From positions 1-48,399 of IMG/VR virus record IMGVR_UViG_3300042691_016077: a DNA stretch of 48,399 bases; one strand, written 5' to 3'. Both the position numbers and the translations under genes were made by a program. This stretch comes from a virus. Position 1 is the stretch's first letter; every line of letters begins with the position of its first letter. Shown one piece after another: positions 1 to 48,399 of the stretch. The notes below the pieces were generated by a model. The model had not been told where the DNA came from and searched no databases. It saw only the letters and a list, made by a program, of their open reading frames with translations.

Positions 1-2339
1 TAAATCAATCAACATATGAAACATTAATAATTAGGCCAAATGATTTATATGTAAATGAAACTTTTTCTAACTCGTTAGATGAGGTTGAAAGGTTTTTATT
101 AAATAGAGATGTAATACCAAAATACACCGCTTCATTTCAAAAAACAGTAGAAGACGAATCTGGAAAATTTATATTCATAAATCAAAATGTAACATTTCCA
201 TTAAACGGAGAATGGAATCTAGATATATCAACAACATTTTTTGACCAGTATTTGAATACATTGAACGAAATTGGTGTTAGTGTTGATAATTATAGAACTA
301 ACTTAATTTCTAGATTTTTAACAACTGGTGCATTAAAAGAATTTGACACCCCAGATCAAAAAATAGAAAAAGTTTTACAAATATATGGTAGAAGTTTTGA
401 TGAAACAAGGAAGTTTATAGTTTCCTTAGCCAATATGAATTCCGTACACTACAATGTTGGTGACGATATACCATCACAATTATTAAAAAACTTAGCACAA
501 ACTTTGGGTTGGAATACAAACATTTCACCGATTAGTAATGAAGAATTACTTACATCATTATTTAGTAGAAGTGAAAGTTTATTTGAAGGGGTTTCTGTCG
601 GACCAACACCAGACGAATTAAATTATCAATTTTATAGAAATTTAATATTAAATTCAGCATTCCTTTTTAAATCAAAAGGAACAAGAAAGTCAATTGAAAT
701 ATTATTAAGATTAGTTGGCGCACCAGAAGCTCTTGTTGATTTTAATGAATATGTGTATATTGCTGACCAAAAAATTAACTTAAATGAATTTGAAACGAGG
801 TTTGCAAAAATTTCTGCGGGTACTTATGTTGACCAAGTATCAATCATAGACCCAACAGATGTCTATACAATATTTGGTGTCCCATACACCGCATTTACAA
901 CATCACCAATAATAGAAGATGTTACAACCTTGAGAAGTGATTATCCGATTGATTATTTTGGTTACCCTAGTATGCCAAGAGAAACTGAAGATTATTATTA
1001 TCAGATAGGTGGTGGTTGGTTTGAATCAACACCACAACATAGGATGCCTGAAGTAATTGACGTTACTGGAAGTGTTTTTACGGGCGAAAACCCTAATTAT
1101 CAAACAGTGTTACAACCTGCAAATTATGGGGAAGAATACTTAAATAGATATAGAAATTTTCCATATATTGATATGGGCTTCAAGATAAGAAAAATTGCTG
1201 ACAATAAGAAAAGTTGGTCTGATAATGAAATTGGTTTAAGACGAAATAGTGATGGAAACTTTAATGCTTACTATAGGGTGGGTGATGAAAATTTGACAAT
1301 TAACGTTAAAAATGTTGATATATTTTTAAATCCAGGACAAGGTTTAGCCTATGATGTTTGGAGTATGTCTGTTAATTACAACTTCCCAATACCAGAACAA
1401 GGACTTAATTATGTTCCACCAACAAAATGTAACCCAAATCCATATACACCATACCCACAAAGGGGTGGTATTGATTGGACGGAATCTATACCAAAACCAA
1501 GAGAAAAATCCTTTTTTGAGTTTGCTCAAACTTTTTGGCATAATACAATAAATGTAAGAAATAGACAATTTATTACAGATGGGAAAACAGGCGGATACCC
1601 AACACTACAATCTATTTTTTGGAAATATTTAGAGTCCGATTTATATGTGAATATACCAAATGATCAGTTTACTTATCAAAAAATGATTGACTATGTAAAT
1701 GGTTTAGGTGATTACTGGATTAGACTTGTGGAACAAATGGTTCCAGCAACAACTTTATGGAATACTGGAGTTAGATTTGAAAATTCAATCTTTCATAGAC
1801 AAAAATTTGTGTGGAGAAGACAGTGTGGTTGTCAAATAATACCAATACCTTGTAAACCTTGTTCTTTTACGGCACAAATACTACCATATGACTGTCCTAT
1901 ACAAGTTGTTGAGTGTGACTTGTTCCCTTGGGCACAAGACCCAAAAATAACCACTTTTGGTGACATAATGGCAAAATTACTAAATGACTATATCGCAAGT
2001 CTAGGTAATGTTGCAGATTGTCAATATAATACAATGGTTTCTACTTGGTATGTTGATATTAGAATTGATGGGGTTGTAGCAACATCTTTTGAATTCTTTA
2101 CGGGATATGGATACTCAAACCCAGTGTTTAGTATACCTAGTGAAGACCAGTGGCGAAACGCGGTAAATGGTGCGTTAGCCGAGTTATTTACATATGGACT
2201 ATCATATAATATCTTTGGTGATAAGGTTTATGTTTACAATAATAATTGTGAACCGATAGAAGTTTCACAACTTTTTGAATTAAACGTGGGTATAGATTTT
2301 GACATTCTTTGTGCCCTTTTAGATACAGAACTTGGATAA
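1..2339 (+). CDS. Large tail/baseplate structural protein (5' end outside window)
   Basis: The reading frame is open from the first bases of the window (codons in phase with position 3), so the gene is partial at its 5' end. The first in-frame TTG at 252 is not the start. About 779 residues are visible. A helical segment around visible residues 205-255 (FRNLILNS, then LFKSKGTRKSIEILLR, then VGAPEALVDF) resembles a block I associate with large tail or baseplate proteins of marine and Bacteroidota T4-like phages. The C-terminal third is Cys-rich (CGCQ, CKPC, DCPI, ECD), unusual for a cytoplasmic phage but matching the neighbouring fibres. The stop overlaps the next ATG by one base (TAATG), so the fibre at 2339 is translationally coupled. 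A structural role is inferred from context and composition; no enzymatic motif was seen. It could also be a fibre-connector protein. Confidence 0.55.
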   Translation, partial: NQSTYETLIIRPNDLYVNETFSNSLDEVERFLLNRDVIPKYTASFQKTVEDESGKFIFINQNVTFPLNGEWNLDISTTFFDQYLNTLNEIGVSVDNYRTNLISRFLTTGALKEFDTPDQKIEKVLQIYGRSFDETRKFIVSLANMNSVHYNVGDDIPSQLLKNLAQTLGWNTNISPISNEELLTSLFSRSESLFEGVSVGPTPDELNYQFYRNLILNSAFLFKSKGTRKSIEILLRLVGAPEALVDFNEYVYIADQKINLNEFETRFAKISAGTYVDQVSIIDPTDVYTIFGVPYTAFTTSPIIEDVTTLRSDYPIDYFGYPSMPRETEDYYYQIGGGWFESTPQHRMPEVIDVTGSVFTGENPNYQTVLQPANYGEEYLNRYRNFPYIDMGFKIRKIADNKKSWSDNEIGLRRNSDGNFNAYYRVGDENLTINVKNVDIFLNPGQGLAYDVWSMSVNYNFPIPEQGLNYVPPTKCNPNPYTPYPQRGGIDWTESIPKPREKSFFEFAQTFWHNTINVRNRQFITDGKTGGYPTLQSIFWKYLESDLYVNIPNDQFTYQKMIDYVNGLGDYWIRLVEQMVPATTLWNTGVRFENSIFHRQKFVWRRQCGCQIIPIPCKPCSFTAQILPYDCPIQVVECDLFPWAQDPKITTFGDIMAKLLNDYIASLGNVADCQYNTMVSTWYVDIRIDGVVATSFEFFTGYGYSNPVFSIPSEDQWRNAVNGALAELFTYGLSYNIFGDKVYVYNNNCEPIEVSQLFELNVGIDFDILCALLDTELG

Positions 2340-5287
2340 TGGGATGTGGATTTATAAATTATGAACTTTTTATAACTGGAGATTGTACAAGCTCTGGGGT
2401 TGGTGAGGTATATATTGAAATTACCGGTGGAACACCACCATATACAGTTACAGAGAGTACTACGTCTGGTTTATTACCGACTTCTGCTGGTACACTTACT
2501 TACTATTTTAGTGGTCTTACTGCGGGGACTTATGTGTTAGAAATACAAGATAGTTGTCTTTCACCAGCACCAACAGTTACTTACCTCAACATTCCGATAT
2601 CTTCTGGAACTACAATCCAAATAAACGATATAATACACACAACCTGTGGGGATAATAATGGCATTATTGAGTTTGAATTTAATCCTTTTTATGGTAGTGG
2701 TTATTATGAACTTTATGAGACTACATTAGGTTATATATCTAGTGGTCAAACAGCAATTGCAACAAATTCAGTTGGCCCACTTACTGCTGGTAGATATTAT
2801 TTTATCGGTGATGATGGTGGTGGCTGTACGGGGTCTAGTGCCACGGCAATTGTATTAAGTTCAAACACTTTAGATTATGGTTTTTATGTTGTAAACGACG
2901 CTAGTTGTGTTGTTGGTACTGGAGCTGGAAAAATATTTATTACTGGACAAACAGGTACTCCACCGTACACATATCTTTGGACGACTAGTGCAACAACAGA
3001 TAATATAACTGGCTTAACGGCTGGTAGTTATGGTGTAACAGTTACAGATTCTGATGGTTGTTCTTTATCTAAAACAGTTGATGTTAATTATGTACAACCT
3101 GTGGGCATCGGAAGTGTTACGGGTGTACAACCATCTTGTTTTTCTAGTGATGGTGAAATAACTTTAATTGTAACTGGAGGTACGGCACCTTATTATTATT
3201 CGGGATCAAACGGGTCTGTTGAAATTTCATTTTCCGACACACACACCTTTAGTGGGTTACCGTCTGGAAATTTTTATTACCTTGTAACAGACGCGGGACT
3301 TTGTACAACAAGCGGCAATACACTACTTATAACACCAAACTCATTTTCTTTTGGGTCTGTTACAACAACAAATTCAAATTGTAGTGGTTCTGATGGGACA
3401 ATAGATATATCAGTAAACGGCGGCTCGCCAGTTGGTACGTTTACCTATGTTTTAATTGATAATTCCGGTAACACAGTTCAGAGTATAGTTACAGCAACAA
3501 ACACAACATTTAATAATGTCTCATCTGGTACTTATACTTTTACAATAGATAATGGAAGTGGCTGTGGATACACAGGAACAACAACCGTCACTAATACAGA
3601 TAAGTTTACAATAACTGGATTAACAACAACTGGGACAACCTGTGGATTGTGTAATGGAAGTGTACAAGTAACAGTTTCTTCTGGAGGTACACTACCGTAT
3701 TCCTACCAAATTAATGGTTTCCCATCTTCCCAAGTCACAACTTATAATAATTTGTGTCCTGGTTTCTATACAGTAGTTGTTACAGACGCAGACGGTTGTC
3801 AACAAACAGATACTTTTGTTATAACACAATCTAACAAGGTTGATTTTATACCATACATAACACAACCAATATTTGGAAATGATGGGGATATTAAACTTTT
3901 CATAACCCAAGGTACACCACCATTCACATATAACTGGAGTCCAAATGTAAACGGACAAATCGGCGCGGGAGTTACTGGACTTACAGCCGGAACTTATGTT
4001 ATTGAAGTTGTTGATAGTACTTCTTGTTCAACAACAAAGACTGTTAAATTAAAAGGAACAAAACAAGTTGCCAGCTATCAAATATATAATGTATGTGAAG
4101 GTAATTTTGAAACAAACGGACTAATTGGGGAAAGGTCAATTTTTCAATTATACAATGAAGGATATTATTCTTTAACAACAAATGATTTTAATTGTATATT
4201 AGACAATGCAACATTTATTGCGGAAACAATAGTTGATGGTGTCACAAAACAAGAACCTTTCTACACCTCAATTAATATAGGTGATTACCCAACAACACAA
4301 GATTGGGTAAATGTAGTTACAAATTTATTAAATCAATACGAACAAATTGGTGATGTAATTTTTGATATAACAAATAACACTGTAACCATATATAATTTTT
4401 GTAAACAAACACAAGATTGTGAACCAAAAACTTATAACGAACTTACAAATTCATTGGTTATTGTAAATTTAATAATAAATTATGATATTGCATGTGTTGA
4501 ATGTGACATACCACCAACGCCAACACCAACAACAACAAAAGCCCCAACACCAACACCAACACCCACATTAACACCAACACCATCACCAGGTGTGTTAAAA
4601 GTATATACTATGACTTGGAATACAAATTTAACTGGTTTTGGTACTACAAACATCTACAATGTTAGATTACCATTTAAATCAACTGGTACATATTCTAATG
4701 GTACAATTAATTGGGGTGACGGAAATACTAGTCCATTATCTTATGCTAATAGACAACATACTTATGTAACACCTGGTATTTACACAATTACAATTAGTTT
4801 AAATTCTGGTGGGATTTTGAATGGTTGGGATTTTGGACCGGGTAACCCAAATTCCATAGATAGGAAAAAAATAACATCAATTACAAGTTGGGGACAAATT
4901 GAATTTGTAAATAATGATAATTTCTATCAGTGTATCAATCTTACTTTGAATACAGTGACTGATACTCCAGACATTTCATCAATGACAAGTTTAAATTTCT
5001 TCTTGTTTGGTTGTACAGGACTCACTTCAGTAAATAATATTGGAAACTGGGACGTTTCAAATATAACGTCAATGTCAGAATTTTTGGGTGGAGGAGTAAT
5101 ACTTAACACATCAAATTACAATAGTCTATTACAAGGTTGGGCATCTCTAGGGTCTTCTTTACAAAATACAGTAATATTTGATGCTCAAACAACATATTAT
5201 AGTGCTGCACCAAGTGCTGGCGCTACAGCAAGAAACTATCTTGTAAGTACAAAAGGTTGGGTAATTGATGATGCTGGACCAATATAA
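2339..5287 (+). CDS. SprB-repeat tail fibre/adhesin with PKD-like and BspA/DUF285-like C-terminus
   Basis: The product has 982 residues. I place the start at the ATG overlapping the previous stop (MGCGF...), not an upstream in-frame codon at 2309. Residues ~15-570 hold about seven degenerate ~80-residue modules. Each has a Cys, a GTPPYTY-like turn, a GLTAGTY-like strand and a DxxGC end, which is the SprB repeat pattern of Bacteroidota gliding adhesins. A mixed domain follows (~575-735), then a Pro/Thr linker (~740-765). The C-terminus has a PKD-like piece (NWGDGNT...YVTPGIYTI, ~790-830) and a DUF285/BspA-like LRR segment (GCTGLTS, NWDVSNIT, ~890-920). This layout suits a host-binding fibre secured by the upstream baseplate-type protein. 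SprB, PKD and DUF285 calls come from motif pattern, not alignment. Confidence 0.75.
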   Translation: MGCGFINYELFITGDCTSSGVGEVYIEITGGTPPYTVTESTTSGLLPTSAGTLTYYFSGLTAGTYVLEIQDSCLSPAPTVTYLNIPISSGTTIQINDIIHTTCGDNNGIIEFEFNPFYGSGYYELYETTLGYISSGQTAIATNSVGPLTAGRYYFIGDDGGGCTGSSATAIVLSSNTLDYGFYVVNDASCVVGTGAGKIFITGQTGTPPYTYLWTTSATTDNITGLTAGSYGVTVTDSDGCSLSKTVDVNYVQPVGIGSVTGVQPSCFSSDGEITLIVTGGTAPYYYSGSNGSVEISFSDTHTFSGLPSGNFYYLVTDAGLCTTSGNTLLITPNSFSFGSVTTTNSNCSGSDGTIDISVNGGSPVGTFTYVLIDNSGNTVQSIVTATNTTFNNVSSGTYTFTIDNGSGCGYTGTTTVTNTDKFTITGLTTTGTTCGLCNGSVQVTVSSGGTLPYSYQINGFPSSQVTTYNNLCPGFYTVVVTDADGCQQTDTFVITQSNKVDFIPYITQPIFGNDGDIKLFITQGTPPFTYNWSPNVNGQIGAGVTGLTAGTYVIEVVDSTSCSTTKTVKLKGTKQVASYQIYNVCEGNFETNGLIGERSIFQLYNEGYYSLTTNDFNCILDNATFIAETIVDGVTKQEPFYTSINIGDYPTTQDWVNVVTNLLNQYEQIGDVIFDITNNTVTIYNFCKQTQDCEPKTYNELTNSLVIVNLIINYDIACVECDIPPTPTPTTTKAPTPTPTPTLTPTPSPGVLKVYTMTWNTNLTGFGTTNIYNVRLPFKSTGTYSNGTINWGDGNTSPLSYANRQHTYVTPGIYTITISLNSGGILNGWDFGPGNPNSIDRKKITSITSWGQIEFVNNDNFYQCINLTLNTVTDTPDISSMTSLNFFLFGCTGLTSVNNIGNWDVSNITSMSEFLGGGVILNTSNYNSLLQGWASLGSSLQNTVIFDAQTTYYSAAPSAGATARNYLVSTKGWVIDDAGPI
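4509..4590 (+). repeat. CCAACA-type hexamer repeat encoding a Pro/Thr linker
   Basis: Degenerate tandem CCAACA/CCAACN units encode alternating Pro and Thr between the SprB-repeat part and the C-terminal binding part of the fibre. The same repeat type recurs, on the other strand, in the fibre genes at 5997-8618 and 13306-14670, giving short shared homology between fibre genes. Confidence 0.8.
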
Positions 5288-5316
5288 AAAAAATATCACC
5301 TAAAAAGATGATATTT
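5286..5316 (-). terminator. Rho-independent terminator between convergent genes
   Basis: The stem AAATATCA (5291-5298) pairs with TGATATTT (5309-5316) around a 10-base loop. Read on the minus strand, the stem ends in a run of T (the A-run at 5286-5293), so it terminates the leftward fibre/RuvC unit. It may also slow plus-strand transcripts of the fibre gene ending at 5287. Confidence 0.6.
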
Positions 5317-5341
5317 CAGTTTATCGGTATTTTATACGATA

Positions 5342-5950
5342 TTAAGTCCAGATTTCTTTTGACCGCATATATCCTAATACACAAGTATAAGCGTCGGTTT
5401 GGTCAAAATTTTCTTTTTTGAGTGTGTTATTTTTTGTGTAATGCCAAGTAATTTGCGGCTCTCTTTTGGCGACCATTTCCCAAACCAACATTTTTTTATC
5501 AACATCTTTTGGTAACCCACCAAATAATACGTGTTTACCTTTATTATTTTCTTGAACTAAATCGGGCCAAGCAAATTTTCTAGAATTATATGTTGAAATA
5601 AAATCTGGTATAATTCCTAATATATCATAAACTTCTTTACAAATTAAAGTATTAAACCTTAAAAGTGTTTGTATTGTATATACATTATTTGAATTTAAAA
5701 GGGGTTCTTCAATGACAACTTTTAAGACACCTAAATCTCTATATTGTAAAAGTTTAGTTCTAAACACCTCACTTTTTAAAATAAGTTCTTTCATTTTACA
5801 ATCACCAACATCAATTGGTTTAGGTCTAGGTGAAACGTGTGTTAATTCTAAAAGCTCTTGACTACCAATATCAAATAAAGCCCAACCAATGGTTTTTGTT
5901 GAAACGTCTAGACCGAGAACTTTTGGTGAATTTTTAATTGTTTTTGACAT
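5342..5950 (-). CDS. RuvC-like (RNase H fold) Holliday-junction resolvase/nuclease
   Basis: The product has 202 residues, the usual size for RuvC-type phage nucleases. Residues ~12-27 (VLGLDVSTKTIGWALFD) give the first beta-strand with the catalytic Asp. VVIEEPL (~88-94) supplies the second acidic residue. FDQTDAYTCVLG (~183-194) carries C-terminal Asp residues in the expected position. The fold cuts branched DNA with two metal ions. In a T4-like phage it probably resolves recombination junctions before packaging, replacing the endonuclease VII type. It is the last gene of the leftward unit, about 45 bases after the fibre gene and just before a terminator. Other RNase H-fold nucleases are possible, so substrate specificity is inferred. 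Confidence 0.75.
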   Translation of the reverse strand: MSKTIKNSPKVLGLDVSTKTIGWALFDIGSQELLELTHVSPRPKPIDVGDCKMKELILKSEVFRTKLLQYRDLGVLKVVIEEPLLNSNNVYTIQTLLRFNTLICKEVYDILGIIPDFISTYNSRKFAWPDLVQENNKGKHVLFGGLPKDVDKKMLVWEMVAKREPQITWHYTKNNTLKKENFDQTDAYTCVLGYMRSKEIWT

Positions 5951-5996
5951 ATTTTTTTATTTAATAATATAGTCCGTTAAAATTAAAAATGTAGGT

Positions 5997-8618
5997 TTAG
6001 AAGTCTAATTTTACAACAAACTGTTGAATACCTTGTCTTTGTACCGGAGACTGTAATTTAGAAATTACTAAAACATCTTTGTCAGAATCCAACAAAGCAA
6101 TTTCGGTGATATAGGATTTAGTACCTGCAGACCAACTTGGATTGGTTGTATTTTTAAACTCATTCACACTCAAATTAATTTTATATTTCATTTCATAAAT
6201 TGTCGCCTGAATGTCAGTTTCTAATGAACCATAGAAATAATACTCGTCCCCAAAGTTAAGTTGAGAACCAGTAAAACTTATAGGTGTTAAAGGAACATAA
6301 TCATTTAAGTTATAGTATGGTGCTGAGTTATAGTTGTCTGGAGAAACAATAAAAGTTGAACCGGTTAAAGATTCTTCAGTGACATAACCATTTATAAATT
6401 GGTCTTCTATTTGTGTTGTAAAATCAATTATTCTCCATTGTGCAGGATCTGGTCTTTCTCCAGTATTAACAAGTTGAACTAAAACTTGAAATTTGGTTGC
6501 AACAAATCCTCTAAAGACATCACAAGATGGACAATATGTTGTTGAAGTCATACTTTTCATTGAGCCATAATAACTTGCTACTTGATAGAAGTCATTAATA
6601 TTTGGTGATAATAATAAATCTGGGTCATCACACCAAATTAAGTTGTCTAAATTTTCTGTTAAAAGTTCTAACGTATCTTCTGTTAGAATAAAACAAGTTT
6701 CTTGAAAAGGAAATGAGGTTGTTGTTGTCGTAACTGGAAAATCATAAGGTTGAACTAAACAACCAAATTCACCACCAAATCGTACCGCAACATTTTTACT
6801 ATCACCAGTAATACAATCATTATATGATATTTGTTGATAGTAGTTACAATGTAATGAATTTGTAAAACACACATCATTACTTAATCTATATGTCACATAT
6901 AATGTTTGATTAGAACCAGTTAAAAGTCCAATTGGACTAGTTTGAGTATCACAAACATTTGGTGTTGTAAGAGAAACTTGTGGAGCAGTTAAAGTCCAGT
7001 TTCTATTTGATTTATAGGACATTGCCGCCAAAATTTCCTCATCGTCAATAATAACAACTTTACTATCTGGAAATACCTTACCAATTCTACTTGGGTATCC
7101 ATCGTCATTTGGGTGTGTATCCCATAAATGATAATACCTAATTCCAGGGTTGTTCATATCTTCATTTTTTGTTGATTTAAGATAATGAACGGTAAATAAA
7201 TTTAAATCATCAAATCCAGCTGGATCAACATAAAAAGTATCACCAAAACAACATTCTGGATTTTTATGCCACATAATCCAAGGAATATGTAATTTGAAGT
7301 TTCTAGCTTGACCAGATGTGTTATTTGGGTTTGTTGGGTCGTATGGTTCTAGTGCAAATTTTTCACCATAGAAAAAGTCTACGGTTTGGTTAGTGTAGTG
7401 AATTATAGCAACCGCTTTTTGTTCTTCTGGTGTAACCGTTATTTTTTGGTCAAAAGAATTGTAGTAATATACACTACTTGTGTCTGTTTGACCAGAACTT
7501 GAGTTATAACCAAAATATTCTTTACTACCAATATAGTTTATAGAACCAAATTGTGTGTAATCTTTATAGAACGTAGATAATAACCCAGCCGGACTCTCTG
7601 TCCAAGGAATATTCATATTCCAAATTTTAACATCAAACTCATCAATATCACAAACAGTTTCAAAATTGATTACATCATCACACCAATGTGGTCTTGGGGT
7701 AAAACTATCATAAAGTTGTGTCATACTAGAAGGATAAATAATAACTCTAGCAAAACAATCAAATAAATAACAACTAAAATCTGGTGTTGGTCTATCTAAA
7801 GTAACAACATTACCACAAACAGCAACAATTCTATAAGTCAATATAGGAAAACAACTATACATAGACATATTACAATCTATTGGTGGTGGTGCTGGACACA
7901 CAGCACTAGAAGACGGTGTTATACAAGGCGTTGATGTTGGTGTTGGGGTTGGAGATGGAGTAAGACAAGGTGGTACTAAAGCACTTGAACTAGGTGTTGG
8001 TGTTAGTGTTGGTGTTGAATTAGGTGAAGACGTTGGGGTTGGGGTTGGTAAATTAACACACCCACAGTTATATTTTGCGTAACCATCGTAATATATTGTA
8101 ATAATATCACCAACAGAAGGTCTATTTGTGTTTGTATGGTTACAACCAGAATAAATTAACTCAATATCTTTAGAACCATCTAAAGTTAATAAATCAACAA
8201 CATAGTTTGAACTTACAACATAATTATTAGTTGTAATTGCACTCCAGGTAATTGTTGAAGCTGTAGTATTACCAGTAAAAAAACCCCTTAGTGGTGCACG
8301 ATTAAAAACAGGGTCGGCTGTTGAATCGTTGAATGGTATACCATAGGTATTTCCAGTTAAACCGTCAACAAAATATGGGTATTTTACACTTTGTTTGTTT
8401 GATTGGGGAACCCCAAAACTATTTTGTTGATTAAATGCTGGTTCTAAAACAAAACTATTTGTTTGGTTATAAGAATTTGGAAGCTTATCATATGAAACCT
8501 CACTATCACCAACTTGAAAATAAGAAATATTGAAATTTCCTTGAGATAGTTTTTGTCTACCAGTGTCAGTAACTCTTGTATTAACTAAACCCGAAGTATT
8601 TTTAATTATGTATGCCAT
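5997..8618 (-). CDS. Large virion/fibre-associated protein with Pro/Thr-rich linker
   Basis: The product has 873 residues. The N-terminus (MAYIIKNTSGLVNTRVTDTG, then KLSQGNFNISYFQVGDSE) looks like the conserved head of a long phage structural protein, probably the part that attaches to the tail. Residues ~185-245 form a Pro/Thr/Ser linker (PTPTPTSS, STPTLTPTPSSS) with scattered Cys. The rest is rich in aromatic residues, Asn, Thr and Cys and shows no enzyme motif. It is followed 46 bases later by the RuvC-like gene and preceded 12 bases upstream by the SprB-type gene at 8631. A sense TATTTAT element lies 5 bases upstream of its ATG (8624-8630). The fibre/tail assignment rests on context and composition. 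Confidence 0.6.
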   Translation of the reverse strand: MAYIIKNTSGLVNTRVTDTGRQKLSQGNFNISYFQVGDSEVSYDKLPNSYNQTNSFVLEPAFNQQNSFGVPQSNKQSVKYPYFVDGLTGNTYGIPFNDSTADPVFNRAPLRGFFTGNTTASTITWSAITTNNYVVSSNYVVDLLTLDGSKDIELIYSGCNHTNTNRPSVGDIITIYYDGYAKYNCGCVNLPTPTPTSSPNSTPTLTPTPSSSALVPPCLTPSPTPTPTSTPCITPSSSAVCPAPPPIDCNMSMYSCFPILTYRIVAVCGNVVTLDRPTPDFSCYLFDCFARVIIYPSSMTQLYDSFTPRPHWCDDVINFETVCDIDEFDVKIWNMNIPWTESPAGLLSTFYKDYTQFGSINYIGSKEYFGYNSSSGQTDTSSVYYYNSFDQKITVTPEEQKAVAIIHYTNQTVDFFYGEKFALEPYDPTNPNNTSGQARNFKLHIPWIMWHKNPECCFGDTFYVDPAGFDDLNLFTVHYLKSTKNEDMNNPGIRYYHLWDTHPNDDGYPSRIGKVFPDSKVVIIDDEEILAAMSYKSNRNWTLTAPQVSLTTPNVCDTQTSPIGLLTGSNQTLYVTYRLSNDVCFTNSLHCNYYQQISYNDCITGDSKNVAVRFGGEFGCLVQPYDFPVTTTTTSFPFQETCFILTEDTLELLTENLDNLIWCDDPDLLLSPNINDFYQVASYYGSMKSMTSTTYCPSCDVFRGFVATKFQVLVQLVNTGERPDPAQWRIIDFTTQIEDQFINGYVTEESLTGSTFIVSPDNYNSAPYYNLNDYVPLTPISFTGSQLNFGDEYYFYGSLETDIQATIYEMKYKINLSVNEFKNTTNPSWSAGTKSYITEIALLDSDKDVLVISKLQSPVQRQGIQQFVVKLDF
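7894..8052 (-). repeat. CCAACA-type hexamer repeats encoding the Pro/Thr linker
   Basis: Tandem degenerate GGTGTT/GTTGGN units are seen on the plus strand, encoding PTPTPTS-like runs on the minus strand. They are of the same kind as the repeats at 4509 and 13574-14343. Confidence 0.75.
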
Positions 8619-8630
8619 TTAATATAAATA

Positions 8631-10901
8631 TTAGTCAATGAAAATTATATCATCTGTTGATGAAATTCTAAATTTTGGATTTATCACAACAAGTTCACAA
8701 CAATCACAACCATTAATATTTGCCTGATCTATATAAATACCAAAATCACTAGTGGCCGTATTACAAGGAGATGGTGATGTAAATGCTAATGAATTTGTAA
8801 AACTACCATTAATAATTGTTGTGTTATTATAGGTAACGTTCCATTTAAAATACGAATTAGTTGTAAATCTATCTGAACTTTCACAAGGGTATGGAAGTGG
8901 TAATTGTGAATTGAAAAAATATGTAATATCATAGGGTGTTGGTAAACTTGGAGGATTGAAATAAACCGTTAATGCGTTAGAATACGTAGCACTATTTTGA
9001 TTTGGCCCCCTATTAAATAACTTATTATGAACTAAATCAAATGAAATTGAAACACCATTTGGTAAACTAGGTGAAACAACAATTTCAAACGTCTCTGTTT
9101 GAGGATCAATTATTAATTCAAGATCATATCTTGTAATTTGAGGGCCATTTGTTAATGTGATTTGGGACGTTGTTGTTAGTCCAGAAGAATCAAGTATCTT
9201 GACAGGAAATAAACCAGAACATAAATTATTAAATACTGGGATTGCACTATATGTATTACCACCATTTACAGAATATTGATATGGTGGGTTACCTAATTGT
9301 GGTATTAATACAACCGAACCATCACAACCACAAGTTGGGTCTGTTTTAAGTATGTCTAAATCAATTACAGGAATGTTGCTACAAAAACCAGTATAAATAT
9401 AAACACCATTAATATTAAATGGTGGTTGAAAACCAATTACCTGCCAACCAGTCAAGGGTGGATTACTTGGATTCATATTGACTATTTGACCTAATGTCAA
9501 CCCAGAGATTAGCCACATATCTGCAGTATCATCCCAAACTATTTGTAAATTATCTGGTGGATTACTTTGCCAATAAGATTTATTATTGTAATATCCCGCA
9601 AATGTAAAATTAATAAATCTATCTTGTGCTGATTGATTAGCAAAATCAACATACAGACATAAATGTTCTACAATATTTGGTGTTGGTGGTAAAATTGTTG
9701 TTGTGGTAGTAGTTGTTGTTGAACTTAAAACACAAGTCGTTGTTGCAGTAAAATCACCATAATAATCAACAACTGTTGCCGTGTATGACCCAAAAGTTAG
9801 ATTATCTAAAGATTGTGAAACACTCCCAGTATCCCAATATACGGTATATGGGGGTGTACCACCAGTAATAATTAAAGAAACAGCACCATCAAAGGAAAAC
9901 CTACTTGTAGGTAAATCATTTACACACTCAACATAAAGAGGAAATAATGTTAATACATCACACTCGTTAACAGGTTGAATGTTTGGTATAATAATTTCAG
10001 GACAATTATTATTTACGCAATAACCACCCAATTTATATCCTATTGGTAATTGAGTATTAAAACTAGGCTTTATTTTACTACAAATACGAACACTATTATT
10101 TGACTCAAAATTAACAGTATTAAATTCATTATCACAAGTAACATATGTTGTTTCTAAATCATTACTTAATGTGTTGAATTGATAACATAAACAATTACAA
10201 TCACATTCAGATTCTTCACTAATTTCTAAATCATATGTGTTAACACAAGATTGTTCACCAATATAACTAACATAAAAACAAATATTTTGACCAGAAACAG
10301 ATGGTGTTAAAACATTTAAACTAACAAAACTATCTGTGTATGCTGAAAGTTGTGGTAAATTACTAATTACATTTTTATAAGATCCATCACAACTATATAG
10401 ACTATAACAATCTATCGGACAAGGATGTGCTGTTAAACAATTTTGACACGGAGCCACAGAAGTGTAATAAGTATCAATATGTAAAACAGACATATAAGGC
10501 TCTGTATATCCAGTCACTAGACTAATGTCAGCCTCAATATTAACAATTTCAAAACAACCAGATTTTCCCTCAAGCGTATTATCCGAAGGTATTGTTTGAC
10601 TAAAATATATAACATCCCCAACTTCTAAAATTGATTCAGAACTTAAAAATGTATAAAAAACATTTGATTTAGAACAGCAGTCCTCAAATGTAAAAATTGA
10701 CAAAGAAATACTTTCTGTTTGAAAATCAATATTTTCACCACTTAACGGAAAATCACCACAATAATTTATATAGTAAGAATCACTAGGGTCAACATAAATT
10801 TCAACCGTAGAACCACTACAATCAATAAAGTTTACAACAGATTGGGTTTCACCAGTATTTGTAATTAAAACAAGATCACAATTAGTATAACAAGTACTCA
10901 T
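8631..10901 (-). CDS. SprB-repeat, Cys-rich fibre/adhesin protein
   Basis: The product has 756 residues. Two clear SprB-like modules are visible: ~325-385 (DGAVSLIITGGTPPYTVYWD ... SLDNLTFGSYTATVVD) and ~520-580 (CDGSVVLIPQLGNPPYQYSV ... NNLCSGLFPVKILD). Between them is a run of Thr (TTTTTT, ~395-402) acting as a linker. The N-terminal half is unusually rich in Cys, with C-x-C and C-x3-C pairs that could form disulfides or bind metal in the assembled fibre. The C-terminus ends with CDCCELVVINPKFRISSTDD. It sits in the leftward fibre cluster between the glycosyltransferase and the 873-residue protein. A sense TATTTAT motif lies 21 bases upstream (10923-10929). The role in host-surface binding is inferred from domains and neighbours. 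Confidence 0.65.
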   Translation of the reverse strand: MSTCYTNCDLVLITNTGETQSVVNFIDCSGSTVEIYVDPSDSYYINYCGDFPLSGENIDFQTESISLSIFTFEDCCSKSNVFYTFLSSESILEVGDVIYFSQTIPSDNTLEGKSGCFEIVNIEADISLVTGYTEPYMSVLHIDTYYTSVAPCQNCLTAHPCPIDCYSLYSCDGSYKNVISNLPQLSAYTDSFVSLNVLTPSVSGQNICFYVSYIGEQSCVNTYDLEISEESECDCNCLCYQFNTLSNDLETTYVTCDNEFNTVNFESNNSVRICSKIKPSFNTQLPIGYKLGGYCVNNNCPEIIIPNIQPVNECDVLTLFPLYVECVNDLPTSRFSFDGAVSLIITGGTPPYTVYWDTGSVSQSLDNLTFGSYTATVVDYYGDFTATTTCVLSSTTTTTTTTILPPTPNIVEHLCLYVDFANQSAQDRFINFTFAGYYNNKSYWQSNPPDNLQIVWDDTADMWLISGLTLGQIVNMNPSNPPLTGWQVIGFQPPFNINGVYIYTGFCSNIPVIDLDILKTDPTCGCDGSVVLIPQLGNPPYQYSVNGGNTYSAIPVFNNLCSGLFPVKILDSSGLTTTSQITLTNGPQITRYDLELIIDPQTETFEIVVSPSLPNGVSISFDLVHNKLFNRGPNQNSATYSNALTVYFNPPSLPTPYDITYFFNSQLPLPYPCESSDRFTTNSYFKWNVTYNNTTIINGSFTNSLAFTSPSPCNTATSDFGIYIDQANINGCDCCELVVINPKFRISSTDDIIFID

Positions 10902-10931
10902 TAATATTTGATATTATATTTAATAAATAAT

Positions 10932-11909
10932 TCATTTTTTGTTTTTTATAAAAGATTTCATAACATCAATATACTTTATTGTTGAGCTATCTTCTTTAAT
11001 GTAATCAAAATGAGTTGGATTTGAACGTAAAACCTCAATTGGGTCTAAATTAATATATTCTCCTTTAAAAAATTTTCTTTCTTTTTGGTTTTCAGTAACA
11101 CCAGCCATATGTAAAATAGGTTTTGTGTTATATTTTTCTAAATTATCTGTAGCCCAAGAAAAATCTAAAAGAGGTGTAATTCTAGTTTGATATCCAAATA
11201 ACCATAAATTCCAGAGTAGTGACCACATTTCCGCAGTCCAGAACTGAATTTGACCAGGATTTATTGGGAATCTTCTTTGATAATTTAACATTTGTTTATA
11301 AAGTGGTGTACAATCTTCGTAAATTTTTTGCCAAATTTTATAATCGGTATTTTTAATAATGTATTGACCACCACCAGAATTATCTTGATTTGTTTTTATC
11401 ATTTCTGTATCTATACCAACAATTGAAGCCATTTCATTTAGTAATTGGTTTTTTTCGGATGTTGGGTGTTGTCTTTCATATCTCCTACAACAATCAATAA
11501 TATAGTTATAACCAATATAACCGATAGTATCTGACAAGTAACAAATATCATCATTTAAAAGTGTTTTAAAATCTGGTAACTCTCTAAATATTATATCTGC
11601 GTCGTGAAGAAAAAAACAATTGCCATATTCTGGTGAGTTTTTTAACCATTGAGATATTAAATACGGTTTTATACTAGGTATGTATGTTTTTTTAATTCTA
11701 TCATCTTTGTAAAAATGAATATTAACACCCAACTCTAATAACTCTAAACCACCAGACGTTGGTTCGGTTTTTCCGTGAACCATTCCAAGTATTACGTGAA
11801 TTTGGTTTGGATTAATTCCTTTTTCTATAAAATTATGGACATATAACTTAACTTGCCAATGAAAATACGGAACGTCTGGTTGTGCTGTTACAAAAACAAT
11901 ATCTTTCAT
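10932..11909 (-). CDS. Putative GT-A fold glycosyltransferase
   Basis: The product has 325 residues. FFLHDADIIF (~98-107) is a typical DxD nucleotide-sugar/metal site preceded by hydrophobic strand residues. TYIPSIKPYLISQWL (~75-89) and the Gly-rich QDNSGGGQYII (~175-185) fit a GT-A enzyme. The arrangement (substrate-lid KP motif, then DAD, then GGGQ) is reminiscent of peptidyl-Ser/hydroxyproline glycosyltransferases, which is only a visual resemblance. It lies inside the leftward fibre cluster, 30 bases after the end of one Thr/Pro/Ser-rich fibre gene and upstream of another. It may therefore glycosylate fibre linkers rather than phage DNA or host surface. The sequence is intact; donor and acceptor are unknown. 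Confidence 0.65.
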   Translation of the reverse strand: MKDIVFVTAQPDVPYFHWQVKLYVHNFIEKGINPNQIHVILGMVHGKTEPTSGGLELLELGVNIHFYKDDRIKKTYIPSIKPYLISQWLKNSPEYGNCFFLHDADIIFRELPDFKTLLNDDICYLSDTIGYIGYNYIIDCCRRYERQHPTSEKNQLLNEMASIVGIDTEMIKTNQDNSGGGQYIIKNTDYKIWQKIYEDCTPLYKQMLNYQRRFPINPGQIQFWTAEMWSLLWNLWLFGYQTRITPLLDFSWATDNLEKYNTKPILHMAGVTENQKERKFFKGEYINLDPIEVLRSNPTHFDYIKEDSSTIKYIDVMKSFIKNKK

Positions 11910-11944
11910 ATTGAAAATATATTGTTAAAATCTTTAAAGTGAAT

Positions 11945-12979
11945 TTAATAGATTTTATTTAAAACAAATATATCTGAATACATGGTGTTTGCTGCGTTGG
12001 TACTACCCCATGCTACAGTAACATCTAATTGATTTGATATTGTTGTATTAAATGTTGATTGGTTTACAACATTAAACCCATAGCTATATGGTGTTCCACT
12101 TGACGTTTTAACAACATGCAAATTACCAAGTGTTACAATTGATGCAGTTCCTGGACCACCAATCTGTCTTACTGTAAAATTCAATACTAAATTCCAAACA
12201 TCTGCTGGATTAATTGCAGCAACTGATAAATTACCAGTATCTGCTAGTGTTATTGCGCCGGCATTACTTGTAACTCTAATTCTTATTGTGTCACCACCAG
12301 GTTTTACACTTATTAAACCACCAAAATCAGCTCTAAAACTATCACCAACACTAAAACCATTTGCGGGAACAGATAGACTACCAACACCACCATCTATAAG
12401 TGATGTTTGTGTTGTTGCTGTTGCCGTAACACTATTGCCAGTTTGTGCAAATAATCCGTAGACAGTGGGTCCAGGAATTGTTTTTACTTTAACTTCACCT
12501 GTCGTAGAATCTCTTGTTAAATAATTTGCGGGTAAGTTAGTATCTGTTGTTGGTGTAGATGATATATTTAATGTTGAAGCTGTTGTTGATTGTAACGAAG
12601 TATTACCAGTAACGGTTAAATTACCATTAACCGTTAAACCAGTTACAGAATTAATTGTTGATGTTAAATCTGGTTGTCCGTTGTTTTGTTTTATTGTAAA
12701 GGTATTACTACTATAAGTGTAACCAGTAACATATGTGTCTGGATCAACAGGTAAATTTTGATATGTTGTTGCAGAAATTGTTGGAACAATTAAAGTTCCT
12801 GTCATTGTGTCACCACTTTGATTGACAAATAAATTTGAAAAAACATCAGCCACTTGACTAACGGTTGCCTTATATGAGGATCCAGCAGGGTTTTGTGAAA
12901 TATCTGACGGTATTACAACGTGAATATAATCACTTAACGTAACACCAGTCGCTAAAGTTCTATCTGTTAATAATGCCAT
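11945..12979 (-). CDS. Tail fibre-like protein
   Basis: The product has 344 residues, rich in Thr, Ser, Asn and Val. The N-terminal part has a coiled or attachment-type segment (SQVADVFSNLFVNQSGDTMTG, ~40-60) in which SGDTMTGTL is a common phage tail-fibre motif. Beta-rich repeats follow (GLTVNGNLTVTGNTSLQST). The C-terminal ~160 residues look like a compact beta-sandwich head with low Cys, unlike the neighbours. This is a typical organisation of a trimeric receptor-binding fibre. A TATTTAT element lies 12 bases upstream (12992-12998). The neighbouring downstream gene is the glycosyltransferase. The chaperone or exact host ligand cannot be told from sequence. Confidence 0.65.
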   Translation of the reverse strand: MALLTDRTLATGVTLSDYIHVVIPSDISQNPAGSSYKATVSQVADVFSNLFVNQSGDTMTGTLIVPTISATTYQNLPVDPDTYVTGYTYSSNTFTIKQNNGQPDLTSTINSVTGLTVNGNLTVTGNTSLQSTTASTLNISSTPTTDTNLPANYLTRDSTTGEVKVKTIPGPTVYGLFAQTGNSVTATATTQTSLIDGGVGSLSVPANGFSVGDSFRADFGGLISVKPGGDTIRIRVTSNAGAITLADTGNLSVAAINPADVWNLVLNFTVRQIGGPGTASIVTLGNLHVVKTSSGTPYSYGFNVVNQSTFNTTISNQLDVTVAWGSTNAANTMYSDIFVLNKIY

Positions 12980-12998
12980 TTCTTTTTTTTAATAAATA

Positions 12999-13304
12999 TT
13001 ACTGAAATTCATATATAAAACCATCTTGAAAATAAAATTGAAATGTGTCTTGAAATAGTTTTAAATCACTTAAAACTTCACAATATAAAATATTTAAATG
13101 TTCACAATTTTCATCATAAGAAACTATTTTAATACCTAAAGCTGGTGCTGATTCATATGGTGGGGGAATATTAATTGTAATTTGTGGCGGTACCGGGTTT
13201 GTTATTGTTGCTAATAGAATACATAAATTACCATATACATTACAAGCGTATATATTATATGGTGGTGTAACACCCACAATTGAATTTATTATTATTGTTT
13301 GCAT
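12999..13304 (-). CDS. Small fibre-cluster protein, paralogue of the gene at 14672
   Basis: The product has 101 residues and no recognised domain. The N-terminus (IIINSIVGVTPPYNIYACN) matches the start of the 73-residue product encoded at 14672-14893 (ITINGITGTSPYDVYVCD): strand, G-x-(T/S)-P-Y turn, (I/V)Y(A/V)C. A second half contains PPPYESAPALGIKIVSYDENC. The two genes flank the 454-residue fibre (13306-14670) and are packed against it with 1-base gaps. This suggests duplication followed by insertion or retention of the middle gene. The PPY turn recalls the SprB-type turn of the larger fibres, so it may be a small beta-sandwich decoration or adaptor protein; this is inference. Confidence 0.6.
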   Translation of the reverse strand: MQTIIINSIVGVTPPYNIYACNVYGNLCILLATITNPVPPQITINIPPPYESAPALGIKIVSYDENCEHLNILYCEVLSDLKLFQDTFQFYFQDGFIYEFQ

Positions 13305-13305
13305 A

Positions 13306-14670
13306 TTAACAAGTTAGTATGTCTGTTATAACCCCAGAACTATTAATTCTTGCGGCATAAACTAAAACGCCACCACAATTATAGTTTAGTCTATACCAGT
13401 TTCCATTACCAACAAATGGTGTTGTTAAGGTGTTATTAGTATATATAACATCACCAATCACTAATGTTGAAACATCTGAATATACTTGAAAATCACAGTT
13501 ATTAATTAAACAAGCAAATGCCGATTCAACATAACCTAATAAATTAGAAGACCAACTATAAATTACTGGTTGTGATGTTGATGGAGTAGGTGTTGGTGTC
13601 TTTGTTGGTGTTGGTGTTGGCGTTGGACAAGGACCCAAAGTTGTTGCAGACATTGCTGGTGAATAAACAGTTGGGGGCGCACTAGCACAAAATCTTATTG
13701 CTTGTTTTTCTGGTAAAACTGATGATACTTGTACATTACTACAGTTAATATAATTATATTCTTGTAATAAATCAGAAAAATTATTTATTTCATAGTAAAG
13801 ACAATTATTTGGTACTGGACTTAATGTTGGTGTTAGAGTTGGTGTTGGTGTAACAGTCGGTGTTGAAGTAGGTATTGGTTGACACTCAACACATTTACCC
13901 TCATTAGTAGAACCATAAACACTAGTTACACTAATAACACTAGGACCTGAAATATATTCAACAAAACCTCTAAAGATAAAACAACTAGAAACACCATCTA
14001 CAAAACCACCATAAACATAATCCTCAATTAAAGATTGATTGTTTTGGTCATAGATTGTTTCGGTTGTAAAATAAAACTCACCAGTAAAACAGTTCTCAAA
14101 TTTAGACGAATTTGCACATTTAATATATCCTTCTATAATATTGAATTGGACAGTACCACTAAAATTACAAGCCCTAGTTGGGTCTGGTGTTGAAGAAGGT
14201 GTCACTGTTGGTGTTACAGAAGGTTTTGGTTTTAAATTAACCGCAACAACATCCACCAAAAAAACATATGGATTTGTTGGCGTTACAGAAGGTGTTGGTG
14301 TTATAGTAGGTGTTACGGTAACTGTTGGTGTTGGTGTTGGTGGTATTGCACAGTCAAAAACTGCGTCAAAATCAAACCCAATACAAGGTGACGTTGGTAC
14401 TGGGGTTATAACACAAATACCAGAATTAAAAAACTCACTATATAAATCTGGACAAGCGTCTGTAATTGGACTAGGACCAAACAATTCACAAGGGTCACCT
14501 AAATTTGGTGCAACACACCATCTGTCCTCTACACCAGAATAGTATATTGTGTAACCATTTGTTGAGCCAGTGAAATAGTTATAACCAATATATGTTCCAG
14601 GTGCAATCCCATATGTGTCGTCATACACTAAACTAGTTCCACTAATACAATAATTACTACTACACGGCAT
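13306..14670 (-). CDS. Cys- and Pro/Thr-rich fibre protein
   Basis: The product has 454 residues. At least four Pro/Thr linkers (PTPTPTVTVTPTITPTPSVT; PSVTPTVTPSSTPDP; TSTPTVTPTPTLTPTLSP; PTPTPTKTPTPTPSTS) separate small Cys-containing modules, giving a beads-on-a-string layout. The N-terminus, MPCSSNYCISGTSLVYDD, has no signal peptide. Modules include GYIKCANSSKFENCFTGEF and CLYYEINNFSDLL. The last ~80 residues (YSWSSNLLGYVESAFACLIN...) are free of linkers and may be the tip. Such linkers are natural targets for O-glycosylation, and a glycosyltransferase lies two genes downstream. No enzymatic motif was found; the structural role is inferred. Confidence 0.6.
   Translation of the reverse strand: MPCSSNYCISGTSLVYDDTYGIAPGTYIGYNYFTGSTNGYTIYYSGVEDRWCVAPNLGDPCELFGPSPITDACPDLYSEFFNSGICVITPVPTSPCIGFDFDAVFDCAIPPTPTPTVTVTPTITPTPSVTPTNPYVFLVDVVAVNLKPKPSVTPTVTPSSTPDPTRACNFSGTVQFNIIEGYIKCANSSKFENCFTGEFYFTTETIYDQNNQSLIEDYVYGGFVDGVSSCFIFRGFVEYISGPSVISVTSVYGSTNEGKCVECQPIPTSTPTVTPTPTLTPTLSPVPNNCLYYEINNFSDLLQEYNYINCSNVQVSSVLPEKQAIRFCASAPPTVYSPAMSATTLGPCPTPTPTPTKTPTPTPSTSQPVIYSWSSNLLGYVESAFACLINNCDFQVYSDVSTLVIGDVIYTNNTLTTPFVGNGNWYRLNYNCGGVLVYAARINSSGVITDILTC
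13574..14343 (-). repeat. Four blocks of CCAACA-type hexamers within one fibre gene
   Basis: Blocks lie at about 13574-13626, 13818-13872, 14185-14225 and 14275-14343. On the plus strand they read as GTTGGT/GGTGTT runs. All encode Pro-Thr alternation. They share sequence with each other and with the linkers of the other fibres, and could support slippage or recombination between modules. Confidence 0.7.
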
Positions 14671-14671
14671 A

Positions 14672-14893
14672 CTATACTACTAAAATATTATTTGATTCAT
14701 ATAAATCTTTATCCACGACCTTTACGTTAAATGTTGTGAGCGAACTTAAAATTTCCGGCATATCAAATGTGTTTGGAATATCACCAGGGTTTAACCTGTC
14801 AATATAAACACACACAACGTTTGTTGGATCACAAACATATACATCATATGGTGATGTTCCAGTAATTCCGTTAATTGTAATTTCAATGGGCAT
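14672..14893 (-). CDS. Small fibre-cluster protein, paralogue of the gene at 12999
   Basis: The product has 73 residues and is the first gene of the leftward fibre unit. The N-terminal half (ITINGITGTSPYDVYVCD) is clearly similar to the start of the 101-residue product at 12999-13304. The remainder (DIPNTFDMPEILSSLTTFNV) differs. A sense TATTTAT element (14900-14906 on the plus-strand map) lies only 6 bases upstream of its ATG, so the transcript may have almost no leader. Function unknown; a small structural or adaptor protein is likely from context. Confidence 0.6.
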   Translation of the reverse strand: MPIEITINGITGTSPYDVYVCDPTNVVCVYIDRLNPGDIPNTFDMPEILSSLTTFNVKVVDKDLYESNNILVV

Positions 14894-14942
14894 AATATAA
14901 TAAATATAAAAGAAGGAAAAAACTTGTGTAGTTGATATGTTT

Positions 14943-14949
14943 ATTTATT
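14943..14949 (+). promoter_or_regulatory. TATTTAT element upstream of the primase
   Basis: This sense-oriented TATTTAT lies 18 bases before the primase ATG, in the 74-base divergent gap between the fibre unit and the replication block. It is one of about 15 such elements discussed under findings. Confidence 0.35.
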
Positions 14950-14967
14950 TTTTTTATATTTTAATTA

Positions 14968-15870
14968 ATGGACGAACAAGAAGCAATCGTAGAATTATTA
15001 GAAGAAGTTTTGGGTGACCACGGATTACATTATCCGAATCGTGGTCAAATTTCTTTTAATTGTCCTGTGTGTGATGAGGATAGAAATAAACATAACCTTG
15101 AAGTTAATTATTTTGATGGAGTCTATAAATGTTGGGCCTGCGGCGATAGTGAAGGCACTCACGGTAATTTAGGAAAATTATTTGATAAGTTCGGTAATAG
15201 AAAGTTAAAAAAACTTTATAATATTTTAAGACCAGATGAAACTGAAAAAGTTGTAAAAGTAAAAAAACCAAAAGTTGTGCTTCCTGACAATTTTACATTG
15301 TTCAAAGACTCACACCCAGTATATCCAGTAAGAAAGCAAGCGTATAACTATCTTAAAAGTCGTGGTATTAACGATGAAATAATTGAAAGATTTGGTATTG
15401 GTTTCTGTGATAAAGGAAGTCATATGGGTCGTATTGTAATACCATCATATAATAAAAAAGGAGACTTAAACTATTATGTTGGTAGAAGTTGGGATGTTAA
15501 TAGTAGAGCTAAATATAGAAACCCAGAAGCCGAAAAAGATCAAATAATATTTTGGGAAAATCTTATTGATTGGAATAAAGACATTTACCTTGTAGAAGGT
15601 GCATTTGATGGAATGTTTTTAGATAACCCAGTTGTTATGCTTGGTAAACATATGTCTGAACTTCTTTTTGAAACTATTTATAATAACGCAAAAGCGGACG
15701 TAATAATATGTCTTGATGGTGATGCTTGGACAAACGCTGTTAAGATATATCACGAACTCAATGGTGGTGAATTGTGGGGTAGAATTAAAATTGTAAAACT
15801 ACCTTTAGATAGGGATGTTTGCGATTTGAAAGGTCAAATTGAAGATTTTTTTGTAAAAATTTTGGATTAG
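14968..15870 (+). CDS. DNA primase (zinc-binding plus TOPRIM, no helicase domain)
   Basis: The product has 300 residues. CPVCDEDRN (~34-42) with CWACGDSEGTHGN (~57-69) forms the N-terminal zinc-binding domain (two CxxC pairs). The TOPRIM core shows DIYLVEGAFDGMFL (~208-221; catalytic Glu) and DVIICLDGDAW (~244-254; the DxD). This is the order of DnaG/T7-type primases, which make RNA primers for lagging-strand synthesis. There is no C-terminal helicase domain, so a separate helicase must lie outside this window. It is the first rightward gene after the fibre cluster and opens the replication/recombination block. The ATG at 14968 gives the full zinc domain. Confidence 0.85.
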   Translation: MDEQEAIVELLEEVLGDHGLHYPNRGQISFNCPVCDEDRNKHNLEVNYFDGVYKCWACGDSEGTHGNLGKLFDKFGNRKLKKLYNILRPDETEKVVKVKKPKVVLPDNFTLFKDSHPVYPVRKQAYNYLKSRGINDEIIERFGIGFCDKGSHMGRIVIPSYNKKGDLNYYVGRSWDVNSRAKYRNPEAEKDQIIFWENLIDWNKDIYLVEGAFDGMFLDNPVVMLGKHMSELLFETIYNNAKADVIICLDGDAWTNAVKIYHELNGGELWGRIKIVKLPLDRDVCDLKGQIEDFFVKILD

Positions 15871-15891
15871 TCAAAAAAATATATATCTTTG
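15861..15891 (+). promoter_or_regulatory. Bacteroidota-type promoter (TTTG-N19-TATCTTTG)
   Basis: TTTG at 15861-15864 and TATCTTTG at 15884-15891 are separated by exactly 19 bases. This matches the Bacteroidota primary sigma consensus TTTG-N19/21-TANNTTTG. It overlaps the end of the primase gene and lies about 24 bases before the next ATG (15916). It probably drives the 15.9-23.5 kb block. Confidence 0.75.
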
Positions 15892-15915
15892 CATCTAATC
15901 TTTAATTTAAACGTT

Positions 15916-16239
15916 ATGAAAAAATACATTGTAGTAGAAAAAACACATAAACCAGGTTTCATTTCAGTTATCAATACCGATACAACTAGTGTAGACGACC
16001 CTTGGTATAATATGGCTAGTATGTCTAGTCCCTCAAATATGGGGCAGTTAAAAGAAAAAGTTTTGACGTTTAAAACAAAAAAAGAAGCTGAAGAATATAA
16101 AAAAGCCACCCAAAAAATGTACAACAAACAATGGGAAAAGTGGGGACAACACTTCAAAAAAATGGGATATAATAAACCAAAGTGGATTGTTGAGGAATAT
16201 ACCAACGTTTTTAAAAACCAAACATATAAATTCATATGA
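15916..16239 (+). CDS. Hypothetical protein
   Basis: The product has 107 residues starting MKKYIVVEKTHKPGF. I choose the ATG at 15916 because the upstream in-frame TTG at 15889 lies inside the -7 box of the promoter. It is Lys-rich with a central EEYKKATQKMYNKQWEKWGQ helix and several Trp. No known domain was recognised. It is the first gene after the promoter at 15861 and overlaps the next gene by 4 bases (ATGA), so the two are coupled. An early small host-interaction protein is possible but unproven. Confidence 0.6.
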   Translation: MKKYIVVEKTHKPGFISVINTDTTSVDDPWYNMASMSSPSNMGQLKEKVLTFKTKKEAEEYKKATQKMYNKQWEKWGQHFKKMGYNKPKWIVEEYTNVFKNQTYKFI

Positions 16240-16514
16240 ATTTAAATTTAAAAGCAAACTTATTTATATATGAGGCAAAAGTCGGTGATTTTTACCTTTC
16301 CGGTGGAGATAAAGTAGAAGTCTTAAAAAGAACTGAAAAGAGAATATATTATTCAAATAATGTAATTGTCTCAATAAAAACATTACCCAATGGAATAAAA
16401 TACCTATCATCAAAATCTGTTGTAAGAAACAATAGATCGTATCCAGTCGTTAATCAAATGATTAGAGATATAGAAGGTTATTTAATATACAAAAACTTAA
16501 CAAAAACTTTATGA
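16236..16514 (+). CDS. Hypothetical protein
   Basis: The product has 92 residues (MNLNLKANLFIYEAKVGDFY...). The composition is beta-rich (GDKVEVLKRTEKRIYYSNNV) like a small OB- or SH3-type barrel, but no family is recognised. It overlaps both neighbours by 4 bases (ATGA), placing it firmly in the operon between 15916 and the PD-(D/E)XK nuclease. Confidence 0.6.
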   Translation: MNLNLKANLFIYEAKVGDFYLSGGDKVEVLKRTEKRIYYSNNVIVSIKTLPNGIKYLSSKSVVRNNRSYPVVNQMIRDIEGYLIYKNLTKTL

Positions 16515-17368
16515 ATTTAGAAAAAGTAGCACAGGAAATAAGAGACATCTTATCCAAAAGACAAAAAGAATTACAGTTGTCTTTTGAAGAAGATAATCAC
16601 AAATACACAATGTTGGATGTTGATGGAACACTTAAATCGGATTTCCCATCGGTTTCTAAAGTAATGAAGTTGTTTTATGATGAATTTCCGAAAGAAGAAA
16701 AAGCTTTGGAAATGGCAGGAGGAAATCCAGACGAAGCTCAAAGACTAATAAACGAGTGGGAAGCTAAAGGTAAAAAGTCTACTGATTTAGGATCTAGAGT
16801 TCACTATTTCTTGGAAGAACACGTATTAAAAGAATTTAAACAAGATAAACAAGTTAGACAACCAATATTTGATTGTGATGCACAACAGATTGTTATAAGT
16901 GACACTATGATTGTTGCTGGTAAAAATTACATTGAATTATTACAAAAAAGAGGTTGTGTTTTACTAGACACTGAAATTGTTCTTGGTGATCCAGAGTTGG
17001 GATACACCGGTCAACCAGATAAAGTTTGGTTAATATTAAGTACAAAAGGTGAGATTGGTTTATTAATTACTGATTGGAAAACAAATCAAGAAAAAAACTT
17101 TTTAGTAAAAAAGTATACAAAAGAGATGAAACCACCATTCAAATACCTACCAGACAATGCATTAGGACATTATAAAACACAACTACCATTGTACGGAAAA
17201 CTTTTAATTAAAATGTTGCAAGGATCTAAATACGAAAACATAAAATTGCTTGGTTGTATAATCGTTAGATTAAGTGAAGAAAGAGAGTATGTTGAATATA
17301 GAGTTGACAAAAACACAATTGATACGATATTAGAAATGGATATAAAATCAAAATTAAAAAACAAATAA
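16511..17368 (+). CDS. PD-(D/E)XK (RecB/Cas4-like) nuclease
   Basis: The product has 285 residues. LGSRVHYFLEEH (~97-108) gives the first-helix motif. GYTGQPDKVW (~162-171) holds the catalytic Asp. LLITDWKTNQ (~181-190) gives the D-x-K pair, and HYKTQLPLYGKLL (~219-231) is the QxxxY motif of RecB-family nucleases. This set predicts a metal-dependent DNA exonuclease or endonuclease, likely for DNA end processing together with SbcD/SbcC encoded 1-4 kb downstream. It overlaps the upstream gene by 4 bases; a zinc-ribbon gene follows after one base. No helicase motifs are present, so it is a stand-alone nuclease. Confidence 0.8.
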   Translation: MNLEKVAQEIRDILSKRQKELQLSFEEDNHKYTMLDVDGTLKSDFPSVSKVMKLFYDEFPKEEKALEMAGGNPDEAQRLINEWEAKGKKSTDLGSRVHYFLEEHVLKEFKQDKQVRQPIFDCDAQQIVISDTMIVAGKNYIELLQKRGCVLLDTEIVLGDPELGYTGQPDKVWLILSTKGEIGLLITDWKTNQEKNFLVKKYTKEMKPPFKYLPDNALGHYKTQLPLYGKLLIKMLQGSKYENIKLLGCIIVRLSEEREYVEYRVDKNTIDTILEMDIKSKLKNK

Positions 17369-17369
17369 T

Positions 17370-17582
17370 ATGGATGATATAATTAAACCCAGAATTGACT
17401 TAAAACAACAAGAAACAATTTCTTGTGAGAAATGTGAATCTAAATTTTTTAGAGAAGTAGTGCTAATCAAAAAAGTACCTAAATTACTAACTGGTAGTCC
17501 TGAAGACACACTAGTACCGTTCCCAACGTATAGATGTGATGACTGCGGACACGTAAACAAAGATTTTGAACTTTTTGATTAA
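17370..17582 (+). CDS. Small zinc-ribbon protein
   Basis: The product has 70 residues. CEKCESKFF (~19-27) and CDDCGHVNKDF (~56-66) form a four-Cys zinc ribbon on either side of a hydrophobic loop (LIKKVPKLLTG). Phage proteins of this size can be transcription or replication accessory factors. It starts one base after the nuclease stop. The precise role is unknown. Confidence 0.65.
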   Translation: MDDIIKPRIDLKQQETISCEKCESKFFREVVLIKKVPKLLTGSPEDTLVPFPTYRCDDCGHVNKDFELFD

Positions 17583-17587
17583 ACATT

Positions 17588-17734
17588 ATGGAAGTAGGAA
17601 AAATGACAATTAGTGAGGCATATCCTCATTTGAAATCTATAGCGAATGCTTATGGTTTAAATCTTAAAAAAGTAAAAGACTTTAGGTTTGCTAGAATAAT
17701 TCTGGTAAATCTTTATAATAGAGAATTAGTATAA
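17588..17734 (+). CDS. Small hypothetical protein (48 residues)
   Basis: This short ORF lies between coupled genes: MEVGKMTISEAYPHLKSIAN, then AYGLNLKKVKDFRFARI, ending YNRELV. It fills an otherwise empty 170-base gap in the operon, has the codon style of its neighbours and a plausible amphipathic helix. No family recognised. Confidence 0.5.
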   Translation: MEVGKMTISEAYPHLKSIANAYGLNLKKVKDFRFARIILVNLYNRELV

Positions 17735-17751
17735 ATAAAAAAACAAATAAA

Positions 17752-17952
17752 ATGGCAAAAAAATTAGTATGGTTTGAGTCTTACACAACAATTTGTAAGT
17801 ATTCTACCGAGTTGACAGATGAAGAAGCTAAACTTTTTGAAGAAAATGAGGAAAAGTTTTACGAGGAAGTGGACTTTAGGGGTGACCAAGAATTGGAGTG
17901 GGACAAAATTCAAAATGAAGATGAATACGATTTTAGTATAGAGGAGGATTAA
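17752..17952 (+). CDS. Small acidic hypothetical protein
   Basis: The product has 66 residues and is strongly acidic (TDEEAKLFEENEEKFYEEVD, ending YDFSIEED). Small acidic phage proteins often mimic DNA or bind host polymerases, but nothing specific is recognisable here. It follows an AT-rich leader (TATAAATA at 17731-17738) and is 2 bases from the next gene. Confidence 0.55.
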   Translation: MAKKLVWFESYTTICKYSTELTDEEAKLFEENEEKFYEEVDFRGDQELEWDKIQNEDEYDFSIEED

Positions 17953-17954
17953 GT

Positions 17955-18188
17955 ATGTTAAGTTATAAAGAATTTTACATCTGGTTAGAAGGTTATTTAC
18001 ACGGTAAACTTGAAAACAAAAACATAGGAATTGCACCTATAGTTGAAAAAATGCAAGAAGTCAAAGATGTTGACCCATTCTTCCCTAATCCAAGAACTGT
18101 AGTACCAATCCAAGTACCAACACCCCACAACCCATTTAAAGAAGATGGATATGATGACTTGGGTACACCACCAAAAATTGTAATGTAA
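17955..18188 (+). CDS. Hypothetical protein with Pro-rich C-terminus
   Basis: The product has 77 residues. The N-terminal helix MLSYKEFYIWLEGYLHGKLE is followed by a Pro-rich tail (VVPIQVPTPHNPFKEDG). The last base of its stop codon region overlaps the SbcD start by one base, so it is translated in the same unit. Function unknown. Confidence 0.55.
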   Translation: MLSYKEFYIWLEGYLHGKLENKNIGIAPIVEKMQEVKDVDPFFPNPRTVVPIQVPTPHNPFKEDGYDDLGTPPKIVM

Positions 18189-18967
18189 TGATAAATAAAC
18201 TTGTACACTTTTCTGATTTACACATCAGATTATTTAAAGACCACGACCTATATAGGTCAATTATGGAAGACGCGATTAGTCAATGGAAAGAAATTGAACC
18301 AGATAGAATTGTATTCACTGGAGACCTAGTTCATTCAAAAAATCAAATGACACCAGAACTTATTGAGATGGTAAGATGGATATTAACTGAATGTTCTAGT
18401 ATTGCAAAAACAATAATCATTCCTGGTAACCACGACTTTTTAGTGAATAATACAGATAGGTTAGACGCTTTATCTCCGATTATCCATTCATTAAATGACA
18501 ATAATATTGTTTATTACAAAGACCGCGGTGTTTATGAAGATGATAATGTTAGTTGGTGTGTTTATTCACAATACCAGGGAAATATTCCACCAGATTTGAA
18601 TGTTGCTACTGGAATTAAAGTTGGTTTGTTCCACGGACCAATCCAGGGAATGAAAACAGATTTAGGTTTTGACTTTGGTGAGGAAGCGTATGACGTAGAG
18701 AAGTTTAATGGACTAGACATTGTGTTATGTGGTGATATTCATAAAAGACAGGAGTTTAAGTTTAAAACTGGTAAAGGATATATGATTGGATCACCAATCC
18801 AACAGAACATTGGAGAAAGTATCAGAAACCACGGTTTTGGAACTTATGATTTCGGAACTAAAGAGTATACCTATACAGACCTTGAAAACCCAAAACCGTT
18901 TTTAAAGTTCTCAATAAAATCTTTTGAAGATATTGAAAATGGAACCGAAGTACTCAAAAATTTTTAG
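18188..18967 (+). CDS. SbcD/Mre11-like recombination nuclease subunit (T4 gp47-like)
   Basis: The product has 259 residues. All calcineurin-type metallophosphatase motifs are visible: FSDLHIRL (~8-15; D and H), FTGDLVHSKN (~43-52; GD), IPGNHDFL (~78-85; GNH), LFHGPIQG (~137-144; H) and CGDIHKRQ (~178-185; GDxH). With SbcC encoded at 20454-22841 it should form the Mn-dependent end-resecting nuclease, the T4 gp47/gp46 counterpart needed for recombination-dependent replication. It is short, ending soon after the catalytic core, as phage versions do. Two genes (coiled-coil and membrane) and a small basic gene separate it from SbcC, unlike the usual direct adjacency. Confidence 0.88.
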   Translation: MINKLVHFSDLHIRLFKDHDLYRSIMEDAISQWKEIEPDRIVFTGDLVHSKNQMTPELIEMVRWILTECSSIAKTIIIPGNHDFLVNNTDRLDALSPIIHSLNDNNIVYYKDRGVYEDDNVSWCVYSQYQGNIPPDLNVATGIKVGLFHGPIQGMKTDLGFDFGEEAYDVEKFNGLDIVLCGDIHKRQEFKFKTGKGYMIGSPIQQNIGESIRNHGFGTYDFGTKEYTYTDLENPKPFLKFSIKSFEDIENGTEVLKNF

Positions 18968-19742
18968 TAAGGAAGTTTTAAAAACAATAAACAATTACTG
19001 TGACTTAAACGAAATAGAAGATGTTGATGGTTTTATTAAGAAATGTTTTGACACCGGGTTTAATATTAAAAAGTATGGACTTTTAGGAAAAACACTTAAT
19101 GACGATGAAAAAGACTTAATTCAAGAGGTAATAATAGAAAAAGAGGTAATTAAAGAGATTATTGTTGAAAAAAGAGTAGAGGTTCCGGTTGAAACAGTTA
19201 AAGAAATTGAAAAAATTGTTGAGGTTGTAAAAGAAGTACCGATTGAAGTAATAAAGGAGGTGGAAAAAATTGTTGAAGTTATAAAAGAAATACCAGTTGA
19301 AACTATAAAGGAGGTTGTGATAGAAAAACCAATTGATAGGATAGTTGAAAAAGAAATTTACATAACAGACGATGACCAGGTAAATGAACTCGGCGGAAAA
19401 ATAACCAAACTGGAAGAAAATATTTTACATTTAAATCAACAAATAGACGAAGAACGGAAAATTTTTTCCACTAAAACCCAAGAATCGGAAATTTTTTTCC
19501 AAAAAGAAATGTCTAAAAAGGAAAAAGAATTAGACGAAGTTAGACATTCTTTAGACCAAAAACAAGACAATACAAATGAAAAAATGTTACAAGAAACATT
19601 ACAAAAATTGAGAAAAGAACTCACAGAAAAAAATGAAAAAATAAAAGAATTAATAAAAATAAACAATGACCTTGAAAATATTAGTAAAACTGGAAAAAGT
19701 GCTGTATTTTTGCGGGGTTCAAATTTAAACGATACAATATGA
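18939..19742 (+). CDS. Coiled-coil protein with VEKIVEV-type repeats
   Basis: The product has 267 residues. I use the ATG at 18939 (MEPKYSK...), which overlaps the SbcD gene by 29 bases; an upstream TTG at 18924 is possible. The N-terminal ~55 residues are compact (INNYCDLNEIEDVDGFIKKC). Residues ~65-145 are imperfect repeats of the type VPVETVKEIEKIVEVVKE/VPIEVIKEVEKIVEVIKE. Residues ~155-255 are a long charged coiled coil. It may be a structural partner or bridge for the SbcCD-type complex because it sits between the two genes. No direct sign of DNA binding was seen. The same VEKIVEVP-type string also occurs in the tail of the 29235 product. Confidence 0.65.
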   Translation: MEPKYSKIFSKEVLKTINNYCDLNEIEDVDGFIKKCFDTGFNIKKYGLLGKTLNDDEKDLIQEVIIEKEVIKEIIVEKRVEVPVETVKEIEKIVEVVKEVPIEVIKEVEKIVEVIKEIPVETIKEVVIEKPIDRIVEKEIYITDDDQVNELGGKITKLEENILHLNQQIDEERKIFSTKTQESEIFFQKEMSKKEKELDEVRHSLDQKQDNTNEKMLQETLQKLRKELTEKNEKIKELIKINNDLENISKTGKSAVFLRGSNLNDTI

Positions 19743-20149
19743 TACAATTAGTAATTTTTATGTTAGCGGCCTATGGTATGACAACCATTTTAGTTTACGG
19801 GTCTATTTTTAACGGTGTAAGAAATTTTATACACGAACAAGCAAATGCAGAAACAACAAATATCCTAACACCTAGATTTAAATTTGTTTCCGAATTAATA
19901 CAGTGTATGTTATGTACCGGGACGTGGAGTGGATTTTTATTATCCCTTACAATGTTCTCACCGGTTCATCATTTCATTGGACTTAATGAGTATTATTCCA
20001 TATTTTTTGATGGAATGTTGTCAGCAGGTTCTGTTTGGGCAATCAACGCAATTATTGAGTGGTTTGAAGAAAACAGACAATCCAATCAAAAAGTTGAGAT
20101 GACTTATATAATTCCAGAGGAAGAAGAACAACAAATTTTAAACGATTAA
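19739..20149 (+). CDS. Membrane protein with CxxC motif (DUF1360-like)
   Basis: The product has 136 residues. There are hydrophobic helices at ~2-25, ~60-80 and ~88-108, with CMLCTGTWSGFL (~58-69) at the head of the second. A membrane helix preceded by CxxC-x-G-x-W-(S/A)G-F resembles DUF1360-type small membrane proteins, an assignment by motif only. The cytoplasmic tail is acidic (IPEEEEQQ). It overlaps the coiled-coil gene by 4 bases. A membrane protein between SbcD and SbcC could anchor replication to the membrane, which is speculation. Confidence 0.6.
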   Translation: MIQLVIFMLAAYGMTTILVYGSIFNGVRNFIHEQANAETTNILTPRFKFVSELIQCMLCTGTWSGFLLSLTMFSPVHHFIGLNEYYSIFFDGMLSAGSVWAINAIIEWFEENRQSNQKVEMTYIIPEEEEQQILND

Positions 20150-20160
20150 TATAAATAAAA

Positions 20161-20451
20161 ATGGGAAAAAAAGAAAAAGAACGCAGAGCAAAAGTGGCGA
20201 AAAGAAACAGAAAAATCGCACAAGAAAAGTACGCAACACAAAAAGCGATTGAAAAAATGATGGAAAGAATGAAACAACAGTCAGAAATGGATGTTAAAAT
20301 TGGTGATGAGAGTGTACCATTTGAAGTACTAGGTGAGGCCGATTCGTTATTGATGCAACAAACTTTGGATAATGTTGAACCAGAATTTGATAGCGCTGGA
20401 TTTACTGTTGAAGATAGAGAAGAAAACGTTGAACCAGAAACAGAGGGGTAA
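20161..20451 (+). CDS. Small protein with basic N-terminus and acidic C-terminus
   Basis: The product has 96 residues. The first ~40 are Lys/Arg-rich helix (GKKEKERRAKVAKRNRKIAQ). The last ~30 are acidic (DSAGFTVEDREENVEPETEG). The bipolar charge suggests binding to nucleic acid or a partner protein; no family is recognised. It is preceded by TATAAATA 5 bases before its ATG and followed by SbcC after 2 bases. Confidence 0.55.
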   Translation: MGKKEKERRAKVAKRNRKIAQEKYATQKAIEKMMERMKQQSEMDVKIGDESVPFEVLGEADSLLMQQTLDNVEPEFDSAGFTVEDREENVEPETEG

Positions 20452-20453
20452 AA

Positions 20454-22841
20454 ATGGATTTATTCAATCCACCAAAATTATTTAATTACAATATTATGAT
20501 AAAAGATTTAGATTTCTCAAAATTTGAAAATCCAGTAATCCAGGTTGTGTGGGAAGACTTGCAGGAGAACTTCACACAGGACAAGATGAAAAGTGTTAAA
20601 CACTATTTTCAAAAGAAATACAACACAACAAACGTCAATGTGGTGACAAAAGTCAAAAATGTTGACACAGAAACAATGCAAACTGTTGATGTGTCCTTAA
20701 ATATTACTGACACAAACTACCAATTAGATTTGTTGAAAAAGTTTTTGGAGTCTAAAGGGTATGGAGAACACCTAGATGAAATTTTAGAACTAAACCGAAT
20801 GGTTGAAAATAAAATGCAAGAAGGTGATGTTGAAATAACACAATTTAAAAAGTGGTATATTAGAAACATTGAGTTCTCCAACTTTTTATCATATGGGGAA
20901 AATCAAAGATTAGATTTTGATAAGTTAAATGGCATTGTTGTGGTTGAATCAGATCCACCAAACTTTGGAGGGAAGACAGTACTAACAGTTGACCTACTTA
21001 TGTTTTTATTTTTCAATGAGACAACAAAAACAACAAAAGCTGAAGAAATATTTAACCGATTTACCGATAAAGACTCGGTAGTTGTAAAAGGCGAAATCAC
21101 AATTGATGGTGAAGATTATATCATTGTAAGAAACATTGAAAGAAAGAAATCTAAAAAAGGTGAATGGAATGTAAAAACAGAGCTTGACTTCTTTAAAAAG
21201 TTACACGATGGTAGTTTACAGAATTTTACTGGAGAACAAAGAAGAGAAACCGAAGAGTTCATCAAAAACTCAATTGGTACAAAAGAGGACTTCTTAATGA
21301 CAATTCTTACAACTGCAACAAACCTAGAAGATTTACTAGAGTCAAAACCAACGGCCAGAGGACAAGTACTATCAAGATTTATGGGTCTTGAGTTCTTAAA
21401 AAGAAAAGAAGAGGTTGCAAAAGAAATTTACTCGTCTTTTAGTAAATCAAAATTGTCAAACATATATAATTCAGAACAATTAAAACAAGACATTGAATCA
21501 TATGAGTCAAAAATTGTTGAATTAAATGAACAAATAGATAATCTTAAAAAAGAAGTAACAGAAATAGAGGATTCTATCACAAAAGGAAAGGATTATAGGG
21601 ACTCAATGTTAAAAAAGAAACATTCGGACATTGATAAAGAAATCGCACTTCTGGATCCAGAAAAAACAAAACAACAAATTACAACTCTACAAACAGAAAA
21701 AGAAGGTTATATTAAAAAACTTTCAGAATTAAAAGTTGTTGAACCAGAACAATACTACGAAGAAGATAAACACGATAAGGTAAAAGAGGATTATAAAAAT
21801 AAATTCCAATCAAAAATTGAACTTGACACAAAAATTTCTGAAGTTGAAAAATTACAATCATCAGTAAAAGGTGGTATTAAATGTGAACATTGTGGTATTG
21901 AACTTATGAACGCTGCAATTACGCAACAAAAAATATCAGAACTTGATGGATTTATCACACAAAGAAAGGTAATAGAGAAGTTAATGACTGATTTATCCAA
22001 CAAAGAAAAAGAGTTTGTTGAAACAAAAAGACAATTTGATGAATATGAAAAAAACAAACTAATCAAAGAAAAATATGATTTGAGTGTTGAAAGTTGTGAT
22101 TTGAAAATTTCTGGTCTGGAAGATAAAATAAAAAGGTGGAACGAAATCCAGGATAAAATCAAAACAAACGACCAAATTGACTCAATGTTAATTAAAGCCG
22201 ATTTGAAATTGGAGGGGTATGGGAAACAGTTGAAAGAAAAAAACACCCAGATTTCAACAAATGAGTATAATATCAAATCAAACCAGGAAAAAATAACCAA
22301 TAACGAAGGTCTTATCGTAAAAATCAAAGAAGAGGAAAGTAAGGATAAGATTTATAAAATGTATATGGAAAGTTATGGCAAGAATGGTGTTGGTAAGATT
22401 ATTATGAAAACAATGATGCCAATCATCAATTCAGAACTACAAAGACTAATGGAAGACTCCAGTTACTTTAAATTAGAAATAAGAATTAATGACAAATCAG
22501 AGGTTGAGTTTATTCAGATTGACAATAGCACTGGGGTTGAAAAACTAATGGTAAGTGGATCTGGTTATGAAAAGACAATTGCGTCACTCGCTTTGCGTTC
22601 AGTATTGAGTAAGGTATGTAGTTTGCCAAAACCAAATGTTGTCGTCTTTGATGAGGTGTTCGGTAAAATTAGTAATGATAATCTAGAAATGGTCTCTGAA
22701 TTTTTTGTAAAAATAAAAGATTATTTTGATAAGATTTTCCTTATCACACACAACCCAATGATTTCACAATGGAGTGATACAACTGTGAAAATCCATAAGG
22801 AAAATAATGTATCAAATTTAGTCAATCAAACAAAATTTTAA
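20454..22841 (+). CDS. SbcC/Rad50-like ATPase (T4 gp46-like)
   Basis: The product has 795 residues. The ATP site is FGGKTVL (~165-171), after ESDPPN, so the first Gly of the usual GxxxxGKT loop is replaced by Pro. Long coiled coils (~350-440, ~480-610) flank a zinc hook, CEHCGIEL (~475-482). The C-terminal half has the signature region VSGSGYEKT (~697-705, in place of LSGGE), Walker B VVVFDEVFGK (~731-740) and the switch His in ITHNP (~762-766). With SbcD it should resect DNA ends for recombination-dependent replication. The N-terminal ~140 residues before the core strand (NIEFSNFLSYGE) are an extra domain. The variant loop and signature need care but do not look decayed. Confidence 0.88.
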   Translation: MDLFNPPKLFNYNIMIKDLDFSKFENPVIQVVWEDLQENFTQDKMKSVKHYFQKKYNTTNVNVVTKVKNVDTETMQTVDVSLNITDTNYQLDLLKKFLESKGYGEHLDEILELNRMVENKMQEGDVEITQFKKWYIRNIEFSNFLSYGENQRLDFDKLNGIVVVESDPPNFGGKTVLTVDLLMFLFFNETTKTTKAEEIFNRFTDKDSVVVKGEITIDGEDYIIVRNIERKKSKKGEWNVKTELDFFKKLHDGSLQNFTGEQRRETEEFIKNSIGTKEDFLMTILTTATNLEDLLESKPTARGQVLSRFMGLEFLKRKEEVAKEIYSSFSKSKLSNIYNSEQLKQDIESYESKIVELNEQIDNLKKEVTEIEDSITKGKDYRDSMLKKKHSDIDKEIALLDPEKTKQQITTLQTEKEGYIKKLSELKVVEPEQYYEEDKHDKVKEDYKNKFQSKIELDTKISEVEKLQSSVKGGIKCEHCGIELMNAAITQQKISELDGFITQRKVIEKLMTDLSNKEKEFVETKRQFDEYEKNKLIKEKYDLSVESCDLKISGLEDKIKRWNEIQDKIKTNDQIDSMLIKADLKLEGYGKQLKEKNTQISTNEYNIKSNQEKITNNEGLIVKIKEEESKDKIYKMYMESYGKNGVGKIIMKTMMPIINSELQRLMEDSSYFKLEIRINDKSEVEFIQIDNSTGVEKLMVSGSGYEKTIASLALRSVLSKVCSLPKPNVVVFDEVFGKISNDNLEMVSEFFVKIKDYFDKIFLITHNPMISQWSDTTVKIHKENNVSNLVNQTKF

Positions 22842-22850
22842 AATCTTTTT

Positions 22851-23471
22851 ATGAAAAAATTAATAGTAGAAACGGATATTATCCAATTCCATAATGAATT
22901 GAATAAAATTGTCAACGAATATTGTGATAAAGCTTGGGATAGTCAAGAAGGTGGAAAAAGGAGAAAAATAATGGGGGATTTAGGTGAAAAAATAAGTCAC
23001 AAAATATTTGAATTTTGTCTTAATCATTTAAAAATAATTAACTCAATCGTTTATTCTGGAACTGAAAAAAAAATACTATGTAAAATAAATGACCACGCTT
23101 ATTTTTATGCACAAGTAGACAAACACGTTGAAATACTTAACGAATTAACAATGATTTGTGAAGCAAAAACATACTTGGATAAACCATACATTGAAAGAGC
23201 AAACGCTGACTTTAGTCTTATCAAGAAATACAATACGATTGGTAACAAAAAAATTTTTAGTTGTATTATTTCATTACAAGATAGCATAAAAAAAGAAACA
23301 CTTTCTTTTTTTATGATGGATGGTCACATTAATGATGTTTTTATTCTTATGGATAATAAAAGATCATCAAAAAAACCAATATGGAATCCCAACTTTAGAA
23401 AAAATATTAATTTTGATAAACTTTATCAATGTATTTTTACAATAATAGAGAATATGACTAATGAAATATAA
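22851..23471 (+). CDS. Possible PD-(D/E)XK-type nuclease
   Basis: The product has 206 residues. GDLGEKISHKIFEFCL (~43-58), AQVDKHVEI (~84-92) and LTMICEAKTYLDKPYIERAN (~95-114) are placed like the E, D and ExK motifs of a restriction-type fold. The central EAK is the most convincing piece. It follows SbcC after 9 bases and lies upstream of the sigma factor and the methyltransferase array. It may act in phage recombination or host-DNA degradation, or with the modification genes; that is inference. The N- and C-termini are undistinguished. The family is weakly supported and could be wrong. Confidence 0.4.
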   Translation: MKKLIVETDIIQFHNELNKIVNEYCDKAWDSQEGGKRRKIMGDLGEKISHKIFEFCLNHLKIINSIVYSGTEKKILCKINDHAYFYAQVDKHVEILNELTMICEAKTYLDKPYIERANADFSLIKKYNTIGNKKIFSCIISLQDSIKKETLSFFMMDGHINDVFILMDNKRSSKKPIWNPNFRKNINFDKLYQCIFTIIENMTNEI

Positions 23472-23483
23472 CATATCATTTAA

Positions 23484-23491
23484 TACCTTTG
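23484..23491 (+). promoter_or_regulatory. TANNTTTG -7 box
   Basis: TACCTTTG lies 19 bases before the ATG at 23511. No TTTG was seen at the expected -33 spacing, so it is weaker than the promoters at 15861 and 28303. It may give a second transcript for the sigma-factor and methyltransferase genes. Confidence 0.45.
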
Positions 23492-23510
23492 TAACATTAA
23501 AATTTAACAT

Positions 23511-24041
23511 ATGAAATACCTATTATTTATGTATCCCTGTGGTGATGACTGGGATGAGATTGAATCAAATCACAAATTAGCCCACGAACTAGGACAAGTA
23601 GTTAATGAAGATGAAGTTAGATATGTTTATGGTGAAGCCCATTCAATATTTCACTTCAAATCAACAGTACCTTATGATGAATTAGCAGACATTATAAAAG
23701 TAATTAGTGAATCACTACCAGAAAATATGTTTGTCTTAATTAAGAGCTCACCAAAAGTCACATCAAATATGGCGGAAGACCATTTAGGACATTTAATGTC
23801 AGAAAAAAAGAGACAAAAAAAATTAAGAAAACCTAAAAAGGACAAGTTTGATCCAGAACTTTTTTCAGAAAGAATGAAAAAATTATTTGAAGATTCTGAT
23901 TTAATCATTGAAAATCTTTTAAATAAATCAACTTGTAATTTGACTATTGACGAAATTTTAGATAAAATTTCACAGAAAGGAATTAATTCATTAACAAAAG
24001 CAGAAAAAGATAAGCTAGACAAATATTCGGGAGAGATTTAA
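23511..24041 (+). CDS. Hypothetical protein with Bacteroidota rhomboid-type C-terminal motif
   Basis: The product has 176 residues. The N-terminal ~90 residues (YLLFMYPCGDDWDEIESNHK...) are compact. A basic linker follows (EKKRQKKLRKPKKDK). The last ~35 residues (IDEILDKISQKGINSLTKAE, then KDKLDKYSGEI) match the short helical tail found at the end of many Bacteroidota rhomboid-like proteins, here without any membrane helices. That suggests host-lineage sequence captured as a module. It is one base from the sigma-factor gene. Function unknown. Confidence 0.55.
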   Translation: MKYLLFMYPCGDDWDEIESNHKLAHELGQVVNEDEVRYVYGEAHSIFHFKSTVPYDELADIIKVISESLPENMFVLIKSSPKVTSNMAEDHLGHLMSEKKRQKKLRKPKKDKFDPELFSERMKKLFEDSDLIIENLLNKSTCNLTIDEILDKISQKGINSLTKAEKDKLDKYSGEI

Positions 24042-24042
24042 T

Positions 24043-24843
24043 ATGAAAGATAAAAATTTAGGAGCACCAATTAATCAAGAAGAAATATATCATTATTTAA
24101 AAGACATCAGAAAAATAAAAGTAATGACCCCAGAAAGAGAAAGGGAGTTAGCACAATTAATGAAATCTGAAAATTTAACTAAAAGAGACCAAGAAAAAAT
24201 TGAACAAGAATTACTTGAAGGGAATTTAAGATTTGTAATCACTGTTGCAAAACAATACCAAAACCAAGGACTTGATTTGTCAGACCTTATTGCAGAAGGA
24301 AACCTTGGTTTAATGAAAGCAATTAAAAACTTTGACTGGACAAAAGAGTTACGGTTTATTTCATATGCTGTATGGTGGGTAAAACAATCAATTATCCAAT
24401 CATTGAACGATAATGCAAGAACAATTAGACTACCAGTTAATGTTGTCCAGGATTTACAAAAAGCAAAAAAGGAAGTTGAACAAAGTGGAAAGTCATTAGA
24501 GGAGAAATTTTTAGCGTTACCATCAATTGTAAACCTAGACACAAACATAAATGAAGATGGTGACACACTAATTGATTTAATTCAAAACCACGACGCACCA
24601 GCCCCAGATGCCGCATTTGACACAAAAGACATTTTAAAGAATAAACTAATGTCATTATTGAATGTACTAGATGAACGTGAAAAAATAATTATTGGTGATT
24701 ACTTTGGACTAACTGGAGTCCCAAGAACATTAGAAGACATTGGTTCAGACTTTAATTTAACTAAAGAAAGAGTCCGTCAGATAAAAGAAAAAGCACTTCG
24801 TAGATTAAGAAATGAATCTTCAGAATTGTTTGAATACCTATAA
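24043..24843 (+). CDS. Phage-encoded sigma-70 factor
   Basis: The product has 266 residues. Region 1.2 is DIRKIKVMTPERERELAQL (~22-40). Region 2 is LRFVITVAKQYQNQGLDLSD (~63-82), GNLGLMKAIKNF (~88-99) and ISYAVWWVKQSIIQSL (~107-122). Region 3 begins at NDNARTIRLPVNVV (~123-136). Region 4 is LDEREKIIIGDYFGLTG (~208-224) and LTKERVRQIKEKALRRLR (~240-257), the -35-binding helix-turn-helix. It lacks region 1.1, as Bacteroidota primary sigma factors do, and the sequence around region 2.4 is host-like. It should redirect host RNA polymerase during infection; the motif it reads is unknown. It is one base after the upstream gene and 3 bases before the methyltransferases. Confidence 0.88.
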   Translation: MKDKNLGAPINQEEIYHYLKDIRKIKVMTPERERELAQLMKSENLTKRDQEKIEQELLEGNLRFVITVAKQYQNQGLDLSDLIAEGNLGLMKAIKNFDWTKELRFISYAVWWVKQSIIQSLNDNARTIRLPVNVVQDLQKAKKEVEQSGKSLEEKFLALPSIVNLDTNINEDGDTLIDLIQNHDAPAPDAAFDTKDILKNKLMSLLNVLDEREKIIIGDYFGLTGVPRTLEDIGSDFNLTKERVRQIKEKALRRLRNESSELFEYL

Positions 24844-24846
24844 AAT

Positions 24847-25716
24847 ATGAATGTATTAAGTTTGTTTGATGGAATGTCTTGTGGACAAATTGCTTTAAAT
24901 CGTGCCGGTATTCATTATGAGAATTACTATGCTTCAGAAATTGATAAACATGCAATACTTGTAACAATGAGTAACTATCCTAATACTATCCAACTTGGTG
25001 ATGTTATGGATTTGGTTGGTACAGATTTACCTAAAATTGATTTATTAATTGGTGGTAGTCCGTGTCAAAGTTTTAGTAATGCCGGAAACGGTACCGGTTT
25101 TGAAGGTAAATCTGGTTTATTTTGGGAATATGTTAGAATATTAAAAGAAACCCAACCAAAATATTTTTTGTTAGAAAATGTAAAAATGCGAAAAGAATGG
25201 CAGGACATTATTTCAAAATCATTAGAAGTACAACCAGTAGAAATTAATTCAAAATATTTTGTACCTCAAAATAGACCAAGATTATATTGGACTAATATAA
25301 TTATTGATGAAATACCGAATTCTTATACTCATTGTTTAAATGATATTTTAGAACAAGCACCATTAGAATATTATTTGACTAATAAACAAAAAACAATACT
25401 TGATTTGGATTATAAATGGAGTGAAAATGAAATTATACGACATAAAGCTGGTAAACATCAACAAGATAATATCTATAGGTATGATGGTATAATGTGTTGT
25501 TTATCCGCATCAAGTCACGGAGCCGCAAGACATTTAACTAAAACTTATTTACCTAATGGTGATTTAAGAAGATTAACCGAAAATGAAGTTGAAAAACTAC
25601 AAAGTGTTCCGATAAATTACACTAATTATGTTTCATCATCAAAAAGATACGAAATGTTGGGTAATGGTTGGACTGTTGATGTTATAGCACATATATTTAA
25701 AAATATTGAACAATGA
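24847..25716 (+). CDS. C5-cytosine DNA methyltransferase 1 of 4 (SPCQSFS type)
   Basis: The product has 289 residues. Motif I is LSLFDGMSCGQIALNRAG (~4-21). Motif IV is GGSPCQSFSNAG (~71-82), with the catalytic Cys. Motif VI is LLENVKM (~109-115), motif VIII QNRPRLYWTNI (~139-149) and motif X MLGNGWTVDVIAHIF (~269-283). The region between motifs VIII and IX (~150-235) should be the target-recognition domain. The enzyme would put 5-methylcytosine at a specific site, protecting phage DNA from host restriction. Its PCQSFS...TGFEGKSGLFWEY block matches copy 3, while its N-terminus is closer to copy 4. It overlaps the next copy by 4 bases. Confidence 0.92.
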   Translation: MNVLSLFDGMSCGQIALNRAGIHYENYYASEIDKHAILVTMSNYPNTIQLGDVMDLVGTDLPKIDLLIGGSPCQSFSNAGNGTGFEGKSGLFWEYVRILKETQPKYFLLENVKMRKEWQDIISKSLEVQPVEINSKYFVPQNRPRLYWTNIIIDEIPNSYTHCLNDILEQAPLEYYLTNKQKTILDLDYKWSENEIIRHKAGKHQQDNIYRYDGIMCCLSASSHGAARHLTKTYLPNGDLRRLTENEVEKLQSVPINYTNYVSSSKRYEMLGNGWTVDVIAHIFKNIEQ

Positions 25717-26528
25717 ATGTATTAAGTCTTTTTGATGGGATGAGCTGTGGCCAAATCGCACTAAACCGTTTGGGAATAAAATATGATAAGTATTTTGCAT
25801 CTGAAATTGATAAGTTTGCAATACAGGTAACACAACATAACTATCCAGAAACAATCCAGATTGGTGATGTAACACAAGTAAAAGGTTCTGACCTACCATC
25901 AATTGATTTACTTATTGGTGGTAGTCCGTGCCAGGGATTTTCATTTGCTGGTAAACAATTAAATTTTGATGATGAACGAAGTAAATTGTTTTTTGAATTT
26001 GTAAGGTTAATGGAAGAATGTAAACCAAAGTACTTTCTACTTGAAAATGTTGTAATGAAAAAAGAATATGAAGATGTTATAACAGAACATATGGGTGTAA
26101 AACCAATTCTTATAAATAGTAATCTTGTATCGGCACAAAATAGGAAAAGACTTTACTGGACCAACATACCAAACATAGAGCAACCAGAAGATTCAAACAT
26201 AACAATGTCTAACATACTTTTAAGTGGACAACACATAATTGTATCAAAACAAAAAAAGGAACATAAACCTGGTGGTGATAAGTCAGCGACATTACTTGCA
26301 AGAGACTACAAAGGATTTGGTAATCAACAAATGAGTGGTGTTATGGATAATGGTAATATTAGAATGTTAACACCAGTAGAATACGAAAGATTACAAAATG
26401 TCCCAGATAATTATTCTTCAGTTGCTTCAAACACACAGAGATATAAAATGTTAGGAAATGGCTGGACAGTGGGGGTTATTGAACACATATTCAAAAATAT
26501 GAAGTATGAATATATTGAGTCTATTTGA
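25713..26528 (+). CDS. C5-cytosine DNA methyltransferase 2 of 4 (SPCQGFS type)
   Basis: The product has 271 residues, the shortest copy. Motif I is LSLFDGMSCGQIALNRLG, motif IV GGSPCQGFSFAGKQLNF (~71-87), motif VI LLENVVMKKEYED, motif VIII QNRKRLYWTNIPNIEQPED and motif X MLGNGWTVGVIEHIF. It shares the PCQGFSFAG...FEFVRL block and the NSNLVSAQ string with copy 4. The target-recognition region is short (~180-225). Its last residues (KYEYIESI) are encoded by bases that also encode the start of copy 3, a 23-base overlap. All catalytic residues are present. Confidence 0.92.
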   Translation: MNVLSLFDGMSCGQIALNRLGIKYDKYFASEIDKFAIQVTQHNYPETIQIGDVTQVKGSDLPSIDLLIGGSPCQGFSFAGKQLNFDDERSKLFFEFVRLMEECKPKYFLLENVVMKKEYEDVITEHMGVKPILINSNLVSAQNRKRLYWTNIPNIEQPEDSNITMSNILLSGQHIIVSKQKKEHKPGGDKSATLLARDYKGFGNQQMSGVMDNGNIRMLTPVEYERLQNVPDNYSSVASNTQRYKMLGNGWTVGVIEHIFKNMKYEYIESI

Positions 26529-27411
26529 TGGTGTTTCATGCGGCCAATTAGCACTACAACGAGCTGGCATTAAGTATGATAAATATTTTGCTAGTGAGAT
26601 TGATAAACACGCAATTAAGGTCACACAACATCATTTCCCAAATACAATACAATTAGGTAGTGTTGTAGATTTAGACACCTCAACATTATCAAAAATTGAT
26701 TTGTTGTTTGGTGGATCCCCTTGTCAATCATTTAGTAGGTCTGGTGATAATACTGGATTTGATGGTAAGAGTGGTTTATTTTGGGAGTATATTAGAATAC
26801 TAAATGAATTGAAACCAACATACTTTCTTCTTGAAAATGTTGTAATGAAAAAAGAATGGGAAAATATTATAACAGAAGCTATTGGTGTTGAACCAGTAAT
26901 GATTGATAGTAAATTTTTTTCAGCACAAAAAAGACAAAGACTTTATTGGACAAACATACCATTTGATAAAAATATTGAAGACAAGAATATACACATATTA
27001 GATATTCTAATACCAACTGGTGAAGAAAAAATAATTAATGACCATATCCTTGTCCTTGATATTAATGAAGAAGGTTTTAAAATAAAAAATGGAACAAAAA
27101 CTGGCTATCTTTATGCCAAAGAAGGTGATTGTGTAAATTTAGAATTTCCTAAAAGTCAAAATAGAAGAGGTAGAGTAAGTTATGGTAAAACAAACACAAT
27201 TAACACCGCTTGTAATTATGGTGTTATTGTAAACGGTAATTTACGAGAGTTAAACATTACAGAATATGAAAGACTACAAACACTTCCAGATGGGTATACA
27301 TCTATGATTTCTTTAAACCAAAGAAAAAATGTTTTGGGTAATGGTTGGACTGTTGATGTTATAGGACACATTTTTAAAAATTTGAAGTATGAATGTATTA
27401 AGTCTATTTGA
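26506..27411 (+). CDS. C5-cytosine DNA methyltransferase 3 of 4 (SPCQSFS type)
   Basis: The product has 301 residues. Motif I is LSLFDGVSCGQLALQRAG, motif IV GGSPCQSFSRSGDNTGFDGK (~71-90), motif VI LLENVVMKKEWEN, motif VIII QKRQRLYWTNI and motif X VLGNGWTVDVIGHIF. The catalytic block matches copy 1, while the N-terminal IKYDKYFASEIDK string matches copy 2. The target region (~160-240) is longer, with VLDINEEGFKIKNGTKTGYL. The C-terminal KYECIKSI again comes from the 23-base overlap with the next start. The copy is intact. Confidence 0.92.
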   Translation: MNILSLFDGVSCGQLALQRAGIKYDKYFASEIDKHAIKVTQHHFPNTIQLGSVVDLDTSTLSKIDLLFGGSPCQSFSRSGDNTGFDGKSGLFWEYIRILNELKPTYFLLENVVMKKEWENIITEAIGVEPVMIDSKFFSAQKRQRLYWTNIPFDKNIEDKNIHILDILIPTGEEKIINDHILVLDINEEGFKIKNGTKTGYLYAKEGDCVNLEFPKSQNRRGRVSYGKTNTINTACNYGVIVNGNLRELNITEYERLQTLPDGYTSMISLNQRKNVLGNGWTVDVIGHIFKNLKYECIKSI

Positions 27412-28297
27412 TGGATTATCTTGTGGACAAATAGCACTTGAACGTGCTGGTATTACTGTGGATAATTACTATGCGTCCGAAATTGATAAACACGCAATTA
27501 AAGTAACCCAACATAATTATCCCAACACAATACAGTTAGGTGATGTTACACAAATAAAAGGTGAAAATTTACCCCAAATTGATTTGTTAATTGGTGGATC
27601 CCCTTGTCAAGGATTTTCATTTGCCGGAAGACAGCTAAACTTCAACGATCCAAGAAGTAAATTATTTTTTGAATTTATCAGACTAAAGAATGAGTTAAAC
27701 CCAAAATACTTTTTATTGGAAAACGTTGTAATGAAACAAGAATTCCAGGATGTTATAACGGAATATATGGGTGTTAGACCAATTAAAATAAATAGTAATT
27801 TAGTTTCAGCACAAACAAGAGAACGTCTATATTGGACCAACATACCAAATGTTGAACAACCAGAAAATCTTGGTATAAAACTAGAAGACATACTAGAAGA
27901 TATTGGTCCAGATGGAAATTACTACAATAGAAAAAAATTAAATAAGGCAACAATTCTTGGACGAAGATTAAACGAACACGGTAAAAGAGATGATTATAAT
28001 AAATCAATACCTATAAGTCAATGCCTAGAAGTAAGAGCAACAAATAGAGATAAGAGTAACTGCATTACAACTGTGGCTAAAGATAATGTATTAACAACGT
28101 TACCGATTGGAAGACATAAAGACGCATTTAAAAACAAACTACCATTTAGATATTATACCATTAAAGAACATTGTAGATTACAAACAGTACCGGATAATTA
28201 TTTTGATGGTGTTGCTAGTGAAAATCAAATAAGAAAGATGATTGGTAATGGATGGACTGTAGATGTGATAAAATATATATTTGCTAAAATTTGTTAA
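27389..28297 (+). CDS. C5-cytosine DNA methyltransferase 4 of 4 (SPCQGFS type)
   Basis: The product has 302 residues. Motif I is LSLFDGLSCGQIALERAG, motif IV GGSPCQGFSFAGRQLNF, motif VI LLENVVMKQEFQD, motif VIII QTRERLYWTNIPNVEQPEN and motif X MIGNGWTVDVIKYIF (~283-297). It is close to copy 2 in the catalytic block but near copy 1 at the N-terminus (ITVDNYYASEIDKHAI). The target region (~170-255) includes SQCLEVRATNRDKSNCITT, a distinct recognition sequence. It lacks the KYE..ESI-type tail because no further copy follows. It ends 6 bases before the promoter at 28303. Confidence 0.92.
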   Translation: MNVLSLFDGLSCGQIALERAGITVDNYYASEIDKHAIKVTQHNYPNTIQLGDVTQIKGENLPQIDLLIGGSPCQGFSFAGRQLNFNDPRSKLFFEFIRLKNELNPKYFLLENVVMKQEFQDVITEYMGVRPIKINSNLVSAQTRERLYWTNIPNVEQPENLGIKLEDILEDIGPDGNYYNRKKLNKATILGRRLNEHGKRDDYNKSIPISQCLEVRATNRDKSNCITTVAKDNVLTTLPIGRHKDAFKNKLPFRYYTIKEHCRLQTVPDNYFDGVASENQIRKMIGNGWTVDVIKYIFAKIC

Positions 28298-28302
28298 AAA
28301 AT

Positions 28303-28333
28303 TTTGTAGATTAAAATAAAATACATACCTTTG
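28303..28333 (+). promoter_or_regulatory. Bacteroidota-type promoter (TTTG-N19-TACCTTTG)
   Basis: TTTG (28303-28306) and TACCTTTG (28326-28333) are separated by 19 bases, the same geometry as at 15861. The gene at 28361 follows 27 bases downstream. The promoter gives a short transcript containing that gene and the structured RNA ending in the terminator at 28709-28734. Confidence 0.75.
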
Positions 28334-28360
28334 TATCGTTAATCAATTAAATATTTGTAT

Positions 28361-28594
28361 ATGTCAGGTTTATGTAAAAGAGTTGAAAAGAATTACCAAG
28401 TTCTTAAAAGTGGTGTTAAGAATAACACACTTACCATTGATGAGATTGATCATATGACTTGTGAGTTAATCACGTTTTTATCTATGTTGACTGAACAGAG
28501 AATAACACATATCAACGCTGATGAGACCGTTGACCGTTATAAAGAACGGGTGTGGAATATTGTAGAGAATGCCGGACTTTTACCGGAATTGTAA
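28361..28594 (+). CDS. Small hypothetical protein
   Basis: The product has 77 residues (MSGLCKRVEKNYQVLKSGVK..., ending VENAGLLPEL). I prefer the ATG at 28361 over a TTG 6 bases earlier. It is helical and charged with no known family. It has its own promoter and a structured, terminator-ended 3' region. This suggests a separately regulated early small protein, or that the RNA downstream is the functional part of the transcript. Confidence 0.6.
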   Translation: MSGLCKRVEKNYQVLKSGVKNNTLTIDEIDHMTCELITFLSMLTEQRITHINADETVDRYKERVWNIVENAGLLPEL

Positions 28595-28605
28595 AATATT
28601 TAAAA

Positions 28606-28735
28606 ATGGGTTGAACCGAGATTACCCATACAACTCGGCGGAATGAGACACGAGGCTCTCTGGGTGAAACTCCTCAACTATGTCTATATGGCATAGTGAA
28701 ACTACACTCCCCCATTGGTACCAGTGGGGGTTTTA
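28606..28735 (+). ncRNA. Candidate structured RNA with H-type pseudoknot
   Basis: Stem 1 ATGGGT (28606-28611) pairs with ACCCAT (28624-28629). Inside its loop CCGAG (28616-28620) pairs with CTCGG (28634-28638) downstream, an H-type pseudoknot. Further stems are GAGG (28652-28655) with CCTC (28672-28675), and ACTATG (28677-28682) with CATAGT (28692-28697). The region ends in a strong terminator. TGGGT at 28661-28665 could alternatively pair with ACCCA (28624-28628), giving a switch-like choice. No open frame of note lies in it and it is richer in GC than its surroundings. It is transcribed as the 3' region of the 28361 gene or as a separate RNA. It matches no RNA family that I recognise. Confidence 0.6.
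28709..28734 (+). terminator. Strong rho-independent terminator
   Basis: CCCCCATTGG (28709-28718) pairs with CCAGTGGGGG (28721-28730), with one G-T pair, followed by TTTTATTCTT. It ends the 28303 transcript and just touches the stop of the minus-strand gene at 28733. Confidence 0.85.
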
Positions 28736-29188
28736 TTCTTCTACCCAGATTACTAATTGATCTTCACCAACTCTAAATGGGTTTGCTAAAGACTCTCTAA
28801 AGACTGTACCAATTTTAAGAATCCAGTAAGTACCACCTTGAAACATTGGATAAATAACAAGAGCTAATTCCCATTTTAACGATTTAATAACAAATGGAAT
28901 TTCATTTTCTATTTCTCTAGAAACAATTTTTTCGGCAATTTCTTTTTTTGCCAAATTTATAAGTTCTTTTATTTCACCATTACTAATTTCACGCTGATTG
29001 TATTCGTAACTATGTTTACCTGTTAGTTCATAACCCTTACCCTCAAGTTCTTTTCTGTCCTTTCTTGCAAAACCATGAGAACCTCTATCAACTTCTAAAT
29101 TAAAGGTTACTTCCAGATTAGAAACGATTTGAGCTATAGTTTTTTCTAATAAAAGGTGTTTTCTAATTGATTCTCTTAATAAGTCCAT
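28733..29188 (-). CDS. Hypothetical protein with shared N-terminal tag
   Basis: The product has 151 residues. The N-terminus MDLLRESIRKHLLLEKTIAQ resembles the start of the products at 33137, 38123 and 43701 (basic amphipathic helix, then KxLLxE). The rest has a helical middle (EIKELINLAKKEIAEKI) and a beta-rich end (LVIYPMFQGGTYWILKIGTV). It is the only leftward gene of its stretch, and its stop lies in the terminator tail of the opposite gene. Function unknown; a virion-packaged protein is an inference from the tag. Confidence 0.55.
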   Translation of the reverse strand: MDLLRESIRKHLLLEKTIAQIVSNLEVTFNLEVDRGSHGFARKDRKELEGKGYELTGKHSYEYNQREISNGEIKELINLAKKEIAEKIVSREIENEIPFVIKSLKWELALVIYPMFQGGTYWILKIGTVFRESLANPFRVGEDQLVIWVEE

Positions 29189-29209
29189 TTTGATATTCTT
29201 TATTATAAG

Positions 29210-29216
29210 TATTTAT
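29210..29216 (+). promoter_or_regulatory. TATTTAT element upstream of the 29235 gene
   Basis: Sense TATTTAT (in AAGTATTTATTAA) lies 18 bases before the ATG, in the divergent gap with the 28733 gene. It is one of the recurring elements described in the findings. Confidence 0.35.
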
Positions 29217-29234
29217 TAATTATAGTTTATTAAT

Positions 29235-30269
29235 ATGAAAGAAAAATTTTTACCTTGGTTTTTATTATTTTGTGCTCTTGGTTTATCGGCAACAGCCGCT
29301 TATTACAGTGTTGTTGGATTATCAATTGTGTTTGTTGGCGTTGCAATTCCTGTGATTATAATGGGATCATTTCTTGAAATATCAAAAATAGCAATCGCCA
29401 CATATCTTCACGACAAATGGAAAGAAACATATGGTGCTCTTAAAATTTATATGACTACAGCACTTATAACATTATCCATTATAACATCGTTAGGTATCTA
29501 CGGATTATTAAGTACAGGGTTTCAAGGGAACATTGCGAAACTTGAGATAAGTGAAAAACAAATAAAGAATGTTGAAGTTAAGAAAAAAAGATTTGAAGAA
29601 ATAAAAACTGAATTAACAAAAGAAAAAACAACTCTTGATGGTGATATTACAAAATTAAGAGACGGTCTCTCTACGAATACAACAACACAAACTGTAGATC
29701 AGAAGACAGGTCAGTTAATAACAAGAGCCAATAACGCAAATAGAAAATCATTTGAAGGACAATTAAAAGACGCACAAACAAGAAGAGATACAATCTCAAA
29801 AAAGATTGACGGATATAACGATAGTATTACAAAACTTGATATTCAGATTTTAGATATGCAATCGCAAGACATTAATAGTAGTGAACTTGGTGCTATTAAA
29901 TATGTTAGTGAACTTCTTAATTGGGATATAAAAAAAACAGCAAATCTTTTTATTTTGATTTTGATTTTTGTGTTTGACCCGTTGGCAATTACTTTAGTTA
30001 TTGCAACAAATCAAGCCTTTAAAGGTAACAAAAAAGATGAGGATACACCTCAACCACCCACCAACCACCCCACAACCACCCCCCAAGTTACCATACAAGA
30101 TACCGACCAAGTAAATCCAATTATTATTGAAAAAATTGTTGAAGTTCCCGTTTATTTAGAAAAGGATGAAACACCAATTGATGAATATTTTGATTTAGAA
30201 AATACAGATTTAGATTTACAGGAAGAAAATAAAGTTAAGAGATTAAGATACACTAAAAAAAATGATTGA
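29235..30269 (+). CDS. Multi-span membrane protein with periplasmic/cytoplasmic coiled coil
   Basis: The product has 344 residues. Hydrophobic helices lie at ~7-27, ~30-50 and ~70-90, then a long charged coiled coil (~100-215), then another helix (~233-255: ANLFILILIFVFDPLAITLV). The C-terminal tail is Pro/Thr-rich (PQPPTNHPTTTPQVT) and then acidic, with an IIEKIVEVPVYLEK string like the VEKIVEVP repeats in the 18939 product. It is the first gene of the lysis-containing unit and overlaps the endolysin start by 8 bases. It could be a holin-like or host membrane-remodelling protein, but its size and coiled coil are unlike classic holins. Confidence 0.6.
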   Translation: MKEKFLPWFLLFCALGLSATAAYYSVVGLSIVFVGVAIPVIIMGSFLEISKIAIATYLHDKWKETYGALKIYMTTALITLSIITSLGIYGLLSTGFQGNIAKLEISEKQIKNVEVKKKRFEEIKTELTKEKTTLDGDITKLRDGLSTNTTTQTVDQKTGQLITRANNANRKSFEGQLKDAQTRRDTISKKIDGYNDSITKLDIQILDMQSQDINSSELGAIKYVSELLNWDIKKTANLFILILIFVFDPLAITLVIATNQAFKGNKKDEDTPQPPTNHPTTTPQVTIQDTDQVNPIIIEKIVEVPVYLEKDETPIDEYFDLENTDLDLQEENKVKRLRYTKKND

Positions 30270-30858
30270 GATTATTGATAAAAAAATCAAAAGAAAAACA
30301 ATAAATAATTCTGATAAAAATCAAATTATTTTGGTACATACGTCAAGAAAAATAGAAGAATATCTAACCTCATTAAAATACAGACACAATGGGAATTACA
30401 ATAAAATACCACACTATGTTATATCTAGAGAGGGTAGAATCATTCAACTATTAGAAGACCAAGACTATTCAGAGCTCTTCAATGACCCAACATATGATAA
30501 TAGGTCAATTGTAATTTCTTTAGAAAATTTGGGGTGGTTAGAAAAAGAACCATTGAAAAATCATTACATTAACTGGATTGGAAATATTTATAAAGAAAAG
30601 ATAGTAGATAAAAAATGGAGAGACTATTTTTTTTGGCAACCGTACACTGAAATACAAATGGATTCTTTGGCGGAACTATGTAAAAATTTGTCAAAAAAAA
30701 TGTCAATAAACTTAACTTGTGTTGGTCACAACACAAAAACAAATAGAATGGAAACATTTGATGGGATTTTTACTAGGTCTAATTTTGATGAAAATTATAC
30801 CGATGTAAGCCCTGCATTTGATTTTGAATATTTTATAAAAAAATTAGAAAATGAGTAA
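30262..30858 (+). CDS. N-acetylmuramoyl-L-alanine amidase-type endolysin
   Basis: The product has 198 residues of the Amidase_2/PGRP fold. IILVHTS (His26) gives the first zinc ligand. PHYVISREGRIIQLLEDQDY (~52-71) is the hallmark strand-loop. SIVISLENLGWL (~85-96) is the central strand. CVGHN (~152-156) gives the second His, and YTDVSPAFDFEYF (~180-192) the third ligand (Asp) in a position like DPGPAFDW. It should cleave the amide between muramic acid and the stem peptide. No signal peptide is seen, so export would need a holin. It overlaps the upstream membrane gene by 8 bases and is followed by spanin-like genes. Confidence 0.72.
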   Translation: MIEIIDKKIKRKTINNSDKNQIILVHTSRKIEEYLTSLKYRHNGNYNKIPHYVISREGRIIQLLEDQDYSELFNDPTYDNRSIVISLENLGWLEKEPLKNHYINWIGNIYKEKIVDKKWRDYFFWQPYTEIQMDSLAELCKNLSKKMSINLTCVGHNTKTNRMETFDGIFTRSNFDENYTDVSPAFDFEYFIKKLENE

Positions 30859-31420
30859 TTACGAAGAAATTAAAAATCTTTTAAAAGCATCTAAAAATAT
30901 GTTAGGTGGTACTAAATTGATGAATGAGGAAATAAGAATTAAAAACCAATATGGTATTATTACCGAAGATATGGAAACTCAAATCAACCCAATGAAAGAT
31001 GTTGAGAAAAAAATTCAAACCGACACTGAAAAAAATCCAGAAGAAAAGAAAAGAGCTTACAGAATTTCTGGTGGTATACTTGTAATCCACGGGATGGAAG
31101 AAGATAAATTACAACTTACTACAGATGATAAGACAGCATTCCAGGAAACTATGGATGAGTTTTTAACTGACGTAGCCAAGATTACTGACTTCAACAAACT
31201 AAACGTATATGAAAACAATGTTGAGTGGTCTGGAAAAATAACTGAAATGGATATTGAATTTTATATGTCAATTGGTGAAAACAACGGAGTTTACATCAAT
31301 GGTGATATGATAAAACTAGACGAAGAATTTACAAATATGGTTACAGCCCTTAAAACCTTTTATGAAAAATTCAAATCAAAGTGGTCTAAAATAATTACAG
31401 ATAGGAAAAAAACTAAATAA
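30851..31420 (+). CDS. Hypothetical protein
   Basis: The product has 189 residues, mostly alpha/beta with no recognised family. The N-terminal amphipathic segment (YEEIKNLLKASKNMLGGTKL) is followed by a linker and a compact domain (RAYRISGGILVIHGMEEDKL... to FYEKFKSKWSKI). It overlaps the endolysin by 8 bases and stands directly before the spanin-like pair. A virion or lysis role is possible by position only. Confidence 0.5.
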   Translation: MSNYEEIKNLLKASKNMLGGTKLMNEEIRIKNQYGIITEDMETQINPMKDVEKKIQTDTEKNPEEKKRAYRISGGILVIHGMEEDKLQLTTDDKTAFQETMDEFLTDVAKITDFNKLNVYENNVEWSGKITEMDIEFYMSIGENNGVYINGDMIKLDEEFTNMVTALKTFYEKFKSKWSKIITDRKKTK

Positions 31421-31421
31421 A

Positions 31422-31775
31422 ATGAAAAATTTTATAAACAAATATTTTAAAGAAATTTTAGTTGTAGTTTTAATTGTAGTTGTTATTTTTTTACTTGTAA
31501 AAATTTTTACACCGGCACAAGATAAGAGTGAATTATTAAAATATAAATTAAACCAACTTGACACCAAAATTGAAGGTTTAGTTAAAAAACAAAAACAATT
31601 GGACGACTCAATAGCTAGATATAAAAAAGATATTGAAAGAATAGATGAAAATATTGAAAATATTCGGTCACAAAAGACAATTATAAATAATTATTATGAA
31701 AACAAGGCCAAGACAATTCCTGGTATGACAAATAAACAAATTGACAGTGCGTTGAGAAAAAGATATAATTTTTAA
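31422..31775 (+). CDS. Possible inner-membrane spanin (Rz-like)
   Basis: The product has 117 residues: an N-terminal membrane anchor (EILVVVLIVVVIFLLVKIF, ~11-29), then a ~60-residue coiled coil (LNQLDTKIEGLVKKQKQLDD...) and a short tail. Signal-anchor plus periplasmic coiled coil is the architecture of Rz-type i-spanins. It lies two genes after the amidase and one base before a second exported coiled-coil protein. Spanins have little sequence conservation, so this is by layout only. Confidence 0.45.
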   Translation: MKNFINKYFKEILVVVLIVVVIFLLVKIFTPAQDKSELLKYKLNQLDTKIEGLVKKQKQLDDSIARYKKDIERIDENIENIRSQKTIINNYYENKAKTIPGMTNKQIDSALRKRYNF

Positions 31776-31776
31776 T

Positions 31777-32190
31777 ATGAAAATTTTAATTTCAATAGTT
31801 TTTATTTTATTTTCTTTTTTTGTTTTTTCTCAAAAAGAAACAAACATTGACACAAACGAAATTTGTATACCAAGTGTTGTTGTAAAAAAAATACTTTTGG
31901 ATTTAAATGAGTTAGACAGATTAAAAGACAATGAAAAATTAACTAAAAAAGAAATTTCTGAATTAGAAACTAAAGTTGTAAAACAAGACTCAATAATTTC
32001 TAAACTGGAACAAAAAGATGATACAAATCAAGTTATTATTAGAAGTTGGACCGAAAAATATAATTTGGTTGAAGAAGACAATAAAGACTTGAGAGGTAAA
32101 TTAAAATGGATTGAGATTAAAAACAATATCATTGAAATTGTTTCTGGAGCACTAATGGCATCAATTGTATATATAGAACTTTTAAAATAA
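31777..32190 (+). CDS. Exported coiled-coil protein, possible spanin partner
   Basis: The product has 137 residues. The signal peptide is MKILISIVFILFSFFVFSQ, with a Bacteroidota-like FSQ cleavage site. A coiled coil (~40-105) follows, then a C-terminal hydrophobic helix (~112-136, IIEIVSGALMASIVYIELL). No lipobox Cys is present, so it is not a standard o-spanin. A signal peptide plus C-terminal membrane helix resembles single-chain spanins. It is placed after the i-spanin-like gene and overlaps the next by one base. Confidence 0.45.
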   Translation: MKILISIVFILFSFFVFSQKETNIDTNEICIPSVVVKKILLDLNELDRLKDNEKLTKKEISELETKVVKQDSIISKLEQKDDTNQVIIRSWTEKYNLVEEDNKDLRGKLKWIEIKNNIIEIVSGALMASIVYIELLK

Positions 32191-32435
32191 TGGCACTAAC
32201 ACAAGCAGACAAAAGAGAAGTTGAAACATTAATCCGTAAAGAAATTAAAGACTTTATGGGGTCAACAACTTTTAAACAATTTGAGGACAAATTATTACAA
32301 AAAATTTCTAAAGATATACAAAAAGGAAAATTAGAAAAAGATGTTAAAGATTTGATTATAAAATCTTTTAGAGAATTTTACACAATGATGTACCAACAAA
32401 GAGGATATTGGGAAACTAAATTTAGAAACGCATGA
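32190..32435 (+). CDS. Small helical hypothetical protein
   Basis: The product has 81 residues: ALTQADKREVETLIRKEIKD ... DIQKGKLEKDVKDLIIKSFR, ending MYQQRGYWETKFRNA. It is highly helical and looks like a conserved small phage protein, but no function is known. It overlaps both neighbours by 1-4 bases in the lysis/virion operon. Confidence 0.55.
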   Translation: MALTQADKREVETLIRKEIKDFMGSTTFKQFEDKLLQKISKDIQKGKLEKDVKDLIIKSFREFYTMMYQQRGYWETKFRNA

Positions 32436-33106
32436 CAGATTTATTTGCTAGTTTTATGAAAAATTATGATAGTGAAGCCAGTAAAGCTGGTCTTACTGGA
32501 AGCGAATTAGCCCAATCTAGAAAGGATATTGGTTTGAAAGAAAATAGTAAAAGCCCAAATGATTATCTTAAAAAAGGTGTATCAATGGAAGAAATTACAG
32601 AGTTAGCAAAGAATAAAAAACTTTCAACAAATAAAATCAAAAAAGAAATACAACAACTCCTAAATGACGGAGAAGATGTGAATGAATTTTTACAATCAGT
32701 TAAGAAAAAATTTAACAAAAGTAAAAAAGAAACTAAAGAAGGTATGGGTACTGGTGCTGGCGGTGGTAGTTTTGAACCGGCAATTTCTTTTGGCGAAACA
32801 AAAAAGGTTGAAACTAAAGAAGGTACATCAACCGCATCATCTGGTTCTTATGAAACTAATAAGATGTGGGCCAAGTCAATGAGTAAAAAACATTGGAGAA
32901 ATGCTGGAGCTAATTATATGCCAGGGGCTAAAAGAGTCCAGGTTAAAAAAAAATGTACACGTTTTCCATACTGTAATCAAGGCGATATTAACGCTCTTAA
33001 CATTTTTGAAAACGAAATTGGTCAAAAAGTAATTAGAAACATAAGTGAAGAATTAGGTGTTAGTGAACAATACATCAAAAATTTAATAAAAAGGGAAATT
33101 AATTAA
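32432..33106 (+). CDS. Candidate virion/core protein
   Basis: The product has 224 residues. It has a helical N-terminus, a low-complexity Gly/Ser/Thr/Lys middle (~110-140; GAGGGS, SSGSY) and a compact C-terminal domain starting CTRFPYCNQGDINALNIFEN (~185-204) and ending SEELGVSEQYIKNLIKRE. It is Lys-rich overall. No enzyme motif was found. The role is inferred only from neighbours and a low-complexity linker typical of processed head or tail proteins. Confidence 0.5.
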   Translation: MTDLFASFMKNYDSEASKAGLTGSELAQSRKDIGLKENSKSPNDYLKKGVSMEEITELAKNKKLSTNKIKKEIQQLLNDGEDVNEFLQSVKKKFNKSKKETKEGMGTGAGGGSFEPAISFGETKKVETKEGTSTASSGSYETNKMWAKSMSKKHWRNAGANYMPGAKRVQVKKKCTRFPYCNQGDINALNIFENEIGQKVIRNISEELGVSEQYIKNLIKREIN

Positions 33107-33115
33107 TCCATAAGA

Positions 33116-33122
33116 TATTTAT
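33116..33122 (+). promoter_or_regulatory. TATTTAT element upstream of the 33137 gene
   Basis: TATTTAT (in GATATTTATAAAT) lies 14 bases before the ATG. It is a member of the recurring element set. Confidence 0.35.
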
Positions 33123-33136
33123 AAATAAAATAGAAA

Positions 33137-34516
33137 ATGAATAATAACTATTACGATAGACTTTTTAAAAAAATTCTGAACGAAACTTTAGAAGAAAAAG
33201 CAAATTCACTTGTGAAAACACTAAAATTAAATAAAGATTCAGAATTTGATTATGTACAAGAAGATGATGATTTTTTAGGTATGGATAAATTTAATAAATA
33301 CAGACGAGACACAGAGTACAAATCTAAAAAAGATGCTAGAAGAATGGCAGATAGAGATATGTCTAAACACTTCAAGAGTCCAGGAGATCCTTGGGCAACA
33401 GATGTTAATCCATCTGAAAAATGGCCAAAACATAAATTACCATATGACACCAAATTCAATTTTGATGAATTATCTGAAGGAGCTGAAGTATGTAATGAGT
33501 GTGGGTTAGGAATGATGATGGAAGGCGAATGTAATGAGTGTGGTTATAGAAAAATGTCAATGAAAGAAAGTAAAGAAAAATGTAACGAATGTGGTATGGG
33601 AACTATGAAAGAGGGTGAATGCAATGAGTGTGGTTATAGAAAAATGTCTATGGAAGAACATAAAAAATTATCAAATAAACAAAAATATATAGCAGGTCAA
33701 GAAAAACCATATGATGAAATCGGATCAAATGATTTAAGAAAATTAAGAGCAAAAAAAACAGAAACTAAAGAAAGCGGTTTTCCAGATTTAAGTGGTGATA
33801 AAAGAGTCACTAGAAAAGATGTTTTGATAGGTAGAGGAGTTTTAGACAAAAAAGGAAATAAAATAAAAAGAAAACAAAACGAAACCGTTTATAGAATTTA
33901 TAGTGGTAAAGAGTCTGCCGTTTTTACAGAAAATGAAGTTATTGATATGATTGAACAATTTGTTAATGAAGAAAAACAAAAATTCAAAAAAGGTCAAACA
34001 CCAGCTGGATATGAGGCATACGAAAAAGCTGTAAAACAATCTAAAAAAAACAATGACGATTATATTAATTCAGTATTGAAAAAAATTAAAGACTATACAA
34101 AAACAGGTTCTGAAACAACATATGAAATGAATCCAGAAAGTTTCCCACAAGGAAATGGTGAGTTTAAAGAATCTGAAAAGAAAGCTTACTCAACATCTAA
34201 AGAAGGGACAGATTGGAATTACGAATACGCTGGACAAATGGTACCAGATTTTGATCCACCTATGCCAAGTAAAGAAAGATTTAAAAAACAAATTGAAGGA
34301 TCAGCAGAAAACGCTAACGTACAAGGATGGGGTAATAGCGTAAAAACAAAAACTAATTCTAAATTTGCTAAAATATTTGATAAAGATCCACTTGGTAAAG
34401 CTAAAGACGAAACTTACAAAAGAGCTGATCAACCTGTTACATTATCAAAGGGAAAATTAAAAGAAGATTTTGATAGAATTAAAGAGTTAATGAAATATAA
34501 TGATAAGACTCAATAA
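33137..34516 (+). CDS. Lys/Glu-rich protein with duplicated zinc-ribbon repeat and N-terminal tag
   Basis: The product has 459 residues. The tag-like start (YYDRLFKKILNETLEEKANS, ~5-24) resembles those of the 28733, 38123 and 43701 products. Residues ~117-175 contain two ~30-residue copies with CNECG...GECNECGYRKMSM; each has four Cys in two CxxC pairs and so can bind one zinc. The rest is Lys/Glu-rich and disordered-looking, with a second helical patch (ENEVIDMIEQFVNEEKQKFK). The highly charged composition resembles scaffolding or core proteins, but this is inference. Its stop lies 27 bases before the hairpin at 34543. Confidence 0.55.
   Translation: MNNNYYDRLFKKILNETLEEKANSLVKTLKLNKDSEFDYVQEDDDFLGMDKFNKYRRDTEYKSKKDARRMADRDMSKHFKSPGDPWATDVNPSEKWPKHKLPYDTKFNFDELSEGAEVCNECGLGMMMEGECNECGYRKMSMKESKEKCNECGMGTMKEGECNECGYRKMSMEEHKKLSNKQKYIAGQEKPYDEIGSNDLRKLRAKKTETKESGFPDLSGDKRVTRKDVLIGRGVLDKKGNKIKRKQNETVYRIYSGKESAVFTENEVIDMIEQFVNEEKQKFKKGQTPAGYEAYEKAVKQSKKNNDDYINSVLKKIKDYTKTGSETTYEMNPESFPQGNGEFKESEKKAYSTSKEGTDWNYEYAGQMVPDFDPPMPSKERFKKQIEGSAENANVQGWGNSVKTKTNSKFAKIFDKDPLGKAKDETYKRADQPVTLSKGKLKEDFDRIKELMKYNDKTQ
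33491..33661 (+). repeat. 90-base direct repeat encoding the doubled Cys4 ribbon
   Basis: Copy 1 starts at 33491 (TGTAATGAGTGTGG) and copy 2 at 33581 (TGTAACGAATGTGG). The phase is 90 bases (30 residues) and each contains a second TGTAATGAGTGTGG-like or TGCAATGAGTGTGG unit. The high DNA similarity suggests a fairly recent internal duplication. Confidence 0.75.
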
Positions 34517-34542
34517 TTTACAAAAAATAAATTAAACTTATA

Positions 34543-34579
34543 ATTCTCCATAGGAACTTTCTTATGGAGAATTTTTTTA
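34543..34579 (+). terminator. Terminator hairpin containing the start codon of the next gene
   Basis: ATTCTCCATA (34543-34552) pairs with TATGGAGAAT (34563-34572) around a 10-base loop and is followed by a run of T (34572-34578). It ends the 33137 unit. The right arm includes the ATG (34564-34566) of the next gene, so any read-through RNA would have its start codon buried in the stem. Confidence 0.8.
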
Positions 34580-35034
34580 ATTATATAAGTAAACCTTTGG
34601 ACAACGAGGATGTTGACATATGGTTCAGAACAAATAACATCATAATAGAGAAGATGGAACTCTACTATGATATTATATTTTCTCTATTTAAAAACATTTC
34701 AGACACTTATTTAGGTGATGATGAAAATACCCGACAAGAAACCAAAATACAATTAACTGACGAAGATAAATTAAACCATTTTTCTTGGTGTTGGAAAAAG
34801 TTAATTGACGAGTTCAAAAAAGAAGGTCTTATTATAAATGAAGTTGGTGAACATAGGGATTATCTATATGACTTTTTTTCAGATATATTTTATAACCAAA
34901 AGGACAGTAAAATTAGAAACTCAATAGATGTTTTTTTTACTGATATATTTGATATGAAAAAACCTTTCACCAAGTCTGACTTAGATATGATTTCAACAAT
35001 TTACAAATCCCTAGATAAAAATATCGTGTATTAA
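34564..35034 (+). CDS. Conserved-looking hypothetical protein
   Basis: The product has 156 residues: MENFFNYISKPLDNEDVDIW, then FRTNNIIIEKMELYYDIIFS, mostly helical, acidic and aromatic. The N-terminal F-x-Y-x-S-K-P-L ... W string looks conserved, which supports this ATG even though it lies in the terminator stem. The next possible in-frame Met is residue 31 and would delete that string. No function is known. It stands alone, 60 bases before the histone-like gene. Confidence 0.55.
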   Translation: MENFFNYISKPLDNEDVDIWFRTNNIIIEKMELYYDIIFSLFKNISDTYLGDDENTRQETKIQLTDEDKLNHFSWCWKKLIDEFKKEGLIINEVGEHRDYLYDFFSDIFYNQKDSKIRNSIDVFFTDIFDMKKPFTKSDLDMISTIYKSLDKNIVY

Positions 35035-35093
35035 GTTTACTATCTAGAAAAAAAAACTTATATTATCTTTAATAAACAAATTAAAATAAAAAA

Positions 35094-35267
35094 ATGGAAA
35101 CAATAGAGCAAATTAAAACATTAACAGAACAATTAAGTCAAGACGCGACTAAATTTTATGCTGGTAATAAAACAGCTGGCACTAGAGCTAGAAAAACTTC
35201 ACAAGAATTACGTGAACTTTTGAAGAAATTAAGAGGTGAGATTTTAGAATCAAGAAAAACTAATTAA
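35094..35267 (+). CDS. Histone H1-like DNA-binding protein
   Basis: The product has 57 residues: METIEQIKTLTEQLSQDATK, then FYAGNKTAGTRARKTSQELR, ending ELLKKLRGEILESRKTN. The pattern KF(Y)..GNKTAGTRARK...L..L....R.EI.ES.K is the Bacteroidota histone H1-like family (small, basic nucleoid proteins). It may compact phage DNA or displace host nucleoid proteins. It is too short to be listed by many gene finders. A TATCTTTA box at 35064-35071, one base off TANNTTTG, precedes it. Confidence 0.7.
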   Translation: METIEQIKTLTEQLSQDATKFYAGNKTAGTRARKTSQELRELLKKLRGEILESRKTN

Positions 35268-35268
35268 T

Positions 35269-35460
35269 ATGTTGTCTTTGGGTAATTTACTTCTTTTTAT
35301 GTTTATATTTTCAATAGTAAACATAACTAGACTAGGACTTTTATTTTTGATTTCAATATTTCAAAACCCACCCAGAAAACTAGAGATTAATAAATATGAA
35401 ACTTTTTACTACCTATTTTTAATTTCTTACATAATAACATTTATAATTAATAAAAACTAA
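35269..35460 (+). CDS. Small two-helix membrane protein
   Basis: The product has 63 residues. There are hydrophobic helices at ~5-30 (LLLFMFIFSIVNITRLGLLF) and ~45-60 (FYYLFLISYIITFII), separated by a polar NPPRKLEINKYET turn. It could be a holin-like or other membrane-active protein, but it is distant from the endolysin. It starts one base after the histone-like gene's stop and overlaps the next gene by one base. Confidence 0.5.
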   Translation: MLSLGNLLLFMFIFSIVNITRLGLLFLISIFQNPPRKLEINKYETFYYLFLISYIITFIINKN

Positions 35461-35897
35461 TGAGTTTGTTTAAAGAATTTGAAGGATTATTTCCTTATTT
35501 GATTTCAGTTAGAAAGTTAAAAACATATTTATCTTTTGACATTGAATTTCCGGAAACCTGGAAGTTACCAAAAAAATATGTAAATGAAGAAAGAGTTGTT
35601 GAAAATAGTAAACAAAAGGATGGAGTTAGGAATTTTAGTTTTGTTTCAGAGTTTAATGAATCATCGGTTGACGAACTAATTTCAAACATAAAAAACATCA
35701 TCCACTACAATAAAGAAAGAGAGGAGAAAGAAAGATTGTTTGAAAATAAAGTTAATGAGTTAAAGAGAATTTTTGAAAAACAAAATTTACAAAATTTACA
35801 GGATCTAAAATTTGAAATGACATCAAAAATTAAATTTGAAGATGAAGAAGAAACTACAGACACGGGAGGAACACCTCCAGATATGGTTACAAAATGA
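35460..35897 (+). CDS. Hypothetical protein
   Basis: The product has 145 residues. The N-terminus LFKEFEGLFPYLISVRKLKT, with DIEFPETWKLPKKYV next, looks like a compact conserved domain. The second half is a charged coiled coil and an acidic tail (FEDEEETTDTGGTPPDMVT). No function is recognised. An overlapping frame (35842-36039) continues coiled-coil-like coding past the stop, in a different phase, which may mark a recent frameshift. Confidence 0.55.
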   Translation: MSLFKEFEGLFPYLISVRKLKTYLSFDIEFPETWKLPKKYVNEERVVENSKQKDGVRNFSFVSEFNESSVDELISNIKNIIHYNKEREEKERLFENKVNELKRIFEKQNLQNLQDLKFEMTSKIKFEDEEETTDTGGTPPDMVTK

Positions 35898-36039
35898 ATC
35901 TGAAAAGGATAAGAACGCCCTTGAAAACGAAAAAAATAATTTAATTCAAGAGATACGAAAATTAAAAAAAGAGGATTTATTACCCAAAGAAGAAAAACTT
36001 AGCATATGGCAGAGAATAAAAAAGACATTAGTGGGGTAA
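35842..36039 (+). CDS. Small overlapping Lys/Glu-rich protein or displaced C-terminus
   Basis: This frame gives 65 residues from the ATG at 35842 (a further ATG lies at 35836): MKKKLQTREEHLQIWLQNES, then a strongly coiled-coil region (NALENEKNNLIQEIRKLKKE) ending IWQRIKKTLVG. It overlaps the 35460 gene by 56 bases in another phase and the 36006 gene by 34. The last ~45 residues look like real coding sequence; the first ~20 are shared with the acidic tail of the other gene. It may be a real overlapping gene, or the original end of the 35460 protein shifted by an indel. Confidence 0.4.
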   Translation: MKKKLQTREEHLQIWLQNESEKDKNALENEKNNLIQEIRKLKKEDLLPKEEKLSIWQRIKKTLVG

Positions 36040-36323
36040 TTGAAAACATTGCGTTTGCAACAGACAAATTGCAATCAACATATCCGATTGGAAAAATAGC
36101 GATTATAATTGAATTAAGCCACCAAAAGTTTATTGAGGCACAATTTGATTTAGATATGTATAGTGAGTCAACAGACCAATTCAAAATTGACATTTCAGAT
36201 GTTGAGGTTATCTTCATTAAAGAAAATACTTTAAAACCCCAAGAAGAAGTTAAACAAGAACCACCTAAAAAGAATTTTTTTAAAAAACTTTCTTCAGTCC
36301 TATTTTCTAAAAAAAGTAGTTGA
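36006..36323 (+). CDS. Hypothetical protein
   Basis: The product has 105 residues (MAENKKDISGVIENIAFATD ... IGKIAIIIELSHQKFIEAQF), a compact alpha/beta domain followed by a basic amphipathic tail (FFKKLSSVLFSKKSS). The amphipathic Lys-rich end resembles that of the preceding frame (IWQRIKKTLVG), possibly for membrane contact. It runs into the minus-strand gene by 24 bases at its end. Confidence 0.5.
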   Translation: MAENKKDISGVIENIAFATDKLQSTYPIGKIAIIIELSHQKFIEAQFDLDMYSESTDQFKIDISDVEVIFIKENTLKPQEEVKQEPPKKNFFKKLSSVLFSKKSS

Positions 36324-36938
36324 TTGTTTATATAACGATTTTTTTGAAATACCTTTAGACTCCAAAAGAGAATAAAGGTATTTTTTTTGTTGTATAGATG
36401 AATCTGTCACTAAAATACAGTTAGTCTTTTTTTTGTCTTTTAAATACTGCTCAAATATCTCAAAAAACCTAAAACAATCTGAATCACTTTTAAGTGAAAA
36501 TAAAAAAACATTTTCATCTTCCTGGACAAAAAATTTATTATTAATTTTTGAAACTATTTTAATGGTATTGCTAGAAATGTATTTTTTATAAAAAGTCTCA
36601 AACGTAAGTCTAGAGTTTTTATTAATATCGTAGATTAATTCCTCAACTTTATAGTTAGAAATTTTTAAAATTCTTACATTGTCTTCATCTGTTTGAATCC
36701 TAACTTGTCTCCCCAATTCATCTCTAACAAAGTATAGTTCAAATTCGGACGGTTGATTATCTATGAGACCAATTTCATATTCAGTTACAATTCCATTCTC
36801 AATTCCTTTATTAAAAATAATCTTATTACTATCGTCAATTAATTTTTGATAAAAATTTTGAGCTCTTTCTAATGTTTTGAAAGATTTTAAAATTTTCTTT
36901 CTTTCTTTATTTTTAAAAAGAATTACAGTATATTTCAT
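36300..36938 (-). CDS. Hypothetical protein
   Basis: The product has 212 residues: MKYTVILFKNKERKKILKSF and so on, with NYKVEELIYDINKNSRLTFE in the middle. It contains mostly helical, charged sequence and no motif I know. It is convergent with the 36006 gene (24-base tail overlap) and divergent from DnaJ, 32 bases apart. A sense TATTTAT element (36945-36951) lies 6 bases upstream of its ATG. Confidence 0.5.
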   Translation of the reverse strand: MKYTVILFKNKERKKILKSFKTLERAQNFYQKLIDDSNKIIFNKGIENGIVTEYEIGLIDNQPSEFELYFVRDELGRQVRIQTDEDNVRILKISNYKVEELIYDINKNSRLTFETFYKKYISSNTIKIVSKINNKFFVQEDENVFLFSLKSDSDCFRFFEIFEQYLKDKKKTNCILVTDSSIQQKKYLYSLLESKGISKKSLYKQSTTFFRK

Positions 36939-36970
36939 ATTAGAATAAATATAAAAAAAAATTTAGATAA

Positions 36971-37882
36971 ATGAATTCTGAAAATTATTATGAAGCATTA
37001 GGTGTTGATAAAAACGCATCTCAAGACGACATAAAAAAAGCATATAGAACTTTAGCAAAAGAAAATCACCCAGATAAAGGAGGAGATCCAGAGAAGTTTA
37101 AAAAAATATCCGTTGCATATGATGTATTAGGTGATGAACAAAAAAGAAAAGAGTATGATAATCCAGCAATGGGTTCATTTGGTGGGTTTGGGTTTAACGA
37201 CATCTTCAATCAAATGTTTAATCAAAGACAAAATAGAGTACACGACACTGTAATAAATTTAGACATTACGGTTTTTGAATCGTTTTTAGCAATCAATAAA
37301 AAAATTAAGTATAAAGTAAAAGAAAAATGTGGTGGTTGTAATGGACAAGGGGGTGAAAAAAAAACTTGTACAACTTGTAATGGTAATGGTCAAATTGTAG
37401 TCCAAGTAGGTTCTGGTATGTTTGTCCAGATGATGCAAGTCAATTGTACGACTTGTAATGGACAAGGATTTATTTTTATCAAAAAATGTAACATATGTCA
37501 AGGTACTGCCTCAACAGATAAATTAGAAGATTTAGACATTAAAATACCACACGGGATTGATAATGGACAATTTTTGAGGATGCAAGGTAAAGGTGATTAT
37601 AAAAATGGTATGGTGGGGAATTTGGTAATTAGAATTAATTTAATAGAAAATGATAATTTTCAAAAACACGGTAATCATTTAATATATACTAAAACATTTA
37701 CATTGGAAGAAATACAACAAGACTCATTTGACATCCCACATCCAAACGGTAAAATAAATGTAAAATTTCCAAAAACTACAGACACATCTAAACCTATGAG
37801 AGTCAAAGATAAAGGGTTTAAAATTGAGGGTCAACAAGGAGACTTGTTAATTAATCAATTTTTGAAATTTACAAGGAATTAA
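36971..37882 (+). CDS. dnaJ: DnaJ-type co-chaperone (J domain and zinc fingers)
   Basis: The product has 303 residues. The J domain ~4-68 contains [20 protein letters not shown] and NHPDKGG (HPD present), which stimulates Hsp70 ATPase. A short Gly/Phe-rich linker ([11 protein letters not shown]) follows. Four cysteine motifs ([33 protein letters not shown]) form two zinc sites. The C-terminal substrate-binding domain is shortened; the total is about 70 residues shorter than typical bacterial DnaJ. It likely recruits host Hsp70 for phage assembly or replication. It has no adjacent dnaK in the window. Confidence 0.92.
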
Positions 37883-38025
37883 AATAAAGATATTATATCA
37901 CTAACCAAAGAAATCAGACCATATATCATAAGACTTAGGGTTACAAATCCTGTGATTAATAAAATATTAAATTTACTTTTACCTTTTTGTTTACAGGCTT
38001 GACAGCCGACTTTAGTTGCTTCCAT
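37879..38025 (-). CDS. Small single-span membrane protein with CxxC
   Basis: The product has 48 residues: [20 protein letters not shown], then a hydrophobic helix [20 protein letters not shown] and a short end. CQAC at the N-terminus followed by a basic patch and one membrane helix is a plausible conserved small phage protein. The stop overlaps the DnaJ stop in opposite orientation. It fills the gap 37883-38122 apart from ~100 AT-rich bases with no further feature. Confidence 0.6.
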
Positions 38026-38101
38026 TTTTCTTTTTTTATTAAAATAGCGGTAATCATTTTACTAATAAATAATTAATTCTTATTTTTTTTATTAACGAGA
38101 A

Positions 38102-38108
38102 TATTTAT
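38102..38108 (+). promoter_or_regulatory. TATTTAT element upstream of the 38123 gene
   Basis: TATTTAT (in GAATATTTATTAAATAAAA) lies 14 bases before the ATG. It shows almost the same spacing and context as that upstream of 33137 (also 14 bases, both continued by AAATAAAAT), which strengthens the case for a real element. Confidence 0.4.
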
Positions 38109-38122
38109 TAAATAAAATACTT

Positions 38123-40216
38123 ATGGAATTAGTTGGAATTTTATCAAAAGTTGTAAAAGAAAGTTTAACCACAAAAAAAATATTATTAGAATATCCTGAA
38201 TCAACGGTAAAAAGATTACTTGATAAGTTTTCTCAAGGTACTGATGATACTGAAGAGGAAATCAGAAAAGTAATTGCTGACTTTGAAAGATTTAAAGGTG
38301 GTTTTGCTACAGATGAAAAAAATGAACTTAAGCAACTTAACGACCAGTTAAAAACTTTAGAACCGTCTTCTCAAGAGTATAAAGATTTACAAACTAGAAT
38401 CCGTGACTTAAACAAAACGGTACAAGATACTCTAGACATATTCAAATACGACTATGAAAGTTTAAAAAATCTTACAGCAGAAAAAGATACAAAACAAAAA
38501 ACCAAAAAAACACTTGAGTCTTTGGTACAAGACTATGTACAAAAATACAAAGGTACTGATTTACAAATGACTAAAACTAACGTAAAAAAGTTTTTTGAAG
38601 TCAAGACCCATTTACCCGAAGTTAGAGAGTTTAAAAAAGAAATAACATCTTTCAACCCAGCCCAACTAAATGAGCTAGTTGGGAAATATTTCTCAACTTT
38701 TAATAACCAAGGTGTGAATGAATATGTTATTGCTATTGCTCAAAAATTTCACGAAGAAAAACCAGATGAGGATGTAATGACAACACTTCTCCCAAGAGCA
38801 AAACGATTTGCAAGACATTTTGAATTAATCCCACTTAATGCTAAATTAAGTAAGTATATGACTTTTGAAGAGTTTGAACACGTTGTTGATGGTTATACAC
38901 CAATGGAAGAAAGTGATTATACCATACCAGAAATTGATACAAGTGATGTCAATATTCCGTATGAAGATGATAACGTATTAATTTTTGCTCCAGACGAAAA
39001 ACAAAAATGTATCAATATTAGAAAAAAACATGCTCCAGATAGAAGATGGTGTACATCTTGGGAGGGAGCAGGAAACTATTATTACAATTATAGATTAAAT
39101 CAAAACCTTACTTTATATTACATTATTAATAAAACTTTACCATCTTCAGATACAAATTACGCTTCAGTAATTTTGGTTGATAGATATGGTGAAATGAGAC
39201 TTGCAGACGGAACTAACTCTGGACGGTATTCAGGGAGTCAAGTAGTTCCTTGGAGTGAAATTTTATCAAAAATACCAGTATTAAAAGGAAAAGAACAATA
39301 CCTAGAAGCGAAACCATTCTCAACTGAAGATATGGATAAAATGCAAAGATATAAACAACTTAATTTAAGAACCACAGATCCAGTTGCGGAATTGGGTGGT
39401 GAAAAAGAAGTTGAGATGTGGTTAGAACTAAGAAGTCCAGATTTGTCAAGTACTCAAAATGGTGATGAAATATTTAGAAATTTACCAGAAGAATCACAAA
39501 AAAAGTATATTGGTTTGGGTAATGACTTAACACCTAGAATGATTAAAAATTTAAGTGATGACGCAACCAACCCAAATAATCCTGGTATGGCCAAAGCACA
39601 ATCTATTTTGACTTATTATGCCGGAAAAAAACGTGACAAATTATTACAAAAATCATTAAAGGAATTATCAGATAAAGATGTTGCACTCATAGTAAGTGAT
39701 GAAATGAAACAGTACTTACCTGATTTAAAAAGAAGATATATTAGTGAGTTAGGTAGTGATATTGATCCAAGTTATACTTTAATTGAATACCCTACTAGTG
39801 TTACAGGAAAGTTCATTAGAATTTTTGGTCCAGACGAACTATTTGAATTTTTACCAGAAGATATTGGGTTCTTACAAATTGAAAATAAGTCAAGTGAAGA
39901 TTGGGTAATTAAAATTCCAGAATCATTTGACCGATTTAGTCAATTGACAACTTTAGTTTTTGAAAACTGTATAAAAGAATTACCAGAGTCAATTGGAAAT
40001 ATAAGAGGTTTACACTTTTTAAATTTGACAAACAATAAACATATGACAAAATTACCAAAAAGTATTGTTAATTTAAGATGTTTAGATTTTATGTCAGTAC
40101 TTGGAACACCAATTGTTTTTGAAAAACTACCAGAAGAATTTAGAAAATATTGGAATTATGATAAAGAAGGTTTCTGGGAACCTAACTATCCAGAAGAAAT
40201 GAAACAACACTGTTAA
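38123..40216 (+). CDS. Large multidomain protein: tag, coiled coil, WCTS domain and leucine-rich repeats
   Basis: The product has 697 residues. Residues 1-35 (LSKVVKESLTTKKILLEYPE) match the shared N-terminal tag. Residues ~50-170 are coiled coil. Residues ~280-390 hold a compact domain with CINIRKKHAPDRRWCTSWEG (~300-319) and LTLYYIINKTLPSS (~330-343). This Trp-Cys-Thr motif recurs, as far as I remember, in large proteins of T4-like phages, with unknown role. Residues ~620-690 are leucine-rich repeats (IPESFDRFSQLTTLVFENC; ELPESIGNIRGLHFLNLTNN; KLPKSIVNLRCLDFMSV). LRRs in phages are rare and usually bind proteins. A candidate packaged or injected polyvalent protein; function inferred. Confidence 0.6.
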   Translation: MELVGILSKVVKESLTTKKILLEYPESTVKRLLDKFSQGTDDTEEEIRKVIADFERFKGGFATDEKNELKQLNDQLKTLEPSSQEYKDLQTRIRDLNKTVQDTLDIFKYDYESLKNLTAEKDTKQKTKKTLESLVQDYVQKYKGTDLQMTKTNVKKFFEVKTHLPEVREFKKEITSFNPAQLNELVGKYFSTFNNQGVNEYVIAIAQKFHEEKPDEDVMTTLLPRAKRFARHFELIPLNAKLSKYMTFEEFEHVVDGYTPMEESDYTIPEIDTSDVNIPYEDDNVLIFAPDEKQKCINIRKKHAPDRRWCTSWEGAGNYYYNYRLNQNLTLYYIINKTLPSSDTNYASVILVDRYGEMRLADGTNSGRYSGSQVVPWSEILSKIPVLKGKEQYLEAKPFSTEDMDKMQRYKQLNLRTTDPVAELGGEKEVEMWLELRSPDLSSTQNGDEIFRNLPEESQKKYIGLGNDLTPRMIKNLSDDATNPNNPGMAKAQSILTYYAGKKRDKLLQKSLKELSDKDVALIVSDEMKQYLPDLKRRYISELGSDIDPSYTLIEYPTSVTGKFIRIFGPDELFEFLPEDIGFLQIENKSSEDWVIKIPESFDRFSQLTTLVFENCIKELPESIGNIRGLHFLNLTNNKHMTKLPKSIVNLRCLDFMSVLGTPIVFEKLPEEFRKYWNYDKEGFWEPNYPEEMKQHC

Positions 40217-40226
40217 TTTATATTTT

Positions 40227-40517
40227 ATGAAAAATGTTGATTTAGAAATTTATATATCACAACTTATAAGTTTCTTTGAAAATAATCCAAATGATTTAAT
40301 GGACTTAATAGGTTCCTTACAAAAAGACGATTTTTATAAAAAAATAAGAGAACGATGTGAAAAAAACGTTGAAGAAGGAAATGATATGGTTCTAACTAAA
40401 GACCAAATTGTAAACATAGTTATTGATTTAAAAATACCAGTAATAAAAAAAGAAAAACGTAACTATCTAGAAAACATAATTCAAAAAACGACATTTGGTG
40501 ATATAATTTTAAATTAA
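40227..40517 (+). CDS. Hypothetical protein
   Basis: The product has 96 residues (MKNVDLEIYISQLISFFENN ... KIREKNVEEG-like helical middle), charged and helical, ending YLENIIQKTTFGDIIL. No family recognised. It is 10 bases downstream of the LRR gene and followed by a promoter-like region. Confidence 0.5.
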   Translation: MKNVDLEIYISQLISFFENNPNDLMDLIGSLQKDDFYKKIRERCEKNVEEGNDMVLTKDQIVNIVIDLKIPVIKKEKRNYLENIIQKTTFGDIILN

Positions 40518-40548
40518 TTTCACATTTAAAAAAAAATTCATATATTTG
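40518..40548 (+). promoter_or_regulatory. Bacteroidota-type promoter (TTTC-N19-TATATTTG)
   Basis: TATATTTG at 40541-40548 matches TANNTTTG; 19 bases upstream lies TTTC (40518-40521), one base off TTTG. It is 22 bases before the next gene and likely drives the thioredoxin-glutaredoxin unit. Confidence 0.55.
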
Positions 40549-40570
40549 TTCTATTATTAATAAATAAAAG

Positions 40571-40924
40571 ATGGAATTCAAAGAGTATTTTAGTGTAGAA
40601 TCCGAGTTTTTAAAAACTATTTCTGAAAATGAAAAAAAGTTTCTTTCAAAAACAAGAATTCAAGGATCACTAAATTTAACACCAGAATTACTTCTTACTA
40701 AAAACTTCATTTTAGAATATTGTTATAGTAGAGTATATGAAAACAATTTTTTATATCTAGATGCTATTTTTAGAAATAAGTCAGACATCTTTATATATTT
40801 ATCAAAAAAGGATATAGCAGAATTAAATTATCAAACAATGATTTATTTTGAACCAAATAAAATAGAAGAAACAAAGTTCTTCATAAAAAATTTACTTAAA
40901 TTAAAAGAAAACAATGGAAATTAA
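40571..40924 (+). CDS. Hypothetical protein
   Basis: The product has 117 residues. MEFKEYFSVESEFLKTISEN... ends KFFIKNLLKLKENNGN. It is helical with aromatic residues and shows no known domain. It is the first gene of the Trx/Grx transcript and overlaps thioredoxin by 11 bases, so it is translated with it. Confidence 0.5.
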   Translation: MEFKEYFSVESEFLKTISENEKKFLSKTRIQGSLNLTPELLLTKNFILEYCYSRVYENNFLYLDAIFRNKSDIFIYLSKKDIAELNYQTMIYFEPNKIEETKFFIKNLLKLKENNGN

Positions 40925-41228
40925 CAGTGTAGACTTACAAGAAAAAATCAACAAAGGTGAAAAAATTATTGTTGAATTTTGGGCAGAATGGTGTGGACCT
41001 TGCAGAATGATGAAACCAACATTTGAAAAAGTTGCTAACCAAAATACAACAGATGTTCAGATGTATACAATGAATGTGGATCTTAATAAAGAAGCAAGTG
41101 TTGCCCTTGGTATTAGAAGCATCCCAACAACAAAAGTGTTCAACGCAGGACAACTTATTGAAACAAAAGTAGGTATGTTAAGTGAAGGACAAATAAACGG
41201 ATTAGTAACTGAATTAATTAATGGATAA
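40914..41228 (+). CDS. Thioredoxin
   Basis: The product has 104 residues with FWAEWCGPCRMMKPTFEKV (~24-42), the canonical WCGPC redox site, and RSIPTTKVF (~71-79) giving the cis-Pro. Complete thioredoxin fold length. It reduces ribonucleotide reductase or other targets, and in some phages acts as a polymerase processivity factor; which applies here cannot be told. It overlaps the next gene (glutaredoxin) by 8 bases. Confidence 0.92.
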   Translation: MEINSVDLQEKINKGEKIIVEFWAEWCGPCRMMKPTFEKVANQNTTDVQMYTMNVDLNKEASVALGIRSIPTTKVFNAGQLIETKVGMLSEGQINGLVTELING

Positions 41229-41505
41229 GATTGCTGTCGTGTTCTCAATGAAAGGTTGTCCATTCTGTGTAGAACTTAAAGAAATGTTAGAAAAAGAGGG
41301 TATTCCTTTTTTTGATAGAGATATACACGAACATAAAGAAGAGTATCAAATGTTTGTTGAAGTAACTGGTAATGATTTTGTACCCTCATTTATGTTAATT
41401 GAAAATCCAGATACAGAACCAAAAACGGAACTGTATGCGCCGGATAGAGACTTCCAAAATATTAATGAAGGGTTTGATATAATAAAATCGTTTGTTAAAG
41501 GATAA
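41221..41505 (+). CDS. Glutaredoxin-like protein
   Basis: The product has 94 residues. MKGCPFCVELKEMLEKEGIP (~10-29) carries the CPFC active site. FVPSFMLIEN (~58-67) gives the cis-Pro turn. A glutaredoxin or NrdH-like electron donor for ribonucleotide reductase is likely. It is paired with thioredoxin and followed by a strong terminator. No ribonucleotide reductase is in the window. Confidence 0.85.
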   Translation: MDKIAVVFSMKGCPFCVELKEMLEKEGIPFFDRDIHEHKEEYQMFVEVTGNDFVPSFMLIENPDTEPKTELYAPDRDFQNINEGFDIIKSFVKG

Positions 41506-41509
41506 TAAA

Positions 41510-41538
41510 AAACCCCACTCTCAAGGTGGGGTTTCTTT
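41510..41538. terminator. Bidirectional rho-independent terminator
   Basis: AAACCCCAC (41510-41518) pairs with GTGGGGTTT (41526-41534), with CTTTTT downstream on the plus strand and an A-run upstream (giving T on the minus strand). It separates the convergent glutaredoxin gene and the gene at 41539. Confidence 0.85.
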
Positions 41539-42273
41539 TTAGAATACAATTACGTGTTCTAACTTATCTTGTTTTGTATATGGTTTATCTTTCGTAGGAA
41601 AGAGTATATCTTGTAAAAGGTCATAATCCTTAACATAGCCCCTAAAGTCCTCTAAATCAAAGGAAAATACGTCAAGTACTAAAGACTTAACAATGTCTTT
41701 ATTATATTTAGATTCAGAAACAATCTTTATTTTTAAATCTTCATTCTCATTTTCTTCTTTTGTAAAGTAAAATTTTAGATTATCAACACCCATAAGACTA
41801 TACATATGATTAAAAACATAGTGTGAATAATAAGTCATAAGTCTACCACAATTAAGACTGTAACCATAGGGAAATTCAGATGATACATTAAGTTCGTGTA
41901 TTGGTTCATCTTCCTCAACAAAGACATCTTTGTTTACATCAATCCAACCGGTCTCAATATTTTTAATATCCTGGTCGTAACGAATAATGTCTAATGTGTT
42001 TATTTTTTCAATTCCAACCTCATCTAAAATATCTTTAAACCATTCAATAAAATCTGTTTTAATTTTATCTAGATTTAATACTTCTTTTGAAGTTGTTTGT
42101 CCGTGGATAACCATAAATGATTCACAATCTGTTACCTGGATGATTGAGTTTTCTTTTTTGTCAATTCTTGTAAGAATAAAATCGGCAAATAGGTTTACAA
42201 TACCTCTTCTTGAATTTTTGTTAATTTTTCTCATATTCCATTTTTTATAATGGATATAAGTTTTAATTAACAT
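41539..42273 (-). CDS. Hypothetical protein, weakly like the N-domain of SAM synthetase
   Basis: The product has 244 residues. RGIVNLFADFILTRIDKKEN (~23-42) followed by VTDCESFMVIHGQTTSKEVL (~47-66) recalls the layout of the N-terminal domain of S-adenosylmethionine synthetase, but no clear active-site motif is seen. If real, it would be of interest because the window has many SAM-using enzymes. The start is uncertain: the ATG at 42273 has a TATTTAT immediately upstream, whereas a second Met (residue 14, at 42234) would remove the basic leader. Function unknown. Confidence 0.45.
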   Translation of the reverse strand: MLIKTYIHYKKWNMRKINKNSRRGIVNLFADFILTRIDKKENSIIQVTDCESFMVIHGQTTSKEVLNLDKIKTDFIEWFKDILDEVGIEKINTLDIIRYDQDIKNIETGWIDVNKDVFVEEDEPIHELNVSSEFPYGYSLNCGRLMTYYSHYVFNHMYSLMGVDNLKFYFTKEENENEDLKIKIVSESKYNKDIVKSLVLDVFSFDLEDFRGYVKDYDLLQDILFPTKDKPYTKQDKLEHVIVF

Positions 42274-42282
42274 TATAAATAG

Positions 42283-43395
42283 TTAATAAAGGTAATCACC
42301 AAATAGATCATTTATTTGACGGTCAACTTCAGAAGAATCTGGGTAGTCGTAAACTCTAAAATCAATTTGTTCATATGTACCATCATTAAATAATTGTTTC
42401 ATCATTTGAGTATAACCCCCATAGTAATCCAAAGTATCTGAATATCCCCTATATTCGTTTAAGAAAGTCATAACATTTGAATAAAAATCACGAATTTTAA
42501 TATATTGTGTATACCTTCTTTTTTCACCAATTTGTGTTGCGACTTCATCAATTGGTGATGAAAAATATTCATCTAAACCTTCCATTACTAGATTCCATAA
42601 CATATCACCATAAGCACCATTGTAAGCGTTGGTGTGTAAATTATCTAAATTACCTTTTAATTCGTCTAAATCTGTATCTAATAATTCATTCATTGCTTCT
42701 TCATCTTTGATTAGAGAGATAACATTGTCACTTGTAATTTGAAATAAACCATCACGACCATCCGTATCAGCCAACTCTTGAAAAAAGTCAGAACCAAAGT
42801 CTTCAGTACTTAAATCTTTATTTCCTATATTTTCTAAAATATATTCAGCAAGACGTTGAATATTTTGTTCATTTAATTCTTCAATAACATCACTATAAAC
42901 ATCATCTGTTGAGTCCCAATAATATTCATATATTGTACCATCTTCAGCAAATACTTTTTGAGCAATATCACTTGCAGAATAATCCCTACCTCCACTATCA
43001 AAAAATTCAGCAAGTTCTTCTCTACCACTCAATCTTAACCAGTAACCATCATCTCTAATTTGAACATCTGTAAGTAAATTATGACAAATAAAGTTTAAAC
43101 CATTACTAGTGTTTTTTTCTATTAAGGAAATAAGGTAATAATTTTTTAAAACCTCTTCTAAATTATTATAATCAACATCATCTAAAAAACCATTATCAAT
43201 AATAAAATTAAAAAGTTCTGAATCATTTTTAAATTCACCACTTGGTATATAAGTAACATCTACTTGGTCTTGTTCATTGTATTTTAATACAGTTTTTAAA
43301 AAATTACGTGTCGTTCCAAAGACTTTAAGAATTCTATTGTATTCATCTTCTCTACCATCGTGAAACCACTCAAGAAATTTTTCTAATTTACTCAT
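42283..43395 (-). CDS. Acidic hypothetical protein
   Basis: The product has 370 residues and is highly acidic (YWDSTDDVYSDVIEELNEQN; DTDLDELKGNLDNL), rich in Asp and Tyr. No domain or membrane segment is recognised. The ending is SSEVDRQINDLFGDYLY. It may be a DNA-mimic or scaffold-type protein, similar in style to the acidic protein at 43701. A TATTTAT element (43401-43407) lies 5 bases upstream of its ATG. Confidence 0.5.
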   Translation of the reverse strand: MSKLEKFLEWFHDGREDEYNRILKVFGTTRNFLKTVLKYNEQDQVDVTYIPSGEFKNDSELFNFIIDNGFLDDVDYNNLEEVLKNYYLISLIEKNTSNGLNFICHNLLTDVQIRDDGYWLRLSGREELAEFFDSGGRDYSASDIAQKVFAEDGTIYEYYWDSTDDVYSDVIEELNEQNIQRLAEYILENIGNKDLSTEDFGSDFFQELADTDGRDGLFQITSDNVISLIKDEEAMNELLDTDLDELKGNLDNLHTNAYNGAYGDMLWNLVMEGLDEYFSSPIDEVATQIGEKRRYTQYIKIRDFYSNVMTFLNEYRGYSDTLDYYGGYTQMMKQLFNDGTYEQIDFRVYDYPDSSEVDRQINDLFGDYLY

Positions 43396-43410
43396 ATTTT
43401 ATAAATATAA

Positions 43411-43436
43411 AAAAAGGTGGAAAAATAAATTCCACC
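43411..43436 (-). terminator. Terminator of the small Cys-rich gene
   Basis: GGTGGAA (43416-43422) pairs with TTCCACC (43430-43436). On the minus strand the stem is followed by a T-run (A-run at 43409-43415), so it ends the leftward transcript from 43463-43615. Confidence 0.8.
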
Positions 43437-43462
43437 CTTAATTTTTCTTTGGCCAAAGGAAA

Positions 43463-43615
43463 TTATTTTTTGTTATAATACTTCTCAACAATTTTTTTAA
43501 CTGAATCCGGTACATTCTGATTTTGAACTTGAGGTCTTTGTTCAGAAATTGGTCTTGGTACTGGTTGAGCAGCTGCTTCTTGTTGATTTCCTTTGTTTTT
43601 ACATCCACATCCCAT
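43463..43615 (-). CDS. Small Cys-containing protein (50 residues)
   Basis: The product starts MGCGCKNKGNQQEAAAQPVP and ends NVPDSVKKIVEKYYNKK. It has GCGC at the N-terminus, then a Pro/Gln-rich linker and a basic helix. It is a small phage protein with its own terminator downstream and a TATTTAT element 33 bases upstream (43649-43655). A CTTTGGCCAAAG palindrome lies just past its stop (43447-43458). Function unknown. Confidence 0.6.
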   Translation of the reverse strand: MGCGCKNKGNQQEAAAQPVPRPISEQRPQVQNQNVPDSVKKIVEKYYNKK

Positions 43616-43687
43616 AATAACTTGTTTTTATTAGGTTTATTTTTATATATAAATATTATGATATATTCATATTTGTAAAGTTTAAAG

Positions 43688-43694
43688 TATTTAT
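43688..43694 (+). promoter_or_regulatory. TATTTAT element upstream of the 43701 gene
   Basis: Sense TATTTAT (in AAGTATTTATTG) lies 6 bases before the ATG. The same AAGTATTTATT string precedes the gene at 29235. Confidence 0.35.
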
Positions 43695-43700
43695 TGTTGT

Positions 43701-45191
43701 ATGAAAAAAGTTTTTAGACTTACGGAACATAAATTAATTAATCGTTTAAAACGATTAATTAAAGAGGATGAAATAGAAGAAGTTGAAATTAGTCCAGAAG
43801 AATATATTGAGTTACTTAAAAAAGTTTTCTTTCAAGCACAGGCAATTCCAAAACTACCAAAATTTAAAGGAAAAAAATTGGTGATAAAAGGAAATTTGGA
43901 TTTAACAGATTTTAATGAACGAAAACAATTAGTTGATTTAGGACCAATTAAAATTGACGGTGATATAAACGTATCTTACACAAACATTCAAAATTTAGAC
44001 AATACTGAAGTTACAGGGTCTATGAGATATTGGAACACTCCTTATAATAAAGTTATGGATAGGAGAGCCCAACAAAAAAAATACGCAGCTCAAAACAATA
44101 GAAGAGAAAATAATGAATGGGATTTAGATGATACTGACGAGGAAGGCGAAAAAGCAAATGTTGCATTTATGTATGCCGAGCAGGAAGGTGATATTACAGC
44201 TTTAAGTGATGAAGATAAAGAAAGATTGGAATATTTAAGAACACAACTTTCTGAATTGGAAACTCAAATGGAAAATGAGGATGATGAAGAAAAATATGAT
44301 AAATTATCTGAAGAATATGACGAAGTACAAGAAGAAATTGACGGCTTTGAAGAGTATGTTGATGTATATGATTTTTATCCAAACGGAAAACATTGGTATA
44401 TGACATCTTTTGAATCTTTATCTACTGGAAATGAATATGCTGTCGGAACTGAATATGAAGCCGATAGAAGTTTAGAGGAGTACATAGATGAGATGATAAA
44501 CGACGCGGAAAATATGTTTGACACTAGGCATTTATCAAACTATATTGATGGGAGAAAAGTGAGAGATGAGTTTGAATACGCTGTTGAGGAATGGGTAAGA
44601 GAATCTCCAGATTCTTATGGTGTTGAAAAACAATTAAGTGATGACCAAGAAGAAGAAATTTGGTTACTTGAAATGGAAAAGTGGGTTTATGAAAATGAGG
44701 GAGTAAGAGCCCCAATTCAATTACCAACCAGAGAAGAAGGAAATGTTTTTGATTTTGAAGACGCCGAAGGTAATAGATTTGAATATAAAAATGAAGGAAG
44801 TGGTTGGGTTTTATATGAAGATGGGCAAGTAGTACCACCACATCAAATATATGATGATGAAGATACGGACGAACATCAAGAAGCTAGAGATGAAAGAATT
44901 TCAGATATTGATTATGAAATAGAAGAAATAAAAGACAATCCAGATGGTGATCCAGATGAAGACTCTATTGAACAAGCAGTTGATGATTATCTTGAGAGTA
45001 TTGAAGATGACCCACTTACATTTTTACAAGATATGGGATATGACAACTATAAAGATTTTATTGACGAAGATGAATTAAGAGATGATTTAGGAAGAGATTA
45101 CGATTATGGTGATGCACTTAATAGTTCTAATAATAATTATGATGAATTTACTGTAAATGGAACTAGATATATTGTGATGCAATATAATTAA
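43701..45191 (+). CDS. Very acidic protein with basic N-terminal tag
   Basis: The product has 496 residues. The basic tag MKKVFRLTEHKLINRLKRLI (1-20) is followed by a strongly acidic body (DDTDEEGEKAN; EEKYDKLSEEYDEVQEEIDG; DDEDTDEHQEARDER). A strand-rich section at ~55-100 (KKLVIKGNLDLTDFNERKQL ... KIDGDINVSYTNIQNLDNT) suggests a small beta-solenoid. The tag plus acid-rich, repetitive body resembles scaffold/core proteins or DNA mimics; no enzyme motif. A perfect 14-base inverted repeat lies in the tag codons (43734-43762). Confidence 0.55.
   Translation: MKKVFRLTEHKLINRLKRLIKEDEIEEVEISPEEYIELLKKVFFQAQAIPKLPKFKGKKLVIKGNLDLTDFNERKQLVDLGPIKIDGDINVSYTNIQNLDNTEVTGSMRYWNTPYNKVMDRRAQQKKYAAQNNRRENNEWDLDDTDEEGEKANVAFMYAEQEGDITALSDEDKERLEYLRTQLSELETQMENEDDEEKYDKLSEEYDEVQEEIDGFEEYVDVYDFYPNGKHWYMTSFESLSTGNEYAVGTEYEADRSLEEYIDEMINDAENMFDTRHLSNYIDGRKVRDEFEYAVEEWVRESPDSYGVEKQLSDDQEEEIWLLEMEKWVYENEGVRAPIQLPTREEGNVFDFEDAEGNRFEYKNEGSGWVLYEDGQVVPPHQIYDDEDTDEHQEARDERISDIDYEIEEIKDNPDGDPDEDSIEQAVDDYLESIEDDPLTFLQDMGYDNYKDFIDEDELRDDLGRDYDYGDALNSSNNNYDEFTVNGTRYIVMQYN
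43734..43762. repeat. Perfect 14-base inverted repeat in the tag codons
   Basis: TTAATTAATCGTTT (43734-43747), one A, then AAACGATTAATTAA (43749-43762) form a perfect palindrome. It lies inside the 43701 gene, in the codons for KLINRLKRLIK. It could be an operator, an RNA hairpin that slows translation, or a by-product of the repetitive helix. Confidence 0.7.
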
Positions 45192-45229
45192 TATTTACTG
45201 ATTATATTAAATGTTTATAATTATGTCAG

Positions 45230-46006
45230 ATGGGAAGAAAAAAGAAAATAGAATTTTTAATGAACACCGACTGGATGTTTGAAAAACCAATTGACAGAGA
45301 GCATAAGGAATACAAACTTTTATCATATTTTCAAAAAATGGGTGAGAAACTAGATAATCTAGAATTATATCCAGGTTTTATTGAATTATCTTTACATCTT
45401 GCAAATGTCCAAACCCTTGTTAAAGACAAAAAATTATTGTATACAGATAAGAAGTTTTCATCTGTTGACGATGAACTTTTGGTAAAAGATTTAAAAATCA
45501 AAGACGTACCAGAAATGTCTCACGACGAGTATGAAGAATTTATAAAAATTTTATCGTACTCAACACCTAGAATTTATGAATACTTTAATATTGCCAAATC
45601 TGTTTGGGAAACAGTATATGATTGTGTAAATTTAAAGATGAAAAAAAACACTAAAAATATTTTACTGAATAAAGGATATTTTTATTTTAATACAAGTGAA
45701 AAAACATATATTTGGGAGTACGAAAAGAAACCAGCGGCTAAAGGATCCCCAGAAAGTAAGGTATTTGTTAGTTTAATTTCTGAAAATGAGAAAAATAATT
45801 TGTCAATTTCAAAGTTAATTACTAATTTTACCAAAATTGATTTGGAAGAAAGTAAGAAATTACCCATTATTGAAATGGTTTCAAGAGGTGATTTTCCAAT
45901 TAATGAAACTCTTTTACCTATGTTTAAAAGAAAGTTAATCTCTTACATTGACCAAAAACAAATTTTAGAGAACTACAAAAAAACAAAAGAATCATTAAAC
46001 ATTTAA
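45230..46006 (+). CDS. Hypothetical protein
   Basis: The product has 258 residues: GRKKKIEFLMNTDWMFEKPI at the start and PLLPMFKRKLISYIDQKQIL-like sequence near the end. A long, Lys-rich helical protein with two short aromatic stretches; no family is recognised. It is 38 bases downstream of the acidic 43701 gene and 3 bases before the small gene at 46010. Confidence 0.5.
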   Translation: MGRKKKIEFLMNTDWMFEKPIDREHKEYKLLSYFQKMGEKLDNLELYPGFIELSLHLANVQTLVKDKKLLYTDKKFSSVDDELLVKDLKIKDVPEMSHDEYEEFIKILSYSTPRIYEYFNIAKSVWETVYDCVNLKMKKNTKNILLNKGYFYFNTSEKTYIWEYEKKPAAKGSPESKVFVSLISENEKNNLSISKLITNFTKIDLEESKKLPIIEMVSRGDFPINETLLPMFKRKLISYIDQKQILENYKKTKESLNI

Positions 46007-46009
46007 ATT

Positions 46010-46138
46010 ATGGCACAAATATCTATTGACTTGATTAAAGATATGATTGAGAAATACCCAAACGATATTGAACTTGGGAAAGAAGTTAGAAAATTTTTTA
46101 ACAAAATTCAAAAAGAAAAACCAAAAAAACAATCTTAA
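46010..46138 (+). CDS. Small hypothetical protein (42 residues)
   Basis: The product starts MAQISIDLIKDMIEKYPNDI and ends NKIQKEKPKKQS. It fits tightly between two genes (3 and 6 base gaps), in the same orientation and with similar codon use. It is a short helix with a Lys-rich tail, and no function is recognised. Confidence 0.5.
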   Translation: MAQISIDLIKDMIEKYPNDIELGKEVRKFFNKIQKEKPKKQS

Positions 46139-46144
46139 TATTTT

Positions 46145-46978
46145 ATGGAATTATTGACAGGAATGTTGGATAATGGAGAAGGAAATATCTCTTGGTATCC
46201 AGAAAGACAGTACACACTTGTTGACTTAATTAGACAACATAAACCAAGAAACATTATTGAAATTGGAGTTAATGCCGGACACTCAACTTTATTAATTGTT
46301 AATACTTTAGTTGAAATTATTGAAAAAGACCCAGGTTTTAATTCAGAAAAAATTGTTATTTTTCTTTTTGATATTTGTAAGTATGAGTGTACGGAACACA
46401 ATTACTTAATTTTGAAAAATTATGCAAAAGAATATAACATTCAGATAGAACTTTTTAAGGGAGATTCATTAGATATGGTCCCAAGAGTTTTGAGTAACTA
46501 CCCATTTAATTTTGATTTTGTAGAAATAGACGGCGCCCACTTCAGAGACTATGTTTTAGGTGACATACTTAATACCTATCAAAAAATAAATGATAATGGT
46601 ATAATTTATATTGATGACTTTAATTCATCCAAAGACCCAACTCCAGATGTTAATGAAGTTGTTACAGAATTTAACTGGCAAGGTTTTCACACCTATTATA
46701 TTGACGGTGTATTTTGGGCTCAGAAACAATCTAATAATAAAAATAATATGTCACAATCAAAAGAACACGTAAATCATCCCCAACATTATGGCGGTGAAAG
46801 CAACCCTTACGAAGCTATTAAAGTTATTGACGCTTGGGAATTAAATTTTGCGTTAGGAAACACCGTAAAATATATTTCTAGAGCTGGAAAGAAAGACCCC
46901 AAAAAAGAGTTAGAGGATTTGAAAAAAGCTATGTGGTACTTACAACATCACATTCAAAAATTAGAATCATCAAACTAA
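46145..46978 (+). CDS. Class I SAM methyltransferase fused to a DUF3310 domain
   Basis: The product has 277 residues. Residues ~36-195 form a Rossmann methyltransferase: RNIIEIGVNAGHSTLLI (~36-52; the SAM loop), IELFKGDSLDMV (~97-108), FVEIDGAHFRDYV (~121-133; metal/substrate Asp) and IIYIDDFNSSK (~146-156). This looks like the cephalosporin-hydroxylase/methyltransf_24 group. An Asn/Lys-rich linker (KQSNNKNNMSQSKE) leads to residues ~208-275: VNHPQHYGGESNPYEAIKVI, AWELNFALGNTVKYISRAGK and DLKKAMWYLQHHI, the DUF3310 motif also seen in T7 gp1.7-type proteins. An internal ATG at 46748 could make DUF3310 alone. The substrate is unknown. Confidence 0.75.
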   Translation: MELLTGMLDNGEGNISWYPERQYTLVDLIRQHKPRNIIEIGVNAGHSTLLIVNTLVEIIEKDPGFNSEKIVIFLFDICKYECTEHNYLILKNYAKEYNIQIELFKGDSLDMVPRVLSNYPFNFDFVEIDGAHFRDYVLGDILNTYQKINDNGIIYIDDFNSSKDPTPDVNEVVTEFNWQGFHTYYIDGVFWAQKQSNNKNNMSQSKEHVNHPQHYGGESNPYEAIKVIDAWELNFALGNTVKYISRAGKKDPKKELEDLKKAMWYLQHHIQKLESSN

Positions 46979-47319
46979 ATAAATTTGACTTGGTCACCAA
47001 CTTTGATGTTGAATTTTTTACAGTCACCACCAGAGATTTCCAAAACTAAATCACCGTAACCTTTATACCTATTACAATCTTCGGTTATACAAGGTTTACA
47101 ATTGTGGTGAATACCAGTTATGTAGTCTTCATTGATGTGGATAATGTCCAAGTTAGTTATACAGTTTTTCATCCAAAAACTATTTTCACTTTCTTTCATT
47201 AAAAACAACATACCATCATAGTCTGATTGAAATTTTTTATTCATCATACCTTCCATAATGTCTTTACTAGCAACAACGGGTTTTACTGAATATATATTGT
47301 TATTTATTATTATCTTCAT
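46975..47319 (-). CDS. DUF192 family protein
   Basis: The product has 114 residues. ASKDIMEGMMNKKFQSDYDG (~17-36), FWMKNCITNLDIIHIN (~48-63) and VLEISGGDCKKFNIKVGDQV (~92-111) match the DUF192 order (GMM..., DGMLF, WMKN, LDI, ...VLE..G......G.KVGD). Family function is unclear. It is convergent with the fusion gene (4-base overlap), and its ATG lies in a palindrome shared with the Nudix gene's leader. Confidence 0.7.
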   Translation of the reverse strand: MKIIINNNIYSVKPVVASKDIMEGMMNKKFQSDYDGMLFLMKESENSFWMKNCITNLDIIHINEDYITGIHHNCKPCITEDCNRYKGYGDLVLEISGGDCKKFNIKVGDQVKFI

Positions 47320-47333
47320 ATTTATATAAATAT
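47318..47333. promoter_or_regulatory. 16-base palindrome ATATTTATATAAATAT shared by divergent genes
   Basis: A perfect palindrome that supplies a sense TATTTAT upstream of both the DUF192 gene (minus) and the Nudix gene (plus). It overlaps the DUF192 ATG. It may be a bidirectional promoter or operator. Confidence 0.45.
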
Positions 47334-47339
47334 TATACT

Positions 47340-47759
47340 ATGGGTGAATTTAAAAGATATTCTGGTGTTTTAGTAAAACATAAAAATAAAGTACTTCTTT
47401 GTAAAAGATCAAAAGAAGAAACTTTACCAGGACAATGGTCAATACCTTCAGGGAAAATTGAAAGTGGTGAAATACCATTAGAAGCCGCGTTGAGAGAGTT
47501 TAAAGAAGAAACAGATATCCAATTACCAAAAAAACTAGATTTGATTGGTTTAATAAATAAATACAAACAAGATGGTAAAACAAAACGTGGGTTAATATTT
47601 GTATATTACTTGGAATCAAAAAAAGAATTAATACCAGATTTAGAAAACGCCCAAGATGGTTTTGAACATAGTGAATGTGGTTATTTTAGTTTAGAAAATC
47701 TACCTTTAAATAAAAATAACACACAATTAGAAAAAATTATTAAAAAAGTTTTAAAATAA
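47340..47759 (+). CDS. Nudix hydrolase
   Basis: The product has 139 residues. The Nudix box is visible at ~38-60: GKIESGEIPLEAALREFKEE followed by TDI. The Gly normally found after EE-x is replaced by Asp; the catalytic REFKEE core is intact. LPGQWSIPSGKIESGE precedes it. It cleaves a nucleoside diphosphate linked to another group; the substrate could be a nucleotide or capped RNA. The start at 47340 follows the palindrome by 6 bases. Confidence 0.82.
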   Translation: MGEFKRYSGVLVKHKNKVLLCKRSKEETLPGQWSIPSGKIESGEIPLEAALREFKEETDIQLPKKLDLIGLINKYKQDGKTKRGLIFVYYLESKKELIPDLENAQDGFEHSECGYFSLENLPLNKNNTQLEKIIKKVLK

Positions 47760-47839
47760 TTGATTTTTTAAAAATTAATATATATTTATAATACACAAAA
47801 AAACTATAACCCCCTTTCACATTTTAGAGGTTTAACAAA

Positions 47840-47880
47840 AAAAAATCCCAGATTTTATAAAAAAAATATTTGGGATTTTT
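47840..47880 (+). terminator. Terminator before the 47879 promoter
   Basis: AAAATCCCA (~47842-47850) pairs with TGGGATTTT (~47871-47879), with a long AT-rich loop and T-rich tail. It ends Nudix transcription after ~80 bases of AT-rich DNA with no other feature, and abuts the next promoter. Confidence 0.6.
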
Positions 47881-47910
47881 TGTTTTATATCAAATAATGT
47901 TATATATTTG
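47879..47910 (+). promoter_or_regulatory. Bacteroidota-type promoter (TTTG-N20-TATATTTG)
   Basis: TTTG (47879-47882) and TATATTTG (47903-47910) are 20 bases apart. The next ATG is only 4 bases after the -7 box, so the transcript would start at, or very near, that ATG. Confidence 0.7.
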
Positions 47911-47914
47911 TCCT

Positions 47915-48190
47915 ATGAATAAACAAGGACACAATATTAGAATCATCCACGAGACAATGGGTGAATTACTAAATGAAACATTTGTTGATGCAATACAATT
48001 TAAATTGTTCTTAAAAATGATTCACGCATCACTAGAGTTAGACCAGAACTTATCGTTTTTTAATGGAGATACTTTTTTAATCAATATACCTTTTAAAATA
48101 TTAAGAGATTCCGTTGTTGTAACCTCAAGTGTTGAGTTCACTATGGTAGACCAGGTAAGAAGTAAAATAGAAGCTTTAGTTACTAAATAA
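47915..48190 (+). CDS. Hypothetical protein, possibly leaderless
   Basis: The product has 91 residues: MNKQGHNIRIIHETMGELLN ... FKLFLKMIHASLELDQNLSF, ending RSKIEALVTK. An upstream in-frame codon at 47870 would place the promoter inside the coding region, so the ATG at 47915 is preferred. No family is recognised. It has a small compact alpha/beta pattern. Confidence 0.55.
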   Translation: MNKQGHNIRIIHETMGELLNETFVDAIQFKLFLKMIHASLELDQNLSFFNGDTFLINIPFKILRDSVVVTSSVEFTMVDQVRSKIEALVTK

Positions 48191-48197
48191 TTAATTT

Positions 48198-48399
48198 ATG
48201 GGTACAAATTTTTATAGAATACCAACAGAAAAAGAGTTAGAACAAAGAAAAAATAGATTACAAACCAGAATTAGACAAATGGATTTAAACCCTAGTTCTG
48301 TTAATTGTGGATTTAATATTGGTGGTGGTCCAGATGAATGGACTAACCGATCACCTTGGGATGAATTTACAGAAGACTTACAAATACATTTAGGTAAAC
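48198..48399 (+). CDS. Hypothetical protein, 3' end outside window
   Basis: The visible 67 residues start MGTNFYRIPTEKELEQRKNR and include NCGFNIGGGPDEWTNRSPWD. The frame runs off the window end, so the gene is partial. The MGTN(F/Y)Y start is typical of a small phage protein, but no function is known. Confidence 0.5.
   Translation, partial: MGTNFYRIPTEKELEQRKNRLQTRIRQMDLNPSSVNCGFNIGGGPDEWTNRSPWDEFTEDLQIHLGK

Follow-up and report, generated by a model that had tools for sequence, protein, structure and literature searches.

A structured RNA with a nearly invariant pseudoknot core predicted in large environmental phages of Bacteroidetes-like bacteria

The window analyzed here is the complete 48,399-nt stretch of the virus record IMGVR_UViG_3300042691_016077. 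Its positions 28606 to 28735 form the distal part of a predicted transcription unit that starts with a host-type promoter, includes a small gene and a series of stems, and ends in an intrinsic terminator; the next gene is transcribed convergently. The features of this locus are as follows.

28303–28306 and 28326–28333, plus strand: predicted Bacteroidetes-type promoter with −33 TTTG and −7 TACCTTTG, recognized by its match to the consensus
28361–28594, plus strand: 77-aa ORF, an accessory gene on the same predicted transcript, not conserved with the RNA
28606–28611 with 28624–28629, plus strand: stem P1 (ATGGGT with ACCCAT), in which the inner GGGT/ACCC is invariant and the next pair alternates between AU and UA
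28616–28620 with 28634–28638, plus strand: pseudoknot stem P2 (CCGAG with CTCGG), invariant in all aligned members
28644–28648 with 28657–28661, plus strand: P3 hairpin (TGAGA with TCTCT, loop with ACGA), with two-sided changes in 4 of 5 pairs
28662–28664 with 28672–28674, plus strand: P4 hairpin (GGG with CCT, GAAA-type loop), with AU, GU, or GC as the closing pair
28677–28684 with 28690–28697, plus strand: P5 hairpin (ACTATGTC with GGCATAGT), with two-sided changes in 4 of 8 pairs
28709–28717 with 28722–28730, followed by TTTT and ending at 28734, plus strand: intrinsic terminator, found by a terminator search
28733–29188, minus strand: gene of family F8 encoding a 151-aa protein, an optional convergent neighbor with a candidate RegB/RelE-like RNase fold, not judged to be part of the function of the RNA

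The promoter follows the Flavobacterium consensus TTTG/TANNTTTG (PMC6847099) and places the predicted transcription start at about 28338. A single terminator was found in the interval 28250–28800, compared to 0.2 expected. The unit of ∼400 nt proposed in the sequence-only reading, running from this promoter through the 77-aa ORF and the stems to the terminator, has all its parts in place, and the region is indeed richer in GC (0.46 in 28600–28719) than its surroundings (0.2 to 0.38). Further upstream, four methyltransferase-like genes, together with the 77-aa gene, separate the RNA from a sigma factor gene. These four tandem cytosine-C5-methyltransferase-like genes (24847–28297) contain the GGSPCQ and ENV motifs; most relatives have none at this place.

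For its composition, the segment 28590–28750 has a low folding energy (z = −3.2), with only 1 of 200 shuffled sequences as low. The nested minimum-energy fold does not include P1 and prefers the helix TTACCCA/TGGGTGA instead. Pairing of the TGGGT at 28661–28665 with ACCCA had been proposed as the second state of a two-state switch. However, this pairing is not kept among the relatives: in the alignment of 23 distinct members, the alternative helix is 81.7% paired and a pair of it is lost in 13 sequences; columns 22 and 58 are mispaired in 13 of the 23 and columns 23 and 57 in 7 of the 23. Because the outer pair of P1 covaries and the alternative loses a pair in more than half of the sequences, the comparison decides for P1 and against the alternative helix.

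The same 23 members were used in a covariation test of the P1+P2+P3+P4+P5 model with 500 shuffles. Paired cells amounted to 94.2%, compared to 87.1% in the shuffles, and 60 cells were changed on both sides, compared to 18.8, a value not reached in any of the 500 shuffles. Sliding the strands by 1 to 3 columns reduced the pairing to 38 to 50%. Compensatory changes, whose absence had been set beforehand as the refutation of a structured RNA, are therefore found in the homologues; they come from P3, P5, the closing pair of P4, and the outer pair of P1, which is AU in 11 and UA in 10 of the 23 members. The predicted secondary structure thus has the support from covariation that is expected of a stand-alone phage noncoding RNA. 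The number of stems after the pseudoknot needed correction, as there are three (P3, P4, and P5) rather than two. The exceptions in P5 include 36 G-U cells and only 3 A-C cells; since G-U is tolerated and A-C hardly at all, it is the plus strand that appears to be folded as RNA.

The pseudoknot itself is supported differently. The 6-base stem ATGGGT/ACCCAT was correctly described, and its outer pair changes on both sides, but the inner GGGT/ACCC and the whole of P2 are invariant in the aligned members. All five pairs of P2 are perfect in every member and never vary, so that covariation gives no proof of P2 despite its conservation, and the proposed pseudoknot draws its support from perfect complementarity and H-type geometry. 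The claim of an H-type pseudoknot therefore holds as regards the placement of CCGAG and CTCGG and the fit of the geometry, whereas P2 shows no compensatory changes.

The conserved fold (P1 to P5) occupies ∼105 nt and is followed by the terminator. In two groups of divergent phages, L078/L086 and L104/L138/L142/L170/L171, the core is kept while the sequences of P3 and P4 are wholly different. In divergent members, the fold is built with other letters, such as CTGAAC/GTTCAG in L078, TGAATG/CATTCA in L104, and TGAGTA/TACTCA in L172. A long form with an extra closed domain of ∼80 nt between P5 and the terminator is found in L172 and in L104, L138, L142, L170, and L171. Copies of this domain share GCTCAGACAAA ahead of the terminator; the L172 copy is located at 7440–7630 on the reverse strand.

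An exact-core pattern of the RNA already matched 17 IMG/VR contigs, and the broadest of the relaxed pattern scans found the element in 92. These scans left P1, P2, or the loops open and all reached the same set of contigs; even when P2 was left free, the true members returned were exclusively CCGAG/CTCGG. Several of the RNA-bearing records are 130 to 290 kb long, and each of the 32 phage records searched contained exactly one copy. Judging from these sequences, the predicted pseudoknot core has stayed the same almost letter for letter in ∼90 large environmental viruses of Bacteroidetes-like bacteria. Among 84,980 bacterial and archaeal genomes (one per species), there was one true homologue, L172, in a contig of a Bacteroidetes metagenome-assembled genome (MAG) with chromosomal-looking genes around it; a second match, in Streptomyces, was dismissed as a chance one. 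In the Bacteroidota, a covariance-model search was positive in 1 of 395 genomes, the one with L172, and a 2-mismatch pattern search of 395 genomes of its class returned the same single genome. A host-derived gene was accordingly rejected as the origin of the RNA.

The Rfam 15 search of the whole window at the gathering threshold gave no matches, and a permissive search of 28280–28780 gave only subthreshold matches with E values up to 10, the best scoring 20.6 bits versus the required 65. Searches with the relatives L172 and L104 likewise yielded nothing at threshold. Neither named phages nor plasmids matched the RNA in blastn searches, and a search for tRNA and tmRNA was negative. Mimicry of CRISPR/tracrRNA, suggested by the GTTG...CAAC in the RNA, was considered, and no similar host RNA was found. 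A weak match in L196/L197 (16.9 bits) was rejected as a mere P4-like hairpin, GGGGTGAAACTCCCC, ahead of a tRNA. In L196, positions 1–8414 encode twenty tRNAs within 8.4 kb of a phage contig, one of which is directly preceded by the GGGGTGAAACTCCCC hairpin. No description of this RNA family was found in the open-access papers searched. With no Rfam match at the gathering threshold and with compensatory changes in the homologues, the suggestion of a previously unrecognized structured RNA is borne out, and the segment 28606–28735 is, as judged from sequence comparison, a member of an uncatalogued family of phage structured RNAs. The family, its fold, and its pattern of conservation appear to be new; small phage noncoding RNAs as a kind are already known.

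The reading favored here, with a probability of roughly 0.6, is that of a phage-encoded structured noncoding RNA that would act in trans and whose pseudoknot shape a protein or large molecular machine would recognize. Conservation is packed in P1, P2, and their loops, and the conserved unpaired stretches do not exceed ∼6 letters. Recognition of the shape is therefore the most likely mode of action, and P3 to P5 could serve as spacers or props, for which shape would be important and sequence would not. Given that the core is kept almost letter for letter, the RNA probably has a specific function in infection.

The genes upstream of the RNA bear on the main alternative, a cis-acting 3′ untranslated region (3′-UTR) element in which the pseudoknot and hairpins would protect or end the upstream mRNA, originally that of the phage sigma factor. 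At ∼40 loci without a nearby promoter, P1 begins 3 to 5 nt past the stop codon that ends F1, a gene of the sigma-70 family recognized by a Pfam match; this position also fits an element of this kind. Similarly, the RNA ends the predicted mRNA of the 77-aa gene in the window, and a terminator always follows it in the main family. However, a complete TTTG...TAnnTTTG promoter is located 19 to 31 nt upstream of the RNA core in 23 of 93 loci, including L007, L044, and L064, so that in at least 23 loci there is no upstream gene on the predicted transcript. Such promoters point to an independent RNA gene of ∼140 nt and disfavor a pure 3′-UTR element. In addition, the upstream genes (sigma factor, F12, F13, F14, F17, F19, and F21) vary and are unrelated between loci while the RNA stays constant, and an end-protecting hairpin needs no invariant core of 30 nt. 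This explanation is rather unlikely overall. At the loci with an adjacent promoter, the RNA has its own predicted promoter and terminator, as a stand-alone phage noncoding RNA should; at the others, it shares a transcript with the upstream gene.

The 77-aa gene shows the same independence. Most RNA loci lack it, the RNA is missing from the contigs that encode its homologues (L002 to L005), and the notion that the RNA is part of this gene was rejected because the two occur apart. The window and L007 have similar promoter regions, but in L007 the RNA comes immediately afterward; this suggests insertion of the 77-aa gene between promoter and RNA. Thus, the gene described in the sequence-only reading is present but does not belong to the identity of the unit, since in relatives the promoter leads directly to the RNA. 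A ligand-responsive 3′ element in cis, also proposed there, is not supported, given the lack of a conserved gene on either side and the convergent orientation of the next gene in the window. An anti-host RNA, the third suggestion, would be a possible role.

Base pairing with host or phage mRNAs, as in antisense small RNAs, is improbable. An own promoter, a terminator, and a small size are typical of bacterial small RNAs, but the absence of any conserved open stretch longer than ∼6 letters disfavors base pairing as the main mode: the longest conserved strings lie within P1 and P2, and the P5 loop and the linker differ between members.

It is very doubtful that the RNA is a riboswitch or attenuator that uses the terminator to control F0, the membrane-protein gene downstream. 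The arrangement of a compact pseudoknot ahead of a terminator does recall transcription-attenuating riboswitches, and F0 is found downstream on the same strand in about half of the loci. However, the opposite-strand F8 adjoins the RNA in the window and in 39 other neighborhoods, no downstream gene is constant on the same transcript, as the leader position of a riboswitch would require, and the alternative pairing needed for a switch is not conserved, its key pair being broken in 13 of 23 sequences. The lack of a constant regulated gene downstream thus disfavors a riboswitch. Further, F0 has its own TATTTAT motif 25 nt ahead of its start, in common with other genes of the window. This motif occurs at 45 sites on both strands of the window, and 13 of the 37 genes examined have a copy no more than 30 nt ahead of them, for example, 8 to 28 nt before those at 29235, 33137, 38123, 43701, 10901, and 12979; it is probably the phage's own late promoter element.

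A partnership of the RNA with the nearly always convergent F8, on the model of type III toxin-antitoxin systems or of an RNase and the RNA that regulates it, has an equally slim chance of being correct. F8 is the only neighbor common to the divergent phages L078, L086, L104, L138, L142, L170, and L171. The closest matches to its predicted model (pLDDT 76.5) are viral models, among them that of a site-specific RNA endonuclease from an Escherichia phage (E = 2.9e-4); in the comparison with PDB, T4 RegB was listed without significance (E = 2.3). One member matches DUF4258 at 0.0011, and residues E15, H38, T128, V129, and Q144 are invariant. According to these models, F8 may be a RelE/RegB-like, DUF4258-like RNase. 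However, F8 was undetected in 29 of 32 RNA-bearing records, which include records of 272 and 292 kb, even if some records may be fragments; the F8 homologues in L196 to L209 come without the pseudoknot RNA; and, unlike ToxI (PMC5086642), the RNA has no array of repeats. The pairing of the RNA with F8 is not obligatory, and an obligate partnership was rejected.

In L196 to L209, a different small RNA candidate takes the place of the pseudoknot RNA beside F8 (for example, near 3500–3640 on the reverse strand of L199). Its features are a TAnnTTTG promoter, in most cases a pair of hairpins whose stems differ but whose loops share the motif ACGATTYAGATAC, and a U-tract. Neither the window nor the loci of the pseudoknot RNA contain this motif, and Rfam matches in four of the candidate loci were limited to tRNAs. 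The F8 protein of the window (28733–29188) and the products of 33137–34516, 38123–40216, and 43701–45191 share a short amphipathic N-terminal motif similar to LLRESIRKHLLLEK that may be a signal for capsid targeting or for processing.

Finally, a DNA-level signal (an origin, packaging, or recombination site), which would accord with the single copy per record and the invariant core, is barely credible, given that one strand shows compensatory changes whose exceptions are G-U rather than A-C and that the promoter and terminator are oriented alike.

The trans-acting structured RNA would be transcribed from its own host-type promoter, which suggests early or middle expression, or be released from the 3′ end of an upstream gene, either the phage sigma factor gene or, in the window, the 77-aa gene. 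Its three-dimensional shape could then be recognized by a phage protein, host RNA polymerase, the ribosome, or an RNase. It is tentatively possible that this is a new class of takeover or counter-defense RNA, whose pseudoknot would, in the early or middle phase of infection, dock on a conserved machine of the host (RNA polymerase, ribosome, RNase, or defense complex) or on a phage protein and redirect it. A role has been assigned to very few of the structured RNAs that phages encode. The one described here is compact, and divergent large phages conserve both its sequence and its shape. Since phages evolve fast, a pseudoknot of 30 nt that stays invariant suggests that its partner is fixed; identifying this partner would reveal one use that phages make of structured RNA against Bacteroidetes cells or within them.

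Similarly to the type III toxin-antitoxin RNAs (ToxI, CptI, and antiQ), the RNA contains a small predicted H-type pseudoknot, belongs to the phage-host arena, and often has an RNase-like gene nearby. The type III antitoxin RNA consists of tandem repeats of a ∼35-nt pseudoknot, with repeats of 34 to 36 nt (PMC5086642). In contrast, the phage RNA forms a single predicted pseudoknot at each locus and occurs once in each record searched, with no repeat array. It also carries the extra hairpins P3 to P5 and shows no sequence similarity in Rfam; the RNase-like F8 is convergent, not encoded on the same strand downstream of the terminator as a type III toxin gene would be, and is undetected in most records.

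The preQ1-I, SAM-II, and fluoride riboswitches, like the predicted fold of the phage RNA, combine an H-type pseudoknot and an invariant core with variable helices and a terminator after them. Unlike these compact pseudoknot riboswitches, the phage RNA is not part of a conserved gene's leader and has no Rfam match. GOLLD and ROOL are conserved, ornate phage-associated RNAs whose role is unknown; the RNA described here is likewise conserved, structured, and associated with phages but is far smaller (∼130 nt versus several hundred), with no similarity to them in Rfam. 6S RNA is a long hairpin with a central bubble, and put of phage HK022, which acts on RNA polymerase, is a pair of hairpins. The pseudoknot RNA has neither of these structures, nor an Rfam match to either; like 6S RNA and the phage RNAs acting on RNA polymerase, it is encoded beside a transcription-control gene, in this case that of a phage sigma factor.
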